NCBI RefSeq assembly: GCF_014201905.1
Contig: NZ_JACHFM010000002.1
Span: 1,240,001 to 1,304,000, forward strand
Source: Amaricoccus macauensis
Lineage (GTDB): Bacteria; Pseudomonadota; Alphaproteobacteria; Rhodobacterales; Rhodobacteraceae
DNA: 64,000 bases
Reading direction: 5' to 3'
Part shown: in pieces, positions 1-64,000 of the stretch
Numbering within the stretch: the first letter of the stretch is position 1
How the letters are laid out: each line of letters starts with the position of its first letter
Position numbers and translations under genes: made by a program
The notes under the pieces: generated by a model
Database searches by the model: none
Seen by the model: only the letters and a program-made list of their open reading frames with translations
Told to the model about the DNA's origin: nothing

Positions 1-596
1 AAATGCGCGAGGTTGTAGAGGTGGGCGATGTCGTAGCACTCGAACTCGAAGCGCGTGCCGTTGTCGTAGCACGTCGCAAGGATGTACTCGATGTCCTTGA
101 AGGAGTTGCGGAACACCAGATCCCGCGTGGCTTCGAGATGGGTCTTCTCCCACTCGAACTTGAAGCTCGGGTACTTCTCCAGCAGGGGATAGAGTCCGAA
201 GTTGATCGAGCCCATGTTGAGCGAGGCGACCTCGGGCCTGAACTCGGCCGCAGGGCGCACACGCTCCTCGACCTTCATGTAGGGGCTGCCGCCGGTGGTG
301 ATGTTGATGGCGGCGTTCGTCGCCTGCTTGATGCGCGGCAGGAAGCGGGCGAAGGCCTCCGGCGTCTGGTCGGGCTGGCCGGTCTCGGGATTGCGGGCGT
401 GCAGGTGCAGGATGGCCGCCCCCGCCTCGGCGGCGGCAATCGCCTCGGACGCGATCTGGTCCGGGGTGATCGGCAGGTAAGGCGACATGGTGGGCGTGTG
501 GATCGCCCCCGTGACCGCGCAGGTGATGATGACCTTGCGCTTGTCGGTGCTGCCGCTGCCCTTGCGGACGCTCGCATGCGGGGTCGTTTCGGTCAT
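1..596 (-). CDS. BKACE-family beta-keto acid cleavage enzyme (DUF849), C-terminus missing
   Basis: Reading leftward from an ATG at 596, the frame is open to the window edge, giving the first 198 residues of a protein usually about 300 long. The N-terminus contains KVIITCAVTGAIHTPTMSP and then AAILHLHAR, whose two histidines match the metal-binding HxH of the BKACE family. These enzymes use acetyl-CoA and a divalent metal to cleave beta-keto acids into acetoacetate and a CoA thioester. The start overlaps the stop of the preceding dehydrogenase gene by 4 bp (ATGA), so the two are translationally coupled. The dehydrogenase would supply the 3-keto acid that a BKACE cleaves. The exact substrate is not readable from the sequence. 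Confidence 0.88.
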   Translation of the reverse strand, partial: MTETTPHASVRKGSGSTDKRKVIITCAVTGAIHTPTMSPYLPITPDQIASEAIAAAEAGAAILHLHARNPETGQPDQTPEAFARFLPRIKQATNAAINITTGGSPYMKVEERVRPAAEFRPEVASLNMGSINFGLYPLLEKYPSFKFEWEKTHLEATRDLVFRNSFKDIEYILATCYDNGTRFEFECYDIAHLYNLAH

Positions 597-1540
597 TTGC
601 CGAACTCCTTGTCGGTTCTGCGCTTGTGGGCCGCGAGCGCCATCAGCCGGCGGTCACGCCAGACCTGACGCCCGCCGAGATCGGCCTCGGGAAGCCGGGC
701 GCGGCGGTCGGCCTCGACGCGGTCGAGCACCGGGCCGGCCCAGTCGGCGCGGTGCTGCATCTGGGGAAAGAGGTTGGAGTAAATCGACTGGTAGCGGATC
801 ACGTAGTCCCGCACCCCACCCGGCGCGTTGAGGTCGATGGTCTCGAATGGCCCCATGAACGACCAGCGCAGCGCCAGCCCCTCGCGGATGCCGATGTCCA
901 CGTCCTCGGCGGTGGCATAGCCCTCATCGACCAGGCGAAACGCCTCTTCGAGGAGCGCGCCCTGCATCCGGTTCATGATGAAGCCGTCGAGTTCGCGCTG
1001 CATGACGAGCGGCGCATGACCGGCGGCGACGAGGAACGCGCGGGTCCGCTCGACGACGGCAGGGTCGGTCCACGGCGCGGGGACGACTTCGGCGGCGGGG
1101 ATCAGGTACGGCGGGTTGATCGGATGGACGACGAGGCAGCGGGCGCGGCCGGGAAGCGCCTCGGTGAAGGCCGATGGCAGGATCGCGGAGGTCGAGCTGG
1201 CGAGCACCGCCTCGGGCGGCGCGAGAGCGTCAAGCTCAGCGAAGACCGCGCGCTTGATGTCGAGATTTTCCGGGGTGTTTTCCTGAACGTGGGCGACCCC
1301 TGCGAGGGCATCGCCGAGGTCCGCGACCGGGGTGATCCGGGCGAGAACGGTGGCGGGATCAGCGCCGTTCAGCAGGTCGTTGCCGGCAAGATCGCCCAGC
1401 ACGCCAGCGATGTAGCCGCGCGCGGCGGGTGCCGCCTCGGGCTCGCGGTCCCAGAGGGCGACATCGTGGCCGGCGCGGGCAAAGGAGATCGCCCAGGCGC
1501 GGCCGATGAAGCCGGAGCCGATGATTGCCGTCCTTGCCAT
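593..1540 (-). CDS. 3-hydroxyacid dehydrogenase, lambda-crystallin / L-gulonate 3-dehydrogenase type
   Basis: 315-residue NAD-dependent dehydrogenase of the 3-hydroxyacyl-CoA dehydrogenase superfamily. The Rossmann motif GSGFIGRAW is at residues 7-15. Segments HVQENTPENLDIK, SSTSAILPS, HPINPPYLIP and the C-terminal GPFETIDLN closely follow lambda-crystallin/L-gulonate 3-dehydrogenase rather than fatty-acid enzymes. The expected reaction oxidises the C3 hydroxyl of a free hydroxy acid, probably a sugar acid, to a 3-keto acid. The ATG at 1540 is chosen because the protein then starts directly at MARTAIIGSG, and it overlaps the upstream SDR stop by one base (TGATG). L-carnitine dehydrogenase is a related alternative, made less likely by the sugar-type transporter. 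Confidence 0.87.
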   Translation of the reverse strand: MARTAIIGSGFIGRAWAISFARAGHDVALWDREPEAAPAARGYIAGVLGDLAGNDLLNGADPATVLARITPVADLGDALAGVAHVQENTPENLDIKRAVFAELDALAPPEAVLASSTSAILPSAFTEALPGRARCLVVHPINPPYLIPAAEVVPAPWTDPAVVERTRAFLVAAGHAPLVMQRELDGFIMNRMQGALLEEAFRLVDEGYATAEDVDIGIREGLALRWSFMGPFETIDLNAPGGVRDYVIRYQSIYSNLFPQMQHRADWAGPVLDRVEADRRARLPEADLGGRQVWRDRRLMALAAHKRRTDKEFGK

Positions 1541-2340
1541 CAGAGGGACTCCACGTTGCCGTCGACGCCGAGCGACTGGCCGGAGACGTTCGCGCCCGCG
1601 TCGGAGAGCAGGAAGGCGACCATCGAGGCCACGTCCCACGGGCTCGTCATGCGGCGGAGCGAGATGTTGGCGAGGTAGCGGGTCTTCATCTCGTCGTGGC
1701 TGACGCCGACCTGCTTCGCGCGGTTGGCGATGACGCTCTCCATGCGCGGGCCTTCGATGATGCCGGGCAGGATGGCGTTGACCCGGATGCCGGACGGCCC
1801 GAGTTCCTTGGCGAGCGACTGGGTGAAGCCGATGATCCCCCATTTCGCCGCGGAATAGGGCGTGCGGAAGGCGTAGCCGAAGCGGCCGGCGGCAGAGGAC
1901 ATCGAGACGATCGAGCCGCCGCCGGCCGCCTTCATCAGCGGCACGGCGCGGCGGGCGCAAAGGAACTGCCCGGTGAGGCAGATGTCGATGCAGCGGCGCC
2001 AATCCTCGACGGCGATCTCGTCGACGCCGCCGGTGGGGCCAGCGATGCCGGCGTTGTTGATGAGCGCATCGAGCCCGCCGAGGGTTTCCGCCGTCTCGGC
2101 GAAGAGCGCGTCCACGTCGGCCTCGGAGGAGACGTCGGCGCGGATCGCGGCCGCGACCTTCGGGCGGACGGCGTCGAGGGCGGCCTCGGAGACGTCACAG
2201 ACCGCGACGCGGGCGCCCAGCGCGGTGAGCGTCTCGGTGATGCAGAGGCCGATGCCGCCGGCGCCGGCGGTGACCAGCACCCGCTGGCCGTCGAGGCCGC
2301 GCAGGAAGTCGGCGGGTGATGTGGGGGCGCGGTTGCTCAT
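1540..2340 (-). CDS. SDR-family NAD(P)-dependent oxidoreductase
   Basis: 266-residue classical short-chain dehydrogenase. The cofactor-binding TAGAGGIG motif lies near residues 24-31, the NNAG motif near 90, and the catalytic Ser and Tyr-x3-Lys (MSSAAG followed by YSAAK) near 145-165. The C-terminal LGVDGN segment is typical of sugar or polyol dehydrogenases. It lies 12 bp downstream of the permease gene and overlaps the 3-hydroxyacid dehydrogenase gene, so it probably performs the first oxidation of the imported compound. Substrate is unknown. Confidence 0.88.
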   Translation of the reverse strand: MSNRAPTSPADFLRGLDGQRVLVTAGAGGIGLCITETLTALGARVAVCDVSEAALDAVRPKVAAAIRADVSSEADVDALFAETAETLGGLDALINNAGIAGPTGGVDEIAVEDWRRCIDICLTGQFLCARRAVPLMKAAGGGSIVSMSSAAGRFGYAFRTPYSAAKWGIIGFTQSLAKELGPSGIRVNAILPGIIEGPRMESVIANRAKQVGVSHDEMKTRYLANISLRRMTSPWDVASMVAFLLSDAGANVSGQSLGVDGNVESL

Positions 2341-2352
2341 CGCGGGTTCTCC

Positions 2353-4413
2353 TTAATGCGATCGCTTCTCGCGGAGGGCGAGGACCGCGCCGAGGATGAC
2401 GAGGCCGTAGACGATGGCGCGGGTGGCGTACGGCAGCGTGGTGCCGGCGAGCAGCATCTGCAACGCGGTCAGAAGCAGCACGCCGCCGAGCATCCCGAGA
2501 TAGTGGCCCCGGCCGCCGGTGATGAGTGTGCCGCCGACCACGACGACGGCGATCGAGGGCAGGAGGTAGTCGTCTCCCATGCCGAGGCTCGCCTGACCGG
2601 AGAAGCCGGTGAGCATCACGCCGACGAGGGCGGCGCAGACGGCGGAGAGCACGTAGACGAGGATCAGCGTGCGCTCGACCGGGATGCCGGAGATGCGCGC
2701 CGCGCGCAGGCCGTTGCCGATGCCGTAGACGCGGCGCCCGAAGGGCGTGCGGCCGAGGAGCGTGGTGGCGAGGACGATGAAGAGCGCGAGGGCGAGGACC
2801 ACTGGCGTCAGCCCGAGGAGCTTGCCGGTCATCAGCCAGCGCAGCATCGGCGAGGAGAAGCCGGCGGGCGTGCCCTGCGAGTAGAGGAGCGCCACGCCCT
2901 GCAGGACGCCGTTGGTGGCGAGCGTCATGACGATGGGCGAGACCCCGAGCCAGACGATGCCGATGCCGTTCGCAAGCCCGATGATGACGGCGAGAATGAG
3001 GACGAAGGGGAGCGCGTAGAGGAGTGCCGCGTCCGAGCCGTTGACGATGCCGGCGAGCAGGATGCCGGAGAGGCCGATGGTCCAGGGGACCGAAAGATCG
3101 AGGCCGCCGGTCAGGATGACCGCCCCCTGCCCGAGGGCGAGGACGGCGAGGAAGGACGAGAGCACGAGGAGCGCGTTCCAGTAGTTCCAGCTGAAGACGG
3201 CGGCGCCGAGCCAGGCTTGCGTCACGGCGACGACGAGGATCAGGCAGACGTAGGCCGGAATGGCGAAGCGCAGGGTCTCGGCGTGACGGCTGAGGTAGGA
3301 GGGCAGCGTCGCCGTGCGGGCGGAGCCGGCGGGCAGGCGAAGCCGGCGGTCGGTGGCGGGCAGTGCGGAGGGCAGCGTGCCGGCGGCGCGGGCGCTGGCC
3401 CAGCTCCTGAGCGCGCGCAGGTGGGTGGCGAGTGGCGCGTCCCGGCTGAGCGAGCCCGCGAGGACCGCCAGCATCAGGATCGTGCCCTCGGCGATGGTGG
3501 AGTAGTAGGCGGAGACGTTGAGCACGAGCAGGATGTTCACGACCATCATCAGCACGTAGGCGCCGAAGACGGTGCCGAGCGGGCCGCCCTGCCCGCCCCC
3601 GAGCCTCGTGCCGCCAACCACGACAGCGGCGAAGAGCGACAGCAGCAGCGGGTTGCCGACCAGCGGGTCGCCGCTGCCGGTCTGGGCGCTGATGAAGACC
3701 CCCGCGAGCCCGTAGCAGCCGCCGGCGATGACGTAGGTGAGAAAGCGCGTGAGCGTGACGTTGAGGCCCTGCGCGGCAGCGGCCTCGGGATCGCTTCCGG
3801 TGGCGTAGAGCGCGGTGCCGAAGCGGGTGCCCTTGAGCCAGGCCCAGAGCAGCAGCACGACGCCGATGACGACGACGGGCATTGGCAGCCAGCCGGGGAC
3901 GGCGTCGCCGAGGTAGAAGGCGCCCAGGGAGGGCGAGATCATGCCGCCGGGCTTCTCCATCACGAGCAGCGTGACGCCTTGCAGGATGAACATCGTCGAG
4001 AGGGTGACGACGATCGGCTGGAGCCGCAGCACGGCGATGAAGAAGCCGTTGAAGGCGCCGACCGCGCAGCCGATGGCGATGCCGGCGAGGGTCCAGAGCG
4101 GGACGCTCGCGTCCATCGCCATCGGGTCCATGTGCGAGGCGAGGGTGGCGTTGACGAGGCTGATCACCGCGCCGGCCGAGAGATCGAAGCCGCCGGAGAG
4201 GATGACGAGCGTCTGGCCGATGGCGGCGAGGGCCAGCGTGGCGCCGCCCGAGGCGAGGAAGGAGACGTCGAAGTAGGTGAGCGGGCCGGCACCCACCCAG
4301 TCGACGAGGCCAAGGAGCAGCAGGAAGACCGCGCCGGCGATGATCGCGCCCCGGCTGCGGCCGAGGTGGCGGCGCCAGCCGGGGCGCGTCGGGATGCTCG
4401 CCGGTACGGTCAT
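2353..4413 (-). CDS. Fused double ribose-type ABC permease (RbsC-RbsC)
   Basis: 686 residues, about twice a normal RbsC permease. Residues roughly 25-325 and 370-680 are each a complete permease of the BPD_transp_2 family with about 8-10 hydrophobic segments. Both halves carry the family's motifs: FDLSAGAVISLVNATLA in the first and LDLSVPWTIGLSGILLA in the second, plus VVVGGT in each. A hydrophilic linker (about 335-370) joins them. The two membrane subunits normally supplied as separate copies are thus one polypeptide. The start overlaps the ATPase stop by 4 bp (ATGA). Fused tandem permeases are known in this transporter class but are uncommon. Confidence 0.9.
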   Translation of the reverse strand: MTVPASIPTRPGWRRHLGRSRGAIIAGAVFLLLLGLVDWVGAGPLTYFDVSFLASGGATLALAAIGQTLVILSGGFDLSAGAVISLVNATLASHMDPMAMDASVPLWTLAGIAIGCAVGAFNGFFIAVLRLQPIVVTLSTMFILQGVTLLVMEKPGGMISPSLGAFYLGDAVPGWLPMPVVVIGVVLLLWAWLKGTRFGTALYATGSDPEAAAAQGLNVTLTRFLTYVIAGGCYGLAGVFISAQTGSGDPLVGNPLLLSLFAAVVVGGTRLGGGQGGPLGTVFGAYVLMMVVNILLVLNVSAYYSTIAEGTILMLAVLAGSLSRDAPLATHLRALRSWASARAAGTLPSALPATDRRLRLPAGSARTATLPSYLSRHAETLRFAIPAYVCLILVVAVTQAWLGAAVFSWNYWNALLVLSSFLAVLALGQGAVILTGGLDLSVPWTIGLSGILLAGIVNGSDAALLYALPFVLILAVIIGLANGIGIVWLGVSPIVMTLATNGVLQGVALLYSQGTPAGFSSPMLRWLMTGKLLGLTPVVLALALFIVLATTLLGRTPFGRRVYGIGNGLRAARISGIPVERTLILVYVLSAVCAALVGVMLTGFSGQASLGMGDDYLLPSIAVVVVGGTLITGGRGHYLGMLGGVLLLTALQMLLAGTTLPYATRAIVYGLVILGAVLALREKRSH

Positions 4414-5924
4414 GCGGCCTCCGACTGGCCGAGGGCGGGGCGCATGATGGCGGGCTCGGTGATCGCGTCGCCCGCGAGCTCGGCGGCGATGCGGCCGTCG
4501 TAGAGCACGAGGACACGGTCGGCGAGGTGGACAAGCTCCGGGATCTCGGTCGAGTGGAAGAGGATCGAGCCGCCGGCGGCCACATACTCGCGCATCATCC
4601 GGTAGAGTTCGTGCTTGGTGCCGACGTCGATGCCGCGGGTCGGGTCGAAGAGGAGGAGAATCCGGCTCTCGGCGACCAGCCAGCGCGAGATGGCGATCTT
4701 CTGCTGATTGCCACCGGAGAAGGCGCCGGCGCGGGTCCAGAGCGCGCGCCGGTCGACCTCGACGCTGTCGAAGGCGGCGCCGACGGCGGTGGCCTCGGCT
4801 TCGGCGTCGATCAGGCCGCCGCGGGTAAAGCGCGAGACCACCGGAATCGAGGCGTTGGTGCGCCCGGAGAGCTTGAGGAACAGCCCCTCGGTCTTGCGGT
4901 CTTCCGGCACGAGGCCGATGGCGACGTTCGGGCGGATGGCGTCGGCGGGCGAGCCGAGACGGACCGGGTGGCCATCGACGAGAACGCCGCCCGCGTCGAT
5001 CTCGGCCATGCCGAAGCAGGCGAGAAAGAGGTCCTGCTGGCCCATACCCTGAAGGCCGGCGATCCCGAGGATCTCGCCTTGCCTGAGGTCGAGGGAGACG
5101 CCCGCGAGCCTCGAGCCGGCCTTGAGGTCGCGCACGCCGAGGACGGGGGCGCCGAGGGTGGCAGCGTCGGGACGCGGCGGGTAGGTCTGTTCCAGAGAGC
5201 GGCCGATGATCTTCTCGATCACCTCGGCGTCGGTGATGCCGGCGACCGGCCCCGAGACGATGTGCCGGCCGTTCCTGAGGATGGTGAGCGAGTCGCAGAA
5301 GGCGCGGACCTCGCGCATCCGGTGGGTGATGAAGACGACCGTGGTGCCCTTTGCCTTCTCGGCGGCGATGATCTCGCCAAGCCAGTCGATGTCACGCCCG
5401 GCGAGGGTCGAGGTCGGCTCGTCGAGAAGCAGAACCCGGGGCTTGCGCCAGAGGGCGCGGGCGATCTCGACCTTCTGGCGCACCGAGAGTTCGAGCTCGG
5501 AGACGTCGGCGTCGAGGTCGATGGCAAAGCCCAGCGAGTCGAGATGCCGGGTGACGGCCGCACGGGCGGCGGCGCGGCGGATGAGGCCGGTCGGCCCCTG
5601 CGGCGCATAGGGCAGAAGGATGTTGTCGAGCACGGTAAGGTCACGGACCAGCGTCATTTCCTGAAATGCGGTCTGCACGCCCAGCGCGTGGGCGGCGCGC
5701 GGCGAGAGCGATCCGTGCGGCACGCCGTGGATGCGGATCATGCCCTCGGTGGGGCGCAGCAGCCCGGCGAGCAGCTTGACGGCGGTCGACTTGCCGGCGC
5801 CGTTCTCGCCGAGAAGCGCATGGACGCTGCCATCGGGGATCTCGAAGGAAACGCCGTCGAGGGCGACGGTGGCGCCAAAAGCCTTGCGGATGCCGTCGAA
5901 GGCGACGGCAGGAGCGGAAGACAT
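4410..5924 (-). CDS. RbsA-like double ATPase of sugar-type ABC importer
   Basis: 504 residues with two ABC ATPase domains, as in RbsA. Domain 1 has Walker A GENGAGKS (38-45), signature ELSVRQKVEIARAL and Walker B LLLDEPTSTL. Domain 2 lacks a normal Walker A (GLQGMGQQD), which is usual for RbsA, keeps SGGNQQK, and reads LLLFDPTRGID at Walker B. There the usual Asp-Glu pair is replaced by Phe-Asp, so site 2 probably cannot hydrolyse ATP normally. It energises the fused permease encoded immediately downstream. Cargo is inferred to be a sugar, polyol or sugar acid. Confidence 0.92.
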   Translation of the reverse strand: MSSAPAVAFDGIRKAFGATVALDGVSFEIPDGSVHALLGENGAGKSTAVKLLAGLLRPTEGMIRIHGVPHGSLSPRAAHALGVQTAFQEMTLVRDLTVLDNILLPYAPQGPTGLIRRAAARAAVTRHLDSLGFAIDLDADVSELELSVRQKVEIARALWRKPRVLLLDEPTSTLAGRDIDWLGEIIAAEKAKGTTVVFITHRMREVRAFCDSLTILRNGRHIVSGPVAGITDAEVIEKIIGRSLEQTYPPRPDAATLGAPVLGVRDLKAGSRLAGVSLDLRQGEILGIAGLQGMGQQDLFLACFGMAEIDAGGVLVDGHPVRLGSPADAIRPNVAIGLVPEDRKTEGLFLKLSGRTNASIPVVSRFTRGGLIDAEAEATAVGAAFDSVEVDRRALWTRAGAFSGGNQQKIAISRWLVAESRILLLFDPTRGIDVGTKHELYRMMREYVAAGGSILFHSTEIPELVHLADRVLVLYDGRIAAELAGDAITEPAIMRPALGQSEAA

Positions 5925-5947
5925 GGGGACCGGGCTCCGTGTCAGAC

Positions 5948-5975
5948 GTCCGCGCCCCCCGTGCAGGGCGCGGAC
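5948..5975 (-). terminator. Hairpin between binding-protein and ATPase genes
   Basis: Perfect 10-bp inverted repeat GTCCGCGCCC / GGGCGCGGAC with an 8-base loop, in the 64-bp gap after the binding-protein stop. No U-run follows. It probably stabilises the upstream mRNA 3' end or partly terminates, allowing more binding protein than ATPase or permease, a common arrangement in importer operons. Confidence 0.5.
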
Positions 5976-5988
5976 CGGGGACGGGACC

Positions 5989-7107
5989 TCAGCCTTCCGG
6001 CTGACCGACGAGGGCGGCGTTCAGACCGATCTCCGGGGTGGCCGCGGAGAAGATCGAGGCGAACCAGCCGGGGTTTGAAACCAGCGAAGGCTGAAACACG
6101 TTGCAGCCGGCCTTCATCTCTTCCCAGGTGCCTTCCTGGCAGAGCTTGACCGTGTCGTTGGTGACGACCGGCAGCGGCAGGATGGTGGTCTTGGGTACCT
6201 CCTTGCCTTCGAGCACCTCGACGGCGAGCTTGAGCGCGAGCCCGCCGGAATAGGGCGGCGAGGCGTAGGAGATGCGCGGGGCGCCGAGCGGCGCGTAAGG
6301 GATCGCCGCGCCCTCGACCTCGGTGCCGACCGGCAGCATCTGGATGCGGCCGCCGTTCGCCCCCTCCCCGGCACAGGGCAGGAGTTGCTCGGGCGTCTTG
6401 CCGGCTTCGAGCTGCATGGCGTTGGCGGTGAAGCAGCCGGCCTGCATCCAGAGGCCGTCGATCTCGTCCCAGTTCCGCGTCGCCGTGATCTTCGCAAGCT
6501 CGGTGCGGGCGACCGCCTGGCTCCACATGCCGACTGCCTCGGCGACGATGTGGATGTCGGGATGTTTCGCGAAGACTTCCTTCGCGGCCTTCGTCCTCAG
6601 GTCATCGACCGACGTGCCGGGGACGCCGGTCACCGCCACGATGTCGCCCTTGCCGCCGAGCTTCTCCACGAGCCATTCGGCGGTGACGCGGCCCGCCTCC
6701 TCCTGATCGATATGGACGTTGTAGGCGCAGGGCTCGGTGATCTCGGCATCGTAGGCGAAGACCACCACGCCCTTGTCGCAGGCGTTCTTCACCACCTGAT
6801 TGAGCGCGGTGGGCGAGATCGGGAAGACGACGATGGCGTTCGCCCCGCTCTGCACCATGGCGTTGATCTGCTGGATCTGGCGCTGGGCGTTCGGGCCGGA
6901 GACCTGCACCTGCAGGTCGACCTTGTCGGCCAGTGACGGGTGCGCCGCCATTGCCTTGACCATATTGGCGGCCTCGGCCTGCCAGTCATTGCCGATGTAG
7001 CTCATGCTCAGGAAGATCTTGTGCTTCTCCTGAGCCTCCGCCGCACCGCTCAAGAGCAGTGCGCCCGCCGCGGCACCCGCCAGCAGCGACCTGACCGAAA
7101 GGGTCAT
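5989..7107 (-). CDS. Periplasmic sugar-type ABC substrate-binding protein
   Basis: 372-residue protein with a Sec signal peptide (MTLSVRSLLAGAAAGALLLS, cleavage after GAAEA). The mature part has the periplasmic-binding-protein 4 pattern: KIFLSMSYIGNDWQ near the start, NAIVVFPISPTALNQV, then GVVVFAYDAEI. The ATG at 7107 is preferred because GGGGAGG lies 9 bases upstream; an in-frame ATG nine bases earlier would abut that site. It is the first gene of the minus-strand operon and would deliver the compound to the fused permease and RbsA-like ATPase. The ligand cannot be deduced, but the enzymes downstream suggest a sugar or sugar acid. Confidence 0.9.
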   Translation of the reverse strand: MTLSVRSLLAGAAAGALLLSGAAEAQEKHKIFLSMSYIGNDWQAEAANMVKAMAAHPSLADKVDLQVQVSGPNAQRQIQQINAMVQSGANAIVVFPISPTALNQVVKNACDKGVVVFAYDAEITEPCAYNVHIDQEEAGRVTAEWLVEKLGGKGDIVAVTGVPGTSVDDLRTKAAKEVFAKHPDIHIVAEAVGMWSQAVARTELAKITATRNWDEIDGLWMQAGCFTANAMQLEAGKTPEQLLPCAGEGANGGRIQMLPVGTEVEGAAIPYAPLGAPRISYASPPYSGGLALKLAVEVLEGKEVPKTTILPLPVVTNDTVKLCQEGTWEEMKAGCNVFQPSLVSNPGWFASIFSAATPEIGLNAALVGQPEG

Positions 7108-7184
7108 CGCATCCATCCTCCCCAAGGCGGGCCGTTCTGGCCCTTCGTCGAGTTGTTCCCGACGAATCGTGAGGGTATAGATAT

Positions 7185-7199
7185 TTGATCATGGATCAA
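7185..7199. promoter_or_regulatory. Palindromic operator candidate for the adjacent GntR regulator
   Basis: Perfect inverted repeat TTGATC-ATG-GATCAA in the 136-bp divergent gap between the binding-protein gene and the GntR gene. The arm length and short spacer fit dimeric FadR/FCD-type GntR operators, and the flanks are A+T-rich for this genome. The location would allow control of both directions. Function is inferred from symmetry and position. Confidence 0.55.
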
Positions 7200-7243
7200 T
7201 ACGCTTCAGGGGCGCAGGCCCGGGCGCAGGAGACCACGCGCAA

Positions 7244-7924
7244 ATGACCACCAATCCAGGCGTCGCCTCTTCGGCTCGGATCACTCCGCTGACGCGCGAC
7301 ACCCTGCAGGAACAGGTCTACCGGCAGATGTGTGACCTGATCCTCGACGGCCGTCTGGCGCCCGGCGAGACGATCACGGTTCAGGGGCTGGCGGATGCGT
7401 TCGGGGTCAGTCCGATGCCGGTTCGCGAGGCGCTGAAGCGGCTGACCGCCGCCGACGCGCTGGCGGTCGTTTCAGGCCGGTCAGTGGGGGTTGCGCCACT
7501 CAGTCGCGAGCGGCTGACCGACCTGCGCAATGTCCGGCTGGAGATCGAACCGATCGCCGCCGGCTGGGGCGTGGCCCGCGCCAGTGCGGCGGATATCGCC
7601 GCCGGCCAGCAACATCTCGCCGAGGTCGAAGCGGCGGAGGCAGCGGGGGACCGCCGGCGCTATCTGCGCGGAAACCACGCGCTGCACTTCACCATCTATC
7701 GCGCGTCGGGGTCGGCGATCCTGATGCGGATCATCGAGGATCTGTGGCTGCAGATCAGCCCGTACTTCCATAAGCTGGGCGAGAACTATCCCGAGGCGAA
7801 CACGCACCACCGCGAAATGATCGAGGCGTTCAGCGCCCGTGACGAAGCGGCGGTGCGCCGGGCGCTCTGCGCCGACATCGAAGCCGCCTACGAGTGCCTG
7901 ATGGAGCAGCTCGTCGACCGGTAG
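7244..7924 (+). CDS. GntR-family transcriptional regulator (FCD type)
   Basis: 226 residues. An N-terminal winged helix-turn-helix (about 20-85) contains VYRQMCDLILDGRLAPGE and FGVSPMPVREALKRL, the hallmark GntR motifs. It is followed by a helical FCD ligand domain (about 95-220) with conserved His and Asp/Glu residues (HALHFTIYRASGS, HHREMIEAF). It is divergent from the sugar-acid operon, so it is probably the local repressor that releases DNA on binding the substrate or a pathway intermediate. The ATG at 7244 has GGAG about 12 bases upstream. Confidence 0.9.
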   Translation: MTTNPGVASSARITPLTRDTLQEQVYRQMCDLILDGRLAPGETITVQGLADAFGVSPMPVREALKRLTAADALAVVSGRSVGVAPLSRERLTDLRNVRLEIEPIAAGWGVARASAADIAAGQQHLAEVEAAEAAGDRRRYLRGNHALHFTIYRASGSAILMRIIEDLWLQISPYFHKLGENYPEANTHHREMIEAFSARDEAAVRRALCADIEAAYECLMEQLVDR

Positions 7925-8006
7925 GGTGACGCGACCGCCACGCGGCGCGCGGCTCCGTGGAGCCGTCCGCCGCGAACAGCCGCGTCTCGCTTGCTTGCGG
8001 ACACGC

Positions 8007-8567
8007 TTACTTGCAGACGCGCTTGCTGACCAGGCCGAAGGCGGCGATGTCGCCCGAGAACCACTTCTTGCTGGTCTGCTTGATCCAGGCGACCACGCGC
8101 TGTCCGGGGCGGAAGCCGCCGGTCTCGGCGTAGTGGGCGGTGCCGGTCGCCTCGCGCTCGGTCAGCTTGAACGTGCCCACGGTCTCGCCACCGGCGCGGA
8201 ACGCGATCTCGAAGCTCGTGGTCGGCCGCTGATCCCATGCGTCGACGATCGCCAGCCGGAACTTGCCCTCGCTGTCGGCGGTGCCGACGAGCCGGAGACC
8301 CGAGATCCCGCCGCTGTTGACGTAGGAGCCGCCGGCGCGATCGCTCGGGTTATACTGATTGTTAACCGTTTCGCCTGTACGAGCGTGGACGCGGCCGCCC
8401 CATGCGCCCGCGTGACCGGTACGGACGAAGTCCTCGGTCTTCGGAGCGATGATTTCCATCCCGTTGGGAAGGGTCAGAATTTCGTGTGTCCGACCAGACG
8501 TGAGGCTGGCGGCATAGACCGGCGAAGCGACGGCGAACAGACACGCCACCACAAGAGAAACGCGCAT
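8007..8567 (-). CDS. Small secreted protein of unknown function
   Basis: 186 residues starting MRVSLVVACLFAVASPVYAA, a clear Sec signal peptide with a cleavage site after VYA. GGAG lies 7 bases upstream of this ATG, so a longer in-frame extension is discounted. The mature protein is hydrophilic and glycine-rich and has a single cysteine two residues from the end (KRVCK). No metal site or repeat is evident and I do not recognise the family. It stands alone between the GntR gene, with which it converges, and a non-coding gap. Confidence 0.7.
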   Translation of the reverse strand: MRVSLVVACLFAVASPVYAASLTSGRTHEILTLPNGMEIIAPKTEDFVRTGHAGAWGGRVHARTGETVNNQYNPSDRAGGSYVNSGGISGLRLVGTADSEGKFRLAIVDAWDQRPTTSFEIAFRAGGETVGTFKLTEREATGTAHYAETGGFRPGQRVVAWIKQTSKKWFSGDIAAFGLVSKRVCK

Positions 8568-9239
8568 AACAGAACTCCACAGACAACAAGACCACGTGCG
8601 GCCGGGTGAACTGGCCCACACCGATTTCGATCTACAGAACCATCATGATTTCAATCGGGATGGAAGCCACCGGCGTTAACCTGAGCAAGATTGTCCGAAA
8701 CCGTTGCAGGGCTGGCATATCCGGCCTCGGGGTCCGGGGCGGCTTCCACTGGGTTGCAGGTGATGCCCAGCGCGGAAAATACGTTTGCGGCAGAAGCACT
8801 TCGCGGCTCCCGGGCATCGCCTTTGGGTCGGGGCAGAGCCCAGGCCGCCGCCCCTGCCGATGTCGCCCTGCGGACACTGAAAATGCGGCGAACCGGCCTC
8901 GCCGGACCCCCGGCCCATGGCAAATGGGCAACATTCCGCGGATGCGCGATGCGAGTAACCCCCTGAAACTCATCCCTCTCGACCGAGTCCGGCCGAGGCG
9001 CAGGACGCGTCCTGCTCCGGGATGCGTGAACAAACCCCGATCCGCGTCGAAACTGCGTCCCCGCCCGAGCGGTGCGGCTGGTCCGCAGTACCTGCCGGGG
9101 CAGGAAAATCGCGGCAAATGTCCTACGCTTCCCGCCAAGGCGGGGACCACGCTCTTATTTTCCCCCGACCCGGCCGTTCGATTGTCATCAGCGGCCTCGT
9201 GGCTATCTTCCGGCTTCCCACGTACCCGAGAGGACCGAC
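8568..9239. other. Intergenic gap with no convincing gene
   Basis: About 670 bases with open frames on both strands whose translations are rich in Arg, Gly, Pro and Ser, have no domain pattern and overlap each other. I see no tRNA or conserved RNA. A short hairpin CCCGCC-AA-GGCGGG lies at 9131-9144. A weak promoter for the downstream binding-protein gene lies at the right end. Confidence 0.5.
9182..9209 (+). promoter_or_regulatory. Possible sigma-70 promoter of the sulfate importer
   Basis: TTGTCA (9182-9187), a 16-base spacer and TATCTT (9204-9209), ending about 30 bases before the ATG of the binding-protein gene. The match is moderate and the leader would be short, so this is tentative. 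Confidence 0.35.
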
Positions 9240-10247
9240 ATGAGGCACCTGAGGCTCCCCGCGATTGCGTTCGCGATCGGCACCCTCCTTGCACCGCCGG
9301 CAGCGCATGCTGACGTCGATGGCATCCTGAACGTGTCCTACGACATTGCCCGCGAGCTCTACGCGGCGATCGACCAGCAGTTCACGACTGACTACCAGAC
9401 CGAGCATGGACGGGCGCTGAAGGTCGACCAGAGCCACGCGGGCTCGTCGAAGCAGGCGCGCGCGATCCTCGAGGGGCTGCAGGCGGACGTGGTCACCTTC
9501 AATCAGGTGACCGACGTCGAGGTGCTGGCGCAGAACGGCTTTGTGGCGCCGGACTGGCAGACGAAGCTGCCGAACAATGCCTCGCCCTACTACTCGCTGC
9601 CCGCCTTCGTGGTCCGGGCCGGCAACCCGAAGGACATCAGGAACTGGGGCGATCTCGCGCGGGACGACGTGAAGGTCGTCTTCCCGAACCCGAAGACCTC
9701 CGGCAACGGGCGCTATACCTATCTCGCGGCGCGCGCCTGGGCGAACCACGAGTTCGGCGGCGACGAGGAGAAGGTGACCGACTACCTGAAGAAGGTCTTC
9801 GCCAACGTGCCGGTCTTTGACACCGGCGGCCGGGCCGCGACCACGACGTTTGCCGAGCGCGGTATCGGCGACGTGCTGATCACCTTCGAGGCCGAGCTTT
9901 CGGCGATCGCCAAGCAGTACGGCCCGGACAAGGTGACGCCGGTGGTGCCGCCGGTGAGCCTGCTCGCCGAGTTCCCGGTGGCGGTCGTCGACAAGGTGGT
10001 CGATGCGCGCGGCAGCCGGCCCGAGGCGGAGGCCTATCTGAACTATCTCTACACGCCGGCGGCGCAGGACATCATCGTGAGCTTCGGCAACCGGGTGAAT
10101 GACGATGCGGTGATGGCGGCACATGCCGACCAGTTCCCCAAAGTCGAACTCTACACCGTCGAGGACGAGTTCGGTGGCTGGCAGAAGGCGACCGAGGAGC
10201 ACTTCTCCGACGGCGGGCTCATCGACGATGTCTTCGTCGCGCAGTAA
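9240..10247 (+). CDS. Sulfate/thiosulfate ABC transporter substrate-binding protein
   Basis: 335 residues with a signal peptide (LRLPAIAFAIGTLLAPPAAHA). The mature protein begins ILNVSYDIARELY and contains KVDQSHAGSSKQARAILEGL and PKTSGNGRYTYLAARAWA, all typical of the Sbp/CysP family that binds sulfate or thiosulfate in the periplasm. AGAGGA lies just upstream of the ATG. It is followed by cysT, cysW and cysA. I cannot separate sulfate (Sbp) from thiosulfate (CysP) preference by eye, so no symbol is given. Confidence 0.93.
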   Translation: MRHLRLPAIAFAIGTLLAPPAAHADVDGILNVSYDIARELYAAIDQQFTTDYQTEHGRALKVDQSHAGSSKQARAILEGLQADVVTFNQVTDVEVLAQNGFVAPDWQTKLPNNASPYYSLPAFVVRAGNPKDIRNWGDLARDDVKVVFPNPKTSGNGRYTYLAARAWANHEFGGDEEKVTDYLKKVFANVPVFDTGGRAATTTFAERGIGDVLITFEAELSAIAKQYGPDKVTPVVPPVSLLAEFPVAVVDKVVDARGSRPEAEAYLNYLYTPAAQDIIVSFGNRVNDDAVMAAHADQFPKVELYTVEDEFGGWQKATEEHFSDGGLIDDVFVAQ

Positions 10248-10267
10248 TCCGCCGCTGCAGTGACCCC

Positions 10268-10292
10268 GGCGGCCGCCCGACCGGCGGCCGCC
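10268..10292 (+). terminator. Strong hairpin between binding-protein gene and cysT
   Basis: Two copies of the self-complementary decamer GGCGGCCGCC separated by CGACC, able to form a 10-bp stem, 20 bases after the binding-protein stop. A second weaker stem (TGCCA...TGGCA) follows. No U-run is present. It is probably a processing or attenuation point that raises binding protein over permease. Confidence 0.5.
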
Positions 10293-10359
10293 TTGCCATT
10301 CCGGTCCGGGACTGGCATGGCCCGCCCTCCCCCGTCCCTCCGCCGTAACCGGAGCTCCG

Positions 10360-11202
10360 ATGTCCCTCTCCAGTCTCGAACGTCGCCGCCGGGTGATGCC
10401 CGGCTTCGGACTGTCCATGGGCGTGGCGCTCACCTATTTCGCGCTGATCATCCTGCTGCCGCTCGTCGCGATGGCGATCAAGACCGCGAGCCTCGGCTGG
10501 GAACAGTACTGGAAGGTGATCACCGCGCCGCGCTCGCTCGCGTCCTACCGGATCACCGTCACCTGCGCGCTGGCCGCGACCGTGCTCAACGCCGTCGTCG
10601 GCCTGCTCTTTGCGTGGGTGCTGACGCGCTACCGCTTTCCCGGCCGGCGGCTGCTCGACGGGCTCGTGGATCTGCCCTTCGCGCTGCCGACCGCTGTCGC
10701 GGGCGTGACGCTCGTGACGCTGCTCGGGCCGAACGGCTGGTTCGGCAGCCTGCTGGAGCCGCTTGGCATCAAGGTGGCCTACACGCCGCTCGGGATCATG
10801 GCGGCGATGTTCTTCACCTCGATCCCCTTCGTCGTGCGTACGGTCCAGCCGGTGCTCGAGGACGTCTCGGCCGATGTGGAGGAGGCCGCCAAGTCGCTCG
10901 GCGCGCGGCCGTGGCAGACCTTCGCGCTGGTGATCTGGCCGCTGATCATGCCCGCCTTCCTCGCCGGTGCGACCATGTCCTTCGCCCGCTCGCTCGGTGA
11001 GTTCGGGGCGGTCGTCTTCATCGCCGGCAACCTGCCGATGCAGACCGAGATCACCTCGCTCCTGATCTTCATCCGGCTTGACGAGTACAGTTACGGTGCC
11101 GCCGCCGCGCTCGCCTCGGTGCTGCTGATCGCCGCCTTCCTCATGCTCTTCATCACCAACAGCCTTCAGGCCTGGGCCCTTCGCTATGCGCGCCGCAGCT
11201 GA
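10360..11202 (+). CDS. cysT: Sulfate ABC transporter permease CysT
   Basis: 280-residue inner-membrane permease with six predicted membrane segments. It contains FPGRRLLDGLVDLPFALPTAVAG and the cytoplasmic EAA loop EEAAKSLGARPWQTF...P, which contacts CysA, and ends with the SFARSLGEFGAVVFIAGN segment characteristic of CysT. It overlaps cysW by 17 bp. With CysW it forms the sulfate/thiosulfate channel. Confidence 0.95.
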   Translation: MSLSSLERRRRVMPGFGLSMGVALTYFALIILLPLVAMAIKTASLGWEQYWKVITAPRSLASYRITVTCALAATVLNAVVGLLFAWVLTRYRFPGRRLLDGLVDLPFALPTAVAGVTLVTLLGPNGWFGSLLEPLGIKVAYTPLGIMAAMFFTSIPFVVRTVQPVLEDVSADVEEAAKSLGARPWQTFALVIWPLIMPAFLAGATMSFARSLGEFGAVVFIAGNLPMQTEITSLLIFIRLDEYSYGAAAALASVLLIAAFLMLFITNSLQAWALRYARRS

Positions 11203-11992
11203 CACGCGGGGCCGCACGGCCCTCATCGCACTGGCCCTCGTGCTTGCGGGGCTGACGCTGCTCGTGCCGCTGGTGCTGATCTTCGTCTCCGCCTTCGCGG
11301 ACGGGATCGGCGCCTACTTCGGCAACATCGCCGCGCCGGACACCCGGCATGCGATCTTCCTGACGGTGCTGACCGCGGTCATCGTCGTGCCGGTCAACAT
11401 GGTCTTCGGCATCGCCACCGCATGGGCGGTGGCACGCTACGAATTCACCGGGCGCAAGCTCCTGATCTCGCTCATCGAGATCCCGTTCTCCGTCTCGCCG
11501 ATCGTCGCCGGCACGATCTATCTCTTTCTCTACGGCCAACAGGGACTGCTCGGGCCGACGCTCCAGTCCTGGGGCGTCCAGATCATGTTCTCGGTCCCGG
11601 CCATCGTGCTCGTCAGCCTGTTCGTGACCGCGCCCTTCGTCGCCCGCGAGCTGATCCCGCTCATGCAGGCGCAAGGGTCCGAGGACGAGGAAGCCGCCCT
11701 CTCGCTCGGCGCGAGCCCGTGGCAGACGTTCCGCCTGGTGACGCTGCCGAACATCCGCTGGGCGCTGCTCTACGGCGCGCTGCTCACCAACGCCCGCGCC
11801 ATGGGCGAGTTCGGTGCGGTCTCGGTGGTTTCCGGGGCGATCCGCGGGCAGACCAACACGCTGCCGCTGCACATCGAGCTGCTTTACAACGACTTCAACA
11901 TCGCCGGCGCCTTCGCGTCCGCCTCGATCCTCGCGCTGATCGCGCTCGCCACGCTCGGGATCAAGTACGTCATGGAGAACCGGGCCGGATGA
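11186..11992 (+). CDS. cysW: Sulfate ABC transporter permease CysW
   Basis: 268 residues with six membrane segments. Diagnostic segments include TAVIVVPVNMVFGIATAWA, KLLISLIEIPFSVSPIVAG and the EAA loop EEAALSLGASPWQTF, then NARAMGEFGAVSVVSG. The C-terminal HIELLYNDFN is conserved in CysW. Its stop overlaps the cysA start (ATGA), so the two are coupled. Confidence 0.95.
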   Translation: MRAAADTRGRTALIALALVLAGLTLLVPLVLIFVSAFADGIGAYFGNIAAPDTRHAIFLTVLTAVIVVPVNMVFGIATAWAVARYEFTGRKLLISLIEIPFSVSPIVAGTIYLFLYGQQGLLGPTLQSWGVQIMFSVPAIVLVSLFVTAPFVARELIPLMQAQGSEDEEAALSLGASPWQTFRLVTLPNIRWALLYGALLTNARAMGEFGAVSVVSGAIRGQTNTLPLHIELLYNDFNIAGAFASASILALIALATLGIKYVMENRAG

Positions 11993-13053
11993 GCATCGTC
12001 ATCGACCACGTCTCGCGCCACTTCGAGACCTTCGCCGCCGTCAACGACCTCTCGCTCGATATCGCCGAGGGCGAGCTGCTGGCGCTGCTCGGGCCGTCCG
12101 GGTCGGGCAAGACCACCCTGCTCCGGCTGATTGCGGGTCTCGACTTCCCCGACTCGGGGCGGATCATCATCGACGGTCGCGACGCGACCAACCTGCCCGC
12201 CGGAGAGCGCCGGATCGGCTTCGTCTTTCAGCACTACGCCCTCTTCCGCCACATGACGGTGCGCGAGAACGTCGACTTCGGCATGCGCGTCATGCCGTCG
12301 AGCCGCCGGCCGTCGCGCAGCGAACGCCGCGAGCGGGTGGAGCGCCTGCTCGGGACGGTCCAGCTTGCCGGCCTCGGCGACCGCTTCCCCGCCCAGCTTT
12401 CCGGCGGACAGCGCCAGCGAGTCGCACTCGCCCGCGCGCTCGCGATCCGGCCCTCGGTCCTGCTGCTCGACGAGCCCTTCGGCGCCCTCGATGCCGCCGT
12501 TCGCCGTGACCTGCGCCGGTGGCTGCGCCAGCTCCACGAGGAACTGGCGGTGACCACGGTCTTCGTCACCCACGATCAGGAGGAGGCGCTCGAGGTCGCC
12601 GACCGCATCGTGGTGATGAACGCCGGGCGCATCGAGCAGAGCGGCACGCCGACCGAGGTCGAGGCGCGTCCCGCCACCGCCTTCATGCACAGCTTCCTTG
12701 GCGGTGCCAACCGCTTCGCCGTCGAGGTCCACGGCGGTGTCGCAAGCGTCGCGGGCCAGCCACTGCCACGCGATGCCGTCACCCTTGCCGAGGGCATCGG
12801 CGACGGGGCGGCGCAGGGCTTCGTCCGTGCCCATGACCTCCTGCCCCTCGTCGCCGGGACGCCCGGTGCCTACGCCGTGGGGCGCCTTGACCACGTGGTC
12901 GCCCACGGCGGCACCGTCCGGGCCGAGTTCGCGACGCCGGACGGGCGCAGCGTCGAGGCAGAGATTGCCCGCGACGAATGGGAACGCCTCGCTCTCACCC
13001 GGGGGCAGTCGATCGGGCTCGGCATCCGCCGGATGGCGGTCTTCCCCGAATAG
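11989..13053 (+). CDS. cysA: Sulfate/thiosulfate import ATPase CysA
   Basis: 354 residues starting MSIVIDHVSRHFETF. Walker A is GPSGSGKT (about 36-43), the Q-loop reads FVFQHYALF, the signature LSGGQRQRVALARALA and Walker B LLLDEPFGALD; the H-loop is VFVTHDQEEA. A C-terminal TOBE-like regulatory domain spans about 240-354. The start at 11989 overlaps the cysW stop by 4 bp. It completes the sulfate importer and converges with the DeoR-type gene. Confidence 0.95.
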   Translation: MSIVIDHVSRHFETFAAVNDLSLDIAEGELLALLGPSGSGKTTLLRLIAGLDFPDSGRIIIDGRDATNLPAGERRIGFVFQHYALFRHMTVRENVDFGMRVMPSSRRPSRSERRERVERLLGTVQLAGLGDRFPAQLSGGQRQRVALARALAIRPSVLLLDEPFGALDAAVRRDLRRWLRQLHEELAVTTVFVTHDQEEALEVADRIVVMNAGRIEQSGTPTEVEARPATAFMHSFLGGANRFAVEVHGGVASVAGQPLPRDAVTLAEGIGDGAAQGFVRAHDLLPLVAGTPGAYAVGRLDHVVAHGGTVRAEFATPDGRSVEAEIARDEWERLALTRGQSIGLGIRRMAVFPE

Positions 13054-13080
13054 GCCCCGCGTCCCTGCCGCCGGCACCCG

Positions 13081-13944
13081 TCAGCGGTCGTCGGCGGAGC
13101 CGTCGGGAAACGGTGCCACCAGCAGTTCCGGCACGACCGAGGCGTAGCGCTCCCGCTCCTCGACCGGCAGGCCCTCGTCGGTGATGATGCGCCGCAGCCG
13201 CTCGATCGGCGCGGTCCGGTAGATCGCGCGGCTGCCAAAGCGGCTGCTGTCGAGCAGGAGCGTCGTTTCAAGGGCGGCGTCGATCATCGCCTTCTGAAGC
13301 TGGACGAGTTCCAGCGACGTGTCGCTGACGCATTCGAGGTCCACCGCCTGCGCTCCGAGGAACAGGTGGTCACAGCGCAGTTCCTGCACCATGCGGATGC
13401 CGGATTCGCCCAGCAGCACGTAAGCGCCGTCCCGGCAGATCCCGCCAGGGACCAGCAGCTTGATGTGCGCCCTGTTGGCGAGCACGCTGGCGGCATGAAC
13501 GTCGTTGGTGACGATGGTCAGCGGAATCGTCAGGTCAGCGATCGCGTAGGCTGCGTGATGCAGCGTCGTGCGCGTGTCGAGCATGACGCTCTGCCCCGGC
13601 AGCAGCAGACCGGCCGCGACCGCGGCGATGGCGCGCTTCTCCTCGACGGCGATGCTTTGCGCCTCACTCGCGAGGGGTTCGGAGGTGGTGTTCCGCCGCA
13701 CGCGGACCGCGCCGCCGTGGGTGCGCCGGACGATCCCCTGAGACGCGAGATAATCGAGATCGCGGCGGATCGTGGAGATCGACGCGCCGAGCCACTTGGC
13801 GAGGTCCTGGGTCGAGGCAACCTGATGCGCGACGAACCATTCGATGATCCGATCCCGCCGCTCTGCCGGCAACATGTCATCGGACTGACTTGGCTCGAAG
13901 GAGTCGGTCATTTGGCGAACCGCGCGAGTTGTTGGACGCCGCAT
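13081..13944 (-). CDS. DeoR-family transcriptional regulator
   Basis: Up to 287 residues. The N-terminal helix-turn-helix is ERRDRIIEWFVAHQVASTQD...GASISTIRRDLDYL, followed by the DeoR hallmark RRTHGGAVR. The C-terminal DeoRC sensor domain has VMLDTRTTLHHAA, TIVTNDVHAASVL and LLLDSSRFGSRA. Later in-frame ATGs at 13911 or 13875 give a more typical length; none of the starts has a strong ribosome binding site, so the start is unresolved. It is the last gene of the minus-strand hyu/oxidase gene set and likely regulates it in response to a phosphorylated or catabolic intermediate. Confidence 0.85.
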   Translation of the reverse strand: MRRPTTRAVRQMTDSFEPSQSDDMLPAERRDRIIEWFVAHQVASTQDLAKWLGASISTIRRDLDYLASQGIVRRTHGGAVRVRRNTTSEPLASEAQSIAVEEKRAIAAVAAGLLLPGQSVMLDTRTTLHHAAYAIADLTIPLTIVTNDVHAASVLANRAHIKLLVPGGICRDGAYVLLGESGIRMVQELRCDHLFLGAQAVDLECVSDTSLELVQLQKAMIDAALETTLLLDSSRFGSRAIYRTAPIERLRRIITDEGLPVEERERYASVVPELLVAPFPDGSADDR

Positions 13945-14036
13945 CTAACCTGACCGGATGGCGGCACGGAAGCGGATCCGTGCAGGAGGTTTCAGCGGCC
14001 GCGCGACAAATGCCGGCGGCCGCATACCCGGCGCGG

Positions 14037-14492
14037 TCAGAGACTCACGCTGATGTATTCGGCGGTGGCCGCGCCCGCGCCCCTGTAGGCGGTGAGTTCG
14101 ATCTCGACCTTGAAATCCGGGCTGCCAAGCGGCGAGCAGGTCACGGTGCTGGCCGGATCGATGCCGCGAAACTTCTCACCGACATAAGCCATCACTGACG
14201 GCGCGTCGGCGGGGTTCGGGATGAAGACGCGCGAGCGGACCACGTCGGCGAGCGACGCGCCGACCGAGGCGAGCGCGCCCTCGATATTGTGGAAGCACTG
14301 CCTGGCCTGCTCCACCGGATCGGTCGACATCTCGCGCGTCTTGTAGTTGCGGCCGGCGCTGTTCGAGACGAAGATCCAGTTGTCCAGGGCGACGATGCGG
14401 GAATAGCTCTCCTGCTCCTCGAAGGGGCTGCCGGATTTGACTTTGGTCACCTTCAACGTTCTGGTCTCCTTGGTGAGGGTATCAGTGGTCAT
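14037..14492 (-). CDS. RidA/YjgF-family enamine/imine deaminase
   Basis: 151 residues with the RidA pattern: an N-terminal segment around KVKSGSPFEEQESYSR, then DPVEQARQCFHNIEGALASVGASLADVVRSRVFI and the C-terminal VEIELTAYRG. RidA proteins hydrolyse reactive enamine/imine intermediates released by amine-oxidising or PLP enzymes, which suits the FAD oxidase in the same operon. The start overlaps the HyuB stop by 4 bp. The catalytic Arg of canonical RidA probably corresponds to the Arg in VVRSRVF. Confidence 0.87.
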   Translation of the reverse strand: MTTDTLTKETRTLKVTKVKSGSPFEEQESYSRIVALDNWIFVSNSAGRNYKTREMSTDPVEQARQCFHNIEGALASVGASLADVVRSRVFIPNPADAPSVMAYVGEKFRGIDPASTVTCSPLGSPDFKVEIELTAYRGAGAATAEYISVSL

Positions 14493-16195
14493 GCCATCGC
14501 TTTCGTCTTGGCTTCGGGGGATGCGGTGCCGTAGGTTCCCGACGCGAACTCCGCGGTGATGCGCTCCTCGCGCAAGTCCCGGGCGACATCCTCTGGCGCG
14601 CGCGCAGCCGGGTCGCCGTAGCCGCCGCCGCCGGGGGTCACGAGTTCGATGATCTGGCCGGCCTTGAGCTCGATGGTGCCGGGGACGTTCACCCTGCCCT
14701 CGTCGAAGTCATAGCGGGCGCCCTCCGCTGGCAGGCCGCCGTCGAGACCCCAGGGCTGCGCCTGAAGCCGTCCCCCCTCGACGCTGAAGCGGCAGTCCGC
14801 CTCGATGCGGTAGACCCGCCGCAGGCCCATGCCTCCACGGTAGGTGCCCGCCCCGGCCGAGCCGTCGACGAGTTCGTATCGGAGCAGCGTCAGCGGGTAC
14901 TCGAGTTCGAGCGCCTCGACGGGCAGGTTCGAGGTGTTGGTCATGTGAACGTGGATGCCGGAGAGGCCGTCCGCGTGGGGCCGCGCCCCGCCGCCGCCGC
15001 CGATCGTCTCGAGATAGACCCAGAGCGAGCCGTCCGGCCGGACGCCGGTGAAGAGCGCGCCGGTGCAGGTGCCGTTGCCCGCCGCCGTCACCCTGCCGGG
15101 CAGAGCCTTCGCGAGCGCGCCCTGAACGATGTCGGCGACCCGCTGGCAGGCGGCGATGCGTCCGTCCACGGCCGCGGGATGCTTGCAGTTCAGCAACGAG
15201 CCTTCCGGTGCCTCGACGGTGAGCGGCCGGGCGAGGCCGGCGTTCGGCAGCACGGTCGGGTCGATCACCGCCTTGACCGCGTAGTAGCAGGTGGAGAGGA
15301 GACCGGTGTAGATGACGTTCAGCCCTGCCGCGACCTGTGGCGGCGCGTCGAACGCCAGATGCATCGCGTCGCCCTTCACGGTGATCGCGACCTTCAGCTC
15401 CATCGGCTCGGGAAACTGGTTGCTGTCGAAGATGTCGGCGAACTCGTAGGTGCCGTCCGGGATCGCGGCGATGCCGGCGCGCATCTTGCGCTCAGCATAA
15501 TCCTGCAGCGCGTCACCGGCGGCGAGCACCTTGTCCGCGCCGTACTTGGAGCAGAGATCCTGCATCCGCCGCACGCAGAGATGGTTCGCCGACATCTGCG
15601 CGCGCAAGTCCGACAGGCGCTCGCGCGGGACCTGGCAGTTCAACAGGATCAGGTTCCGGATATCCTCCTGCAGCACGCCCTCGCGATAGAGCCGGACCGG
15701 CGGGATGCGCACACCTTCCTGATAGATGTGGGCATGGCCGCGATCGGCGAAGTCGGCGTGGTGGGCGGTGTTGATCGCCCACGCGACGAGCCGGTCCCCG
15801 TGGAAGATCGGCTCGGCGAGCACGATGTCGGGCAGGTGCGTGCCGCCGCCCTCGTAGGCGTCGTTGCCGATGAAGACGTCGCCGGGACGGATCGTCTCTT
15901 CGGGGAAGCGCTTGCGCACGTTCGGCAGGAACGCGATGAAGCTCCCGAGGTGCATGGGGATGTGCTCGGCCTGACAGAGCGTGTTCCCCCGCCAGTCGAA
16001 GAGCGCGGTCGAGCAGTCGCGCCGCTCCTTGATGTTGGTCGAGTAGCTGGCGCGGACCAGGGCCTCGCCCATTTCCTCCACGATCGAGGTGAGCGCGCTG
16101 CCGATCACCTCGACGGTGATGGGATCGACGGTGACGGGATCGACGGTGACCGGATCGACGGCGACCGGATCCACCGGGGCGGTTTCGGTGCTCAC
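14489..16195 (-). CDS. hyuB: Hydantoinase B / oxoprolinase family subunit (HyuB)
   Basis: 568 residues from a GTG at 16195 that overlaps the hyuA stop (GTGA). Family motifs include SIVEEMGEALVRASYSTNIK, ERRDCSTALFD, HIPMHLGSF, GDVFIGNDAYEGGGTHLPDI and a C-terminal VTPGGGGYGDP. HyuB pairs with HyuA to open cyclic amides (hydantoins, 5-oxoproline) in an ATP-dependent reaction. The first 25 residues are an odd VDPVTVDPVT repeat absent from typical relatives, encoded by a 15-bp tandem repeat. Context with a FAD amine oxidase and RidA suggests a nitrogen heterocycle, but the substrate is not evident. Confidence 0.9.
   Translation of the reverse strand: MSTETAPVDPVAVDPVTVDPVTVDPITVEVIGSALTSIVEEMGEALVRASYSTNIKERRDCSTALFDWRGNTLCQAEHIPMHLGSFIAFLPNVRKRFPEETIRPGDVFIGNDAYEGGGTHLPDIVLAEPIFHGDRLVAWAINTAHHADFADRGHAHIYQEGVRIPPVRLYREGVLQEDIRNLILLNCQVPRERLSDLRAQMSANHLCVRRMQDLCSKYGADKVLAAGDALQDYAERKMRAGIAAIPDGTYEFADIFDSNQFPEPMELKVAITVKGDAMHLAFDAPPQVAAGLNVIYTGLLSTCYYAVKAVIDPTVLPNAGLARPLTVEAPEGSLLNCKHPAAVDGRIAACQRVADIVQGALAKALPGRVTAAGNGTCTGALFTGVRPDGSLWVYLETIGGGGGARPHADGLSGIHVHMTNTSNLPVEALELEYPLTLLRYELVDGSAGAGTYRGGMGLRRVYRIEADCRFSVEGGRLQAQPWGLDGGLPAEGARYDFDEGRVNVPGTIELKAGQIIELVTPGGGGYGDPAARAPEDVARDLREERITAEFASGTYGTASPEAKTKAMA
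16111..16170. repeat. Four tandem 15-bp repeats inside the hyuB 5' end
   Basis: Four adjacent copies of CGACGGTGACSGGAT with one or two mismatches (16111-16125, 16126-16140, 16141-16155, 16156-16170). Read on the minus strand they encode the pentapeptide repeat VDPVT near the HyuB N-terminus. Being a multiple of three, copy changes would preserve the frame. Confidence 0.85.
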
Positions 16196-18246
16196 GAGCG
16201 GGCCTCCAGCACGAGATTGAGATAGGGATCGACGGTCGCCTGCATGTCGGGGAGGATCACCGTCGTCGTGTCCATCTGCTCGACGATCGCGGGACCGTCG
16301 ATGCGGTTGCCGGGCTTCAGACCGTCTCGGGAGTAGACCACGCACTCGGTGAAGCCGCCGACTTCCGGCATCCAGACCTCGCGTGCGCCGATCCGTGCGG
16401 CCGAGGCGTCCGCCCCGGCATCCGGGAGCCGGTTGAACTCGGCCTTGGAGACGAGCCCCGCCGCCTCGACGCGCAGCGTCACGATCTGCACCGTCTCGCC
16501 CTCGGCGATGAAGCCGAACCGCTGCATGTGCGCGGCGGCGAAGCCCTCGGCCAGCGCCTCGAAGCTCGCGGTTTCGATCTCGCCCGCCGGCATCGGCACG
16601 GAAAGTTCGTAGTTCTGCCCGGCGTAGCGCATGTCGACGGTGCGGCTCACGACCTGCCGCTCCACCCCGATGCTCTCGCTCTCGAACCACTCCGCCGCCT
16701 GCAACTCGAGCGAGCGGAACCCGACGCGGACGCCGTCGAGGGCTTCGGGCGCCAGCGCCATCAGGCGGCTGACGGCGAAGTCGGCGCGGAGGTCGGTCAG
16801 GAGCAGGCCGAGCGCGCAGAGGGTGCCGGGCGTGCGCGGCACAATGACGCGCGCCACGTCGAGCTCGCGCGCGAGCCGCGCCGCATGGAGCGGACCGGCG
16901 CCGCCGAACGCCATCAGCGCGTAGTCGCGCGGATCGTGGCCGCGCTGGACGGAGATGACCCGGATCGCCTTCGCCATGTTGGCGTTCAGGACCGAGAGGA
17001 TCCCCTGCGCGGTCTCCATGAGCCCGAGGCCGAGCTTGTCGGCGAGGCGCTGGACGGCCTCGACGGCAAGATCACGGCGGACCTTCATGCGCCCGCCGAG
17101 GATCTCGACCGGATTCAGGGTCTGGAGCACGACGTTCGCGTCCGTCACCGTCGCCTCGGTGTTGCCACGGCCGTAGCAGACCGGACCGGGATCGGCGCCG
17201 GCGCTGCGCGGGCCGACCTTCAGGAGGCCGCCGGAGTCCACGTAGGCAATCGACCCGCCGCCCGCGCCCACCGTATGGATGTCGAGCATCGGCGCCTTGA
17301 TCGGATAGCCGTGGACCGATGCCTCGCCCGTCAGCTTGCAGACGCCGTCCTGGAGCAGCGCCACGTCGCTCGACGTCCCGCCGACGTCGAAGGTGATGAG
17401 GTTCGGGAAGCCGGCCATCCGTCCGATCGCCTGCGCCGCGACGACGCCGGTCGAGGGACCAGAGAGAACGGTGCGGACGGGGAGCCGCGCGGCCGTCTCG
17501 AAACCGATCACACCGCCGTTCGACTGGGTGAGTTGTGGCGTGGCCCCGAGGCCAAGGTCGTGGAGACGCTGTTGCAGGCGGTCGATGTAGCGCTGCATCA
17601 CCGGGCCGAGGTAGCCGTTGACGACGGCCGTCGACATCCGCTCGTACTCGCGGAACTCCGGCGCCACCTCGTGCGAGACGCTGACGAAGACGCCGGGGAA
17701 TTCCTCGCGGATCAGTTCCACGACCCGCGCCTCGTGGACGGTGTTGAGGAAGCCGTAGATGAAGCAGACGGCGATCGCCTTCACCTCGGCGTCGTTCAGC
17801 CGGCGGATGGCCGCGCGGACCGCCGCCTCGTCGAGGGGCGCCTCGACGCTGCCGTCGGCGCGCAGGCGCTCGGGAACTTCAATGCGGAGATCGCGCGAGA
17901 CCAGCACCTCGGGCTTGTCGGCGGTCATGTCGTAGAGCGACGGCCGCTTCTGCCGGCCGATCTCGAGCAGGTCGCGGAAGCCGTCGGTGACGATGAGGCC
18001 GGTCTTCACTCCCTTGAGCTCGATCAGCGCATTCGTTGCGACCGTGGTGCCATGGCCGAGAAACGAGACGTCCGCAGCCTTGGCGCCGACAGTGGCGAGG
18101 CCTTCCTCGACGCCGGCCGCGATGCCGCGCGAGGGATCGTCCGGGGTCGAAGAGACCTTCCATATCTCGAGCCGTCCGGTCTCGTCGTCGAAGAGGCACA
18201 CGTCACAGAATGTGCCGCCGGAATCTACGCCAATTCTCCACGTCAT
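16192..18246 (-). CDS. hyuA: Hydantoinase A / oxoprolinase family subunit (HyuA)
   Basis: 684 residues. It begins MTWRIGVDSGGTFCDVCLFD, the ATP-binding start of the hydantoinase A family, with GHGTTVATNALIE, then the second actin-like motif ITFDVGGTSSDVALL and VGAGGGSIA. The C-terminal half has AFGGAGPLHA and TPGTLCALGLLLTDLRADF. It is the ATP-hydrolysing partner of HyuB. The ATG at 18246 overlaps the oxidase stop (ATGA). The alternative of acetone-carboxylase-type subunits cannot be excluded by sequence reading, but no third subunit is present. Confidence 0.92.
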   Translation of the reverse strand: MTWRIGVDSGGTFCDVCLFDDETGRLEIWKVSSTPDDPSRGIAAGVEEGLATVGAKAADVSFLGHGTTVATNALIELKGVKTGLIVTDGFRDLLEIGRQKRPSLYDMTADKPEVLVSRDLRIEVPERLRADGSVEAPLDEAAVRAAIRRLNDAEVKAIAVCFIYGFLNTVHEARVVELIREEFPGVFVSVSHEVAPEFREYERMSTAVVNGYLGPVMQRYIDRLQQRLHDLGLGATPQLTQSNGGVIGFETAARLPVRTVLSGPSTGVVAAQAIGRMAGFPNLITFDVGGTSSDVALLQDGVCKLTGEASVHGYPIKAPMLDIHTVGAGGGSIAYVDSGGLLKVGPRSAGADPGPVCYGRGNTEATVTDANVVLQTLNPVEILGGRMKVRRDLAVEAVQRLADKLGLGLMETAQGILSVLNANMAKAIRVISVQRGHDPRDYALMAFGGAGPLHAARLARELDVARVIVPRTPGTLCALGLLLTDLRADFAVSRLMALAPEALDGVRVGFRSLELQAAEWFESESIGVERQVVSRTVDMRYAGQNYELSVPMPAGEIETASFEALAEGFAAAHMQRFGFIAEGETVQIVTLRVEAAGLVSKAEFNRLPDAGADASAARIGAREVWMPEVGGFTECVVYSRDGLKPGNRIDGPAIVEQMDTTTVILPDMQATVDPYLNLVLEARS

Positions 18247-19604
18247 TGATGTGCCAACCTCGTGCCCGGAGTGTGTTCGACATGCGCCGTCCTGGCCGAC
18301 CGCCTGAACCGGTCGAGACGGAAGGGACGGGCATCGACGCACGTCGGCGATCCCGTCACGATCTCTGCCATCAGCTTGCCCGCCCCCGGCCCGATGCCGA
18401 AGCCGTGCCCCGAGAAGCCGCTGGCGATGTAGAAGCCCGGGATGCTCCCGACCGGGCCGATCACCGGCACCGCGTCGGGCGTCGCATCGACGAGCCCGGC
18501 CCAGCTGTGGGTGATGCGCGCGCCGGCGAAGCCCGGGAAGGCGCGGGCGAGATGCTTCAGCCCGTCGCTGTTGAAACGGTCGTGCGGTTGCGGATCGAGG
18601 ATGCGCACCCGCTCGAAGGGTGAGACCTCGTCTGCCGCCCAGCGCTTGGGCGTGCGCCACTCCTCGAAGAAGCGGCCGTTCACCCGCAACGTGAGCTCGT
18701 GCCAGCTTTTGACGAGGGTCGGCGCGAAGTCGGCGAAGAGACGGAAGCTGTCCGGCGTGATCGGCGCGATGTTGGCGTTGCGCATCGTCGCGGTGTAACC
18801 GCCGTCGAGACGCGGGCGCGCCGCGAAGGTGCCGCCGCCGACCGGCATGTCGGGCACGGTGCCGCTGACGCCGTCGATGCGCGCGGTCGTCCCGAGGATC
18901 TTCAGCTGTGGGAAGTCGATCCCGAGGTTGCCCGCGAAGAGCCGCGACCACGCGCCGCCGGCGAGGACGACCGAGGCGCAGCGGATCGGGCCGTGCTCGG
19001 TGACGACGCCGCTGACCCGGCCCGCCTCGGTCTCGAGGCTTCGCACGGCGCAACTCGTCAGCACATGCGCACCGAGGCGCGCCGCCGCGCGCGCCATCGC
19101 GGGAGCCGCCCTGGTGGGCTCGGCACAGCCGTCTGTCGCGGTATGCAGGCCGGCGAGGAACCGGCCTTCGGTGATCCCCGGCAGGAGCCCGGGGAGGTCC
19201 TTCGGCGCGACCAGCCGGGAGTCGAGCTGGTAGGTCCTCGCGTGCCCGAGCCACTCCTCGTAGTGTGCCACGTCGCGGCGGGTATCGCAGAGGTAGGTGA
19301 TGCCGCGCTGGCGGAAGCCGGTCTCCTCGCCGATGCGGGCATTCATCGTCCGCCAGAGAGTCAGGCTCTCGATGGCGAGCGGCAGCTCGAGCGGGTCGCG
19401 GCCCATCTGGCGGACCCACCCCCAGTTGCGGGTCGACTGCTCACCGGCGATCAGCCCCTTTTCGCAGAGCGCCACAGAGACGCCCTTTTCCGCAAGGAAG
19501 AGCGTCGTCGCGACGCCGGCGATGCCGCCGCCGATCACCACGACGTCGACCTTCTGGGGCAACGTCCGGTCGGTGGGGACAGGATCGGGAATGATGCGGG
19601 ACAA
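18243..19604 (-). CDS. FAD-dependent amine/amino-acid oxidase (DAO family)
   Basis: 453 residues. The FAD-binding motif VVVIGGGIAGVATTLFLAEKG starts near residue 20 with a typical acidic end (CEKG). The segment STRNWGWVRQMGRDPLELPL is common in sarcosine/glycine-oxidase relatives. The C-terminal SWAGLVDATPDAVPVIGP and GHGFGIGPGAGKL complete the fold. The expected reaction is oxidation of a secondary or primary amine to an imine with release of H2O2 or electrons. It sits upstream of hyuA with a 4-bp overlap, and RidA downstream could hydrolyse its imine product. Confidence 0.9.
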   Translation of the reverse strand: MSRIIPDPVPTDRTLPQKVDVVVIGGGIAGVATTLFLAEKGVSVALCEKGLIAGEQSTRNWGWVRQMGRDPLELPLAIESLTLWRTMNARIGEETGFRQRGITYLCDTRRDVAHYEEWLGHARTYQLDSRLVAPKDLPGLLPGITEGRFLAGLHTATDGCAEPTRAAPAMARAAARLGAHVLTSCAVRSLETEAGRVSGVVTEHGPIRCASVVLAGGAWSRLFAGNLGIDFPQLKILGTTARIDGVSGTVPDMPVGGGTFAARPRLDGGYTATMRNANIAPITPDSFRLFADFAPTLVKSWHELTLRVNGRFFEEWRTPKRWAADEVSPFERVRILDPQPHDRFNSDGLKHLARAFPGFAGARITHSWAGLVDATPDAVPVIGPVGSIPGFYIASGFSGHGFGIGPGAGKLMAEIVTGSPTCVDARPFRLDRFRRSARTAHVEHTPGTRLAHQ

Positions 19605-19623
19605 GGGGGGCTCCTCCGGGGCC

Positions 19624-20355
19624 TCAGAGCATGTCTTCGAGGCGGCAGTTGACCAGCAGCTCCGCGATCGCGGCGCTGTTCGGCAGTTCGATGAGCGTGC
19701 GGACGAGTTCAGCCATCGTCCCGGGCTGGATCATCTCGTCGGGGGCGAGCTTCTTCGTGTGGCTGCTCATGTCGGTGCGCACGAAGCTCGGGCAGACGGC
19801 GGTGGCGCGGACCCCCCTGTCCCACGCCACGTGACGGGTTGTGTGAGTGAGGCCCATGAGCGCGAACTTCGTCATGTTGTAGCCGACCGAGCCGTTGCGC
19901 ACGCGTTTGCCCGAGAGCGAGGCGACATTGACGATGCGCCCCGCGCCCGTCGCCTCGAGATGCGGCAGGCAGAGGCGCGTCAGGCGCAGCGGCGCCTTGA
20001 CGTTCACCGTCCAGAGCCGGTCGAGCGCCTCCTCGTCATCGTCCATGAGCGAGACCTGCTCGGCTGAACCGGCGTTGTTCACGAGCCCGTCGATACGGCC
20101 GAAGCGATCGACGGCCGCCGCCACCCAGTCGGTAGCGCTCGTCTTGTCGAAGGCATCGAAGCGCGCGAACTGGAGCGAGTCGCTCTCCGGCCCGAACACG
20201 TCGGCGAGCGACGCCGGGTCACGCGCGCCGAGGCTGAGGCGGTAGCCTCGCCCTGAAAGCTCTTGCGCGATCGCGAGCCCAATTCCTCGATTTGCTCCAG
20301 AAATGATCACGACGCGGCTGATCGCGCCGGAGCCTCCCGGTGTCTCGGTCGACAT
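19624..20355 (-). CDS. SDR-family oxidoreductase
   Basis: 243 residues from the ATG at 20355, giving MSTETPGGSGAISRVVIISG. Cofactor motif SGANRGIG is at about 19-26, NNAG at about 94, catalytic Ser in NVASLSG and YNMTK at about 155-159. It is the promoter-proximal gene of the minus-strand hyu operon, 19 bp before the FAD oxidase gene, and divergent from the dipeptide-type importer across 245 bp. Earlier in-frame starts would add 45 residues without domain character. Substrate unknown. Confidence 0.85.
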   Translation of the reverse strand: MSTETPGGSGAISRVVIISGANRGIGLAIAQELSGRGYRLSLGARDPASLADVFGPESDSLQFARFDAFDKTSATDWVAAAVDRFGRIDGLVNNAGSAEQVSLMDDDEEALDRLWTVNVKAPLRLTRLCLPHLEATGAGRIVNVASLSGKRVRNGSVGYNMTKFALMGLTHTTRHVAWDRGVRATAVCPSFVRTDMSSHTKKLAPDEMIQPGTMAELVRTLIELPNSAAIAELLVNCRLEDML

Positions 20356-20600
20356 GATTCGCCCAGTTTCCGCTGAAATCTGCCTCGACGGTAATGGATA
20401 GTCGCGCGCAGCGGCAAGCATGAATGCTAGATCAGCCACACAATGCTCCATAAATGGGCATGCATGACCCTTCATTGCGCGATCGATCACGTCACGCTTG
20501 ACGCAATCGACTCACATTGCCCTTATGACAGAAAGAAAACGCGCAACACCTTCCATACTCAGCCACGGACCCACTCCGCGGCGATCAGCAGCGGATTGCC

Positions 20601-22304
<1,704 letters not shown>

Positions 22305-22308
22305 TCCC

Positions 22309-23280
22309 ATGCAGAACATCGGCGCCTTCGGCTTCGCCATCGGCTCGCGTCTCGTGACCGCGATCGTCCAGCTCTGGGTCATCGCAACGCTGGTCTTTTC
22401 GCTCATGTACATCATGCCCGGCGATCCGGTGCTGATGCTGCTCGGGCCGGACAGCAATCCGACGCCCGAAGCAATCGCCGCTACCCGTGCCCAGCTCGGC
22501 CTGGATCAGCCGGTGCTCTCGCAGTACGTGAAGTGGCTCGGCGGCGCGATGCAGGGCAATCTCGGCACCTCGCTCGATGGCTATCCGGTGGCGCAATACA
22601 TCGGCAACGGCGTCTTCAAGACGCTGGAACTCGCCTTCGCCGCGATCCTCGTGGCATCGCTCATCGGCGTGCCCCTCGGTATCGCGGCCGCGCTCAACCG
22701 GGGGCGCTTCCTCGACGGGCTCCTTACGTCAGTCGCGACGCTCGGCATCTCCGTGCCGGTCTACATTCTCGGCTCGCTTCTCATCCTCGGGCTCAGTCTC
22801 AAGCTCGGCTGGCTGCCCGCGAGCGGCTACACCAACATGTCGCGCAGCGTCGCGATGCACTTCGAGAAGCTCATTCTGCCGGCGATCACTCTCGGCTTCG
22901 GTCTCGCCGCCTCGATCGCCCGCATGACCCGCTCCTCGATGCTCGAGATTCTCGGCAAGGACTTCGTGCGATCGCTTCGCGCCCGGGGCATGTCGGAGCG
23001 GCGCATCGTCTGGCGTCACGTTCTCAGGAACGCCGCGATCCCGATCGTCACGATCATCGGCCTTCAGCTCGGCAACCTGATGGGCGGGACGGTGCTCGTG
23101 GAGGCGCTCTTCAACTGGCCCGGCCTCTCGACGCTTCTCGTCACCGCCGTCTCCAACCGCAACTACCCGCTGGTGCAGGGGGCGATCCTGACGATCGCGG
23201 CGCTCTTCATCCTGATCAACCTCTGCGTCGACCTCTTCTACACGCTCCTCGACCCCCGCATCCGCAGGAAACGCGCATGA
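22309..23280 (+). CDS. Dipeptide-type ABC permease, DppB-like
   Basis: 323 residues with six membrane segments. The N-terminus reads LWVIATLVFSLMYIMPGDPV, the DppB hallmark (MPGDP), then ATRAQLGLDQPVLSQY. The EAA loop is RSLRARGMSERRIVWRHVLRNA, followed by GGTVLVEALFNWPGL. The ATG at 22309 starts 4 bp after the ATPase stop; longer starts within the ATPase gene are unlikely. Its stop overlaps the next permease start (ATGA). Confidence 0.93.
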   Translation: MQNIGAFGFAIGSRLVTAIVQLWVIATLVFSLMYIMPGDPVLMLLGPDSNPTPEAIAATRAQLGLDQPVLSQYVKWLGGAMQGNLGTSLDGYPVAQYIGNGVFKTLELAFAAILVASLIGVPLGIAAALNRGRFLDGLLTSVATLGISVPVYILGSLLILGLSLKLGWLPASGYTNMSRSVAMHFEKLILPAITLGFGLAASIARMTRSSMLEILGKDFVRSLRARGMSERRIVWRHVLRNAAIPIVTIIGLQLGNLMGGTVLVEALFNWPGLSTLLVTAVSNRNYPLVQGAILTIAALFILINLCVDLFYTLLDPRIRRKRA

Positions 23281-24104
23281 GACTGTCCGGCCTCCTCCGA
23301 CGACCGCTCGTTCTCGCTAGTCTGTGCGTCATCTTCGGGATCGTCGTGGTCGCAATGATCGGCCCATGGATCGCACCGTGGGATCCACTGGCGCTCGACC
23401 AGAACAACGTCAATCAGGGGAGTTCGTCCGCGCATCTTCTCGGTACTGACGAGTTCGGTCGTGACATCCTTTCGCGGCTGCTCGTCGGGATCCGGCCGAC
23501 GGTTGTCGTCGCACTGGTCTCGACAACCATCGCGGCCCTCCTTGGCACCGCGCTCGGCATCGTCGGCGGCTACGGCAACCGCACCGTCGGGTTCTTCATC
23601 ATGCGCGGCGTAGACATCATGCTGTCGTTCCCGGCGATCCTGCTTGCGCTTCTCGCGGTCGGGTTCTGGCAGAGCGGCGTGCTCAGCCTGTCGATCGTCA
23701 TCGGCATCATCTTCATTCCGCAGTTCGCCCGCGTCGCGCAGTCCGCGACGCTCCAGGTGCTGGGGCAGGAATTCGTCGAGGCCGAGCACGCCATGGGCGC
23801 GCGCTACACGCGTGTCATCTTCCGGGCGATCCTGCCGAACATCCTCGCCCCGCTCGTGGTGCAGGCGACGCTGACGATCGCCGCGGCGATCCTGCTCGAG
23901 TCGGGTCTCAGCTTCCTCGGTCTCGGCATCGTGCCGCCCGAACCCTCGTGGGGCCAGATGATCGGCACCGCGCGCGGCTACATGAGCCAGAACCCGATGT
24001 ACGTGGTCTGGCCCTCGCTCTGCCTCGCGATGACCGTGCTCGCCGTCAACATCCTCGGCGACGCGCTCCGCGACCACCTGGACCCACGCCTGCGCAACGC
24101 CTGA
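23277..24104 (+). CDS. Dipeptide-type ABC permease, DppC-like
   Basis: 275 residues. It contains the DppC signature HLLGTDEFGRDILSRLLVG (about 53-71), MRGVDIMLSFPAILLALL, and the EAA loop VEAEHAMGARYTRVIFRAILPN, ending LGDALRDHLDPRL. With the DppB-like subunit it forms the channel. The start overlaps the preceding stop by 4 bp. Confidence 0.94.
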   Translation: MRLSGLLRRPLVLASLCVIFGIVVVAMIGPWIAPWDPLALDQNNVNQGSSSAHLLGTDEFGRDILSRLLVGIRPTVVVALVSTTIAALLGTALGIVGGYGNRTVGFFIMRGVDIMLSFPAILLALLAVGFWQSGVLSLSIVIGIIFIPQFARVAQSATLQVLGQEFVEAEHAMGARYTRVIFRAILPNILAPLVVQATLTIAAAILLESGLSFLGLGIVPPEPSWGQMIGTARGYMSQNPMYVVWPSLCLAMTVLAVNILGDALRDHLDPRLRNA

Positions 24105-24135
24105 AGAAACGATCCCGACAAGGAGGGGACCCCAA

Positions 24136-25668
24136 ATGAACATCGTGCGGAAACTCGGTCTGGCCACGGGGCTCCTCGCCCTGATGTCCACGTCCGCCAT
24201 CGCCGAGGGCTCGCTCTGGTTCGGCCTTTCGGCCGAGCCGTCGAGCCTCGACACCGTGGTCCAGCCCGGCACCGCCGCCCGCACGGTCAAGCTCGCCATC
24301 CACCGCGGCCTCGTGAACTACGGCATAGACGGGAAGATCTCGCCGGAACTCGCCGAAAGCTACGAGATCAGCGAGGACGCCAGGACCTACACGTTCCACC
24401 TGCGCGACGCGAAGTTCCACGACGGATCGCCGGTCACCGCCGCCGACGTGAAGGCGACGTTCGAGCACATCCTCGATCCGAACGGCAAGGCGGCCTTTCG
24501 CAACGAGCTCTCGATTATCGACGCGGTCGAGACGCCCGACGACAAGACGGTCGTCCTGAAGCTGTCGACGCCTTCCGTCGCGCTCATCGGCTATCTCGCG
24601 CTACCCGAGTCGGTCATCGTCCCCGCCGCCTGGCTCGCCGAGAACAAGGACAACCCGACCGCCACCCCGATCGGTGCCGGTCCGTTCACCTTCGGCGAGT
24701 GGACGCGCGGGCAGGAAATCGTGCTCGAGAAGTTTGATGACTACTACAAGGAGGGCAAGCCCGCCCTCGACGAGATCCATTTCGTCTTCTACGGCGACGA
24801 GAACACCCGGGTGAACGCGCTGAAATCCGGCGATGTTGACATCATCGACTACGTACCCGCCAAGGACGCCGAGGCGCTGAAGGCCGGGCCGGGGACCGAG
24901 CTCATCAGCACCTACGGGCCGTTCATGGGCCTGCAGTTCAACACGAAGTTCGAGCCATTCTCGAAGCCCGAGGTGCGGCAGGCGATCGCCTACGCCGTCG
25001 ACCGCAGCGCCATCATCAACACCGCGTTCAACGGCATCGGCGCGCCGATCTGGGGTCTCGCCATCCCCGAGGGCTACATGGGCTACTCGGAGGCGAAGAA
25101 GGACTACTTCTCCCATGACATCGAGAAGGCCAGGGAGCTGATGGCCAAGGCCGGGTATCCGGACGGCTTCGAGGCGCGACTGCTCGCGTCGTCGCAGTAC
25201 TCGTTCCACCAGAACACTGCCGTCGCGGTACAGTCGGAGCTCGCCAAGATCGGCATCAGGCTGACGCTCGACCTGCCGGACTGGGCAACGCGCATGTCAA
25301 AGGCCGGCAACGCCGACTACGACTTCGCTGTGCTGGGCTCGCTCGGCGAGATCGCCGATCCCGACTGGCTCACCAACTACTACTACGGCGGCGACAAGCT
25401 GGTGCGGACCAACAACTCGCCCTACTTCGATGATCCCGAGATCAACGGGCTCCTCGACAAGGGCCGGGCGACGGTCGATCCGGTGGCGCGGGCCGAGGTC
25501 TACGACCAGTTCGTCGACCGGGCCTTGGAGCTCTCACCGATCGTCTATTTCATGTGGCGGCAGCAGGACTACGCCGTGCGCGAGGGCGTAACCGGCTTCA
25601 CCAACCTTCCAGGCTTCCTGACCTTCCAGTCGGGCTACAGCCTCGAGAACACCAAGGTCGAGGACTGA
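24136..25668 (+). CDS. Dipeptide/oligopeptide-type ABC substrate-binding protein
   Basis: 510 residues with a signal peptide (IVRKLGLATGLLALMSTSAIA). The SBP_bac_5 pattern is clear: GLSAEPSSLDTVVQPG, YEISEDARTYTFHLRDAKFH, DGSPVTAADVKATFEHIL and later PEVRQAIAYAVDRSAI. AGGAGG is present just upstream. The ligand may be a peptide or another nitrogen compound; the neighbouring HyuAB, oxidase and RidA genes suggest a cyclic amide or amine, which is inference. Confidence 0.93.
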   Translation: MNIVRKLGLATGLLALMSTSAIAEGSLWFGLSAEPSSLDTVVQPGTAARTVKLAIHRGLVNYGIDGKISPELAESYEISEDARTYTFHLRDAKFHDGSPVTAADVKATFEHILDPNGKAAFRNELSIIDAVETPDDKTVVLKLSTPSVALIGYLALPESVIVPAAWLAENKDNPTATPIGAGPFTFGEWTRGQEIVLEKFDDYYKEGKPALDEIHFVFYGDENTRVNALKSGDVDIIDYVPAKDAEALKAGPGTELISTYGPFMGLQFNTKFEPFSKPEVRQAIAYAVDRSAIINTAFNGIGAPIWGLAIPEGYMGYSEAKKDYFSHDIEKARELMAKAGYPDGFEARLLASSQYSFHQNTAVAVQSELAKIGIRLTLDLPDWATRMSKAGNADYDFAVLGSLGEIADPDWLTNYYYGGDKLVRTNNSPYFDDPEINGLLDKGRATVDPVARAEVYDQFVDRALELSPIVYFMWRQQDYAVREGVTGFTNLPGFLTFQSGYSLENTKVED

Positions 25669-25690
25669 CCCGCAGGTCCTCTGCGTCGGG

Positions 25691-25720
25691 CGGGCCAGGC
25701 CGGAAAACCGGTCTGGCCCG
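25691..25720. terminator. Terminator hairpin 1 of 3 (after dipeptide-type operon)
   Basis: 13-bp stem with one G-U pair, CGGGCCAGGCCGG / CCGGTCTGGCCCG, loop AAAA, 22 bases after the binding-protein stop. Probably terminates the importer operon. Confidence 0.7.
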
Positions 25721-25733
25721 CGATCTTCCTCAC

Positions 25734-25761
25734 CGGGCGGGTGGTACGGGCCACCCGCCCG
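25734..25761. terminator. Hairpin 2 of 3 between converging operons
   Basis: 11-bp perfect stem CGGGCGGGTGG / CCACCCGCCCG, loop TACGGG. It lies between the other two hairpins and may protect both 3' ends or terminate in either direction. Confidence 0.55.
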
Positions 25762-25778
25762 ATGCCACCGCTCGGCTG

Positions 25779-25806
25779 GGGCCTGACCGGATAACCGGTC
25801 AGGCCC
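25779..25806. terminator. Terminator hairpin 3 of 3, bidirectional candidate
   Basis: Perfect 12-bp stem GGGCCTGACCGG / CCGGTCAGGCCC, loop ATAA, followed on the plus strand by TTCTCGCTTCTC. Its sequence resembles hairpin 1, suggesting duplication. It lies 10 bases from the aldehyde dehydrogenase stop. Confidence 0.7.
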
Positions 25807-25816
25807 TTCTCGCTTC

Positions 25817-27274
<1,458 letters not shown>

Positions 27275-27530
27275 GTGGGGCTCCAGTGCTCAGATGGGGC
27301 GCGCCCGGCCGCGAGTCCGCCGCGACGAGGCACCATCAGGTTGTTCTTGGCCGAGGCGGCCGGCGTTCGCAAGGGACGGACGGAGCGACCCGAAGGCTTT
27401 CCCGCCCTGCCCCTGACGGCCGCACTCAAGGCGGGTGCGAGCCGGCATGCGAACGGGCAAGATTGCTTGACCGATGTATCTCACTGGACATAGCAAGGCA
27501 AAGAGAGTTCTGCCCCGACGGGAGACGGAC

Positions 27531-28571
27531 ATGCTGAGACGAACGTTCCTGACAGCGATTGCGCTGGCCCTCGCGCTCGGTCCTGCGTCCTTCGCCCAGA
27601 CGAGAACCGTGGTCGACTCCACCGGGCGGAGTGTCGAGGTCCCGGACGCGCCGCAGCGGGTCCTCGCGGCCGGGCCGCCGGCCTCGGTGCTGCTCTATGC
27701 CCTCGCGCCGGACAAGATGATCGGCTGGGCGCGCGAGCCCACTCCGGCGCAGAAGCCGTTTCTCGCGGCGCCCTACCGCGACCTGCCGACGACTGGCCGC
27801 CTGACCGGCAAGGGCAATACCGCGAACATCGAGATGGTCCTCGCGCTGAAGCCCGACCTGATCCTCGACGTGGGCTCGGTCGATGCGACCTATGCCTCGC
27901 TCGCTGACCGGGTGCAGGAGCAGACCGGCATTCCCTATGTGCTGGTCGATGGCAGTTTCGGACGAACCCCGACCACGCTTCGCGAGGTCGGCGCGCTCCT
28001 CGGCGTGCCGGAGACCGCCGAGAAGCAGGCGGTCTATGCCGAGACCGCGATGTCGCGGCTGGAGACCCGTATCGCCGCGATCCCCGAGAGCGACCGGCCG
28101 CGTGTCTACTACGGGCGCGGCCCGGACGGCCTCGAGACCGGGCTCGCGGGCTCGATCAACATGGAGGTGCTCGACGCGGTCGGAGCGACCAACGTCGCAG
28201 ATGCGGCCGGGCCGGGCAGTCTCGCCAACGTCTCGGTGGAGCAGGTGCTCGCCTGGAACCCCGACATCATCATCGCCGCCGACCCCGCCTTCCGGACGGC
28301 GGTAGCGCGTGATCCGGTCTGGGCCGACGTCGCCGCCGTGCGCGAGGGTCGCGTCTATCTCGCGCCGGATCTGCCCTTCGGCTGGTTCGACACGCCGCCG
28401 GGGATCAACCGGGTGATCGGCGTCGACTGGCTGACGAGCATCCTCTATCCGGGCGCGGCTCCTGTGGATCTCGCCGCATCGATGCGCGACTTCTACCGGC
28501 TGTTCTATCACATCGAACTGACCGACGAGCAGGTGGCAACGCTGCTCGAAGGGGCGACCGCGGAGCCGTGA
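27531..28571 (+). CDS. Metal (probably molybdate/tungstate) ABC binding protein, BtuF/FecB type
   Basis: 346 residues with a signal peptide (MLRRTFLTAIALALALGPASF, cleaved after FAQ or nearby). A periplasmic-binding-protein type III fold is indicated by VVDSTGRSVEVPDAPQRVLAAGPPASVLLYAL, NIEMVLALKPDLILDVGS and WNPDIIIAADPAF. GGAGACGGAC precedes the ATG. The family binds siderophores, cobalamin or oxyanions; the molbindin gene at the operon end favours molybdate or tungstate, as in Haemophilus MolABC. The stop overlaps the permease start. Confidence 0.85.
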   Translation: MLRRTFLTAIALALALGPASFAQTRTVVDSTGRSVEVPDAPQRVLAAGPPASVLLYALAPDKMIGWAREPTPAQKPFLAAPYRDLPTTGRLTGKGNTANIEMVLALKPDLILDVGSVDATYASLADRVQEQTGIPYVLVDGSFGRTPTTLREVGALLGVPETAEKQAVYAETAMSRLETRIAAIPESDRPRVYYGRGPDGLETGLAGSINMEVLDAVGATNVADAAGPGSLANVSVEQVLAWNPDIIIAADPAFRTAVARDPVWADVAAVREGRVYLAPDLPFGWFDTPPGINRVIGVDWLTSILYPGAAPVDLAASMRDFYRLFYHIELTDEQVATLLEGATAEP

Positions 28572-29581
28572 GCCGGGCGGCATTCCGGGCGTGGGTGATC
28601 CCGCTCGCGCTTCTCGCGGCGGTGCTGCTCGTCTCGCTCGTCGTCGGGCGCTATCCGGTCGGCCCGGGCGATGTTCTCCGGATCATCGCGGCCAAGCTCG
28701 GCGGCGAGGCCGCCGACGTCCCGGAGACTGCGGCGACCGTGGTCTGGCAGGTGCGCCTGCCGCGCGTCGCCGCCGGGCTTCTGGTCGGCGCCGCTCTCGC
28801 CGGGTCCGGCGCGGTGTTTCAGGGGCTCTTTCGCAACCCCCTCGTCTCCCCCGACATCCTCGGGGTGTCGGCGGGCGCGAGCGTCGGGGCTGTCACCGGC
28901 ATCTTCCTTTCGCTTCCGGTCGTCGCGATTCAGGGTCTCGCCTTCGCCGGCGGTCTCGGCGCCGTGGCCATCGTCGCCGCTGTGGGGACCGCCGCGCGGG
29001 GCCGCGATCCGGTGCTGGTGCTGGTGCTCGCGGGTGTCGCGATCGGCGCGCTGCTCGGGGCCTGCGTCTCGCTCGTGAAGGTGCTCGCCGACCCCTACGA
29101 CCAGCTTCCGGCCATCACCTTCTGGCTGCTCGGCAGCCTGGCCAGCACCACCCGCGGTGATGTCCTGTCGATCGTGCCGGCGATCGTGCTCGGCCTTGTT
29201 CCCATGGTGCTCCTGCGCTGGCGGATGAACCTCCTCACCCTCGACGACGAGGAAGCCCGCGCCCTCGGTGTCGAGACCACCCGCCTGCGGCTCGTGCTGA
29301 TCGCCGCCGCGACGCTCCTGACCGCCGCCGCCGTCTCGATCTCGGGCATCGTCGGCTGGATCGGTCTGCTCGTGCCGCACGTCGCCCGCAGTCTCGCGGG
29401 CCCCGACTTCGCCCGGCTGCTGCCCGTGGCGCTGATGCTCGGGGGCGGCTACCTCGTCGCCGTCGACACCCTCGCCCGCTGCCTCGCCGCGACCGAGGTG
29501 CCGCTCGGCATCCTGACCGCAGCGATCGGCGCGCCGTTCTTCCTCTGGCTGCTCATCGCGGCGCGACAGGCGTGGCGCTGA
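28568..29581 (+). CDS. FecCD/BtuC-family ABC permease (molybdate-type candidate)
   Basis: 337 residues from a GTG overlapping the binding-protein stop (GTGA). About ten hydrophobic segments follow the BtuC pattern: RLPRVAAGLLVGAALAGSGAVFQGLFRNPL, PDILGVSAGASVG, and the ATPase-contacting GIVGWIGLLVPHVARSLAGPDF. It overlaps the ATPase by one base. Transported ion inferred from the molbindin. Confidence 0.93.
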   Translation: MSRAAFRAWVIPLALLAAVLLVSLVVGRYPVGPGDVLRIIAAKLGGEAADVPETAATVVWQVRLPRVAAGLLVGAALAGSGAVFQGLFRNPLVSPDILGVSAGASVGAVTGIFLSLPVVAIQGLAFAGGLGAVAIVAAVGTAARGRDPVLVLVLAGVAIGALLGACVSLVKVLADPYDQLPAITFWLLGSLASTTRGDVLSIVPAIVLGLVPMVLLRWRMNLLTLDDEEARALGVETTRLRLVLIAAATLLTAAAVSISGIVGWIGLLVPHVARSLAGPDFARLLPVALMLGGGYLVAVDTLARCLAATEVPLGILTAAIGAPFFLWLLIAARQAWR

Positions 29582-30351
29582 TGCTCACCGCGGTCGATCT
29601 CGCGTTCGGCTACCGCGGAGTCCGCGTCGGCGGCGGCGTCAACCTCGCCATCGCGCCGGGCGAGGTCTTCTGCCTGCTCGGGCCGAACGGCTGCGGCAAG
29701 ACCACGCTCTTTCGCACCCTCCTCGGTCTGCTGCCGCCACACGCCGGCCGGGTCGAGCTCGACGGCAAGCCGGTGGCAGCCTTCTCCCGCGCCGAATTCG
29801 CCCGCCGCATCGCCTATGTGCCGCAGGCCGGCGCGCCGACCTTTCCGTTCAGCGTCGCCGACGTGGTGCTGATGGGGCGGGCGAGCCGGATCGCCACCTT
29901 CGCGGCACCCGGCCCCGCCGATCACGCCGCCGCCCGCGCCGCCCTCGCCACCATCGGCATCGCGCACCTCGCCGAGCGGCGGTTCTCGGAAGTAAGCGGC
30001 GGAGAGCGCCAGATGACCCTGATCGCCCGCGCCCTCGCCCAGGAGCCCGGCCTCGTGGTGATGGACGAGCCGACCGCGAGCCTCGACTTCGGCAATCAGG
30101 CGCGCGTCATCGCCCAGGTCCGCGCCCTCGGCGCGCGGGGCATCGCGGTGGTGCTCTCCACCCACGATCCGGGGCAGGCTTTCGCCTGCGCCAGCCGCGT
30201 TGCGCTGATGCGCCGGGGCGAGATCGTCAGCTTGGGGAGACCAACTGCCACCTTGAAGCCCGAGGCGCTCCGGGCTCTCTACGGAGTAGATGTGACGGTC
30301 GCCTGGCTCGAGCCCGCCGGCCGTCGGGTCTGTATTCCAACACTTGAGTAA
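29581..30351 (+). CDS. ABC ATPase of the FecCD-type (molybdate candidate) importer
   Basis: 256 residues from ATG 29581, which overlaps the permease stop (TGATG); a GTG nine bases earlier is possible. Walker A GPNGCGKT, Q-loop YVPQAG, signature SEVSGGERQMTLIARAL, Walker B LVVMDEPTASLD, H-loop STHDPGQA. It forms the ATPase dimer of the importer. The molbindin gene begins 13 bp downstream. Confidence 0.93.
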   Translation: MLTAVDLAFGYRGVRVGGGVNLAIAPGEVFCLLGPNGCGKTTLFRTLLGLLPPHAGRVELDGKPVAAFSRAEFARRIAYVPQAGAPTFPFSVADVVLMGRASRIATFAAPGPADHAAARAALATIGIAHLAERRFSEVSGGERQMTLIARALAQEPGLVVMDEPTASLDFGNQARVIAQVRALGARGIAVVLSTHDPGQAFACASRVALMRRGEIVSLGRPTATLKPEALRALYGVDVTVAWLEPAGRRVCIPTLE

Positions 30352-30364
30352 ACGGAGAGTCCCG

Positions 30365-30571
30365 ATGCGGATCAGTGCACGCAACAGCCTGAAGGGAAAG
30401 ATCGTCGAGGTGACCAAGGGCGCCACGACGAGCCATGTGAAGATCGACGTCGGCGGCACGGTCGTCACCGCCGCCATCACCAACACGTCCGTCGACGAGC
30501 TCGGCCTCGAGGTCGGCAAGACCGCCTACGCGGTGATCAAGGCTTCCGACGTCATGGTCGGCGTCGACTGA
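30365..30571 (+). CDS. mop: Molbindin (Mop, TOBE-domain molybdopterin/molybdate-binding protein)
   Basis: 68 residues beginning MRISARNSLKGKIVEVTKGA and continuing TSHVKIDVGGTVVTAAITNTSVDELGLEVG, a textbook single Mop/TOBE domain. Such proteins hexamerise and store or buffer molybdate or tungstate in the cytoplasm. GGAGAG lies about 8 bases upstream of the ATG. As last gene of the importer operon it supports assignment of the transporter to molybdate/tungstate. SoxC in the window is a molybdenum enzyme, which gives a use for the metal. Confidence 0.93.
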   Translation: MRISARNSLKGKIVEVTKGATTSHVKIDVGGTVVTAAITNTSVDELGLEVGKTAYAVIKASDVMVGVD

Positions 30572-30626
30572 CTTCGGCCTGACCGGCTGCAGGAACTCCG
30601 GGACGGGTGATTGATCCCGACCCGAC

Positions 30627-30656
30627 AGATGGCCGGCTGCTGCCAGCCGGCCATCT
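30627..30656 (+). terminator. Hairpin after the molbindin gene
   Basis: 13-bp perfect stem AGATGGCCGGCTG / CAGCCGGCCATCT with loop CTGC, 55 bases after the mop stop. There is no U-run, so it may act with Rho or as a 3'-end stabiliser. Confidence 0.6.
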
Positions 30657-31225
30657 CGGGACGCCGCTCGTTGGACACGGGCTCGGACGCTTCCGCTTTC
30701 AGAGACGCCTGTGGGCGTCCATCTCCCCCTTCAAACATCTCCCGCAGCGATGCGGTGCGCCGCCCCTAACAATCCCGAGGGAAGCCTCTCCGCGAGCGCA
30801 ACCCCACGGAGAGTTGGCCGTCTGAGCGCTTGAAGCGGGCGGCGGTACCCGCCACCCGGCGGCGACGCGCCGGATCAGCGCGACGGATCAGCGCGACAGC
30901 ACCGGGTCGGCCTCGCCGATATCCCGGCGACGGTCCATGAAGGAGCTGACGCTGCCTGAACACGGCACTCTCCGAATGGTTGCGGCTCTCAGTCCTCCCA
31001 TAGCCGATCTTCCGGGAGTCCGTCGCTTCGCGACCGACGCAGCTATTCCGTTGCAAGTTGACTACTTGATGATCGCCCCAGCTCTCCCTTCTGGTTGACG
31101 AGACCTCCGGAAGCCGGATCACACCATCGCATCAAGTAAGTCATCTCTGACTAATTCGTATCCCATATGATCAATCAGCCCTGAGCTTGATATTATCCAC
31201 ACAAATCCGGTTCAAACGATGCGAT
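30657..31225. other. Intergenic gap before the copper-enzyme operon
   Basis: About 570 bases with no supportable gene. The right third, from about 31130, is markedly richer in A+T than the surrounding genes, as expected for a regulatory region. A single perfect DnaA-box sequence TTATCCACA lies at 31193-31201. No tRNA or obvious RNA was recognised. Confidence 0.5.
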
Positions 31226-31241
31226 ATTCATGTTTGCGAAT
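31226..31241. promoter_or_regulatory. SoxR/SqrR-type operator candidate upstream of the copper-enzyme operon
   Basis: ATTC-N8-GAAT palindrome (ATTC 31226-31229, GAAT 31238-31241), in A+T-rich context and directly before a possible -35 element. I recall ATTC-N8-GAAT as the consensus of the persulfide-sensing ArsR-family repressor SqrR. The same pattern stands before soxB in this window, and a SoxR of that type is encoded at 41551-41886. Confidence 0.6.
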
Positions 31242-31244
31242 TTT

Positions 31245-31273
31245 TTGTTGCGTTTAAATGGAAGCACGATACT
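31245..31273 (+). promoter_or_regulatory. Possible promoter of the copper-enzyme operon
   Basis: TTGTTG (31245-31250), 17-base spacer, GATACT (31268-31273). Each box is a partial match to sigma-70. The operator candidate ends 3 bases before the -35 box, a position suited to repression. The leader to the first ATG would be about 160 bases. Confidence 0.4.
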
Positions 31274-31438
31274 GTGGGACAGGCTCATCGGGCACGTAGC
31301 ACAAGAACACGGGATGTATTGAAGCTGTCGCAGTAGTGCCAGGGCGCAAAACCGGAATGGCGCGCCGGTAAACCGCAAGTCGCCGAACCCGACAAGGGAA
31401 GGATTACAACGTGCTGTCAACGTGGAGGAGGGACGTCA

Positions 31439-32053
31439 ATGAGGCTCATCGGAATGGGCAGTCTGTCGCTGTTCGCCGTACTGGTGGCCGCAGTCGCGGT
31501 GCCGAGCAGTGCCATCTGCGCGGACGACGGCGGGTTCCCGACCGCCGATCAGGTCGGGGGTGAAGTCTTTCCCGACGGACTGCAACCCGGGGACACATTC
31601 CCGGGCGACGTCGTGCTTTACGACGCTGAGAGCAACGAGACGACATTCGGAAAGCTTGCGCAGGGAAAGCGCACCCTCCTGACGTTCTTCATCACCGCGG
31701 CTCCGGCATCGGTTGCGGAACTGAAGGCGATCGAGTCCACGGTCGGGGCGGCACCCGAACTGAACGTCATCTTCGCGAACTCGGACCTGGTGGGCAACGC
31801 GTTGTTCGGAGGTGCCCAGACGCAACTTGCCGAGACTGTCCGCACGGTCGGCATCGTCAAGACCGAGGGAGGGCTCACCACGCCGATGTATGTGGCGCCC
31901 AACAACGTCTACGCGCCCGATGGCCTGTCGAACCGCCTCGGCTTCCGCGGGCTGCCCACCAGCTATCTGATCTCTGCCGATGGGAAGGTTGAAAGGACGT
32001 TCGTGGGGACCCGCGAGTGGACGCCAGCCGATTTCGAGAAAGTCGAGGAATAA
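31439..32053 (+). CDS. TlpA/ResA-like periplasmic thioredoxin-fold protein lacking the CxxC pair
   Basis: 204 residues with a signal peptide (cleavage near SSAICA). The mature part follows the TlpA/SCO pattern: LQPGDTFPGDVVLYDAESNE, then TLLTFFITAAPASVAELKAIE, where the expected active-site WCxPC is replaced by TAAPAS, and a late cis-Pro region GLPTSYLISADGKVERTFVG. With no cysteine in the mature protein it cannot act as a thiol redox enzyme. A role as a scaffold, chaperone or copper-transfer partner for the downstream enzyme is inference. It ends 4 bases before the next start. Confidence 0.75.
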   Translation: MRLIGMGSLSLFAVLVAAVAVPSSAICADDGGFPTADQVGGEVFPDGLQPGDTFPGDVVLYDAESNETTFGKLAQGKRTLLTFFITAAPASVAELKAIESTVGAAPELNVIFANSDLVGNALFGGAQTQLAETVRTVGIVKTEGGLTTPMYVAPNNVYAPDGLSNRLGFRGLPTSYLISADGKVERTFVGTREWTPADFEKVEE

Positions 32054-32057
32054 ATCC

Positions 32058-33521
32058 ATGCTGACGAGACGGAACTACCTGCGTGGGGCGCTGGCGACCG
32101 GCGCAGGGCTGGCGCTCGGGTCCGGCGGGATCGGCGCCGCGCTGGCCGCCGTTCACGACGCCACCAGCGAGGGCACGCACGCGCTCTTCAAGCAGTTTCA
32201 TGGCAACGTCATCCTGTTGCCCGGAAAGTACTCAGGGACGGTCTCGGCGCTCGATCTCAGCGCGCCTGAGACGTTGGCCTGGTACAACTACGGCCGCGCC
32301 GGGATCGACATGCCGATTCCCCACCACATCGCCGCGATGCCGTCGGCCGACCCGTACAAGTCGTTCGATTTCTACCAGACGATGCAGCCGCCGGGGGCGC
32401 CCTACGTCAACGAGAACTCGCCCGAATGGCGCGACCGCGGCGACTTCAAGATGTTCAAGATGCGCTACGACGGGACGGGTACGCAGAACTCCATCAGCGT
32501 CGTCAGTGACATATCCGCTGCAACCGGCATGGCGCTTGGCGTTCACGTGTCGATCGGGGTCGGGGTCAACGCGGAAAAGTACGTGGCCTTTGCCGACGGG
32601 CAAAAGGACATGGTCCTGATCACGACGATCGACGACGATCCGAAGATCGTGAAGGCCTTCCGGGCTGACTACGATCCCAACGCCCGGGAGCTCAATATCC
32701 AGCACATCTTCCCCGATGCCTCGACAGGTCGTTTCGACTTCGAAGGGCGCAAGGGAATGAAGACGAGCCATGAGGCCATGCTCGGGGAAGAGCTGATGCC
32801 CGCCGATCCGACGGCGGTGTTCGTCGACGCGTTCACCTGGCACCCGACGTTGCCCCTCGGCGCGATCCTGATCCGCCGCCACGGCTGCTGCGTCATCGTC
32901 AACACCGAAACCTGGGAGCCGCTGGCGCTGCTCTCGACGGCGAAGGGCTCGCCCGATCACTTCGACCTCGTGCGTCAGTCGGGGACCACGTGGACCTATT
33001 CGATCCCGTCGGTGCTGACGCCACTCCACGAGGCGGGGTTCATCACCTCGGGCGAGTTCTTCCTCGCCTGCAACAACGTGCTGCAGAACAACGTCGCGGT
33101 CTATCGCTCCGAGGATCCGGACCCGATGAAATGGAAGAAGGAGGCCTTCGTCGAAGGCTTCGGGACGAAGTACCTTCCCCTGCACATGGGCAACGTCCCT
33201 GACTCACGGTGGGTGTTCTTCACGATCTGGGCGCGCAAGCCCAACAACGGCTTCATCTGCAAGGTCGATCCGAAGACGTGGGAGGTCGTTACCCGCTGGG
33301 ATACCGGGCCAGATCCGCACACCTGCGACTGCACGGTAGACGGCAAGTACATCACCACGGTCTATTCCGGGAACCAGTCCGGTCAGGCGGGTCTCGTCGT
33401 CATCGACGCGGACACCGACGAAATCGTGGCCCGCTTGCCGAGCCCGGCGGGGCACCATGACCATGTGGTCGTGCCCGAGAGCTGGGAGGGACTGAAGTCC
33501 TCCCGAAGCACATCGGTCTGA
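32058..33521 (+). CDS. Putative copper beta-propeller oxidoreductase, thiocyanate-dehydrogenase-like
   Basis: 487 residues. The start LTRRNYLRGALATG is a Tat signal, so export is probably in folded form. The rest reads as repeated beta-propeller blades (e.g. GTVSALDLSAPETL, GCCVIVNTETWEPLALL, GFICKVDPKTWEVVTRW, GLVVIDADTDEIVARL). Histidines H89/H90, H163, H324, H376, H421 and H466/H467/H469 fall in blade-loop contexts. Their spacing resembles the copper-ligand histidines I recall for thiocyanate dehydrogenase of Thioalkalivibrio paradoxus, but this is from memory. The expected reaction would be oxidation of thiocyanate to cyanate and sulfur. Copper-related genes follow and sox genes are nearby. 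Alternatives are another copper propeller enzyme, such as a nitrous-oxide-reductase-like protein without a CuA domain. Confidence 0.62.
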   Translation: MLTRRNYLRGALATGAGLALGSGGIGAALAAVHDATSEGTHALFKQFHGNVILLPGKYSGTVSALDLSAPETLAWYNYGRAGIDMPIPHHIAAMPSADPYKSFDFYQTMQPPGAPYVNENSPEWRDRGDFKMFKMRYDGTGTQNSISVVSDISAATGMALGVHVSIGVGVNAEKYVAFADGQKDMVLITTIDDDPKIVKAFRADYDPNARELNIQHIFPDASTGRFDFEGRKGMKTSHEAMLGEELMPADPTAVFVDAFTWHPTLPLGAILIRRHGCCVIVNTETWEPLALLSTAKGSPDHFDLVRQSGTTWTYSIPSVLTPLHEAGFITSGEFFLACNNVLQNNVAVYRSEDPDPMKWKKEAFVEGFGTKYLPLHMGNVPDSRWVFFTIWARKPNNGFICKVDPKTWEVVTRWDTGPDPHTCDCTVDGKYITTVYSGNQSGQAGLVVIDADTDEIVARLPSPAGHHDHVVVPESWEGLKSSRSTSV

Positions 33522-33531
33522 CGGCGATACC

Positions 33532-33558
33532 GGCGCCGCGGCACACTGCCGTGGCGCC
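33532..33558 (+). terminator. Terminator after the putative copper enzyme gene
   Basis: 12-bp stem GGCGCCGCGGCA / TGCCGTGGCGCC (one G-U pair) with a 3-base loop, 10 bases after the stop and followed by TTCCCCCCCCTTT. It would separate, or partly uncouple, the enzyme from the copper-handling genes downstream. Confidence 0.65.
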
Positions 33559-33596
33559 TTCCCCCCCCCTTTGAACGCTTCTGTCGAGGTGCCGAA

Positions 33597-34061
33597 ATGG
33601 TTCAGGCGCGAGTGATTGCATCTTGCTTGCGGGCAGCTGTTGCCGTGGTCGCATTCGTCGCGGTTTCGGCGTCCGCCGTCGCCGCGCACGATTTCGACCC
33701 CGCCCATCCACCTGCCGGTCCCAACGGCGGTCTCGTGACGGCCGGCGACGCGGGTCATGTCGAATTCGGCATCGACGCGGGAAAGCTGATTGTCTGGCTC
33801 ACCGACCATGGCGGCGAACCCATTGCCTCCGGCAATCTGGTTGGGCACGCGTCATTCGTGACTGGCGCGGAAAGGCTCGATCTGGTTCTCGAACCGACCG
33901 GTGATCACATGATGCAGGCCGAGGACCCCCGCATTGCACCGGTCGAAGGTGCGCGCGTCTCGTTTCACACGGTCCTGTCGGATGGAATGCCTCTTGAGGC
34001 GCGCGTCATCATTCCGGGCGAGCATGCGGCCGCGGGCGAGCCTGCTGCCCACGGGCATTGA
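33597..34061 (+). CDS. Periplasmic His-rich protein, possible copper-binding accessory
   Basis: 154 residues with a signal peptide ending SASAVAA and then HDFDPAHPPAGPNGGLV. The body is a small predicted beta domain, and the tail HAAAGEPAAHGH is rich in His. It resembles small periplasmic proteins found beside CusB/CzcB-type fusion proteins. A metal-binding role is inferred from the histidines and from the RND genes downstream. No enzyme motif is visible. Confidence 0.6.
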   Translation: MVQARVIASCLRAAVAVVAFVAVSASAVAAHDFDPAHPPAGPNGGLVTAGDAGHVEFGIDAGKLIVWLTDHGGEPIASGNLVGHASFVTGAERLDLVLEPTGDHMMQAEDPRIAPVEGARVSFHTVLSDGMPLEARVIIPGEHAAAGEPAAHGH

Positions 34062-34062
34062 C

Positions 34063-34707
34063 GTGGGCAGGCTTCCCCATGACACCGGCCGCGGCATCCT
34101 GTCGGCCGCGCTGATCTGCATTGCCGGCACAGCGCACGCTGGCGCGGCCGAAATCGAGCGGCTCAAGAGCACACACGCCTGCGTGGAGTGCGATCTGTCG
34201 GGAGATGACCTGACGCAGGTCACCTTGATGCATGTCGATCTCTCCCGCGCCAATCTCTCGGGCGCACGGCTCGACGGGACCAGCATGATCAACTCGAATC
34301 TGAGCGGCGCGGATCTCACCGGCGCGAGTCTCGTGGGCACGACGCTGGGGGGTGTGATGCTGGCCGAGGCGGATCTGACCGGTGCCGATCTCTCGGGCGC
34401 GATCATGGTCATGGTGCATTCGCCGGGGGCCATCTTCGACGGCGCGAACCTGACGGGCGCGCAGGCGCCGACCTCGGATTTCGAGGGCGCCTCCTTCCGG
34501 GAGGCGCGCATGGCCGGGGCGGATCTCTATTCGTCCGCGCTGTTCTTCGCCGACCTGAGCGGCGCGGACCTGCGCGGCGCCGACCTGAACGCGTCGGACT
34601 TCGATCAGGCCGTGACGGAAGGCACGGTGACGGATCAGCAGACGGTCTGCCCTGATCGTGAACCCGGTCCCTGCTGGGCGGCGTCTGCCGGGGGAACCGA
34701 TCCATGA
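34063..34707 (+). CDS. Secreted pentapeptide-repeat protein
   Basis: About 214 residues from a GTG two bases after the previous stop; an upstream ATG at 34024 is also possible. A signal-like segment (GILSAALICIAGTAHAGA) is followed by a CxxC pair (HACVECDLSG). About 25 pentapeptide repeats of the A(D/N)LSGA type then build a right-handed quadrilateral beta-helix. A C-terminal pair of cysteines (TVCPDREPGPC) caps it. Its stop overlaps the next start (ATGA). The role is unknown; it may be a structural or copper-site assembly partner. Confidence 0.72.
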   Translation: MGRLPHDTGRGILSAALICIAGTAHAGAAEIERLKSTHACVECDLSGDDLTQVTLMHVDLSRANLSGARLDGTSMINSNLSGADLTGASLVGTTLGGVMLAEADLTGADLSGAIMVMVHSPGAIFDGANLTGAQAPTSDFEGASFREARMAGADLYSSALFFADLSGADLRGADLNASDFDQAVTEGTVTDQQTVCPDREPGPCWAASAGGTDP

Positions 34708-35609
34708 CGCGGCGCCCGCTCACGCGCGGCCGGCCTGCTGAGCTTTGCGCGGCCGCCCTTCTGGCCGGGATGGCGGCGCTCTGCGCTCCGGCGGCGGCGC
34801 GGGCGCATTCGGACGCCTCCTCGTTTGGCGGTGGCGCCGGCGTGCACGATCACGTCGTCGAGGGCCCCGCGTCAGTGCCCGGTTACCCCGCCCGCGTCAT
34901 GGTCGACCCCCGTCGCGTGGTGAACGTGACGATGCGCGTCAATGCAAGGATCACGGCGGTGCTGAGCGGCCCGCCGGGAACGCGGGTCAGCGCTGGTGAG
35001 CCGCTTGCGCGCTTCACGAGCGCCGAGCTCGACACATTGCAGACGACCTACATCGAAACCTATCGCGCCAGGGACGTCATGATGGCGATATCCATGACCG
35101 GCGAGGAGAAACTCATCGAAGGACGGATGAACCTGCGCTGGCGCGGGCTCTCCGAAGACGACGTTGTCACGATCGAGCGCACCCGGACACCGGTCGACGA
35201 GGTCACGATCTTCGCGCCGATCGACGGCTACATCACGCAAGTGAACATCGGCGGCGACCGCATCGTCAACGCGGGCACCAGGGCCGGGCTGTTCACCGCG
35301 AGCGGATCATCGGTGTTTCAGGTGGCCGATCCCGGGGCGCTGCTCATCGAGGCGAGCGTTCCGATCGGGATCGCCGAAGCTTTGCGACCGGGAGACACGC
35401 TTTCGGTTTCGCTGCCCGGCGCCGAGACTGCCGAGGCGGCCGCTGCGGTCGTCGACGCCGTCCTGCCGCTCGTCGACCCGGCGACACCCTGGGCGCGAAC
35501 GGTCCGGCTGACCCCGGGCGAGCAGATCGCCCGCGCTCTCCGGCCCGGCCAGATGGTGACGCTGCTGCCGCCCGATGCGGCCGAGCAGCACGTTGTCCGC
35601 GAGTACTGA
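34704..35609 (+). CDS. Membrane-fusion (adaptor) protein 1 of an RND pump
   Basis: 301 residues with a signal segment (AAALLAGMAALCAPAAARA) and a His-containing mature start (HSDASS...GVHDHVVEG). The HlyD/CusB adaptor pattern follows: NARITAVLSGPPGTRVSAGEPLARFTSAEL, a short alpha-hairpin (LDTLQTTYIETYRAR), then IFAPIDGYITQVNIGGDRIVNAGT and a beta-barrel. It lacks a long C-terminal membrane-proximal domain, unlike adaptor 2. It probably links the RND pump to the outer membrane in export of copper or another metal. Confidence 0.78.
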   Translation: MTRRPLTRGRPAELCAAALLAGMAALCAPAAARAHSDASSFGGGAGVHDHVVEGPASVPGYPARVMVDPRRVVNVTMRVNARITAVLSGPPGTRVSAGEPLARFTSAELDTLQTTYIETYRARDVMMAISMTGEEKLIEGRMNLRWRGLSEDDVVTIERTRTPVDEVTIFAPIDGYITQVNIGGDRIVNAGTRAGLFTASGSSVFQVADPGALLIEASVPIGIAEALRPGDTLSVSLPGAETAEAAAAVVDAVLPLVDPATPWARTVRLTPGEQIARALRPGQMVTLLPPDAAEQHVVREY

Positions 35610-35610
35610 G

Positions 35611-37134
35611 GTGATCAGGAACGCCCGGACGGTGAGGCGCTTCGGTATCAGCGGCATGCGTCTCGGCGCGGCGCTTGCCATCGCCGCCCTCGTCGTCAGT
35701 GCGGCCGCGGCCGATACAGCCACCGAGGAATCCGCGGCAGTGCAGCGCGCCGCGCGGGTGGAGGTTCCGGCCGCAAGCTCGCGCTTCATCCTGACGCGAC
35801 CGGTGGGGTCCGAGGCGCCACAACGCCGGATTCCGGCGATCGGGCGGGTCATCTCGGACCCGGTTGCGATCACCGACGTGAACGCGGCGATCAGCGGACA
35901 GGTGGCCGAAGTGTTCGTCCTGCCGGGCAGCATTGTCGCGAAGGGCGACCCGATTGCGTCCGTCACGAGCCCCGACTTCATCTTTACGCAGCGCAGCTAT
36001 CTGGGGCTTCTGGCGAACGAGGAACGGCTCGAGATCCTGCGGGGCGAGGGCAACCTTCCGAACTATCTCGAAGGCGCGCGTGACAACCTCCGCTGGTGGG
36101 GCATGACGGAAGGACAGATCGACGCGCTGATCGAGAGCGGCAGACCGGTCGAGCGGCTGAACCTCGTTGCCCCGGACGCCGGCATCGTCACGGAGGTTCT
36201 GGTACGGCCGGGGGACATGATCGATGCCGGCGACCGGACCATGCAGAACTTCATCGTGCTTGGCCGGGCGGTGGCGCGGATCCTGCGCGCCGATGCGCCC
36301 CTGACGCTCGAGGTGACCGCCTATGCAGCCGTGCCTCTCGGCGGCCCGGAGGCACGGCTGCAGCGCCCCCCGGAGCTTTCAGTCAACGCGGTGACGCCAC
36401 CGGCGGAGATGGCGGACCAGAATTTTGCCGCGCCCGATGGCGCGCGCCCCGGTCCAGCCGGATTGCCCGACGCAGGGACGGAATGGGGAGATCTCGGACA
36501 GGTGCCGGACTCGGGCGGATCGACCGGGGAAGTCGCTCCTGTCGATATGGTTCCGCTGATCGGCGGATCAGCTCCGGCCCCGCACGGCACCTCGGCTCGC
36601 AATGACCCACCCGCGGAGGCAGGAGCCCCCGCCGACACCGGAGCGGAGAGCGCCGCCCCACCGGCAGCGACGGACGAGGAAGCCGTGCCCGCGTCGGTCG
36701 AGGCGGAGCGGGACAAGGTTCACGTGCTGCTTCCCCGCGGCGGCCCGGACGGCGGTGCGATCGCCCTGCCCCTCGGGATCGTTGTGCCGGACATCGACCC
36801 GACGACCCAGCAGGCGCGGGCTCTCGTCAGCCTGAAAGGGCTCGGGCACGATTTCGCCCTGGGACAATCCTTGCCGGTCGAAATCGTCATCCAGCCGTCA
36901 AGCGGCGTCTGGCTTCCCGCCGAGGCGGTGCTCGGCCCCGACGTCGTCTATGTGACAACGGACGGCGGGTATGAGCGCCGGGAAATCGAGGTCGCCGACC
37001 GCACGTCGGGCTGGCTTCGCGCGGCGGAAGGCATCGAGCCCGGCGAGGAAGTCGTCCTCCGGGGAAAGACCCTGCTGGAAGGGGCGTATCGGCGCGGAAG
37101 CGCGGTGGCCGCGGGCGATCATCATCATCACTGA
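35611..37134 (+). CDS. Membrane-fusion (adaptor) protein 2 of an RND pump, with Pro/Ala linker and His tail
   Basis: About 507 residues from GTG 35611, one base after the previous stop; ATG 35656 would also give a signal peptide (MRLGAALAIAALVVSAAAA). The CusB-like core is split: PAIGRVISDPVAITDVNAAISGQVAEVF and NLVAPDAGIVTEVLVRPGDMIDAG, then an acidic Pro/Ala-rich insert at about 270-375, then a barrel and membrane-proximal region (WLPAEAVLGPDVVYVTTDGGYERREIEV). The tail is GDHHHH, a natural metal-binding end. It is the partner of the RND pump encoded next. A duplicated adaptor in one operon is unusual. Confidence 0.82.
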   Translation: MIRNARTVRRFGISGMRLGAALAIAALVVSAAAADTATEESAAVQRAARVEVPAASSRFILTRPVGSEAPQRRIPAIGRVISDPVAITDVNAAISGQVAEVFVLPGSIVAKGDPIASVTSPDFIFTQRSYLGLLANEERLEILRGEGNLPNYLEGARDNLRWWGMTEGQIDALIESGRPVERLNLVAPDAGIVTEVLVRPGDMIDAGDRTMQNFIVLGRAVARILRADAPLTLEVTAYAAVPLGGPEARLQRPPELSVNAVTPPAEMADQNFAAPDGARPGPAGLPDAGTEWGDLGQVPDSGGSTGEVAPVDMVPLIGGSAPAPHGTSARNDPPAEAGAPADTGAESAAPPAATDEEAVPASVEAERDKVHVLLPRGGPDGGAIALPLGIVVPDIDPTTQQARALVSLKGLGHDFALGQSLPVEIVIQPSSGVWLPAEAVLGPDVVYVTTDGGYERREIEVADRTSGWLRAAEGIEPGEEVVLRGKTLLEGAYRRGSAVAAGDHHHH

Positions 37135-37176
37135 CGGGCTGGTGGCCGCCACCGAAGACCTCGGAGGACGAGACAA

Positions 37177-40100
37177 GTGTTCGACTGGATCATCCGCGCA
37201 TCCCTGCGCCATCGCTGGACGGTCATCGCGATCTACATCGCTCTGGCGCTCGCGGCGGTCGCACTTGTGCCGCGCATGCCGCTCGACGTCTTTCCCGAGT
37301 TCGCCCCGCCGCAGATCCAGATCCAGACCGAGGCGCCCGGCTTTCCCTCCGAAGACGTGGAGACCCTGATCACGCGTCCCCTCGAGTCCGCGCTGCAGGG
37401 AATGCCGCACGTCGCCCGCATGCGGTCGTTCTCCACGGTCGGCCTGTCGCGGATCATCGTGGTCTTCGAGCCATCGATCGACGTCTATGACGCGCGGATG
37501 CTCGCGCAGGAGCGCCTGCAACGGGCCGCGCCGCTCCTGCCGGCCGGTGCGATGCCGGCGCAGATGATGCCGATGACGTCGGCGGTGAGCTGGCTGCAGA
37601 AGTTCGCGCTGATCGACTGGTCGCCCGAGCCCGATCCGCTGGCGTTGCGCAGCCTGGTGGACTGGGACTTCCGCAACGCCCTGCTTGCACAGCCCGGGGT
37701 TGCCGAGGTGGTCGCCACCGGCGGAGGGGTGAAACAGTATCAGGTGCTCGTCGATCCGATCCGGATGCGGACGGCGGACGTCTCCATGGACGACGTGATC
37801 ACCGCCGCGCGCGAAGCGAACCTGATCCTGCCGGGCGCGTTCATGCAGCCGTCCCGCGATCAGGAGTATTTCCTGCGGGTGGACGGGCGCGCGCGCAGCG
37901 TGACCGATATTGCGCAGACGCTGATCGTGCTGCGCAACGGCGTGCCGCTGACGCTGGGCGATGTCGCCGAGGTCACCGAAGGCCCGGAGATCAGGCGCGG
38001 CGACGGCCAGACGATCGACGGCAACGCCGTTGTCGGTACCGTGTCGAAGCTCTGGGGCGCGGACACGCTCGACACCTCGAACGCGGTTCAGGAGACGCTC
38101 GCACGCCTCGCGCAGAGCCTGCCCGACCACATCCAGATGATCCCTGATGTCTTCCGTCAGGCGACGTCGATCGAACGATCGGTCTCGAACCTCCAGCGCG
38201 CGCTGATTGAATCGATCGCCGTCGTGGCACTGGTGCTGCTGCTGCTTCTCGGTCACTGGCGACCGACGCTCATCAGCCTCATCGCAATTCCCACGTCGCT
38301 CACCGTGGGAGCGCTGATCCTGTGGGGGCTCGGGGTCGGCATCAATGCCCTGACCCTCGGCGGGTTGATCTTTGCGATCGGCGAGGTTGTCGACGACGCG
38401 GTCATCGACGTCGAGAACATCCTGCGACGCCAACGCGAAGCGCGGGCCACCGGTCACAAGATCAACGTGCTCGAGACGGTCTTTGAGGGTTCATCGGAGA
38501 TCCGCAACTCGGTCGTCTTCGCCACGGCGATCGTGGTGCTGGCCTTCGTCCCGATCTTCTTCTTGTCGGAGATCGAGGGGCGGCTCTTCGCGCCGATGGC
38601 AATTGCCTATATCGCGGCGGTCGCGGGCTCGCTGCTGGTCGCGCTCTCCCTCGTGCCGGTGCTCTGCTACTTCACCCTGCGCCGCGACGCCCGGGAGGAG
38701 CGCCTGAGCCGCACCGCCCTCTGGCTTCGCACGCGCTACCTCGATCTGCTTGCCCGGATCGTCGGCATGGGCCGGACCGCCCTTCTTGCCAGCATTGCCG
38801 GAACCCTGCTGGCGGTCCTGCTGCTTTCGACCGCGCACCGGGCGTTTCTTCCGCAGCAAGGCGAAGGCAACGTCGTCGTCGCGACGACGACCATGCCCGG
38901 AACATCGCTCGAAGAGACCATGCGTATCGGCAGGGAAGTGATCCGCATGGTGTCGGCGGTGCCGGGCGTGAAGAGCGTGGTCCAACGCGCGGGACGCTCG
39001 CGGCTCGACGAAGACGCGCAGCCGGTCAACTTCTCCGAGTTCGACGTGACGCTCGATCCGTCCCTGCATGATGCAAGCGCGGTTCTCGATGCCATTCGAA
39101 CCGAGCTGACCGCCCTGCCCGGGGTCGCGTCGAACGTGTCGCAGTTCATCACGCACCGGATGCAGGAGATCCTGTCAGGCATCAGCGCTCAGGTCGTCGT
39201 GCGGATCTTCGGCTCGGATCTGAACGAGCTGGAGCGGCTGCAGGGAGCGGTGCTGCGGTCAGTGTCCGGCATCCATGGCATCACCGACCTGCAGGCCGAG
39301 CCGCTGGTGGCGATCCCCGGCCATGACATCCGGGTCGATCGCTCTGCCGCGGCGCTCTACGGGTTCACGCCGACGGAGATCGTCCGACAGGTCGGCGCCG
39401 CGCTGAACGGCCTGCCGGTATCGCGGATCGTCGAGGGCGATCGCAGCTTTGACCTGATCGTCCGGGCGTCCGAGGCCGCACGGGCGGATCTCGACGCGAT
39501 CTCGCAGTTGCCGCTTCGCAGCGCCACGGGCGCGACCGTGCCCTTGAGCGCCGTCGCGAGCCTCGCGCCTGCGCAGGACCGTTACCAGATCGCGCACGAC
39601 GCAGGGCAGCGCCGCGCGGTGGTGCAGTGGAATGTGCCCGGCGGCGATCTCGTCGGTGTGGTCGCGGCGGCGCGCGGCGCCATGGCGGCGGTGGAGCTGC
39701 CGCCCGGGTACCGTCTCGATATCGGCGGCGACTACGTCGGTCAGCAGCGCGCGACGAAGAACCTCCTCTGGTCCGGGACGCTGAGCCTCCTCGGGATCCT
39801 GCTCCTGCTGTCACTCGCCTTCCGCTCGGGATGGATGGCCGCGCTGGTCGCGCTCAATGTGCCGTTCGCGCTGGTCGGAGGTGCGGTGGCCCTGCGCCTC
39901 GCCGGGGCGGGCCTCGACATCGCCTCCACGGTCGGGCTGATCGCGCTTGCCGGTGTCGCGGCGCGCAATGGCATCCTGCTGCTCACCCGATACGAAACCC
40001 TCGAAGCCGCGGGCGGGCGGGATACCGTCGGGATCGCCCTTCAGGGGGCGACCGATCGACTGCTGCCGATCCTGATGACAGGACTCACGACGGCGCTTGC

Positions 40101-40302
40101 CGTGGTGCCGCTGCTCCTCGGCGATCCGGTCGGAAAGGAGTATCAGCGCGCCGTCGCACTGGTGCTGTTCGGGGGAATGGTGAGCTCGCTCCTGCTCAAT
40201 CTGCTGCTGGTTCCGCCGCTCTATGTGCTGCTGAGGCAGCGTGTGGCCGGGCTGGCGCCGGACAATTCTTCGCAGACGGTGAGATCGACGGTCGGACCAT
40301 GA
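37177..40302 (+). CDS. Heavy-metal RND efflux pump, CusA/CzcA family
   Basis: 1041 residues from a GTG (VFDWIIRASLRHRWTVIAIY). The architecture is typical: TM1, a large periplasmic loop (DVFPEFAPPQIQIQTEAPGFPSEDVETLITRPLE), TM2-6 with the HME proton-relay motif GEVVDDAVIDVENILRR in TM4, a second loop, and TM7-12 ending NLLLVPPLYVLL. The AcrB-like drug class lacks this TM4 form. It likely exports copper or a related metal, or functions in copper supply to the periplasm. No outer-membrane factor gene (CusC/TolC type) is seen in the operon. Confidence 0.92.
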   Translation: MFDWIIRASLRHRWTVIAIYIALALAAVALVPRMPLDVFPEFAPPQIQIQTEAPGFPSEDVETLITRPLESALQGMPHVARMRSFSTVGLSRIIVVFEPSIDVYDARMLAQERLQRAAPLLPAGAMPAQMMPMTSAVSWLQKFALIDWSPEPDPLALRSLVDWDFRNALLAQPGVAEVVATGGGVKQYQVLVDPIRMRTADVSMDDVITAAREANLILPGAFMQPSRDQEYFLRVDGRARSVTDIAQTLIVLRNGVPLTLGDVAEVTEGPEIRRGDGQTIDGNAVVGTVSKLWGADTLDTSNAVQETLARLAQSLPDHIQMIPDVFRQATSIERSVSNLQRALIESIAVVALVLLLLLGHWRPTLISLIAIPTSLTVGALILWGLGVGINALTLGGLIFAIGEVVDDAVIDVENILRRQREARATGHKINVLETVFEGSSEIRNSVVFATAIVVLAFVPIFFLSEIEGRLFAPMAIAYIAAVAGSLLVALSLVPVLCYFTLRRDAREERLSRTALWLRTRYLDLLARIVGMGRTALLASIAGTLLAVLLLSTAHRAFLPQQGEGNVVVATTTMPGTSLEETMRIGREVIRMVSAVPGVKSVVQRAGRSRLDEDAQPVNFSEFDVTLDPSLHDASAVLDAIRTELTALPGVASNVSQFITHRMQEILSGISAQVVVRIFGSDLNELERLQGAVLRSVSGIHGITDLQAEPLVAIPGHDIRVDRSAAALYGFTPTEIVRQVGAALNGLPVSRIVEGDRSFDLIVRASEAARADLDAISQLPLRSATGATVPLSAVASLAPAQDRYQIAHDAGQRRAVVQWNVPGGDLVGVVAAARGAMAAVELPPGYRLDIGGDYVGQQRATKNLLWSGTLSLLGILLLLSLAFRSGWMAALVALNVPFALVGGAVALRLAGAGLDIASTVGLIALAGVAARNGILLLTRYETLEAAGGRDTVGIALQGATDRLLPILMTGLTTALAVVPLLLGDPVGKEYQRAVALVLFGGMVSSLLLNLLLVPPLYVLLRQRVAGLAPDNSSQTVRSTVGP

Positions 40303-40442
40303 CCTCCGCCGATGCCGCGCGACGGAAGGCCCGCGCGACGAATGCTGCCTCCCGCCTCCTCAGGCGTGCGGCGCCATGGCGGCGGCGCCGATGCTTCGTG
40401 ACGGAAATTGCGCCAGAAGCCCGGGCCTGACTGCGTGAATGA

Positions 40443-41501
40443 TCACTCGGCGGGTGCCAGGCCTTCGATCAGCTGGCGGAGGCCAATCGCCGCTCCGAGG
40501 CAGATCGACGCCAACGTGACGGGTGCGCTGAATGCCAGGAGGGACATGGCGGAGATGCCCTGACCGATGCTGCATCCAGCCGCAACGACCGCGCCACACC
40601 CCATCATCGCCGCGCCCATGATCTGACGCCTCAGTTCTCGCGGGTCCTCGCAGGCCTCCCAGCGGAAGCGCCCCCTGCGAATGCTGCCGAGGAAGGCCCC
40701 GACAAGAACACCGGTGACCGAGCCTACACCGAAGCTCAGACTGCTCCCCGACGACGTCATCACGTAGAGCATCGTCTGGCCGAGCGGGGACGAGAAGGTG
40801 TGGGAGTCGACGGTGACCGCACCGAAGCTCTCGTAGGCGAGCCACTGCGTCCCGATCCAGCCCGACGCGATGGCCAAGCCGACCGAAATGCCGGCAACCG
40901 CGGACCCGGTCCCCATCCGCTGCTTCCGCCAGGGCCAGAGCGCGATCAGCACGAACGCGACGCCTGCCCCGACTCCCCAGACGACCGGCGAGAGCCCCGT
41001 CGCCCGGGCCGCGGCATGGGCGAGGCCGGGCGGCACGGCAGGCATCGGGTCGCGGGCGAAGAGAAGCAGCCGCAATTCGGCAAAAGGCCCCGAAAGCGTC
41101 GCGTAGGCCGCGAGACCCATGACAAGGACGATGACAAAGGAGCGCATATCCCCACCGCCGAGTCGCGCGAGCGCCCCGTAACCGCAGCCGCCCGCAATCG
41201 CCATGCCATACCCGAAGAGGAGACCACCGAACACGGAGCCCGAGAGGCTCCAGCCCTGACCGAGGTAGAAGGTGTCCTCCGCGCGAAGGAGCCCCGCGGA
41301 GATCGCGCCGAATGTCACGATGATCGCCGCGCCAATTGCGAGCAACCACATGCGGATGCGGACAGTGCTGCCGGAGTAGAGCAGGTCTTCGATCGCTCCG
41401 AGCGTACAGAAGCGTCCGAGCCGCGCGGCAAGACCAAGCACGATGCCGCCGAGCAGGCCGATCAACGCTGCCAGCGATGGGGCACCAACAACATCGACCA
41501 T
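40443..41501 (-). CDS. soxT: YeeE/YedE-type sulfur-compound transporter SoxT
   Basis: 352 residues with about nine to ten membrane segments. Repeated motifs typical of YeeE/YedE, such as LGLAARLGRFCTLGAIEDLL, GYGMAIAGGCGYGALARLGGG and AGCSIGQGISAMSLLAFSAP, carry the conserved Cys residues proposed to handle sulfane sulfur. ATG 41501 is chosen over a longer frame for its GGGAGG site. It lies 49 bp downstream of soxR, in the same direction, as in other sox clusters, and probably imports thiosulfate or sulfur. Confidence 0.85.
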   Translation of the reverse strand: MVDVVGAPSLAALIGLLGGIVLGLAARLGRFCTLGAIEDLLYSGSTVRIRMWLLAIGAAIIVTFGAISAGLLRAEDTFYLGQGWSLSGSVFGGLLFGYGMAIAGGCGYGALARLGGGDMRSFVIVLVMGLAAYATLSGPFAELRLLLFARDPMPAVPPGLAHAAARATGLSPVVWGVGAGVAFVLIALWPWRKQRMGTGSAVAGISVGLAIASGWIGTQWLAYESFGAVTVDSHTFSSPLGQTMLYVMTSSGSSLSFGVGSVTGVLVGAFLGSIRRGRFRWEACEDPRELRRQIMGAAMMGCGAVVAAGCSIGQGISAMSLLAFSAPVTLASICLGAAIGLRQLIEGLAPAE

Positions 41502-41550
41502 CGACCCCTCCCACGCGAGTTCCCCGCGCTGCTCCGTCGTCCCTGCGGGG

Positions 41551-41886
41551 TCAATCAGGGCGGCAGAATAGCTCGTAGACCACTTCGATGATCTGCCGCG
41601 GCCGGTCATCCGTCAAGCTGTAGTAGATCGTCTTGCCATCCCGGCGGGTCTTGACGAGACCCTCGAGCCGCAGGCGCGCGAGCTGCTGGCTGACCGCTGC
41701 CTGCCGGGCCGAGAGCAGCCGCTCGAGCTCGTTGACGGATTTCTCCCCGCTGGCGAGGTGGCAAAGTATCACCAGCCGCCCTTCGTGGCTGAGTGCCTTC
41801 AGAAAATCTGACGCCTTCTGCGCATTCTGGACGATTTTGTCGAGTTCCGCGTCAGTCAGCTTCTCGTCAAAAAGTGGCAGCGCCAT
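41551..41886 (-). CDS. soxR: ArsR-family sulfur-responsive repressor SoxR
   Basis: 111 residues from ATG 41886. Winged helix-turn-helix of the ArsR family: ALSHEGRLVILCHLASGEKSVNELERLLSARQAAVSQQLARLR and RRDGKTIYYSL. Cysteines at 42 and 108 match the pair used by SqrR/BigR persulfide sensors in which a tetrasulfide bridge forms in response to reactive sulfur. It is not the Fe-S SoxR of the superoxide response. It is expected to repress the sox genes, and candidate operators occur at 46139-46158 and 31226-31241. Confidence 0.9.
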   Translation of the reverse strand: MALPLFDEKLTDAELDKIVQNAQKASDFLKALSHEGRLVILCHLASGEKSVNELERLLSARQAAVSQQLARLRLEGLVKTRRDGKTIYYSLTDDRPRQIIEVVYELFCRPD

Positions 41887-41993
41887 CGTTATAAACCCCA
41901 GTGAGGGGACCCCCCTAATCGCCGCAATAGCTATCCATCCAGATATACAAAGAACTGCATGCATTCAAGTCGGGCACTTCCAATTGTCACATA

Positions 41994-42368
41994 TCAGTCT
42001 ATTGGCAATTGGTGTTGCGGGCCGACGCGATCAAAGATCACCGTGATCATCATCCAGAACAACTGGTCGCCGGCATAGCCCTCGATCCGCCCAAGTTCGA
42101 CCGGACCGTCCATCAGTACAAACGTCGGAGTAATTCGCGGCGGAGAGTCGAATTCCAGATCGCCGGGTAGCGGAGCGTTCAGGTCGACGCGCCGCAGGGG
42201 GGCGGCCTGTCCTTCCCTGGTCTTCGGCCAGATCTCGGCAATCTCGGTGTTCCACCGGGCACACCACACGCACCCCTCCTGCTCGACCATGACCATGGAG
42301 AGCTGTGCCCAGGCGGCGCCTGGCATCAGGAGCACCCCGCAGATCGCGAGGATGCGAATGAATCTCAT
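41994..42368 (-). CDS. soxS: Periplasmic thioredoxin SoxS
   Basis: 124 residues with signal peptide MRFIRILAICGVLLMPGAAWA. The active site EGCVWCARW has Cys at 33 and 36, and a later PTFVLMDG region supplies the cis-Pro. SoxS is a thioredoxin that keeps SoxY reduced or reactivates it. It is divergent from soxV, which provides electrons through SoxV-SoxW. Short for a thioredoxin but typical for SoxS. Confidence 0.88.
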   Translation of the reverse strand: MRFIRILAICGVLLMPGAAWAQLSMVMVEQEGCVWCARWNTEIAEIWPKTREGQAAPLRRVDLNAPLPGDLEFDSPPRITPTFVLMDGPVELGRIEGYAGDQLFWMMITVIFDRVGPQHQLPID

Positions 42369-42407
42369 GGGCTGCCTCCGATCGACAGCTGGCTTGACTA
42401 CATAATA

Positions 42408-42426
42408 TATGAATATAAGTATGAAT
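42408..42426. promoter_or_regulatory. Direct repeat TATGAAT x2 in the soxS-soxV gap
   Basis: TATGAAT at 42408-42414 and 42420-42426, spaced 12 bases start to start in a very A+T-rich 86-bp divergent promoter. It contains GAAT half-sites but no full ATTC-N8-GAAT palindrome. Could be a degenerate SoxR site or another regulator's. Confidence 0.35.
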
Positions 42427-42454
42427 CTCGCCAGAATGAAAGAGGGTAGCCGGG

Positions 42455-43195
42455 ATGTTCGATGTCAGCGCCGCAGGGGCGCTCTTTGCCGGCCTGCTCT
42501 CGTTCGTTTCCCCGTGCATTCTCCCGATGGTGCCGTTCTATCTGTCGTACCTGGCCGGCTCCGGCCTGCACGAGACGGCAAGCGGAACCCCCGTCGCGGC
42601 CAGTGTCAGGACGCGGGCAGTCCTGGGCTCCCTGTTCTTCGCCGCCGGAATCGTGACGGTGTTTGTCCTGCTCGGCGCGTCCGCGTCGATGCTCGGGCAG
42701 GCCGTGCGCCAGTGGTTCGGACTTCTGCGGTGGGTCGCGGCGGCGATCATCATCGTGATGGGACTCCACTTCCTCGGCGTTGTGCGGATTCCCCTCCTCT
42801 ATCGCCAGCTGCGGTCGGAGCCCGGCGACGTCCGCAAGCTTTCGCTCGGTGGCGCCTACGTGGTCGGCCTCGCATTCGCTTTCGGCTGGACGCCCTGCGT
42901 GGGACCGGTCCTCGCCGCGATCCTCTTCACGGCCGCCGGCACCGAGACGGCAGCACGCGGCGCGTTCCTGCTGCTGGTCTATGGCATCGGCATGACGCTC
43001 CCGTTCATCATCGCCGCGATGTTCGTCGGGCCGTTCCTCAGGTTCATGGCGCGGTTTCGACGCCACCTGGGCGCTGTCGAAAAGGTCATGGGCCTGTTCC
43101 TTGTCCTGTTCGGCGTCCTGATCGCGACGAACTCGCTCAATCGCATTGGTCAGTGGATGATCGACCATTTCCCGATCTTCATGCGGATCGGCTGA
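42455..43195 (+). CDS. soxV: CcdA/DsbD-like membrane thiol transporter SoxV
   Basis: 246 residues with six membrane segments. The two CcdA catalytic cysteines are C21 in VSPCILP and C148 in WTPCVGPVL. It moves electrons from cytoplasmic thioredoxin to the periplasmic SoxW. The start lies downstream of the A+T-rich divergent promoter. It is followed 14 bp later by soxW. Confidence 0.92.
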   Translation: MFDVSAAGALFAGLLSFVSPCILPMVPFYLSYLAGSGLHETASGTPVAASVRTRAVLGSLFFAAGIVTVFVLLGASASMLGQAVRQWFGLLRWVAAAIIIVMGLHFLGVVRIPLLYRQLRSEPGDVRKLSLGGAYVVGLAFAFGWTPCVGPVLAAILFTAAGTETAARGAFLLLVYGIGMTLPFIIAAMFVGPFLRFMARFRRHLGAVEKVMGLFLVLFGVLIATNSLNRIGQWMIDHFPIFMRIG

Positions 43196-43209
43196 TACCG
43201 GAGGCTGAA

Positions 43210-43797
43210 ATGAGGCACGTCCTGACCGCTCTTTCCCTTTGCCTGGCCGTGACTGCGGCGGAGGCACAGGAGGTGCCTCACGCGGCCGTGCTGGGCGACG
43301 ACGGCCTGCACAAGGCGGCCTGGATGCGCGAGACGTTCAAGGATCTCCGCGACGATCTTGCCGAGGCCAACGCGGAAGGCCTGCGCCTGATGGTGATGAT
43401 CGAGCAGCGCGGCTGCATCTACTGCACCCGCATGCACGAGGAAGTGTATCCCGTGCCCGCCATCGACGCCTATCTGAAAGAACACTATTTCGCCATTCAG
43501 CTCAATATGTTCGGGGATGTTCCCGTCACCGACTTCGACGGCACCACCCTCCCGGAGAAGGACATGGTCAAGCGCTGGGGCGTGCTCTTCACCCCCACGA
43601 CGATGTTCTTTCCGGAGGAGGTTCCCGAGGCTGTCACCGCTCCTGACGCCGCCATCGCCACGATGCCCGGATCCTTCGGGAAGCAGACCTTTCTCAATCT
43701 CCTCACCTGGGTGAACGAGAAGGGGTATCTCACTGATGAACCTTTCCAGAAGTACCACGCCCGGATGCTCGAGATCGAGGGGCAGGAGCAGGAGTGA
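43210..43797 (+). CDS. soxW: Periplasmic thioredoxin SoxW
   Basis: 195 residues with signal peptide (RHVLTALSLCLAVTAAEA). Active site EQRGCIYCTRM has Cys at 69 and 72, and FTPTTMFF provides the cis-Pro. It receives electrons from SoxV and reduces SoxS or Sox proteins. GGAGG precedes the ATG. It is the second gene of the soxVW pair. Confidence 0.9.
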   Translation: MRHVLTALSLCLAVTAAEAQEVPHAAVLGDDGLHKAAWMRETFKDLRDDLAEANAEGLRLMVMIEQRGCIYCTRMHEEVYPVPAIDAYLKEHYFAIQLNMFGDVPVTDFDGTTLPEKDMVKRWGVLFTPTTMFFPEEVPEAVTAPDAAIATMPGSFGKQTFLNLLTWVNEKGYLTDEPFQKYHARMLEIEGQEQE

Positions 43798-43910
43798 CGT
43801 CGCCCCGCGGGTAAATCGCATTCAATAACTAAAATATGTTGTTGTGTTGTGATTAGCTTCGAGGCTAACATGTGCGCAAGCGTGGCCACAGCGCGAGCAA
43901 GGGAGTTCAG

Positions 43911-44396
43911 ATGAAACCAAGCCTGGCAGTGATCGCCGTGACACTCCTTGCCGCGACGGGTGTTCGCGCCGAGGGTGACGCAGTTTCCCCCGAGGCAGTC
44001 GTCTTCGGCGAGCGCGGAAACGTCGAAGAGTCGCTTACGGGTCAGCCCGGTAACCCGGAGGCGGGTGCCGAGGTGATGACAACGAAGGCATCGGGAAACT
44101 GCATCGCCTGTCACCAGGTCACCGCCCTCGAGTCCGCCCAGTTTCTCGGGACTGTCGGCCCCTCGCTCGACGGGGTGGCCGACCGGTGGTCCGAGGCCGA
44201 ACTTCGCGGCATCGTGGCCAACGCCAAGATGGCATTTCCGGATTCGATGATGCCGGCCTTCTACAAGACGACGGGCTTCATCCGGCCCGGAAACGCCTTC
44301 ACGGGCAAAGCGCCGGATGGACCCCTGCCCCCGCTCCTCACGGGCCAGCAGATCGAGGATGTCGTCGCCTACCTCATGACCCTCCGCGCGCAATAA
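43911..44396 (+). CDS. soxX: Monoheme c-type cytochrome SoxX
   Basis: 161 residues with signal peptide (MKPSLAVIAVTLLAATGVRA). One heme site SGNCIACHQ (Cys 64 and 67, His 68) and Met ligand candidates at 113/114 (DSMMPAF). With SoxA it forms the SoxAX complex that couples sulfur compounds to SoxY. GGGAG precedes the ATG. The 113-bp gap after soxW is A+T-rich and contains a GCATTC half-site at 43819-43824. Confidence 0.92.
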   Translation: MKPSLAVIAVTLLAATGVRAEGDAVSPEAVVFGERGNVEESLTGQPGNPEAGAEVMTTKASGNCIACHQVTALESAQFLGTVGPSLDGVADRWSEAELRGIVANAKMAFPDSMMPAFYKTTGFIRPGNAFTGKAPDGPLPPLLTGQQIEDVVAYLMTLRAQ

Positions 44397-44433
44397 CCCG
44401 CGCGCAATGACGGACGACGCACGGAGAAACCCG

Positions 44434-44853
44434 ATGGATTACACCCGCAGACAGACCCTCCTGATGGCGCTCGGCGCCACGGCCGCTGCCTTGGTGCTGC
44501 CGCAGGCGGCTCGCGCGGCGATCGACGAGGCGGTTGCCGCCTTCACCGGTGGCGCCGAGATCGGCAGCGAAGGCATCACCCTGACCGCCCCCGAAATCGC
44601 CGAGAACGGCAACACCGTCCCGATCGAGGTCGACGCGCCCGGTGCGGTGTCGATCATCGTGCTGGCCGGCGGCAACCCGAGCCCGGGCGTCGTCACGTTC
44701 AATTTCGGCCCTCTGGCCGCGGAACAGCGGGCCTCGACCCGCATCCGTCTCGCCACCACGCAGGACGTCCACGCCATCGCGAAACTGGCCGACGGCCGGT
44801 TCGTGCAGACCAGCAGTGAAGTGAAGGTCACGATCGGCGGCTGCGGCGGCTGA
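44434..44853 (+). CDS. soxY: Sulfur carrier subunit SoxY
   Basis: 139 residues. A Tat-type start (YTRRQTLLMALGATAA) with signal cleavage near AARA, an immunoglobulin-like core and the swinging-arm C-terminus GGCGG with the carrier cysteine at 137. The sulfur intermediate is bound there during oxidation. ATG 44434 with GGAGA upstream is preferred to an in-frame ATG nine codons earlier. Confidence 0.95.
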   Translation: MDYTRRQTLLMALGATAAALVLPQAARAAIDEAVAAFTGGAEIGSEGITLTAPEIAENGNTVPIEVDAPGAVSIIVLAGGNPSPGVVTFNFGPLAAEQRASTRIRLATTQDVHAIAKLADGRFVQTSSEVKVTIGGCGG

Positions 44854-44872
44854 CGGAACAGGAGATAATACG

Positions 44873-45202
44873 ATGGCTGAAAACGTCACACCCCGCGTGC
44901 GCGTCCCCAAAACGGCCAAGGCCGGTGAGGCCGTCACGATCAAGAGCCTGATCAGTCACACGATGGAAAGCGGTCAGCGGCGCGACAAGGACGGCAACCT
45001 CGTCCCGCGTTCGATCATCAACCGCTTCACGGCTGATTTCAACGGCACCAACGTGATCGACGTCACGATCGAGCCGGCGGTTTCGACGAACCCCTACTTC
45101 GAGTTCCAGGCCACGGTGCCCGAGAGCGGCGCATTCGCCTTCACCTGGTACGACGACGACGGGTCGGTCTACAAAGAGAACGTCGAGATCACAGTGGCTT
45201 GA
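44873..45202 (+). CDS. soxZ: Sulfur carrier partner subunit SoxZ
   Basis: 109 residues without a signal peptide (MAENVTPRVRVPKTAKAGEAV), as expected because SoxZ is co-exported with SoxY by Tat. SoxZ motifs: IKSLISHTMESGQRRDKDG, NPYFEFQATVPESGAFAFTW. It forms the SoxYZ heterodimer. 19 bp after soxY. Confidence 0.95.
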   Translation: MAENVTPRVRVPKTAKAGEAVTIKSLISHTMESGQRRDKDGNLVPRSIINRFTADFNGTNVIDVTIEPAVSTNPYFEFQATVPESGAFAFTWYDDDGSVYKENVEITVA

Positions 45203-45227
45203 TCATCAACGCCAGGGAGGAAGAATA

Positions 45228-46085
45228 ATGCGGAGACAACTCCTCGGTGCAATCGCCATGGCGACCGTTTCGGGGCTTTCGCTTGCGGCGGCCGCCCTCG
45301 CGGCTGACGAAGACCCCAAGCTTGTGGTCAACGGTGAGATCGAAATGATCACCCGTGCTCCGGCACCGGAGCATGTGCCGAACTTCAGTGAAGTGACGTC
45401 GGGCTGGCTCTACCGCACTGAGGAGACGCAGGCATTGCAGATGGATGACTTCGAGAATCCAGGCATGCTGAACGTCGAGCAGGCAATTGCGGACTTCAAT
45501 GCCCCCGCCGGTCCGGAGGGACAGTCCTGTTCCACCTGCCACGAGTCTCCCGACGTCCTGCGCGGCGTCCGGGCCACTTACCCGAAGTGGGATGAGGAGC
45601 ACAAAGAGGTCCAGACCGTCGAGATGCAGGTCAACGAATGCGTCACCGAGCGCATGAAGGCGGAGCCCTGGGACTACGACGGCGCGCGCATGGTCAACAT
45701 GTCGGCGCTGATCGCGTCCGTCTCCCGCGGGATGCCCGTCAACGTCGCAATCGACGGACCCGTGGCGCCGACGTGGGAGAAGGGCAAGGAACTCTACTAC
45801 ACGCGTTTCGGGCAGCTCGAACTGTCCTGCGCCAACTGCCATGAAGACCACTATGGCGACATGATCCGCGCCGACCACCTGAGCCAGGGTCAGATCAACG
45901 GCTTCCCCGCCTACCGGCTGCAGAACGCCGGGCTGGTCTCGGTACACAACCGCTTCAAGGGCTGCGTCCGCGACACCCGCGCCGAGACTTTCGCCGTCGG
46001 CAGCCCCGAGTTCGTTGCGATCGAACTCTACCTTGCCAGCCGCGGGAACGGACTTTCGGTCGAAGGGCCTTCCGTCCGGCACTGA
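45228..46085 (+). CDS. soxA: Diheme c-type cytochrome SoxA
   Basis: 285 residues with signal peptide. Two heme sites are seen: CSTCH (101-105) and CANCH (201-205). The catalytic cysteine ligand is C246 in FKGCVRDTRAE, and C138 may be the ligand of the other heme. Thiosulfate is joined to SoxY at the active heme. Many SoxA proteins keep both hemes, as here. A terminator-like hairpin follows. Confidence 0.95.
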   Translation: MRRQLLGAIAMATVSGLSLAAAALAADEDPKLVVNGEIEMITRAPAPEHVPNFSEVTSGWLYRTEETQALQMDDFENPGMLNVEQAIADFNAPAGPEGQSCSTCHESPDVLRGVRATYPKWDEEHKEVQTVEMQVNECVTERMKAEPWDYDGARMVNMSALIASVSRGMPVNVAIDGPVAPTWEKGKELYYTRFGQLELSCANCHEDHYGDMIRADHLSQGQINGFPAYRLQNAGLVSVHNRFKGCVRDTRAETFAVGSPEFVAIELYLASRGNGLSVEGPSVRH

Positions 46086-46093
46086 ATGCTGCA

Positions 46094-46122
46094 GCTTCGC
46101 GGAGCGTAACGCCCCGCGAAGC
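46094..46122 (+). terminator. Hairpin between soxA and soxB
   Basis: 9-bp stem GCTTCGCGG / CCGCGAAGC with a further GCG/CGC stem inside and a TAA loop, 8 bases after the soxA stop. It suggests that soxXYZA and soxBCD can be separate transcripts, consistent with an operator just before soxB. Confidence 0.65.
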
Positions 46123-46138
46123 CCTGTTCCGCAATTAC

Positions 46139-46158
46139 GCATTCACAGATATGAATGC
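46139..46158. promoter_or_regulatory. SoxR/SqrR-type operator candidate before soxB
   Basis: GCATTC-N8-GAATGC, a perfect 6-bp palindrome with 8-base spacer, ending 24 bases before the soxB ATG at 46182. It contains ATTC-N8-GAAT, the form also found at 31226-31241. It would suit repression of a promoter or blocking of transcript start for soxBCD. Confidence 0.65.
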
Positions 46159-46181
46159 TTAAGTTTGAGGGCTGCCTCGCA

Positions 46182-47873
46182 ATGATATCGAGACGCCATT
46201 TTCTTCAGGCCGGGCTGGCGACATCCGCTCTCTACGGCGCGTCGAGCTTCGGAAGCTGGTCGCGTCTCGCCGCCCAGCAGCGCCTGACCCAGAGTGACCT
46301 GATCGGGACCTCCGGCCCCGGTACCCTCACGGTCATTCACGTCACGGATATCCACGCCCAGACCGTCCCGCTCTGGTTCCGCGAGCCGGAGGTCAACCTT
46401 GGCGTCGGCGACGCTGTTGGCAGGCCACCGCATCTGACGGGCGCAGCATTCCGCGCAGAGTTCGGAATCGAAAAAGGGTCCGCTCTCGACTATGCGCTGA
46501 CCTACGAGGACTTCGTCGCGCTCGGCCGCACCTATGGCCGGATGGGCGGGCTCGATCGCATCGCCACGGTGGTCAAGGCCATCCGCGCAGAGCGGCCCGA
46601 CGCGCTCCTCCTCGACGGCGGCGACACCTGGCAGGGCTCGCTCCCGGCGCTGAAGACCCAGGGCGCGGACATGGTGAAGCTCTTCCGCGCGCTCGGCACC
46701 AACGCGATGACCTCGCACTTCGAGTTCACGCTTGGCATCGACCGGGTGACGGAGATCGTCGAGAACGAGCTCGGCTTCCCGTTCCTGGCCGCGAACGCCT
46801 ACGATACGACCTGGGACGAACCGGCCTACCCGGCATTCGAGCTTTTCGAGCGCGCCGGCACCAAGGTCGCGGTCATCGGGCAGGCCTTCCCGTACCTGCC
46901 GATCGCCAATCCGAAGTGGCTCTTCCCCGACCTCAGCTTCGGGATCCGCAAGGACCGTCTGGCAAGCGTCGTCGACGAGGTGCGCGCCGGGGGCGCCGAG
47001 GTCGTCATCCTCCTGTCCCACAACGGCTTCGACGTGGACCGCAAGATCGCCGCGGACGTCCCCGGCATCGACGTGATCCTGACCGGCCACACCCATGACG
47101 CCATCCCCGAGCCGGTGCAGGTCGGACAGACCTTCCTGATCGCCTCCGGCTCGCACGGCAAGTTCGTGAGCCGCGTCGACATCGACGTTGACGGCGGGGC
47201 CATGAAGGGGCTGACCCACCGCCTCATCCCGATCTTCTCGGATGTGATCGCCCCCGATCCGGAGATGGCGGCACTGGTCGAGGAGACGCGTGCGCCCTTC
47301 AAGGCCGAGATGTCCGAAGTGCTCGGCAAGGCCGACGGGCTCCTCTATCGGCGCGGGAACTTCAATGGCACCTGGGACGATCTGATCTGCGATGCGCTTC
47401 TGACCGAGCGCGACGCCGAGATCGCGCTCTCTCCCGGTTTCCGCTGGGGCTCCAGCGTGATGCCGGGCGAGGATATCACCCGCGAGCACGTCTTCAACGC
47501 CACCGCGATGAGCTATCCGCAGGCCTATCGCACCGAAATGACCGGCGAGACCCTGAAGACGGTGCTCGAGGATGTCGCCGACAATCTCTTCAATCAGGAT
47601 CCGTACTACCAGCAGGGCGGGGACATGGTCCGCGTCGGCGGCATGGGCTACCGCATCGATATTCACGCAAAGATCGGTGCGCGGCTCAGCGACATGACGC
47701 TTCTCTCGACAGGTGAAGCGATCGATCCCACCCGCTCCTACGTCGTCGCCGGCTGGGCCAGCGTCAACGAAGGGACCGAGGGCCCGCCGATCTGGGACGT
47801 CGTCGAAGCACACATTCGAAACAAGGGCACGGTCAGCCCCTCGCCCAACACCAGCGTCGTTGTCGCTGGCTGA
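46182..47873 (+). CDS. soxB: Sulfate thiol esterase SoxB
   Basis: 563 residues. Tat signal ISRRHFLQAGLATSA, a calcineurin-like phosphoesterase domain with VTDIHAQTVPL, LLLDGGDTWQGS, LLSHNGFDVD and the GHTHDAI metal-binding motif, and a C-terminal 5'-nucleotidase domain with GGMGYRIDI. SoxB uses a dimanganese centre to release sulfate from the SoxY cysteine adduct. ATG 46182 is chosen over 46155 because it begins the Tat motif and the earlier ATG lies within the operator. Confidence 0.95.
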   Translation: MISRRHFLQAGLATSALYGASSFGSWSRLAAQQRLTQSDLIGTSGPGTLTVIHVTDIHAQTVPLWFREPEVNLGVGDAVGRPPHLTGAAFRAEFGIEKGSALDYALTYEDFVALGRTYGRMGGLDRIATVVKAIRAERPDALLLDGGDTWQGSLPALKTQGADMVKLFRALGTNAMTSHFEFTLGIDRVTEIVENELGFPFLAANAYDTTWDEPAYPAFELFERAGTKVAVIGQAFPYLPIANPKWLFPDLSFGIRKDRLASVVDEVRAGGAEVVILLSHNGFDVDRKIAADVPGIDVILTGHTHDAIPEPVQVGQTFLIASGSHGKFVSRVDIDVDGGAMKGLTHRLIPIFSDVIAPDPEMAALVEETRAPFKAEMSEVLGKADGLLYRRGNFNGTWDDLICDALLTERDAEIALSPGFRWGSSVMPGEDITREHVFNATAMSYPQAYRTEMTGETLKTVLEDVADNLFNQDPYYQQGGDMVRVGGMGYRIDIHAKIGARLSDMTLLSTGEAIDPTRSYVVAGWASVNEGTEGPPIWDVVEAHIRNKGTVSPSPNTSVVVAG

Positions 47874-47899
47874 CCTGCGAGCTCAAGGAGACCTTCGCG

Positions 47900-49165
47900 A
47901 TGAGCGATGACATGCCTCGCCCCTCCCGTCGCCAGCTCCTGACCGCCGCGCTCGTCGCCGGAGGCGGGATGGCGGCCGGCAGGGCCATGGCGCAGGGGTC
48001 GCCAGACCCCGCAATCACCGAGGTGCAGCCCTGGAGGCGCTACCTCGGCGACGGAGTGGATGCGCGACCCTACGGCCATCCCTCGCCGTTCGAGAGCCAC
48101 GTGGTGCGGCGCAATGTGCCATGGCTGACGGCCGACACCATTTCCTCGATCAACTTCACGCCGCTGCATGAGCTCGACGGCATCATCACCCCGAATGGCC
48201 TCTGCTTCGAGCGCCACCACGGCGGCCTCGCCGAGATCGACCCAAGCGCGCACCGCCTGATGATCCATGGCCTGGCGGATCGTCCGCTGGTCCTGACGAT
48301 GCAGGATCTCATGCGCTTCCCGCGTGAGAACCGCGTCTACTTCCTGGAATGCGCCGCGAACTCCGGCATGGAATGGGCGGGCGCCCAGCTCAACGGCTGT
48401 CAGTACACCCACGGCATGATCCACAACGTCATGTACACCGGCGTGCCGCTGCGCCTCCTCCTCAAGGAGGCCGGCGTCAGGAGCTCCGGGACCTGGATCC
48501 TGGCGGAGGGTGCTGACGCATCCGGCATGACCCGCTCGATCCCGATCGAGAAGGCGATGGACGACGTGCTCGTCGCCTTCGCGATGAATGGCGAGGCACT
48601 TCGCCCGGAACAGGGCTATCCGCTGCGCCTCGTGGTCCCCGGTTGGGAAGGCAACATGTGGATCAAATGGCTGCGCCGGATCGAGGTCGGCGACCAGCCC
48701 TGGTACCAGCGGGAGGAGACGTCAAAGTATACCGACCTTCTCCCGAGCGGGCTTGCGCGCAAGTTCACCTTCGAGATGGACGCGAAGTCGGTCATCACCA
48801 GCCCCTCACCTCAGGCGCCCATCCAGACCGGACCCGGTCCGGTCGTGCTGACCGGCATCGCATGGTCCGGCCGAGGTACGATCCCCCGCGTCGACGTCAC
48901 CATCGACGGCGGCATCACGTGGGTGAAGGCGCGGATGTCCGGCCCGAGCCTGGACAAGTCGATCCACCGTTTCTACCACGATTTCGAGTGGGACGGCCGG
49001 CCGATGCTGCTGCAGAGCCGCGCGCACGACTCGACCGGATACGTGCAGCCGACCAAGCAGATGCTGCGCGCGATACGTGGCGAGAACTCGATCTATCACA
49101 ACAATGGCATCCAGACCTGGGCGGTCGATGAAGCCGGGAGGGCTGAGAATGTCGAGATTTCGTAA
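47900..49165 (+). CDS. soxC: Sulfane dehydrogenase molybdenum subunit SoxC
   Basis: 421 residues. Tat signal PSRRQLLTAALVAGGG; oxidoreductase molybdopterin domain with the Mo-ligand Cys151 in YFLECAANSGMEW and GCQYTHGMIHN, and a C-terminal Mo-co dimerisation domain. With SoxD it removes electrons from SoxY-bound sulfane, giving complete thiosulfate oxidation without sulfur globules. Its stop overlaps soxD by 17 bp. Confidence 0.95.
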   Translation: MSDDMPRPSRRQLLTAALVAGGGMAAGRAMAQGSPDPAITEVQPWRRYLGDGVDARPYGHPSPFESHVVRRNVPWLTADTISSINFTPLHELDGIITPNGLCFERHHGGLAEIDPSAHRLMIHGLADRPLVLTMQDLMRFPRENRVYFLECAANSGMEWAGAQLNGCQYTHGMIHNVMYTGVPLRLLLKEAGVRSSGTWILAEGADASGMTRSIPIEKAMDDVLVAFAMNGEALRPEQGYPLRLVVPGWEGNMWIKWLRRIEVGDQPWYQREETSKYTDLLPSGLARKFTFEMDAKSVITSPSPQAPIQTGPGPVVLTGIAWSGRGTIPRVDVTIDGGITWVKARMSGPSLDKSIHRFYHDFEWDGRPMLLQSRAHDSTGYVQPTKQMLRAIRGENSIYHNNGIQTWAVDEAGRAENVEIS

Positions 49166-49949
49166 GCTGCTTCTTCCGGTCCTTTCCCCCGTTCTCTGCG
49201 GGGCTGGCCTCGTGGTGGCCGCTTCCGGCGTGGCCGGCTTCGGACTGGTCACCCGCGCGGAGGCCGAGGCGGTCGCCGCGCCTGAGGGTGACTCCGCTGT
49301 CACCGCCGCGGCTTCGAGCGGCGCCGCCGTGGTCGGTCGCGAGGGTGGGTACGGGCTGGGCCGCGCAGCTCTCCCCGAAGAGATCGCCGCATGGGATACC
49401 GACATCCGTCCGGACGGGGTCGGCCTGCCCGAAGGCTCCGGCGACGTGGCAAGTGGCGAAGAGACGTTCGTCGAGAAATGCGCCGTGTGCCACGGCGACT
49501 TCGGCGAGGCTGTCGACCGCTGGCCGCAGCTGGCCGGCGGCTTCGGGTCGCTGACCCACGCCGACCCGGTCAAGACCATCGGTTCCTTCTGGCCCTACCT
49601 CTCGACGGTCTGGGACTACGTCCACCGCGCCATGCCCTTCGGCGACGCCCAGTCGCTCACCAATGACGAGGTCTACGGGATCACGGCGTACCTTCTGTAT
49701 CTCAATGATCAGGTGGACGACGATTTCGTGCTCTCCAAGGCGAACTTCACCGAAGTGGTGATGCCGAATGCCGAAGGCTTCTTCCTGGACGACCGCGCGA
49801 CGGCCGAACTCCCGCAGTTTTCGGCAGAAGTCTGCATGGAGAACTGCAAGCCATCGGTCGAGATCACCAAGCGCGCCGCAGTCATCGACGTGACGCCGGG
49901 CGATTCCAGCGACGACGGGGGCGCCGAGCAGGCAGACCCGGCAAAATGA
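49149..49949 (+). CDS. soxD: Sulfane dehydrogenase cytochrome subunit SoxD (monoheme form)
   Basis: 266 residues. N-terminal hydrophobic segment about 8-35. One heme site CAVCHGDF (Cys 111 and 114, His 115) with AMPFGDAQSLTNDEVYGITAYLLYLN, which gives the Met ligand. The long two-heme SoxD forms of Paracoccus are not seen; the C-terminus has only a CMENC pair. Start inside soxC by overlap. Electron acceptor for SoxC. Confidence 0.88.
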   Translation: MSRFRKLLLPVLSPVLCGAGLVVAASGVAGFGLVTRAEAEAVAAPEGDSAVTAAASSGAAVVGREGGYGLGRAALPEEIAAWDTDIRPDGVGLPEGSGDVASGEETFVEKCAVCHGDFGEAVDRWPQLAGGFGSLTHADPVKTIGSFWPYLSTVWDYVHRAMPFGDAQSLTNDEVYGITAYLLYLNDQVDDDFVLSKANFTEVVMPNAEGFFLDDRATAELPQFSAEVCMENCKPSVEITKRAAVIDVTPGDSSDDGGAEQADPAK

Positions 49950-50347
49950 TGCTCTGGCGGCGCTCCAAGCGGCTCCCCGAGGGTAGCTGACACACGGTGG
50001 CCTCAAATCCGGCGAAGACAATGATGGTGCCATCGCCTATTTCCGGTCGCAGGGAGATTGACGATGCGCCTGGTCCCGCTCCTGCCGCGTCCGTCCTCCC
50101 GGCGGCGGCCGGGGCGGGACGGTTCGAGCCCTGCCCGGGCCACCGTTGCTCCGCTGTCCTACGAAACCCTGGAGAGAACATGATGCGTGCACTCGCGGTC
50201 CTTGCCTTCCGTTGCATTGCAAGGCAACCTTAGTCCAATATCACGAACAGGATAGCAGATTCCCTGCCTGTCCTCACTCAACATAAGTAACGGGATTCCC
50301 GTGACCGGACGCTTGTCGCCCGTTCAGACGATGCGGATGGCGTCGCC
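49950..50347. other. Gap between sox cluster and Srf-type island
   Basis: About 400 bases without a supported full gene. At 50180-50233 a 17-codon ORF (MMRALAVLAF...) with GGAGAG just upstream looks like the start of a signal-peptide gene that stops early. An imperfect hairpin TTGCCTT / AAGGCAA lies at 50202-50227. Confidence 0.5.
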
Positions 50348-51373
50348 ATGATTCGCACTGTGCTGTGGGCTCTGTTCTTCTGTTTGGTCTTCGCTGGCGG
50401 GGCGCTGCTGCTCCCTGCCTGCGGACTGCGACCTTGGGGTATCGACGCTTGCCAGACGCCGGCGCCGCCCAGCCCGATTTCTCTCGCGGCCGAGCGCCAG
50501 GCGGAGCTCCTGGAGATCCGCAACGATCTGCTTGCGACCGCCAATCTCGCGCCGCAGTGCCGGATAGAGGAGGCCTCCATTCCGGAACCGTCCGAACCGG
50601 AACAGACGGCCGACTGCCAGCCGCCGCGGTCCGCGGAAGTGCTGATACTGGTCGATGTGTCGATGAGCATGCGTTGGGACTTCGACGCTGATCCCGCTCT
50701 TCTCGCCAAGATGCGCGACACACCTCCCGGTACCGGTCAGGGCGGGCTGGCCGGCATGTTCGCCGACATGGCGCGACAGATGGAGTATGACGCCGCGAGG
50801 ACGCAGCTCGACAACGGACCCGGCATCGACCGCATCGACCTCGCCCGCAGCGCCTTGGTGGACCTTGGCCGTTCGGTGCCGGCGGACGTGGAGCTCAATC
50901 TCCTCAGCTTCGCCGAATGCGGACGCCCACCGCAACAGGAGGGCAGATTTGGATCCGCCAGCCGAGATGGCTACGAATCCGCCGTTCGCGGGCTGGGCCT
51001 CCGCGGAAACACGGCGCTCGCGGAAGCGATCGGTGCCGTGCCCAACCTCACACAGGGCGGGCGAGCGTCAGACCAGCCAGTGAACGTCGTGATCCTGTCG
51101 GACGGGGAGGACAATTGCAGCGGCGACCCTTGCGCTGCCGCAAGGGCGCTCAAGGCCAACCTGCCCTATGCCAGCGTCAGCGTGATTTCGATGGCGGAGG
51201 CGGCAAACGCCAACGCCTGCATCGCCGACGGTGCCGACGGCAGCTTCTTCCGCATAACCGACATCGAGGACCTCACCCGACGGCTGCGTCAGGCGAGCGG
51301 GCTCCTGTCGGCGGAAGAGTGCGCTGCTCTGCCCGCATCCGAAGGCCCCGAGGGGAAGGATTCTAATCGATGA
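50348..51373 (+). CDS. Membrane-anchored VWA-domain protein, first gene of Srf-type island
   Basis: 341 residues. An N-terminal hydrophobic helix (about 3-27) is followed by a short coiled-coil (about 47-66) and a Cys-containing APQCRIE segment. The VWA domain starts at about 97 with MIDAS residues in DVSMSM (103-108), T222 in RGNTALAEAIG and D252 in LSDGEDNC. The protein is probably periplasmic by orientation. It overlaps the protease gene by 4 bp. VWA domains commonly bind partner proteins through metal, so it may assemble the Srf machinery. Confidence 0.75.
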   Translation: MIRTVLWALFFCLVFAGGALLLPACGLRPWGIDACQTPAPPSPISLAAERQAELLEIRNDLLATANLAPQCRIEEASIPEPSEPEQTADCQPPRSAEVLILVDVSMSMRWDFDADPALLAKMRDTPPGTGQGGLAGMFADMARQMEYDAARTQLDNGPGIDRIDLARSALVDLGRSVPADVELNLLSFAECGRPPQQEGRFGSASRDGYESAVRGLGLRGNTALAEAIGAVPNLTQGGRASDQPVNVVILSDGEDNCSGDPCAAARALKANLPYASVSVISMAEAANANACIADGADGSFFRITDIEDLTRRLRQASGLLSAEECAALPASEGPEGKDSNR

Positions 51374-52491
51374 CCACTCTCCCCCCCTCCCCGCCACCGC
51401 CGCCGCCCGGGCGGCCCTGGCTGGCACCTGCGATCGCCAGCGCCATCGCGGCCGTCGGTCTCCTTGCCCTGCTGATCCCCGGGGTGCTCCGCTTCCCCAT
51501 GGCCGCCGTGCCGGAGGAGCCGGTCGCGCTCGCCGCGCTCGAGGAGGGCAATCGCACGCTGGAGTCCGAAATCGCGAGGCTCCGTGGCGCGACCGACGGT
51601 GGCGTCTGCGTCTATGACGGCGGGTTCTACCCCTCGTCGGTCCAGGAAGCCGTCGGCCCACCGGCAGCCGACTCCCGCCTCGATCTTCTGCCACCCCCGC
51701 CCGCCACGCTGCGCCCGACGCCCGATGCGCTGCCGCCGGCCGACGCCAAGGGCAGCGACCAGCAGGGGGATTCCCTTGGCTTCGACGGCACAATTGACGA
51801 ACTGCTGAAGCGCAGCAGCGTGCTGATCCTGCGCCCGGAAGGGGACAGCCTCGGTTCGGGTACCGGCCTCTTCGTCACGAACGACACGATCCTGACCAAT
51901 TCCCATGTGGTCGGCGAGGCGGACGAAGTTCTCGTGACCAACGAACTGATCGGCGAGGCACTTCCGGGAAAGGTGCTCGTCCGGACCGGCTTCGGCGACG
52001 CCGCAGGCTCGGGGACCGACTTCGCTCTCGTCCGCGTTCCCGCGGCCGTCGAGACGGCGCTGCCCCTGAGCTTCGCCCCCGCTCAACGCACTCAGCAGGT
52101 CTATGCGAGCGGCTACCCGACCTTCTTCGTCGAGGCCGAGGTGGCCGCCTACGCCCAGGCCATCACCGGCGGCACGCCAGCTCCCCCGCCGGCGGGAGTC
52201 GTGACGAACGGTATCGTCACCACGGTCCAGGATGCCAGCGACGTCACCCATGTGCTCCATACCGCGGGCCTCTCGCCCGGCAACAGCGGCGGCCCACTGG
52301 TCGATCTCTGTGGTCGTGTCGTCGGCATCAACACGTTCATCACCCAGTCGAACGACGAGCAGTTCGTGCACGGCGACTATGCGCTGTCGAGCGAGGACAT
52401 CGTGGCCTTCCTCCAGGCAAACGGCCTCGCACCCCAGATGTCGGCCGACGCCTGCGCCCCGGAGCGCGTCGCGGCCTCCGCCGGAAAGTAG
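51370..52491 (+). CDS. Membrane-anchored trypsin-like serine protease
   Basis: 373 residues: a cytoplasmic proline-rich start, one TM segment (about 18-42), a short coiled-coil (about 57-73) with GGVCVYDGG, then a trypsin-like domain. The catalytic triad is complete: H179 in LTNSHVV, D217 in SGTDFALV, S306 in GNSGGPLV. It is secreted-side facing by topology. The start overlaps the VWA gene stop. Substrate unknown; it may process a component of the Srf-type island. Confidence 0.8.
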   Translation: MTTLPPSPPPPPPGRPWLAPAIASAIAAVGLLALLIPGVLRFPMAAVPEEPVALAALEEGNRTLESEIARLRGATDGGVCVYDGGFYPSSVQEAVGPPAADSRLDLLPPPPATLRPTPDALPPADAKGSDQQGDSLGFDGTIDELLKRSSVLILRPEGDSLGSGTGLFVTNDTILTNSHVVGEADEVLVTNELIGEALPGKVLVRTGFGDAAGSGTDFALVRVPAAVETALPLSFAPAQRTQQVYASGYPTFFVEAEVAAYAQAITGGTPAPPPAGVVTNGIVTTVQDASDVTHVLHTAGLSPGNSGGPLVDLCGRVVGINTFITQSNDEQFVHGDYALSSEDIVAFLQANGLAPQMSADACAPERVAASAGK

Positions 52492-52501
52492 GAGCCTGGT
52501 C

Positions 52502-53863
52502 ATGATGCGCCGGTTCCTCGGTGAGACGAAGCTCGACGGCTTCCGCGTCCTGAGCGTGGGACAGCACCGCGTCTACGATTCCTGGGACCAGGTCCACGCG
52601 TACCTTCTTGGCACGCTCGGCAGCTCGCACGCGGCCCTCTTTGCCGAACCGCGCACTGGCGGCGGCGTCGTCTCATGGATGGCCACGACCGAGGCCGACC
52701 CGGTTTCCGTCTCCACGCTTGCCGAGAAGGACCGGATCGCCGCGCTCGACCGCCTGCGCGGTCTGATGGACGACATCGCGGCCGACGCCGACGCCAAGGC
52801 CGCCAGTCCGAAGATGGAGGATCAGCGCTGGGCGGCGCTGCTGCAGGCCATTCTCACGGTGCCTTCGACCGTCGACATCGCGGACATCCTCTATGTGGCC
52901 GACAAGCAGCCGGTCCTGGTCCAGTGGGGCACGCGCGATGAGAACCGCACCGCCGAGACCGGCATGCTCCGCGACAAGATCGTCACCGCGCTCGACAACA
53001 CGCGCCGGGCCGTGCCACCGACGAGCGCCCCCACCCCCGCAAGCGTGGCGCCTCCAGCTAGCGTCGCGTCCCTGCCTCCCTCGCAGCACGGGATCGCCGG
53101 GATCTTGGCCCCGCTCCTCTGGCTGCTTTTCCTTGCACTGCTCGCCGCGATCTACTGGCGCCTGCTGCTCGCCTGCAGCGTCGTGCTGCCAGGCAGCGCG
53201 TTCGGCATCTGCGAGGCACCCGCGCTCGCGCAGGCCGCCGCCGTCGGGCAGCGCGCCGACCTCGAACGCCATCTCGACGCCCTCCGCAGTCAGATCGCAC
53301 ATGCCCCGCAATGCCGGATCGAGACTGCCATGGCACCCGCACAGCCTGACTTGGCGCCGACGGTGACACCCGTCCCTTCGCGGCCCGACCCTGCACAGAC
53401 GCCGATACCCGCTCCCGAGCGGACCGACCTCGACAGCGCGCGCGAGCGCGCCGGTGGCAAGGTGGGTGACGTCACGATCACGCTTCTCTGGAACGGCCAC
53501 TCCGACCTCGACCTCCAGATCACCTGCCCCGACAACCAGACCCTCTCCAGCTGGAGGCCGCTGGCCTGCGGCGGCGAAGTCGATGTCGACGCCAACCGCT
53601 GCAACGCGCGCGAGGGTGCGGTCTGTGTCCGCTACATGAGCACTCCCAGCCAGCGCCCCGTCGAGAACGCCTTCCTGCTCCGCGATGATGCGCTTCCCGG
53701 CAGCTACCGGGTCGATGTCCGCCACTTCGCCTCTGCCAGCGAGGCACCCGATGCCTCCGTCCCGTTCGCGATGCAGATCCGTCAGGGCGAGGACGTCCAG
53801 ACCCTCCGCGGTGCGGTTGGTCCTGACGAGGTCGCGCGGATGACCACCTTCACGCTCCAATAG
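52502..53863 (+). CDS. SrfA-like membrane protein
   Basis: 453 residues. A cytoplasmic N-terminal domain (1-165) has no motif I know. A Pro/Ala linker precedes a TM segment (198-229). A coiled-coil and the CRIE motif (about 246-275) repeat the hinge of the first VWA protein. The C-terminal domain, about 310-453, has a beta-rich pattern (DVTITLLWNGHSDLDLQITCPDNQ) with four cysteines. Its position directly before srfB and its length suggest SrfA, but similarity was not tested. ATG 52502 has GGAG 8 bases upstream. Confidence 0.6.
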   Translation: MMRRFLGETKLDGFRVLSVGQHRVYDSWDQVHAYLLGTLGSSHAALFAEPRTGGGVVSWMATTEADPVSVSTLAEKDRIAALDRLRGLMDDIAADADAKAASPKMEDQRWAALLQAILTVPSTVDIADILYVADKQPVLVQWGTRDENRTAETGMLRDKIVTALDNTRRAVPPTSAPTPASVAPPASVASLPPSQHGIAGILAPLLWLLFLALLAAIYWRLLLACSVVLPGSAFGICEAPALAQAAAVGQRADLERHLDALRSQIAHAPQCRIETAMAPAQPDLAPTVTPVPSRPDPAQTPIPAPERTDLDSARERAGGKVGDVTITLLWNGHSDLDLQITCPDNQTLSSWRPLACGGEVDVDANRCNAREGAVCVRYMSTPSQRPVENAFLLRDDALPGSYRVDVRHFASASEAPDASVPFAMQIRQGEDVQTLRGAVGPDEVARMTTFTLQ

Positions 53864-53874
53864 AGAGAACCCGC

Positions 53875-56817
53875 GTGCTCAAGACCCTCATCGAGTTCAA
53901 GCCGGGCGAAACGGTATCCCTGATCCCGAACTCGGGGGTTCAGTTCATGGATTTCGGCTTCGATGCCGCCGCCGTCGACTCCCTTTCGCGCAAGTTCGCC
54001 TTCGCCGACGACGAAACCCCAGGCATGGTCTGCATCTTCCCGTTGCAGGTCGGCGCAGACCAGGAGGTTTTCTACACCGTCCCCGGCCAGACCCGGCCGA
54101 TCGAGCCCGACGATGACCAGATCTTCGGCATGAAGGCGGTCGACGCCCTCGCCCGCTACGACCGGCTGTGGTTGCCATTCCCGTTCTTCCGGCGCACTGG
54201 AAGCAGTTTCGACGACGGCCCGACGACGTGGGCCCGGATCAAGGTGGCCGCCCTCGACACCCCCGACGAGGCCGGCCGCACCCACCGCGTCGTCCTCGCC
54301 TTCGACACGCTGCTCACGCCGCGCCAGGCGGGCCAGCCGTACACGGCACCCGAGGACGACGGCGACGCGAGGGATCGGGTCTTCTTCGGCTTCTGCTCCG
54401 AACACGACCGCAACACGGCCTTCATGGCTCGGCCATGGGTCGCCGGCTGGCTGCGTGACCAGTATGCGATCGGACTGCGCCGGATGGAGAAAAAACCCAC
54501 CAGGCCCGGCGAACACTGGGCGGCCTACATGGTCCTGCTCGATGCCATCGCCAGCACTTGCCAGATCCCGTCGGTGGAGCTCACCGATATCTTCTCGCAG
54601 TTCAGTCGTCGCGATCCGGTCGGCGTCAGCCTTGTTCTCGACATCGGCAACAGCCGCATGTGCGGCGTGCTGGTCGAAGATGCGTCGACCACCGCCTACG
54701 CCGATGTCTCGCAAACCTACCGGCTCGAACTGCGCGACCTCAGCCGGGTCGAGTATGTCTATTCCGAGCCGTTCGAGAGCCGGATCGAGTTCGCGTCCGT
54801 GGATTTCGGCCCGATCACCCACGCCAGCGCCTCGAACCGGACCAAGCGGGAGGCCTTCTGGTGGCCGAGCCCGGTGCGGGTCGGCCCGGAAGCTGCCTGG
54901 CTCGCGGCCAAGACCGACGGAACGGAGGGTGCGAGCGGCCTGTCGAGCCCGAAACGCTATCTCTGGGACGGAGAGGCCCGCATCCAGCCCTGGACCAACA
55001 ACAGCTCCAATCTCGCCGAGCCGGAGGAAATCCGCGGGCCGATGATCGCGCGCCTGACCGAGGACGGTACCGTCATGTCGCGCAAGAAGGGCTCCCTGCC
55101 CGGCATGATGCGCCGGTACTCCCGCTCGTCGCTCTACACGCTGATGCTGGGCGAACTGCTGATCCAGGCCTCGACGCAGATCAATTCGGTGGACGTCCGC
55201 AAGAACCGGCCGAACTCCGCCTCGCCGCGGACGCTGAAACAGATCGTCCTGACGCTCCCGACCGCCACGCCCCTCGCCGAGCAGCGGATGATGCGCGAAC
55301 GCATCGCGGCGGCAGTCGATCTCGTCTGGGACGTCATGGGGTGGAACGGCGCGACTCCCGTTCCGAAACCCGCGATACGTCTCGACTTCGACGAGGCAAC
55401 CTGCACCCATCTCGTCTGGCTTTTCAACGAGATCCAGCACAAGTTTCATGGGACGCCGAGGGAGTTCCTGGACCTCGCCGCAGGCAATCGCCGCAGCGAG
55501 GACGGCCGCTCGGCGCTGCGTGTCGCCAGCATCGACATCGGCGGCGGCACCACCGATCTCATGATCATGCGCCACGAGATCAAGCCCGGCACCGATACCG
55601 TGGTCGAGCCGGTGCAGGTGTTCCGCGAAGGCTTCCGGCTCGCCGGCGACGACATCCTGAAGGAGCTCGTCGAGAACTGCCTGCTGCGCGATCTCGGCGA
55701 TGCCATGGCCGGGGCCGGGATCGAGGCTCCGCGCGATCTGCTGTCGGAACTCTTCGGTGGCGATCGCGAGGCGATGAGCCAGAGCGAGCGCACGATGCGC
55801 GGCCAACTCGTCGCCCAGGTCTTCGCCCAGGCAGCGGTAGGCTTGCTGCGGCGCTACGAGCGCGGCGACACCGCGACGGATGGCCCGGCAACACTCCGGG
55901 AGCTGCTGTCCGGCGTGGAGGTGGTGGCGACCCCGGCCATCGAACACTTCCAGGCGACGCTGCGCCTGCGCCGGGGAGTTGACTACGACCTCCTCGCAAC
56001 CCCCATCGCCATGGACCCCGACCTGATCGAGCGGCTGATCGACGGCCTGATCGGACCGATGATCCGCGATCTCTGCGATCTGGTGCGGGCGCACGACTGC
56101 GACGTGCTGCTCATCTCAGGGCGGCCCTCGCAGTATGCGATCGTGCGACGGCTCATCCGGTCCGCCATGCCGGTTTCCGCCAACCGCATCATCCCAATGG
56201 GCAGCTACCGCGTCGGCAACTGGTATCCGTTCCGCTCCAGCGACTTCCGCATCTTCGACCCGAAAACCACGGCCGTCGTCGGCGCGATGCTCTGCCACAC
56301 GCTCAGCCGCGCGGTCGGCAATCTCACGCTGCGGACCCAGGGCATGAAGATGCGCTCCACCGCCCGCTACATCGGCGCCATGTCCGACACCGGGCAGATC
56401 CGCGCCGAGAACGTGCGCCTCGAGAACGTCGATCTCGACACCGGCAAGGGCATCAACACCTTCACCCTCGTGCTGGGCAGCCCGACCTTCATCGGCTTCC
56501 GGCAGCTGCCGATCCCGCGCTGGCGTTCCACGCCACTTTACTACGTCGGGTTCAAGAACCCCGACCTCGTCGACAAGCTGAATCTGCCGCTGCACGTCAC
56601 CTTCGAGCGTCAGGAAGCACTCCGTGAGGGCGAGGAGCAGCACATGATGGAAGATTTCAAGATCTCCGAGGTTCGCGATTCAGAAAAGCAGGACCTCACC
56701 GGTGCCGTGACCTGCCGGCTTCAGACGATGCTGATCGAAAGTCAGGCGGAGGCCGGCTACTGGCTCGACACCGGAGTCCTCCAGGTGCACCTCGATCCTG
56801 CGGGAGCGCGCGCATGA
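53875..56817 (+). CDS. srfB: SrfB-like actin/Hsp70-fold ATPase
   Basis: 980 residues from a GTG 11 bp after the SrfA-like gene. Size matches the SrfB family (about 990). Two phosphate-binding motifs of the actin/Hsp70 fold are apparent: LDIGNSRMCG (about 255-264) and SIDIGGGTTDLM (about 551-562), with a late LISGRPSQYAIVRRLI resembling the adenosine motif. No signal peptide, so it is cytoplasmic. It probably drives the conformational cycle of the Srf-type complex, and overlaps srfC by 4 bp. Confidence 0.8.
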   Translation: MLKTLIEFKPGETVSLIPNSGVQFMDFGFDAAAVDSLSRKFAFADDETPGMVCIFPLQVGADQEVFYTVPGQTRPIEPDDDQIFGMKAVDALARYDRLWLPFPFFRRTGSSFDDGPTTWARIKVAALDTPDEAGRTHRVVLAFDTLLTPRQAGQPYTAPEDDGDARDRVFFGFCSEHDRNTAFMARPWVAGWLRDQYAIGLRRMEKKPTRPGEHWAAYMVLLDAIASTCQIPSVELTDIFSQFSRRDPVGVSLVLDIGNSRMCGVLVEDASTTAYADVSQTYRLELRDLSRVEYVYSEPFESRIEFASVDFGPITHASASNRTKREAFWWPSPVRVGPEAAWLAAKTDGTEGASGLSSPKRYLWDGEARIQPWTNNSSNLAEPEEIRGPMIARLTEDGTVMSRKKGSLPGMMRRYSRSSLYTLMLGELLIQASTQINSVDVRKNRPNSASPRTLKQIVLTLPTATPLAEQRMMRERIAAAVDLVWDVMGWNGATPVPKPAIRLDFDEATCTHLVWLFNEIQHKFHGTPREFLDLAAGNRRSEDGRSALRVASIDIGGGTTDLMIMRHEIKPGTDTVVEPVQVFREGFRLAGDDILKELVENCLLRDLGDAMAGAGIEAPRDLLSELFGGDREAMSQSERTMRGQLVAQVFAQAAVGLLRRYERGDTATDGPATLRELLSGVEVVATPAIEHFQATLRLRRGVDYDLLATPIAMDPDLIERLIDGLIGPMIRDLCDLVRAHDCDVLLISGRPSQYAIVRRLIRSAMPVSANRIIPMGSYRVGNWYPFRSSDFRIFDPKTTAVVGAMLCHTLSRAVGNLTLRTQGMKMRSTARYIGAMSDTGQIRAENVRLENVDLDTGKGINTFTLVLGSPTFIGFRQLPIPRWRSTPLYYVGFKNPDLVDKLNLPLHVTFERQEALREGEEQHMMEDFKISEVRDSEKQDLTGAVTCRLQTMLIESQAEAGYWLDTGVLQVHLDPAGARA

Positions 56818-59444
56818 CGACCGAGGCCACACCCTTCCTGCGGGACAAGGACCGTGCCCTCGGCGACGCCTGCCGCCAGGCGGCGACGGCCGCGATCGAG
56901 GCTGTCGACTGGCTCGCGGAGAACCGCGACCCGAGTGCCAAGATCACGATTCTGCAGAAGCAGCTCCGCCGTCATGCCGTCGACGCCCGCCGCCTCGCGG
57001 TGGCCGCCGAGCGGCCGATGTCGGTCGGCGTCTTCGGCGCGAGCCAGATGGGCAAGTCATTCCTCATCGGCAAGCTCATCACCCCGCCGGGCCGCGCCGT
57101 GAAGGTGGTGTTCGGCAGCGGCGACGAGGCCGTGCGTCAGGACTTTCTCGAACAGGTGAACCCTGCCGGAGGTGACGAGACCACCGGTCTCGTCACCCGC
57201 TTCTCGCTGCGTTCCCGCAAGACCCCACCGGGCTATCCGGTGGTGCTCCGGACGCTGCGCGAGGTCGACATCGTCAAGATCCTTGCGAACAGCTTCCAGT
57301 TCGATCTCAAGGGCCAGTATCGCCTCCAGGTCGGCCCGGACGAAGAGGCCGACATCGAGAGCCGCGTCCCGACCGACGAGTCGATCACCGCGCTCGCCGC
57401 CGCGCTCGGTCCGCTGCGCGCCGCTAAGCCCCAGCCCGGCTTCGCGCTGGAAGTGGTGTTCGAACTTCGCGAATACATTCAGCGCAACGTGCGTGACCAC
57501 CTGATGGCCGGCGAGATCGGCGAGGCATACTGGACGTTTCTCGAAGAGACTCTGCCCTTCCTCGATGTGTCCGGCCGCGTCCGCGCCCTGTCGTTGCTCT
57601 GGGCCGACATCGAGGAGTTCAACGAGCTCTACCTTACGCTCAAGCGCGCCCTCGACCAGCTCGGGCACCCGTCCGAAGTCTTCACCTCGCTCAGCGCCCT
57701 CGCCGACCGCGCACGTGGCGTGCTGCACGTGGATGCGCTCCAGGATCTCGACGCGACCGGCGCCGTACCACAGCTCAACGTCCTTTCCGAAGTGCCCGGT
57801 GGCGGGCTCATCACTCTGCCGGTCGCCGTCGCGAGCGCCCTTACCGCCGAGCTCTTCGTGACCCTCGAGGAAGCGCCGTGGGAATTCCTCACCCATACCG
57901 ATCTCCTTGACTTCCCCGGCGCGCGCTCCCGCGGTCGCAAGTCGGTCTGGGAGGTGCTGCGCAAGCCCGAGGAGCAGGGCAAACACCCGCGCTCGCAGTG
58001 TTTCCGCCGTGGCAAGGTCGCCGTGCTGTTCGACAACTACGCCGACGATCTCGACCTGAACGCGATGCTGCTCTGCAAGGACCACGGCAACCAGGAGGTG
58101 GCCGAGCTCGGCGATCTCGTGCTCGGCTGGATCCGGCGAACCCACGGCGCCAGCCCCGAGCAGCGCCGTGGAAAGCCGCCCGCGCTCTTCTTCTGCATGA
58201 CCAAGTGCGATATCATGCTCGGGCGGACCACCGGCAACGACGATCCGGTGCAGAAGCGCTTTGACAACAATCTCCGCAAGTCGTTCGGCGGCGGCTGGAT
58301 CACGGAATGGACCCCGGGCCAGCCGTTCCGCAACGTCTTCATGCTGCGCAATCCGGGTGTGGAAAACGCCGGCTTCTTCACGTACGCCCCCGCCGCCCCC
58401 GGCAAGGAGGTCGGCGAGGAAATCGGCTATGCCGACGAGTTCTCCGAGCGGCTCACGTCGAGCCTCCGTCCGCGCTACCTCGCCGACGATCTCGTGCGCG
58501 CCCACGTCGAAGACCCGGAGCTGAAGTTCGACGCCCTTCTCGCTCTCAACGATGGCGGCAGCACGCTTCTCGCCGAGCGCCTCGCGCCGATCTGCAACCC
58601 CGACCTCAAGTACGACCAGATCGCCAGCCGCGCAGAGGAAGTGCGAACCGCGCTCCAGAAATCTCTGATCGATTTCTACGAGTCCGGCGACATCGGCAAA
58701 CGCGTGGCCGAGCGCGTCGGCCGGATGGAGACGCTCGTGCGGGCTCTCGACGCGCATGGCACGGAGATCGGCCCCTTCATTGCCGACTTCCAGGTCGATG
58801 AGCCATTGATCGAGGCGGCCTATCTCGCTGACCGCCGCGGGGCCGGACAGTCCGCCGCCAAGGCCGGCACCAGCAGCATCTTCGCCGCCTTCGAGAATGA
58901 GGAAGAGGACGAGGCGTCCGGCTTTGGCGCCACCGTGCTCGACCGATGGGCGAGCAACCTCTCGGAGCGCGTGCCGGGTAGCCCGTGGTGCATCCGCCTC
59001 GACATCGACGAGGAAGTCCTGCGCGCCTTCGTCAACGAGATCGTCGGCAGCGCCGACCGCCTCGGCACGGCCCGGCGGCTCGAGGAGCGGCTCGACGCCT
59101 TCACCCTGAACTCGCTCCAGCTCAGCGCCGCCGCGCGCAGGGTCTCGATCTTCGGCGCGCTCACCCTCAACGATCTCGTCAGCTACCCCGGCGGCCGCTC
59201 CGAGCCCTCGAATGCCGGTCGCTTCGTCCGGCTCGTCCCGCCTGGTCCCGGCGAGCCCTGTGACTTGCCCGAGAACCCGCGAGCGCTCGACCGCCTGCGC
59301 AAGCTCTACTTCCTCGACTGGATGCGCGCGCTGCTGGACCTCGCCCGGGACAATGCCAGCACCGGCCAGGCGGGCGGCATCAACGTGGCAGCAAACGAAA
59401 AACTCGGGCGCATTCTCGCCCGTCTGGGGGAGGTTCCGCAATGA
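56814..59444 (+). CDS. srfC: SrfC-like dynamin-type P-loop NTPase
   Basis: 876 residues. A P-loop GASQMGKS (75-82), DFPGARSR (about 365) as a G3 motif and TKCD (about 463) as a G4-like motif indicate a GTPase of the dynamin/SrfC (virulence factor) group. A large helical region follows (residues 520-876). Cytoplasmic. Start overlaps srfB by 4 bp and stop overlaps the next start, so the three are co-translated. Confidence 0.8.
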   Translation: MTTEATPFLRDKDRALGDACRQAATAAIEAVDWLAENRDPSAKITILQKQLRRHAVDARRLAVAAERPMSVGVFGASQMGKSFLIGKLITPPGRAVKVVFGSGDEAVRQDFLEQVNPAGGDETTGLVTRFSLRSRKTPPGYPVVLRTLREVDIVKILANSFQFDLKGQYRLQVGPDEEADIESRVPTDESITALAAALGPLRAAKPQPGFALEVVFELREYIQRNVRDHLMAGEIGEAYWTFLEETLPFLDVSGRVRALSLLWADIEEFNELYLTLKRALDQLGHPSEVFTSLSALADRARGVLHVDALQDLDATGAVPQLNVLSEVPGGGLITLPVAVASALTAELFVTLEEAPWEFLTHTDLLDFPGARSRGRKSVWEVLRKPEEQGKHPRSQCFRRGKVAVLFDNYADDLDLNAMLLCKDHGNQEVAELGDLVLGWIRRTHGASPEQRRGKPPALFFCMTKCDIMLGRTTGNDDPVQKRFDNNLRKSFGGGWITEWTPGQPFRNVFMLRNPGVENAGFFTYAPAAPGKEVGEEIGYADEFSERLTSSLRPRYLADDLVRAHVEDPELKFDALLALNDGGSTLLAERLAPICNPDLKYDQIASRAEEVRTALQKSLIDFYESGDIGKRVAERVGRMETLVRALDAHGTEIGPFIADFQVDEPLIEAAYLADRRGAGQSAAKAGTSSIFAAFENEEEDEASGFGATVLDRWASNLSERVPGSPWCIRLDIDEEVLRAFVNEIVGSADRLGTARRLEERLDAFTLNSLQLSAAARRVSIFGALTLNDLVSYPGGRSEPSNAGRFVRLVPPGPGEPCDLPENPRALDRLRKLYFLDWMRALLDLARDNASTGQAGGINVAANEKLGRILARLGEVPQ

Positions 59445-60631
59445 AGCCGACCGCGATCGCACTTCGCGACGTTGACTCGCTCGCGGGTGGACGAGCCGAA
59501 CTCAGGATCGATCGGCCGGAGTTCCTGCCAGCGCAGATCTCGATCTCGATCCGCCGCGGCACCACCAAACTTGCCTTCCTCGGCCCCGACGGCTGGCAGC
59601 AGGCCGAACATCTGTTCCGCGCCGAATCCTTCGCCGAGACCGAAACCGGCCTCACCGTGATCGTCGGACCTGCTGTCGTCGATAACGCGCTGCGCGACGA
59701 CGACATCCTCGCCATGACATTCCCCGAGGTCGGAATGACGGGCCAGGTCGTCTGGCGCGACATCACCCGCACGATCGAACTCGTCCCTGTTCCGCTCACC
59801 AGGGAGGAGCCGCGGGAGGAGCCGAGGAACGGGTCGGCGACCGTGATCACCAAGGAGGAAGAGACCCGGCCACCGAAAGAGGTCGATACGGACCCACCGG
59901 AAGAGGACTCGATCCAGCGGGAAGAGCCGGGAGCGGAGACAGACCCGCCGGAAGAGGAGCCGCCGGTCGTGGTGAACCCTCCACGGGAAGATCGGCCCCT
60001 GCCCCGCCCGTGGCCCATCCTGCCGATCGCACTGGTCCTGCTGTTGCTCGCTGCTGGCGCGGGCGGTTACTACTGGTACGCGCAATCGACCGAGGAAGTG
60101 GCCGCTGTCGAGCCTGCCCCGGCGGTCGACCCCGCCCCCGAAGCAACCAAACCGGAACCCGCGCCCGAACCAGAACCGGCGCCCGAACCCGTGCCCGCGC
60201 CGGAACCAGCGCCCACCCCGGCGCCCGTACCGGCACCCGAGCCTGCTCCCGCCCCGGCGCCGGCTCCGGCGTCGCCGCCAACGCCGGCCGAAGCGCATCA
60301 GGCCGGCCTCGACGCCCTCGCCGCGGGTGACTGCGCCGGCGCCATCGCTGCCTTCGCACCCGCGCGGGCAGCCGACTACGGCCCGACCCTGCTCACCTTC
60401 GCCGAGGCCCAAGATTCGGTCGACTTCAACGCCTGCCTCTTCGAGACGCAAAACGACATTCGCGCGCTCACCAACTACCAGGCGGCCTGCGCGGCCGGCC
60501 TGCCAGAAGCGAAGCCCGCGCTCCTGACGCTTGCTGACGAACTGAAGCGCCGGGCCGATCAGGGCGACTCCACCGCCGTCGACGTCCTGCGCATCGCGAT
60601 GCCGAAGGCGCTCGCGGCCTGTGGCGGCTGA
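59441..60631 (+). CDS. Single-pass membrane protein with Pro/Glu/Ala stalk
   Basis: 396 residues. Cytoplasmic domain (1-118, predicted beta-rich), acidic Pro/Glu linker (120-185), TM segment (192-213), then a Pro-Ala-Glu repeat stalk (about 224-280) and a periplasmic helical domain (290-396) with three cysteines beyond the stalk. The stalk is the type that spans peptidoglycan. No signal peptide. It probably links the cytoplasmic SrfBC to the envelope. Family not recognised. Confidence 0.7.
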   Translation: MKPTAIALRDVDSLAGGRAELRIDRPEFLPAQISISIRRGTTKLAFLGPDGWQQAEHLFRAESFAETETGLTVIVGPAVVDNALRDDDILAMTFPEVGMTGQVVWRDITRTIELVPVPLTREEPREEPRNGSATVITKEEETRPPKEVDTDPPEEDSIQREEPGAETDPPEEEPPVVVNPPREDRPLPRPWPILPIALVLLLLAAGAGGYYWYAQSTEEVAAVEPAPAVDPAPEATKPEPAPEPEPAPEPVPAPEPAPTPAPVPAPEPAPAPAPAPASPPTPAEAHQAGLDALAAGDCAGAIAAFAPARAADYGPTLLTFAEAQDSVDFNACLFETQNDIRALTNYQAACAAGLPEAKPALLTLADELKRRADQGDSTAVDVLRIAMPKALAACGG

Positions 60632-60643
60632 GGGAGAAAACGG

Positions 60644-62605
60644 ATGTCCAGGTACTGCTCCGCCGTCACGCTTGCCATTCTCCTCGCCCTCGCCGTGCCG
60701 ACCCTGGCCCGCGAGCCGATGAAGCTCGACACCGAGGAACCGGCCGAGCGCATCCTGGACCGACGTGTCCTGACACGCCCCGGCGCCGTTCTCGCCGAGG
60801 CGCCTGACGGCGCCCCGATCAAGAAGCCGCCTGTGTTCACCGCCTACTATGTCTTCGCGAGCGAAACCCATGACGGCACCGAGTGGCTCGAGATCGGCGC
60901 AAACCGCGACGGCAACGAAACCGGGTGGATGCGCGCCGACTCCACCGTCCTGTGGAAACAGACGATCGTCCTCGGCTTCAACAGTCCCGTCGACCGCATC
61001 CCGGTCCTGTTCTTCGAGGACAGTTCATCCCTCGAGACGTTCATTGGAAACGAAACGATGAGCACTCGCGCCGAACTGCTGGCCGAGTCGGTCCGCAGTG
61101 ATGGCAGCGTCGAGGGGAGCGGCGTGATCGCGGTGGAGCCCGCCGAGCAGGTCTCCATTACCGAGCAATTCTATCTGCTGCCGATCCTCGACGCCAGGGA
61201 CGTGCGCGTCAATCGCCGCTTACGCCGGATCGTGGAGGTCGCCTCGATCAATCAGGAGGCTCTGCCGATCGCCCCGGCCACGGAGGCCCAGCCGTTCCGC
61301 GTCGGCATCGTCTTCGTGGTCGACACATCGACCTCGATGGGCCCCTACATCGAGCGTACGCGCGAGGCGATCACCCGGATTCTGGAGGGCGTTGCCTCCG
61401 ACGCCGAGCGCACCCGCGTCAGTTTCGGTATGGTCGGCTTTCGCGGCGACGTGCGCGCGGTTCCCGGCCTCGACTACACGGTGCACGAGTTTCATCCCCT
61501 CGCCAGCGAGTTCGACGAAGCCGCGTTCCTTTCCGCACTGAACGAGGTGCAGGCCACCACCGTCTCCAGCCTCGAATTCGACGAGGATGGCCTTGCCGGC
61601 CTCGCCGCCGCAGCCGAGATGCCCGGCTGGTCCGACTTCGACGGCCGGTACATCATCTACATCAGCGACGCCGGAATGCTGATCGGCGACGATCAGGGCT
61701 CGGTCGCTGGCACCACGCCCGACCTCTTCGCGAGCCGCGCGCAGGGCGAGCTCGGCATCGCCACGTTCTCGCTATTCCTGCAGACCCGGGCCGGGCGGGC
61801 CTATCATGACGAAGCTCTCGCCCAACTCGGAAGCATCAGCCGCAGCCCCGGCGCCGGCGCGCCCCTCGTCTTCCCCATCGAGGACGGCAGCGTCGAGCAG
61901 TTCGGCGCTCAGGTGGACCACCTGACCCAGTCCCTGCTCGAACAGGTCCGCCAGACGGCTGACTCCCGCCCGCCGCCGCCGACCGTTTGCGAAACCAATC
62001 CCGACGATATCGCCTGCTCGATCTCCGATGTCGGACAGGCGATGCGTCTCGCCTGGCTCGGCCGCCAGCAGCAAGCCCAAGCCCCGGACACCTATCAGGC
62101 CTGGGCCGCCGACTTCGCCCTCGACGACCCCAGCCGCCGGGCGATGTCGCCGCGCGTCCTGCTGACCCGCGACCAGCTGAACGACCTCTATGTCACGCTC
62201 CAGGCCATCACGGAGGCGTTCTCCGCGCCGGACACGGACCCGGCCACCTTCTTCTCCGCTCTCAAGACCACGCTCGCCCGCATGATGCGCGATCCGAGCC
62301 AGATCCGGTCGCTCGACCCGAGCCTTGGCACGGCTCCGGCCCAGATCGACGCGTTCGACAATCTCGGAGATCTCCTCGGCGGGTACTTCGCCGGCCTCCC
62401 ATACCGCAGCGACCTCGCGTCGATCTCGGAAGAGACGTGGATGCAGATGAGCGATGCCAGCCGTCGCGAGGTCATCGAGGCCGTGAAAGCCAAGATGACA
62501 ATGTACGAGCTCTACTATGCCGACGCCTCCTCCTGGGTGACGATCAACCCCGACGCGGCCGATGGCGAAAAGGTCTACCCGGTCCTGCTGGAAATGATGC
62601 CGTGA
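60644..62605 (+). CDS. Secreted VWA-domain protein with an SH3-like N-terminus
   Basis: 653 residues with signal peptide (SRYCSAVTLAILLALAVPTLA). An SH3-like region spans about 40-105 (LTRPGAVLAEAPDGAP). A VWA domain begins at about 219 with MIDAS DTSTS (227-231). A helical C-terminal half ends in LEMMP. The layout resembles the VWA part of the T6SS-linked kinase PpkA without a kinase domain. It overlaps the ABC ATPase gene (GTGA). Confidence 0.75.
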   Translation: MSRYCSAVTLAILLALAVPTLAREPMKLDTEEPAERILDRRVLTRPGAVLAEAPDGAPIKKPPVFTAYYVFASETHDGTEWLEIGANRDGNETGWMRADSTVLWKQTIVLGFNSPVDRIPVLFFEDSSSLETFIGNETMSTRAELLAESVRSDGSVEGSGVIAVEPAEQVSITEQFYLLPILDARDVRVNRRLRRIVEVASINQEALPIAPATEAQPFRVGIVFVVDTSTSMGPYIERTREAITRILEGVASDAERTRVSFGMVGFRGDVRAVPGLDYTVHEFHPLASEFDEAAFLSALNEVQATTVSSLEFDEDGLAGLAAAAEMPGWSDFDGRYIIYISDAGMLIGDDQGSVAGTTPDLFASRAQGELGIATFSLFLQTRAGRAYHDEALAQLGSISRSPGAGAPLVFPIEDGSVEQFGAQVDHLTQSLLEQVRQTADSRPPPPTVCETNPDDIACSISDVGQAMRLAWLGRQQQAQAPDTYQAWAADFALDDPSRRAMSPRVLLTRDQLNDLYVTLQAITEAFSAPDTDPATFFSALKTTLARMMRDPSQIRSLDPSLGTAPAQIDAFDNLGDLLGGYFAGLPYRSDLASISEETWMQMSDASRREVIEAVKAKMTMYELYYADASSWVTINPDAADGEKVYPVLLEMMP

Positions 62606-63333
62606 CCGGGATCGCGCCCGTCGCCCGTATCGACGGTCTGGCCAAGACGCGGCGCGACAGCGAGCGCAGCTTTACCCTGACGCTGCCCCGGCTGCACCTC
62701 GCCGCCGGCGACCGCCTTGCCCTCGTCGGCGCCAGCGGCAGCGGCAAGTCGACGCTGATCGGCCTGCTCGCGCTGGCCACCAGCCCGGACCGGGCCGAGC
62801 GGTTCGACTTCTGGGCGAGCGAGGGCAACCGCCTCGACGCCGCTGCCGCGTGGCGCTCCGCGGACGAGCGCCGGCTGACCGACGCCCGCGCCCGTGCGAT
62901 CGCCTACATTCCCCAGCGCGACGGCCTGATGGAGTTCCTGACCGTTGCAGGAAACATCCGCGCGGCGGCCGAGCTCGCGGGGGCCGGCACCGGCCTCGAC
63001 CTCGCCGGCATCGTCGATGCGCTCGGCCTCGGCACACTGCTCTCGGCCCGACCGGCGCGCATTTCCGGGGGCCAGCGGCAGCGCGTCGCCGTGGCCTGCG
63101 CCCTCGCCCGCCGCCCGCGCCTCATCCTCGCGGACGAGCCGACCGCCGCTCTCGACACGGAGAACGCGACGCGCGTCATGTCGAGCCTTTGCCGCCTCGC
63201 CACCGAGCAGGGCGCGGCCATCGTCCTTGCCACTCATCAGCTCGCCCTCGCCGCCGAATACGGCTTCTCCGTCCTCAGGGCGGAATCGAGCCGCACCGGC
63301 GACGAGTGGGCAACCATCTTCCGACCCGCATGA
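62602..63333 (+). CDS. MacB/LolD-type ABC ATPase
   Basis: 243 residues from a GTG overlapping the upstream stop. Walker A GASGSGKS, Q-loop YIPQRDGLMEFLTV, signature ISGGQRQRVAVACALA, Walker B LILADEPTAALD, H-loop ATHQLAL. The class works with FtsX-type permeases such as the one that follows, in mechanotransmission or lipoprotein/protease regulation rather than import. Start overlaps the VWA gene by 4 bp. Confidence 0.88.
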   Translation: MTGIAPVARIDGLAKTRRDSERSFTLTLPRLHLAAGDRLALVGASGSGKSTLIGLLALATSPDRAERFDFWASEGNRLDAAAAWRSADERRLTDARARAIAYIPQRDGLMEFLTVAGNIRAAAELAGAGTGLDLAGIVDALGLGTLLSARPARISGGQRQRVAVACALARRPRLILADEPTAALDTENATRVMSSLCRLATEQGAAIVLATHQLALAAEYGFSVLRAESSRTGDEWATIFRPA

Positions 63334-64000
63334 CCCACCTCGGGCTCACCCTGCGCCTTGCTCTCGCGGACCTGCGCTTCGAGCGGGTGGCCTCGCTCTG
63401 CCAGATCATCGGGCTCGCCGCCCTGCTCGTCCCGCTCCTGATCCTCCTCGGCATCAAGAACGGCGTCCTGACAGATCGCACCACAGCGCTGCTTCAGAAC
63501 CCCGAGAGCCTTCGCCTCACGATCGCCCGCACCGCCGCCTACCCGCGCGCCCTGATCGACTCCCTGTCAGGCGATCCCGACGTCCGTTTCGTCGCTCCCC
63601 ATCCCGTCGTCCTCGCGGTGGTCTCCGACTTCGCCGGCACGGCGCCCGGCGCCCCTGTCGTCCCCCGCGTCTCGCTGCTGGCGACGGGGCTGGGTGACCC
63701 GTACCTGCCAGCCGACAGCGCGGCTCCCGGTCCCGGCGAGGTCTGGCTCTCGGCTTCGCTCGCCGGCGGACTCGGCGCCTCCCCGGGCGACCGTGTCACG
63801 GCCCTGATGCCGCCCAAGTCGGGTGAGCCCGACGGCGGTGCGCTCGACTTCACCGTTGCCGGCGTCATTCCTGCCGGCACGTGGGGCCGCGTGGGGGCGC
63901 TCCTGAACGAGGCCGACCTCTTCCTGATCCAGGACTGGACCGACGGCCACGTGCAGGGCGCCGACCTCGATCCGCTGCGCGGCAACACCACCCCGCGCGA
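63330..64000 (+). CDS. FtsX/MacB-type ABC permease, C-terminus beyond window
   Basis: The frame is open from ATG 63330 to the window end (223 codons). The start MTHLGLTLRLALADLRFERVAS is followed by a TM segment (IIGLAALLVPLLILLGI) and a large extracytoplasmic domain with DPDVRFVAPHPVVL and VWLSASLAGGLGASPGDRVTAL. This is the layout of MacB/LolC-like permeases. It overlaps the ATPase stop by 4 bp. Only about half the protein is likely to be present. Confidence 0.82.
   Translation, partial: MTHLGLTLRLALADLRFERVASLCQIIGLAALLVPLLILLGIKNGVLTDRTTALLQNPESLRLTIARTAAYPRALIDSLSGDPDVRFVAPHPVVLAVVSDFAGTAPGAPVVPRVSLLATGLGDPYLPADSAAPGPGEVWLSASLAGGLGASPGDRVTALMPPKSGEPDGGALDFTVAGVIPAGTWGRVGALLNEADLFLIQDWTDGHVQGADLDPLRGNTTPR

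Follow-up and report, generated by a model that had tools for sequence, protein, structure and literature searches.

Introduction

Does a 64,000-nucleotide stretch of the Amaricoccus macauensis genome (hereafter the window) encode a thiocyanate dehydrogenase (TcDH), and do the neighboring genes complete a route from thiocyanate to sulfate? The initial annotation had proposed both, describing a copper enzyme resembling TcDH next to a complete sox cluster. In our view, with a probability of about 0.86, the locus encodes a periplasmic, copper-dependent TcDH of the "neutrophilic" clade, whose sulfur product would be oxidized to sulfate by the neighboring Sox system and whose energy yield may support autotrophy.

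Sequence, Active Site and Fold of the TcDH

The open frame at 32058..33521 (+ strand) encodes a 487-residue protein that begins with the twin-arginine sequence MLTRRNYLRG. R4 and R5, read from the alignment, are invariant in 20/20 aligned TcDH sequences; the frame and the twin-arginine start are both real. Neither Pfam nor NCBIfam assigned the protein to a family at E ≤ 0.001. A phmmer search of the PDB returned nine distinct TcDH sequences (E 6e-83 to 1.6e-78), covering residues 40-486, and a tenth and last match, YncE, at E 0.26; strong matches were with TcDH only, several chains bearing only a Tat-signal name in this listing and taking their TcDH names from the Foldseek listing. The proposed resemblance is therefore clear, with E values near 1e-80 for TcDH as against 0.26 for the next unrelated chain. 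Identity with chain 6uwe amounts to 170 of 434 aligned positions.

The active site is conserved as well. Thirteen residues are given for TcDH in the legend of Figure 4 of PMC6504805 (K103, H135, H136, Q156, H206, E288, D314, H381, H437, H482, H528, D529 and R544). Aligned on 6uwe, in which a shift of 77 positions places all 13 expected residue types, the window protein has every one in common with the Thioalkalivibrio-type enzyme (K57, H89, H90, Q110, H163, E239, D257, H324, H376, H421, H467, D468 and R483). Ligand conservation had been suggested as a check on the initial annotation, and all 13 residues are indeed kept in 26/26 full-length members, i.e., the window protein and 25 loci, counted without the broken or cut copies L025 and L027. 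The histidines singled out earlier (H89/90, H163, H324, H376, H421 and H466/467/469) are all present, and the spacing H324-H376-H421-H467 is 52, 45 and 46 residues. The C-terminal ligand is H467; relatives have H, M, A or Q at position 466, and H469 lies outside the 13 residues. We take the copper ligands within this site to be six histidines. Such conservation cannot be taken for granted in a homologue this divergent, as the 35% identical protein of Methylocella tundrae has Gln at the H482 position.

An AlphaFold2 model of the protein, built on 20 of the 26 full-length sequences (alignment A1), reached a pLDDT of 75.7 and a pTM of 0.81. TcDH chains filled the first 20 places in a Foldseek search of the PDB (TMq 0.80-0.82, E 6e-41 to 2e-38, 34-36% identity), with chain titles including the enzymes of T. 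paradoxus and P. methylotrophicum and the H482Q and H447Q mutants. The predicted seven-bladed propeller, with its putative tri-copper site, thus has the same fold as TcDH from T. paradoxus (5F75, EC 1.8.2.7) and P. methylotrophicum (8Q9X). The structural comparison that had been called for brought up no better-fitting copper propeller: nitrous oxide reductase, NirN, NirF and cytochrome cd1 share the propeller fold, but among the 50 matches listed they reached a TM of 0.41-0.49 at 11-15% identity, far below TcDH. Sequence, active site and fold together support the identification of this protein as a TcDH.

Relatives and Prior Reports

A scan of genome contigs found 27 TcDH loci besides the own copy. 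Identity is highest (91%) with Paracoccus thiocyanatus ATCC 700171, which holds the nearest named gene, and with Paracoccus S-4012, followed by Pseudaminobacter arsenicus (88%), Afipia, Rhodoplanes and one SCN18 MAG (83%), Thiohalobacter thiocyanaticus and a gamma-proteobacterial MAG (80-81%), and Thiobacillus, other beta-proteobacteria and an apparently misbinned 'Rhizobium' MAG (76-79%). Lower values belong to a Nitrospira MAG (71%), the cut copy L027 (70%) and two MAGs (57%). The enzymes of P. thiocyanatus, P. arsenicus, Afipia, Rhodoplanes, Thiohalobacter and Thiobacillus, at 76-91% identity, share the same 13 residues. In a midpoint-rooted tree drawn without L025 and L027, without L028 (the own copy) and with the Methylocella protein trimmed of its first 85 residues, the window TcDH stands beside that of P. 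thiocyanatus with weak support (92/53). Long branches separate this clade from 6uwe, 8q9x and the Methylocella protein, whose entry is long. On this sequence evidence it belongs to the neutrophilic clade, separated by a deep split from the T. paradoxus and P. methylotrophicum enzymes, to which it is 34-39% identical.

An alphaproteobacterial TcDH, related to that of strain THI201, was already reported in Afipia, whose genome also holds Sox genes (PMC8061750); the window protein is accordingly a well-supported further member of a kind already known. The host itself would be Rhodobacteraceae-like on the basis of its SoxB hits; its genome gave no match to SSU rRNA, for which the control was positive in nine genomes. 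Eight of the 27 loci, from seven genomes, occur in records named scnpilot or SCN18, which are the names of thiocyanate reactor genomes in PMC8061750, and a list in PMC5328954 gives P. thiocyanatus as a species that uses thiocyanate as its electron donor for growth.

These carriers bear on the substrate. A paralogue could have kept the fold and the copper site while acting on another sulfur or pseudohalide compound, as the limited identity between this subfamily and the structurally known enzymes would allow, and homologues with an altered ligand do exist, such as that of Methylocella tundrae. We nevertheless regard another substrate as very improbable, given an active site unchanged in all full-length members and carriers that include P. 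thiocyanatus, Thiohalobacter thiocyanaticus and thiocyanate reactor MAGs.

Possible Acquisition and Regulation of the Module

Full-length tcdh was found among 195 relatives in the own genome only; six genomes match in all, five of them weakly and just within residues 373-474 (E 1e-4 to 7e-4), and none of the 10 congeners carries the gene. Carriage on plasmids was rejected, the sole match in a plasmid search being the 35% identical Methylocella tundrae homologue, in two records. To the left of the module, a fec-type block shares 80% DNA identity with congener G028 from 27540 to 30571; the similarity ends at that point, and G028 continues with 9 kb of other DNA. To the right, congener G032 has colinear but interrupted matches to the sox block from 40466 to 49897, and its contig extends just 1.6 kb further towards the module. 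The TcDH and RND genes thus lie between blocks seen in two different congeners, both without tcdh. No mobile element was identified at the module; the flanking congener blocks and the patchy distribution suit horizontal gain.

A sigma-54 promoter was rejected for the window, where the best upstream site scored 7/12 and was matched or beaten in 183/200 base shuffles. Among the 24 upstream regions scanned (in four further loci the contig left too short a stretch before the module), 15 had a sigma-54-like site of 10-11/12, matched in at most 8/200 shuffles, and nine had none. The site is present in Afipia, Rhodoplanes and Thiobacillus loci and missing from the window and from P. thiocyanatus, P. 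arsenicus and Thiohalobacter. Moreover, a Pfam scan of 36 proteins from the window revealed no sigma-54 activator, in contrast to T. thioparus and Thiohalobacter.

This regulatory picture, the absence of tcdh from the congeners and a broken tcdh copy in Paracoccus S-4012 would be in line with a horizontally acquired gene that is intact but silent, in an organism making no use of thiocyanate. To this we give only a small chance, because tcdh has no internal stop and keeps all 13 residues, its neighbors are open frames, and the genome holds Sox and RuBisCO-family genes.

Neighboring Genes and Copper Handling

The first gene of the module (31439..32053, + strand) encodes a periplasmic thioredoxin/redoxin-like protein of 204 aa (Redoxin E 6e-4, below the Pfam cut-off). 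Position 31439, where the region first noted began, is thus the start of a separate gene of the same module, and tcdh starts 4 bases after its end. A match to this protein lies directly upstream of tcdh in 28/28 loci (27 and the own), with a gap of 1-59 bp in 27 of them; L016 gives no gap, its match (55-258) lying at the contig start. Matches to thioredoxins in the PDB are weak (best E 0.0012). A role as covalent sulfur acceptor was proposed in PMC6504805, which notes the missing cysteines. We rejected this role, as the window protein has no cysteine outside its presumed signal peptide and none of the 28 rows (four being fragments) has one past position 30, which makes sulfur transfer through a cysteine unlikely.

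In the loci of P. thiocyanatus, P. arsenicus, Afipia, Rhodoplanes, Thiohalobacter and Thiobacillus, the thioredoxin-like, TcDH, 154-aa and pentapeptide genes follow one another as in the window wherever the contig reaches. The neighbors of Thioalkalivibrio TcDH are different (copCD, fccAB and ABC transporters; PMC5328954). The exported pentapeptide-repeat protein (34063..34707, + strand; Pentapeptide E 1.4e-32) has its gene in 21/28 loci; its likely GTG start at 34063 was chosen by reading, the longest ORF running from 33934.

The claim that copper-handling genes follow tcdh stood only in part. The part that may stand concerns an exported, His-rich protein of 154 aa (33597..34061, + strand), a candidate copper chaperone on the grounds of conservation and of a model with a weak CrdA/CopC-like fold. 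It has no Pfam or NCBIfam match, and its gene occurs in 23/28 loci. Among the five absences, the contigs of L019, L023 and L027 break off inside tcdh or no more than about 100 bases from it; L020 and L022 offer 10 kb of DNA, yet lack the gene. Residues A30, H31, G44, G45, H54, E56, G62, W67, D70 and P100 are identical in 23/23 members, and H71 in 21. The model (pLDDT 85.9; alignment A3, 20 of 23 sequences) retrieved CrdA first with Foldseek (E 1.2e-3, TMq 0.45-0.47; none at E ≤ 0.001), and CopC/PcoC appeared several times below CrdA, mixed with unrelated Ig/FN3 folds. Profile matches to designed Pizza propellers (12 residues) and to one Ika8 chain (E 0.35) were treated as chance. The Ala-His at the likely cleavage site presumably recalls the histidine brace of CopC. 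On this modeled fold, the 154-aa protein would be a better candidate for copper handling than the adjacent "Cus" pump, as a lead only.

The part that lacks support concerns the RND genes. Two membrane-fusion proteins of CusB/HlyD type (34704..35609 and 35575..37134, both + strand; HlyD_D23 E 3.7e-24 and 6.1e-22, respectively) precede a CusA/CzcA-like pump (37177..40302, + strand; ACR_tran E 7.4e-231; TIGR00914 693.7 bits, below the cut-off of 701.45), and two such adaptors and a pump lie near tcdh in a number of loci. The best PDB matches of the pump are nearly equal, at 433.5 bits for ZneA and 431.7 for CusA. In CusA, copper is bound by the methionine triad M573-M623-M672 (PMC8092243); this triad is absent from the window pump, which has A569/F619/E664 at these positions. 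Among the 13 locus pumps at E ≤ 1e-40 (the pump matches in L006, L009 and L011 were weaker or incomplete), the 11 at 54-71% identity are all A/F/E (L025 partial) and the two at 28-30% identity (L020 and L022) are M/M/M. A glutamate at the M672 position also occurs in CzrA and NczA (PMC3637150). The RND genes are assumed to be a copper system in PMC6504805, a reading that the triad residues do not support, though they do not disprove it.

Linkage to the Sox Block

The sox side opens with a YeeE/TsuA-like sulfur transporter (40443..41609, - strand; Sulf_transp E 1.7e-53; TsuA model 76.4 bits, below the cut-off of 400) and an ArsR-type regulator, SoxR-like by position (41551..41964, - strand; HTH_5 E 1.7e-9; colinear in a congener). 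The sox genes named next lie on the + strand. A SoxV-like protein (42455..43195; DsbD_TM E 4.1e-18) is followed by six proteins above their NCBIfam equivalog cut-offs, namely SoxX (43872..44396; TIGR04485, 92.9 bits, cut-off 61), SoxY (44407..44853; TIGR04488, 140.6 bits, cut-off 125), SoxZ (44873..45202; TIGR04490, 102.2 bits, cut-off 76), SoxA (45228..46085; TIGR04484, 234.4 bits, cut-off 110), SoxB (46155..47873; TIGR04486, 797.3 bits, cut-off 550) and SoxC (47900..49165; TIGR04555, 622.8 bits, cut-off 420). A c-type cytochrome (49077..49949, true start probably later; Cytochrom_C E 2.7e-7; no NCBIfam match; colinear in a congener) is a SoxD candidate. The cluster called complete thus holds for SoxX, Y, Z, A, B and C, with SoxD a candidate by its Pfam cytochrome c domain and its position. 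Likewise, the distance of 7 kb is right for the sox-side block, whose yeeE lies 6.9 kb downstream of tcdh, and not for soxX itself, 10.4 kb downstream.

Linkage to Sox recurs among carriers, soxX, A, Y or Z matches being found in 16/27 TcDH loci. In 11 Thiobacillus-type loci, soxX and soxA follow the pentapeptide gene, at 26-33% identity; the T. thioparus pair, the one pair tested, passes the SoxX and SoxA equivalog cut-offs, and the 21 kb of that locus gave no match to soxY, soxZ or soxB. Eleven loci are without any of soxX/A/Y/Z, four of them (L006, L019, L023 and L027) with little downstream DNA. The arrangement also differs: the P. thiocyanatus module is flanked by yeeE-soxR on one side and by a soxX/soxA pair on the other, whereas in the window it lies beside yeeE, outside the sox block. 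This linkage was not found in the available parts of PMC6504805 and PMC8061750.

Fate of the Nitrogen and Nature of the Reaction

No match to cyanase (PF02560) was found in the own genome, which is 99.03% complete, the control being positive in 1/14 genomes. Cyanase occurs in 17/26 carrier genomes, but the four most closely related ones (own, P. thiocyanatus, Paracoccus S-4012 and Pseudaminobacter arsenicus) gave no match. In these tallies L014 and L027 were left out, their MAGs being counted through L008 and L017, and absences weigh little where carriers are MAGs, as many are. Missing cyanase does not refute a TcDH, because thiocyanate oxidizers of the genus Thioalkalivibrio also lack cyanase activity (PMC6504805).

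The conventional alternative for the same substrate is the thiocyanate hydrolase ScnABC of Thiobacillus thioparus, a cobalt enzyme of another family, and with another metal, than TcDH. As the route of the own genome it was rejected: NHase_alpha had no match there (a search run without a positive control), while this family was found in T. thioparus (E 1.2e-69). It occurs in 5/26 carrier genomes, including T. thioparus and P. arsenicus, although the domain cannot separate thiocyanate hydrolase from nitrile hydratase. P. thiocyanatus (G001) has no match to either NHase_alpha or cyanase, which leaves TcDH as its sole first-step candidate among those tested.

The window protein could itself be a single-subunit hydrolase converting SCN- to COS and NH3, a step that would take no electrons and make cyanase unnecessary. 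The THI201 enzyme is reportedly a hydrolase making COS, and the lack of cyanase in the closest group would agree with such a reaction. In addition, the Afipia protein, closely related to that of THI201, was first annotated as a thiocyanate hydrolase (PMC8061750). An enrichment of Thiohalobacter FOKN1 accumulated cyanate and had an abundant TcDH orthologue in its proteome, yet the purified enzyme did not oxidize SCN- in vitro (PMC6934394); this enzyme presumably falls in the neutrophilic clade, the strain compared here being HRh1. The failed oxidation agrees with hydrolysis, and the accumulated cyanate argues against it, as do the retention of all 13 residues of an oxidizing site and the cyanase genes of 17 carriers. 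NHase_alpha, the mark of the conventional enzyme, had no match in the own genome either. We therefore consider hydrolysis by the window protein unlikely.

Proposed Mechanism

Oxidation of thiocyanate by the TcDH most likely yields cyanate and S0. By analogy with the family, from which copper content and reaction are taken, this would proceed at the tri-copper site, possibly loaded by the 154-aa protein, with electrons passed to a putative acceptor. The sulfur would be handed over to Sox, possibly via SoxXA/SoxYZ, and oxidized there to sulfate. As no cyanase was found, cyanate would leave the cell or be hydrolyzed slowly. The energy may support autotrophy, two RuBisCO-family matches being present in the own genome. 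The thiocyanate-to-sulfate module of the initial annotation thus has no cyanase match on its nitrogen side, and on its sulfur side we only infer the hand-over to Sox.

In favor of the TcDH explanation stand the strong matches limited to TcDH, the complete active site, the fold, growth of P. thiocyanatus on thiocyanate, the cyanate accumulated by the FOKN1 culture, the reactor genomes and the RuBisCO-family matches. Against it stand the inactive FOKN1 enzyme (PMC6934394), the long branches and 34-39% identity to known structures, the own genome without a cyanase match as against 17/26 carriers with one, and the hydrolase said to be made by THI201.

A broader and speculative scheme, which we put forward tentatively, is that the module is a transferable converter of thiocyanate to sulfane sulfur that docks repeatedly on Sox loci. 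TcDH sulfur would be loaded onto SoxYZ by the linked SoxXA, and copper would come from the 154-aa protein, as a CopC/CrdA-like histidine-brace chaperone, rather than from the 'Cus' genes. The A/F/E pump might then be a separate RND subtype that moves something besides copper(I), e.g., another metal or a toxic product, also in organisms without cyanase.

Significance

Thiocyanate is a toxic waste of mining and coking. The neutrophilic TcDH clade occurs in many thiocyanate-reactor genomes, and its chemistry is unproven, a purified enzyme having been inactive (PMC6934394). To this picture the present analysis adds the residue test of the pump, the possible CrdA/CopC-like fold of the 154-aa protein, the linkage to Sox and the lack of a cyanase match. 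The triad residues of the pump weigh against the published copper-transporter reading (PMC6504805). For the Paracoccus-type group, the lack of cyanase raises the question of the fate of cyanate, or of the true product. Finally, the conserved module offers a testable reason for the inactivity of the isolated enzyme, which may depend on its thioredoxin-like and CrdA/CopC-like partners.

Sigma-54-type sites and genes in or near the thiocyanate dehydrogenase module

Sites of the sigma-54 -24/-12 type (10-11/12) were found in 15 of the 24 upstream regions scanned. Such sites were located approximately 105-190 bp upstream of the assigned start of the Trx-like gene, the first of the module, at L002, L003, L004, L012 and the Thiobacillus loci. 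Genes encoding a GAF kinase and a sigma-54 regulator were found upstream in T. thioparus and Thiohalobacter; despite this regulator gene, no -24/-12 site of this type was found in the scanned upstream region of Thiohalobacter. In Paracoccus thiocyanatus (L001), the module also included a gene of the metallo-beta-lactamase fold (12594-13619) and a Cu/Zn superoxide dismutase gene (19128-19670). Near the sox cluster of the window, genes at 53875-59444 matched the SrfB and Virul_Fac families, which gives them putative names.

Divergent and atypical copies

A thiocyanate dehydrogenase (TcDH) homologue (35% identity), annotated as "hypothetical," was observed on plasmid NZ_LR536451.1 of the methanotroph Methylocella tundrae (L036:9521-11365). 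It carries Gln at the ligand position H482, and ABC permease and ATPase genes come next, an arrangement shared with Thioalkalivibrio. In Paracoccus sp. S-4012, the tcdh match was split into three pieces (L025:10001-11456), one of which, read up to its own stop, encodes 319 aa, and the cusA match spanned just 464 of 1041 residues; this broken tcdh and partial cusA may reflect either decay or an assembly error. The tcdh of a 'Rhizobium' MAG contig (L019) was near-identical to the T. thioparus copy (tree branch 0.002); this contig was probably misbinned.

TcDH co-occurred with an NHase_alpha protein, a domain that cannot separate thiocyanate hydrolase from nitrile hydratase, in 5/26 carrier genomes (those of L018, L019, L021, L024 and L026), corresponding to T. 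thioparus, its close kin and Pseudaminobacter arsenicus. Because of this co-occurrence, some of these five genomes may possess two first steps of thiocyanate degradation.
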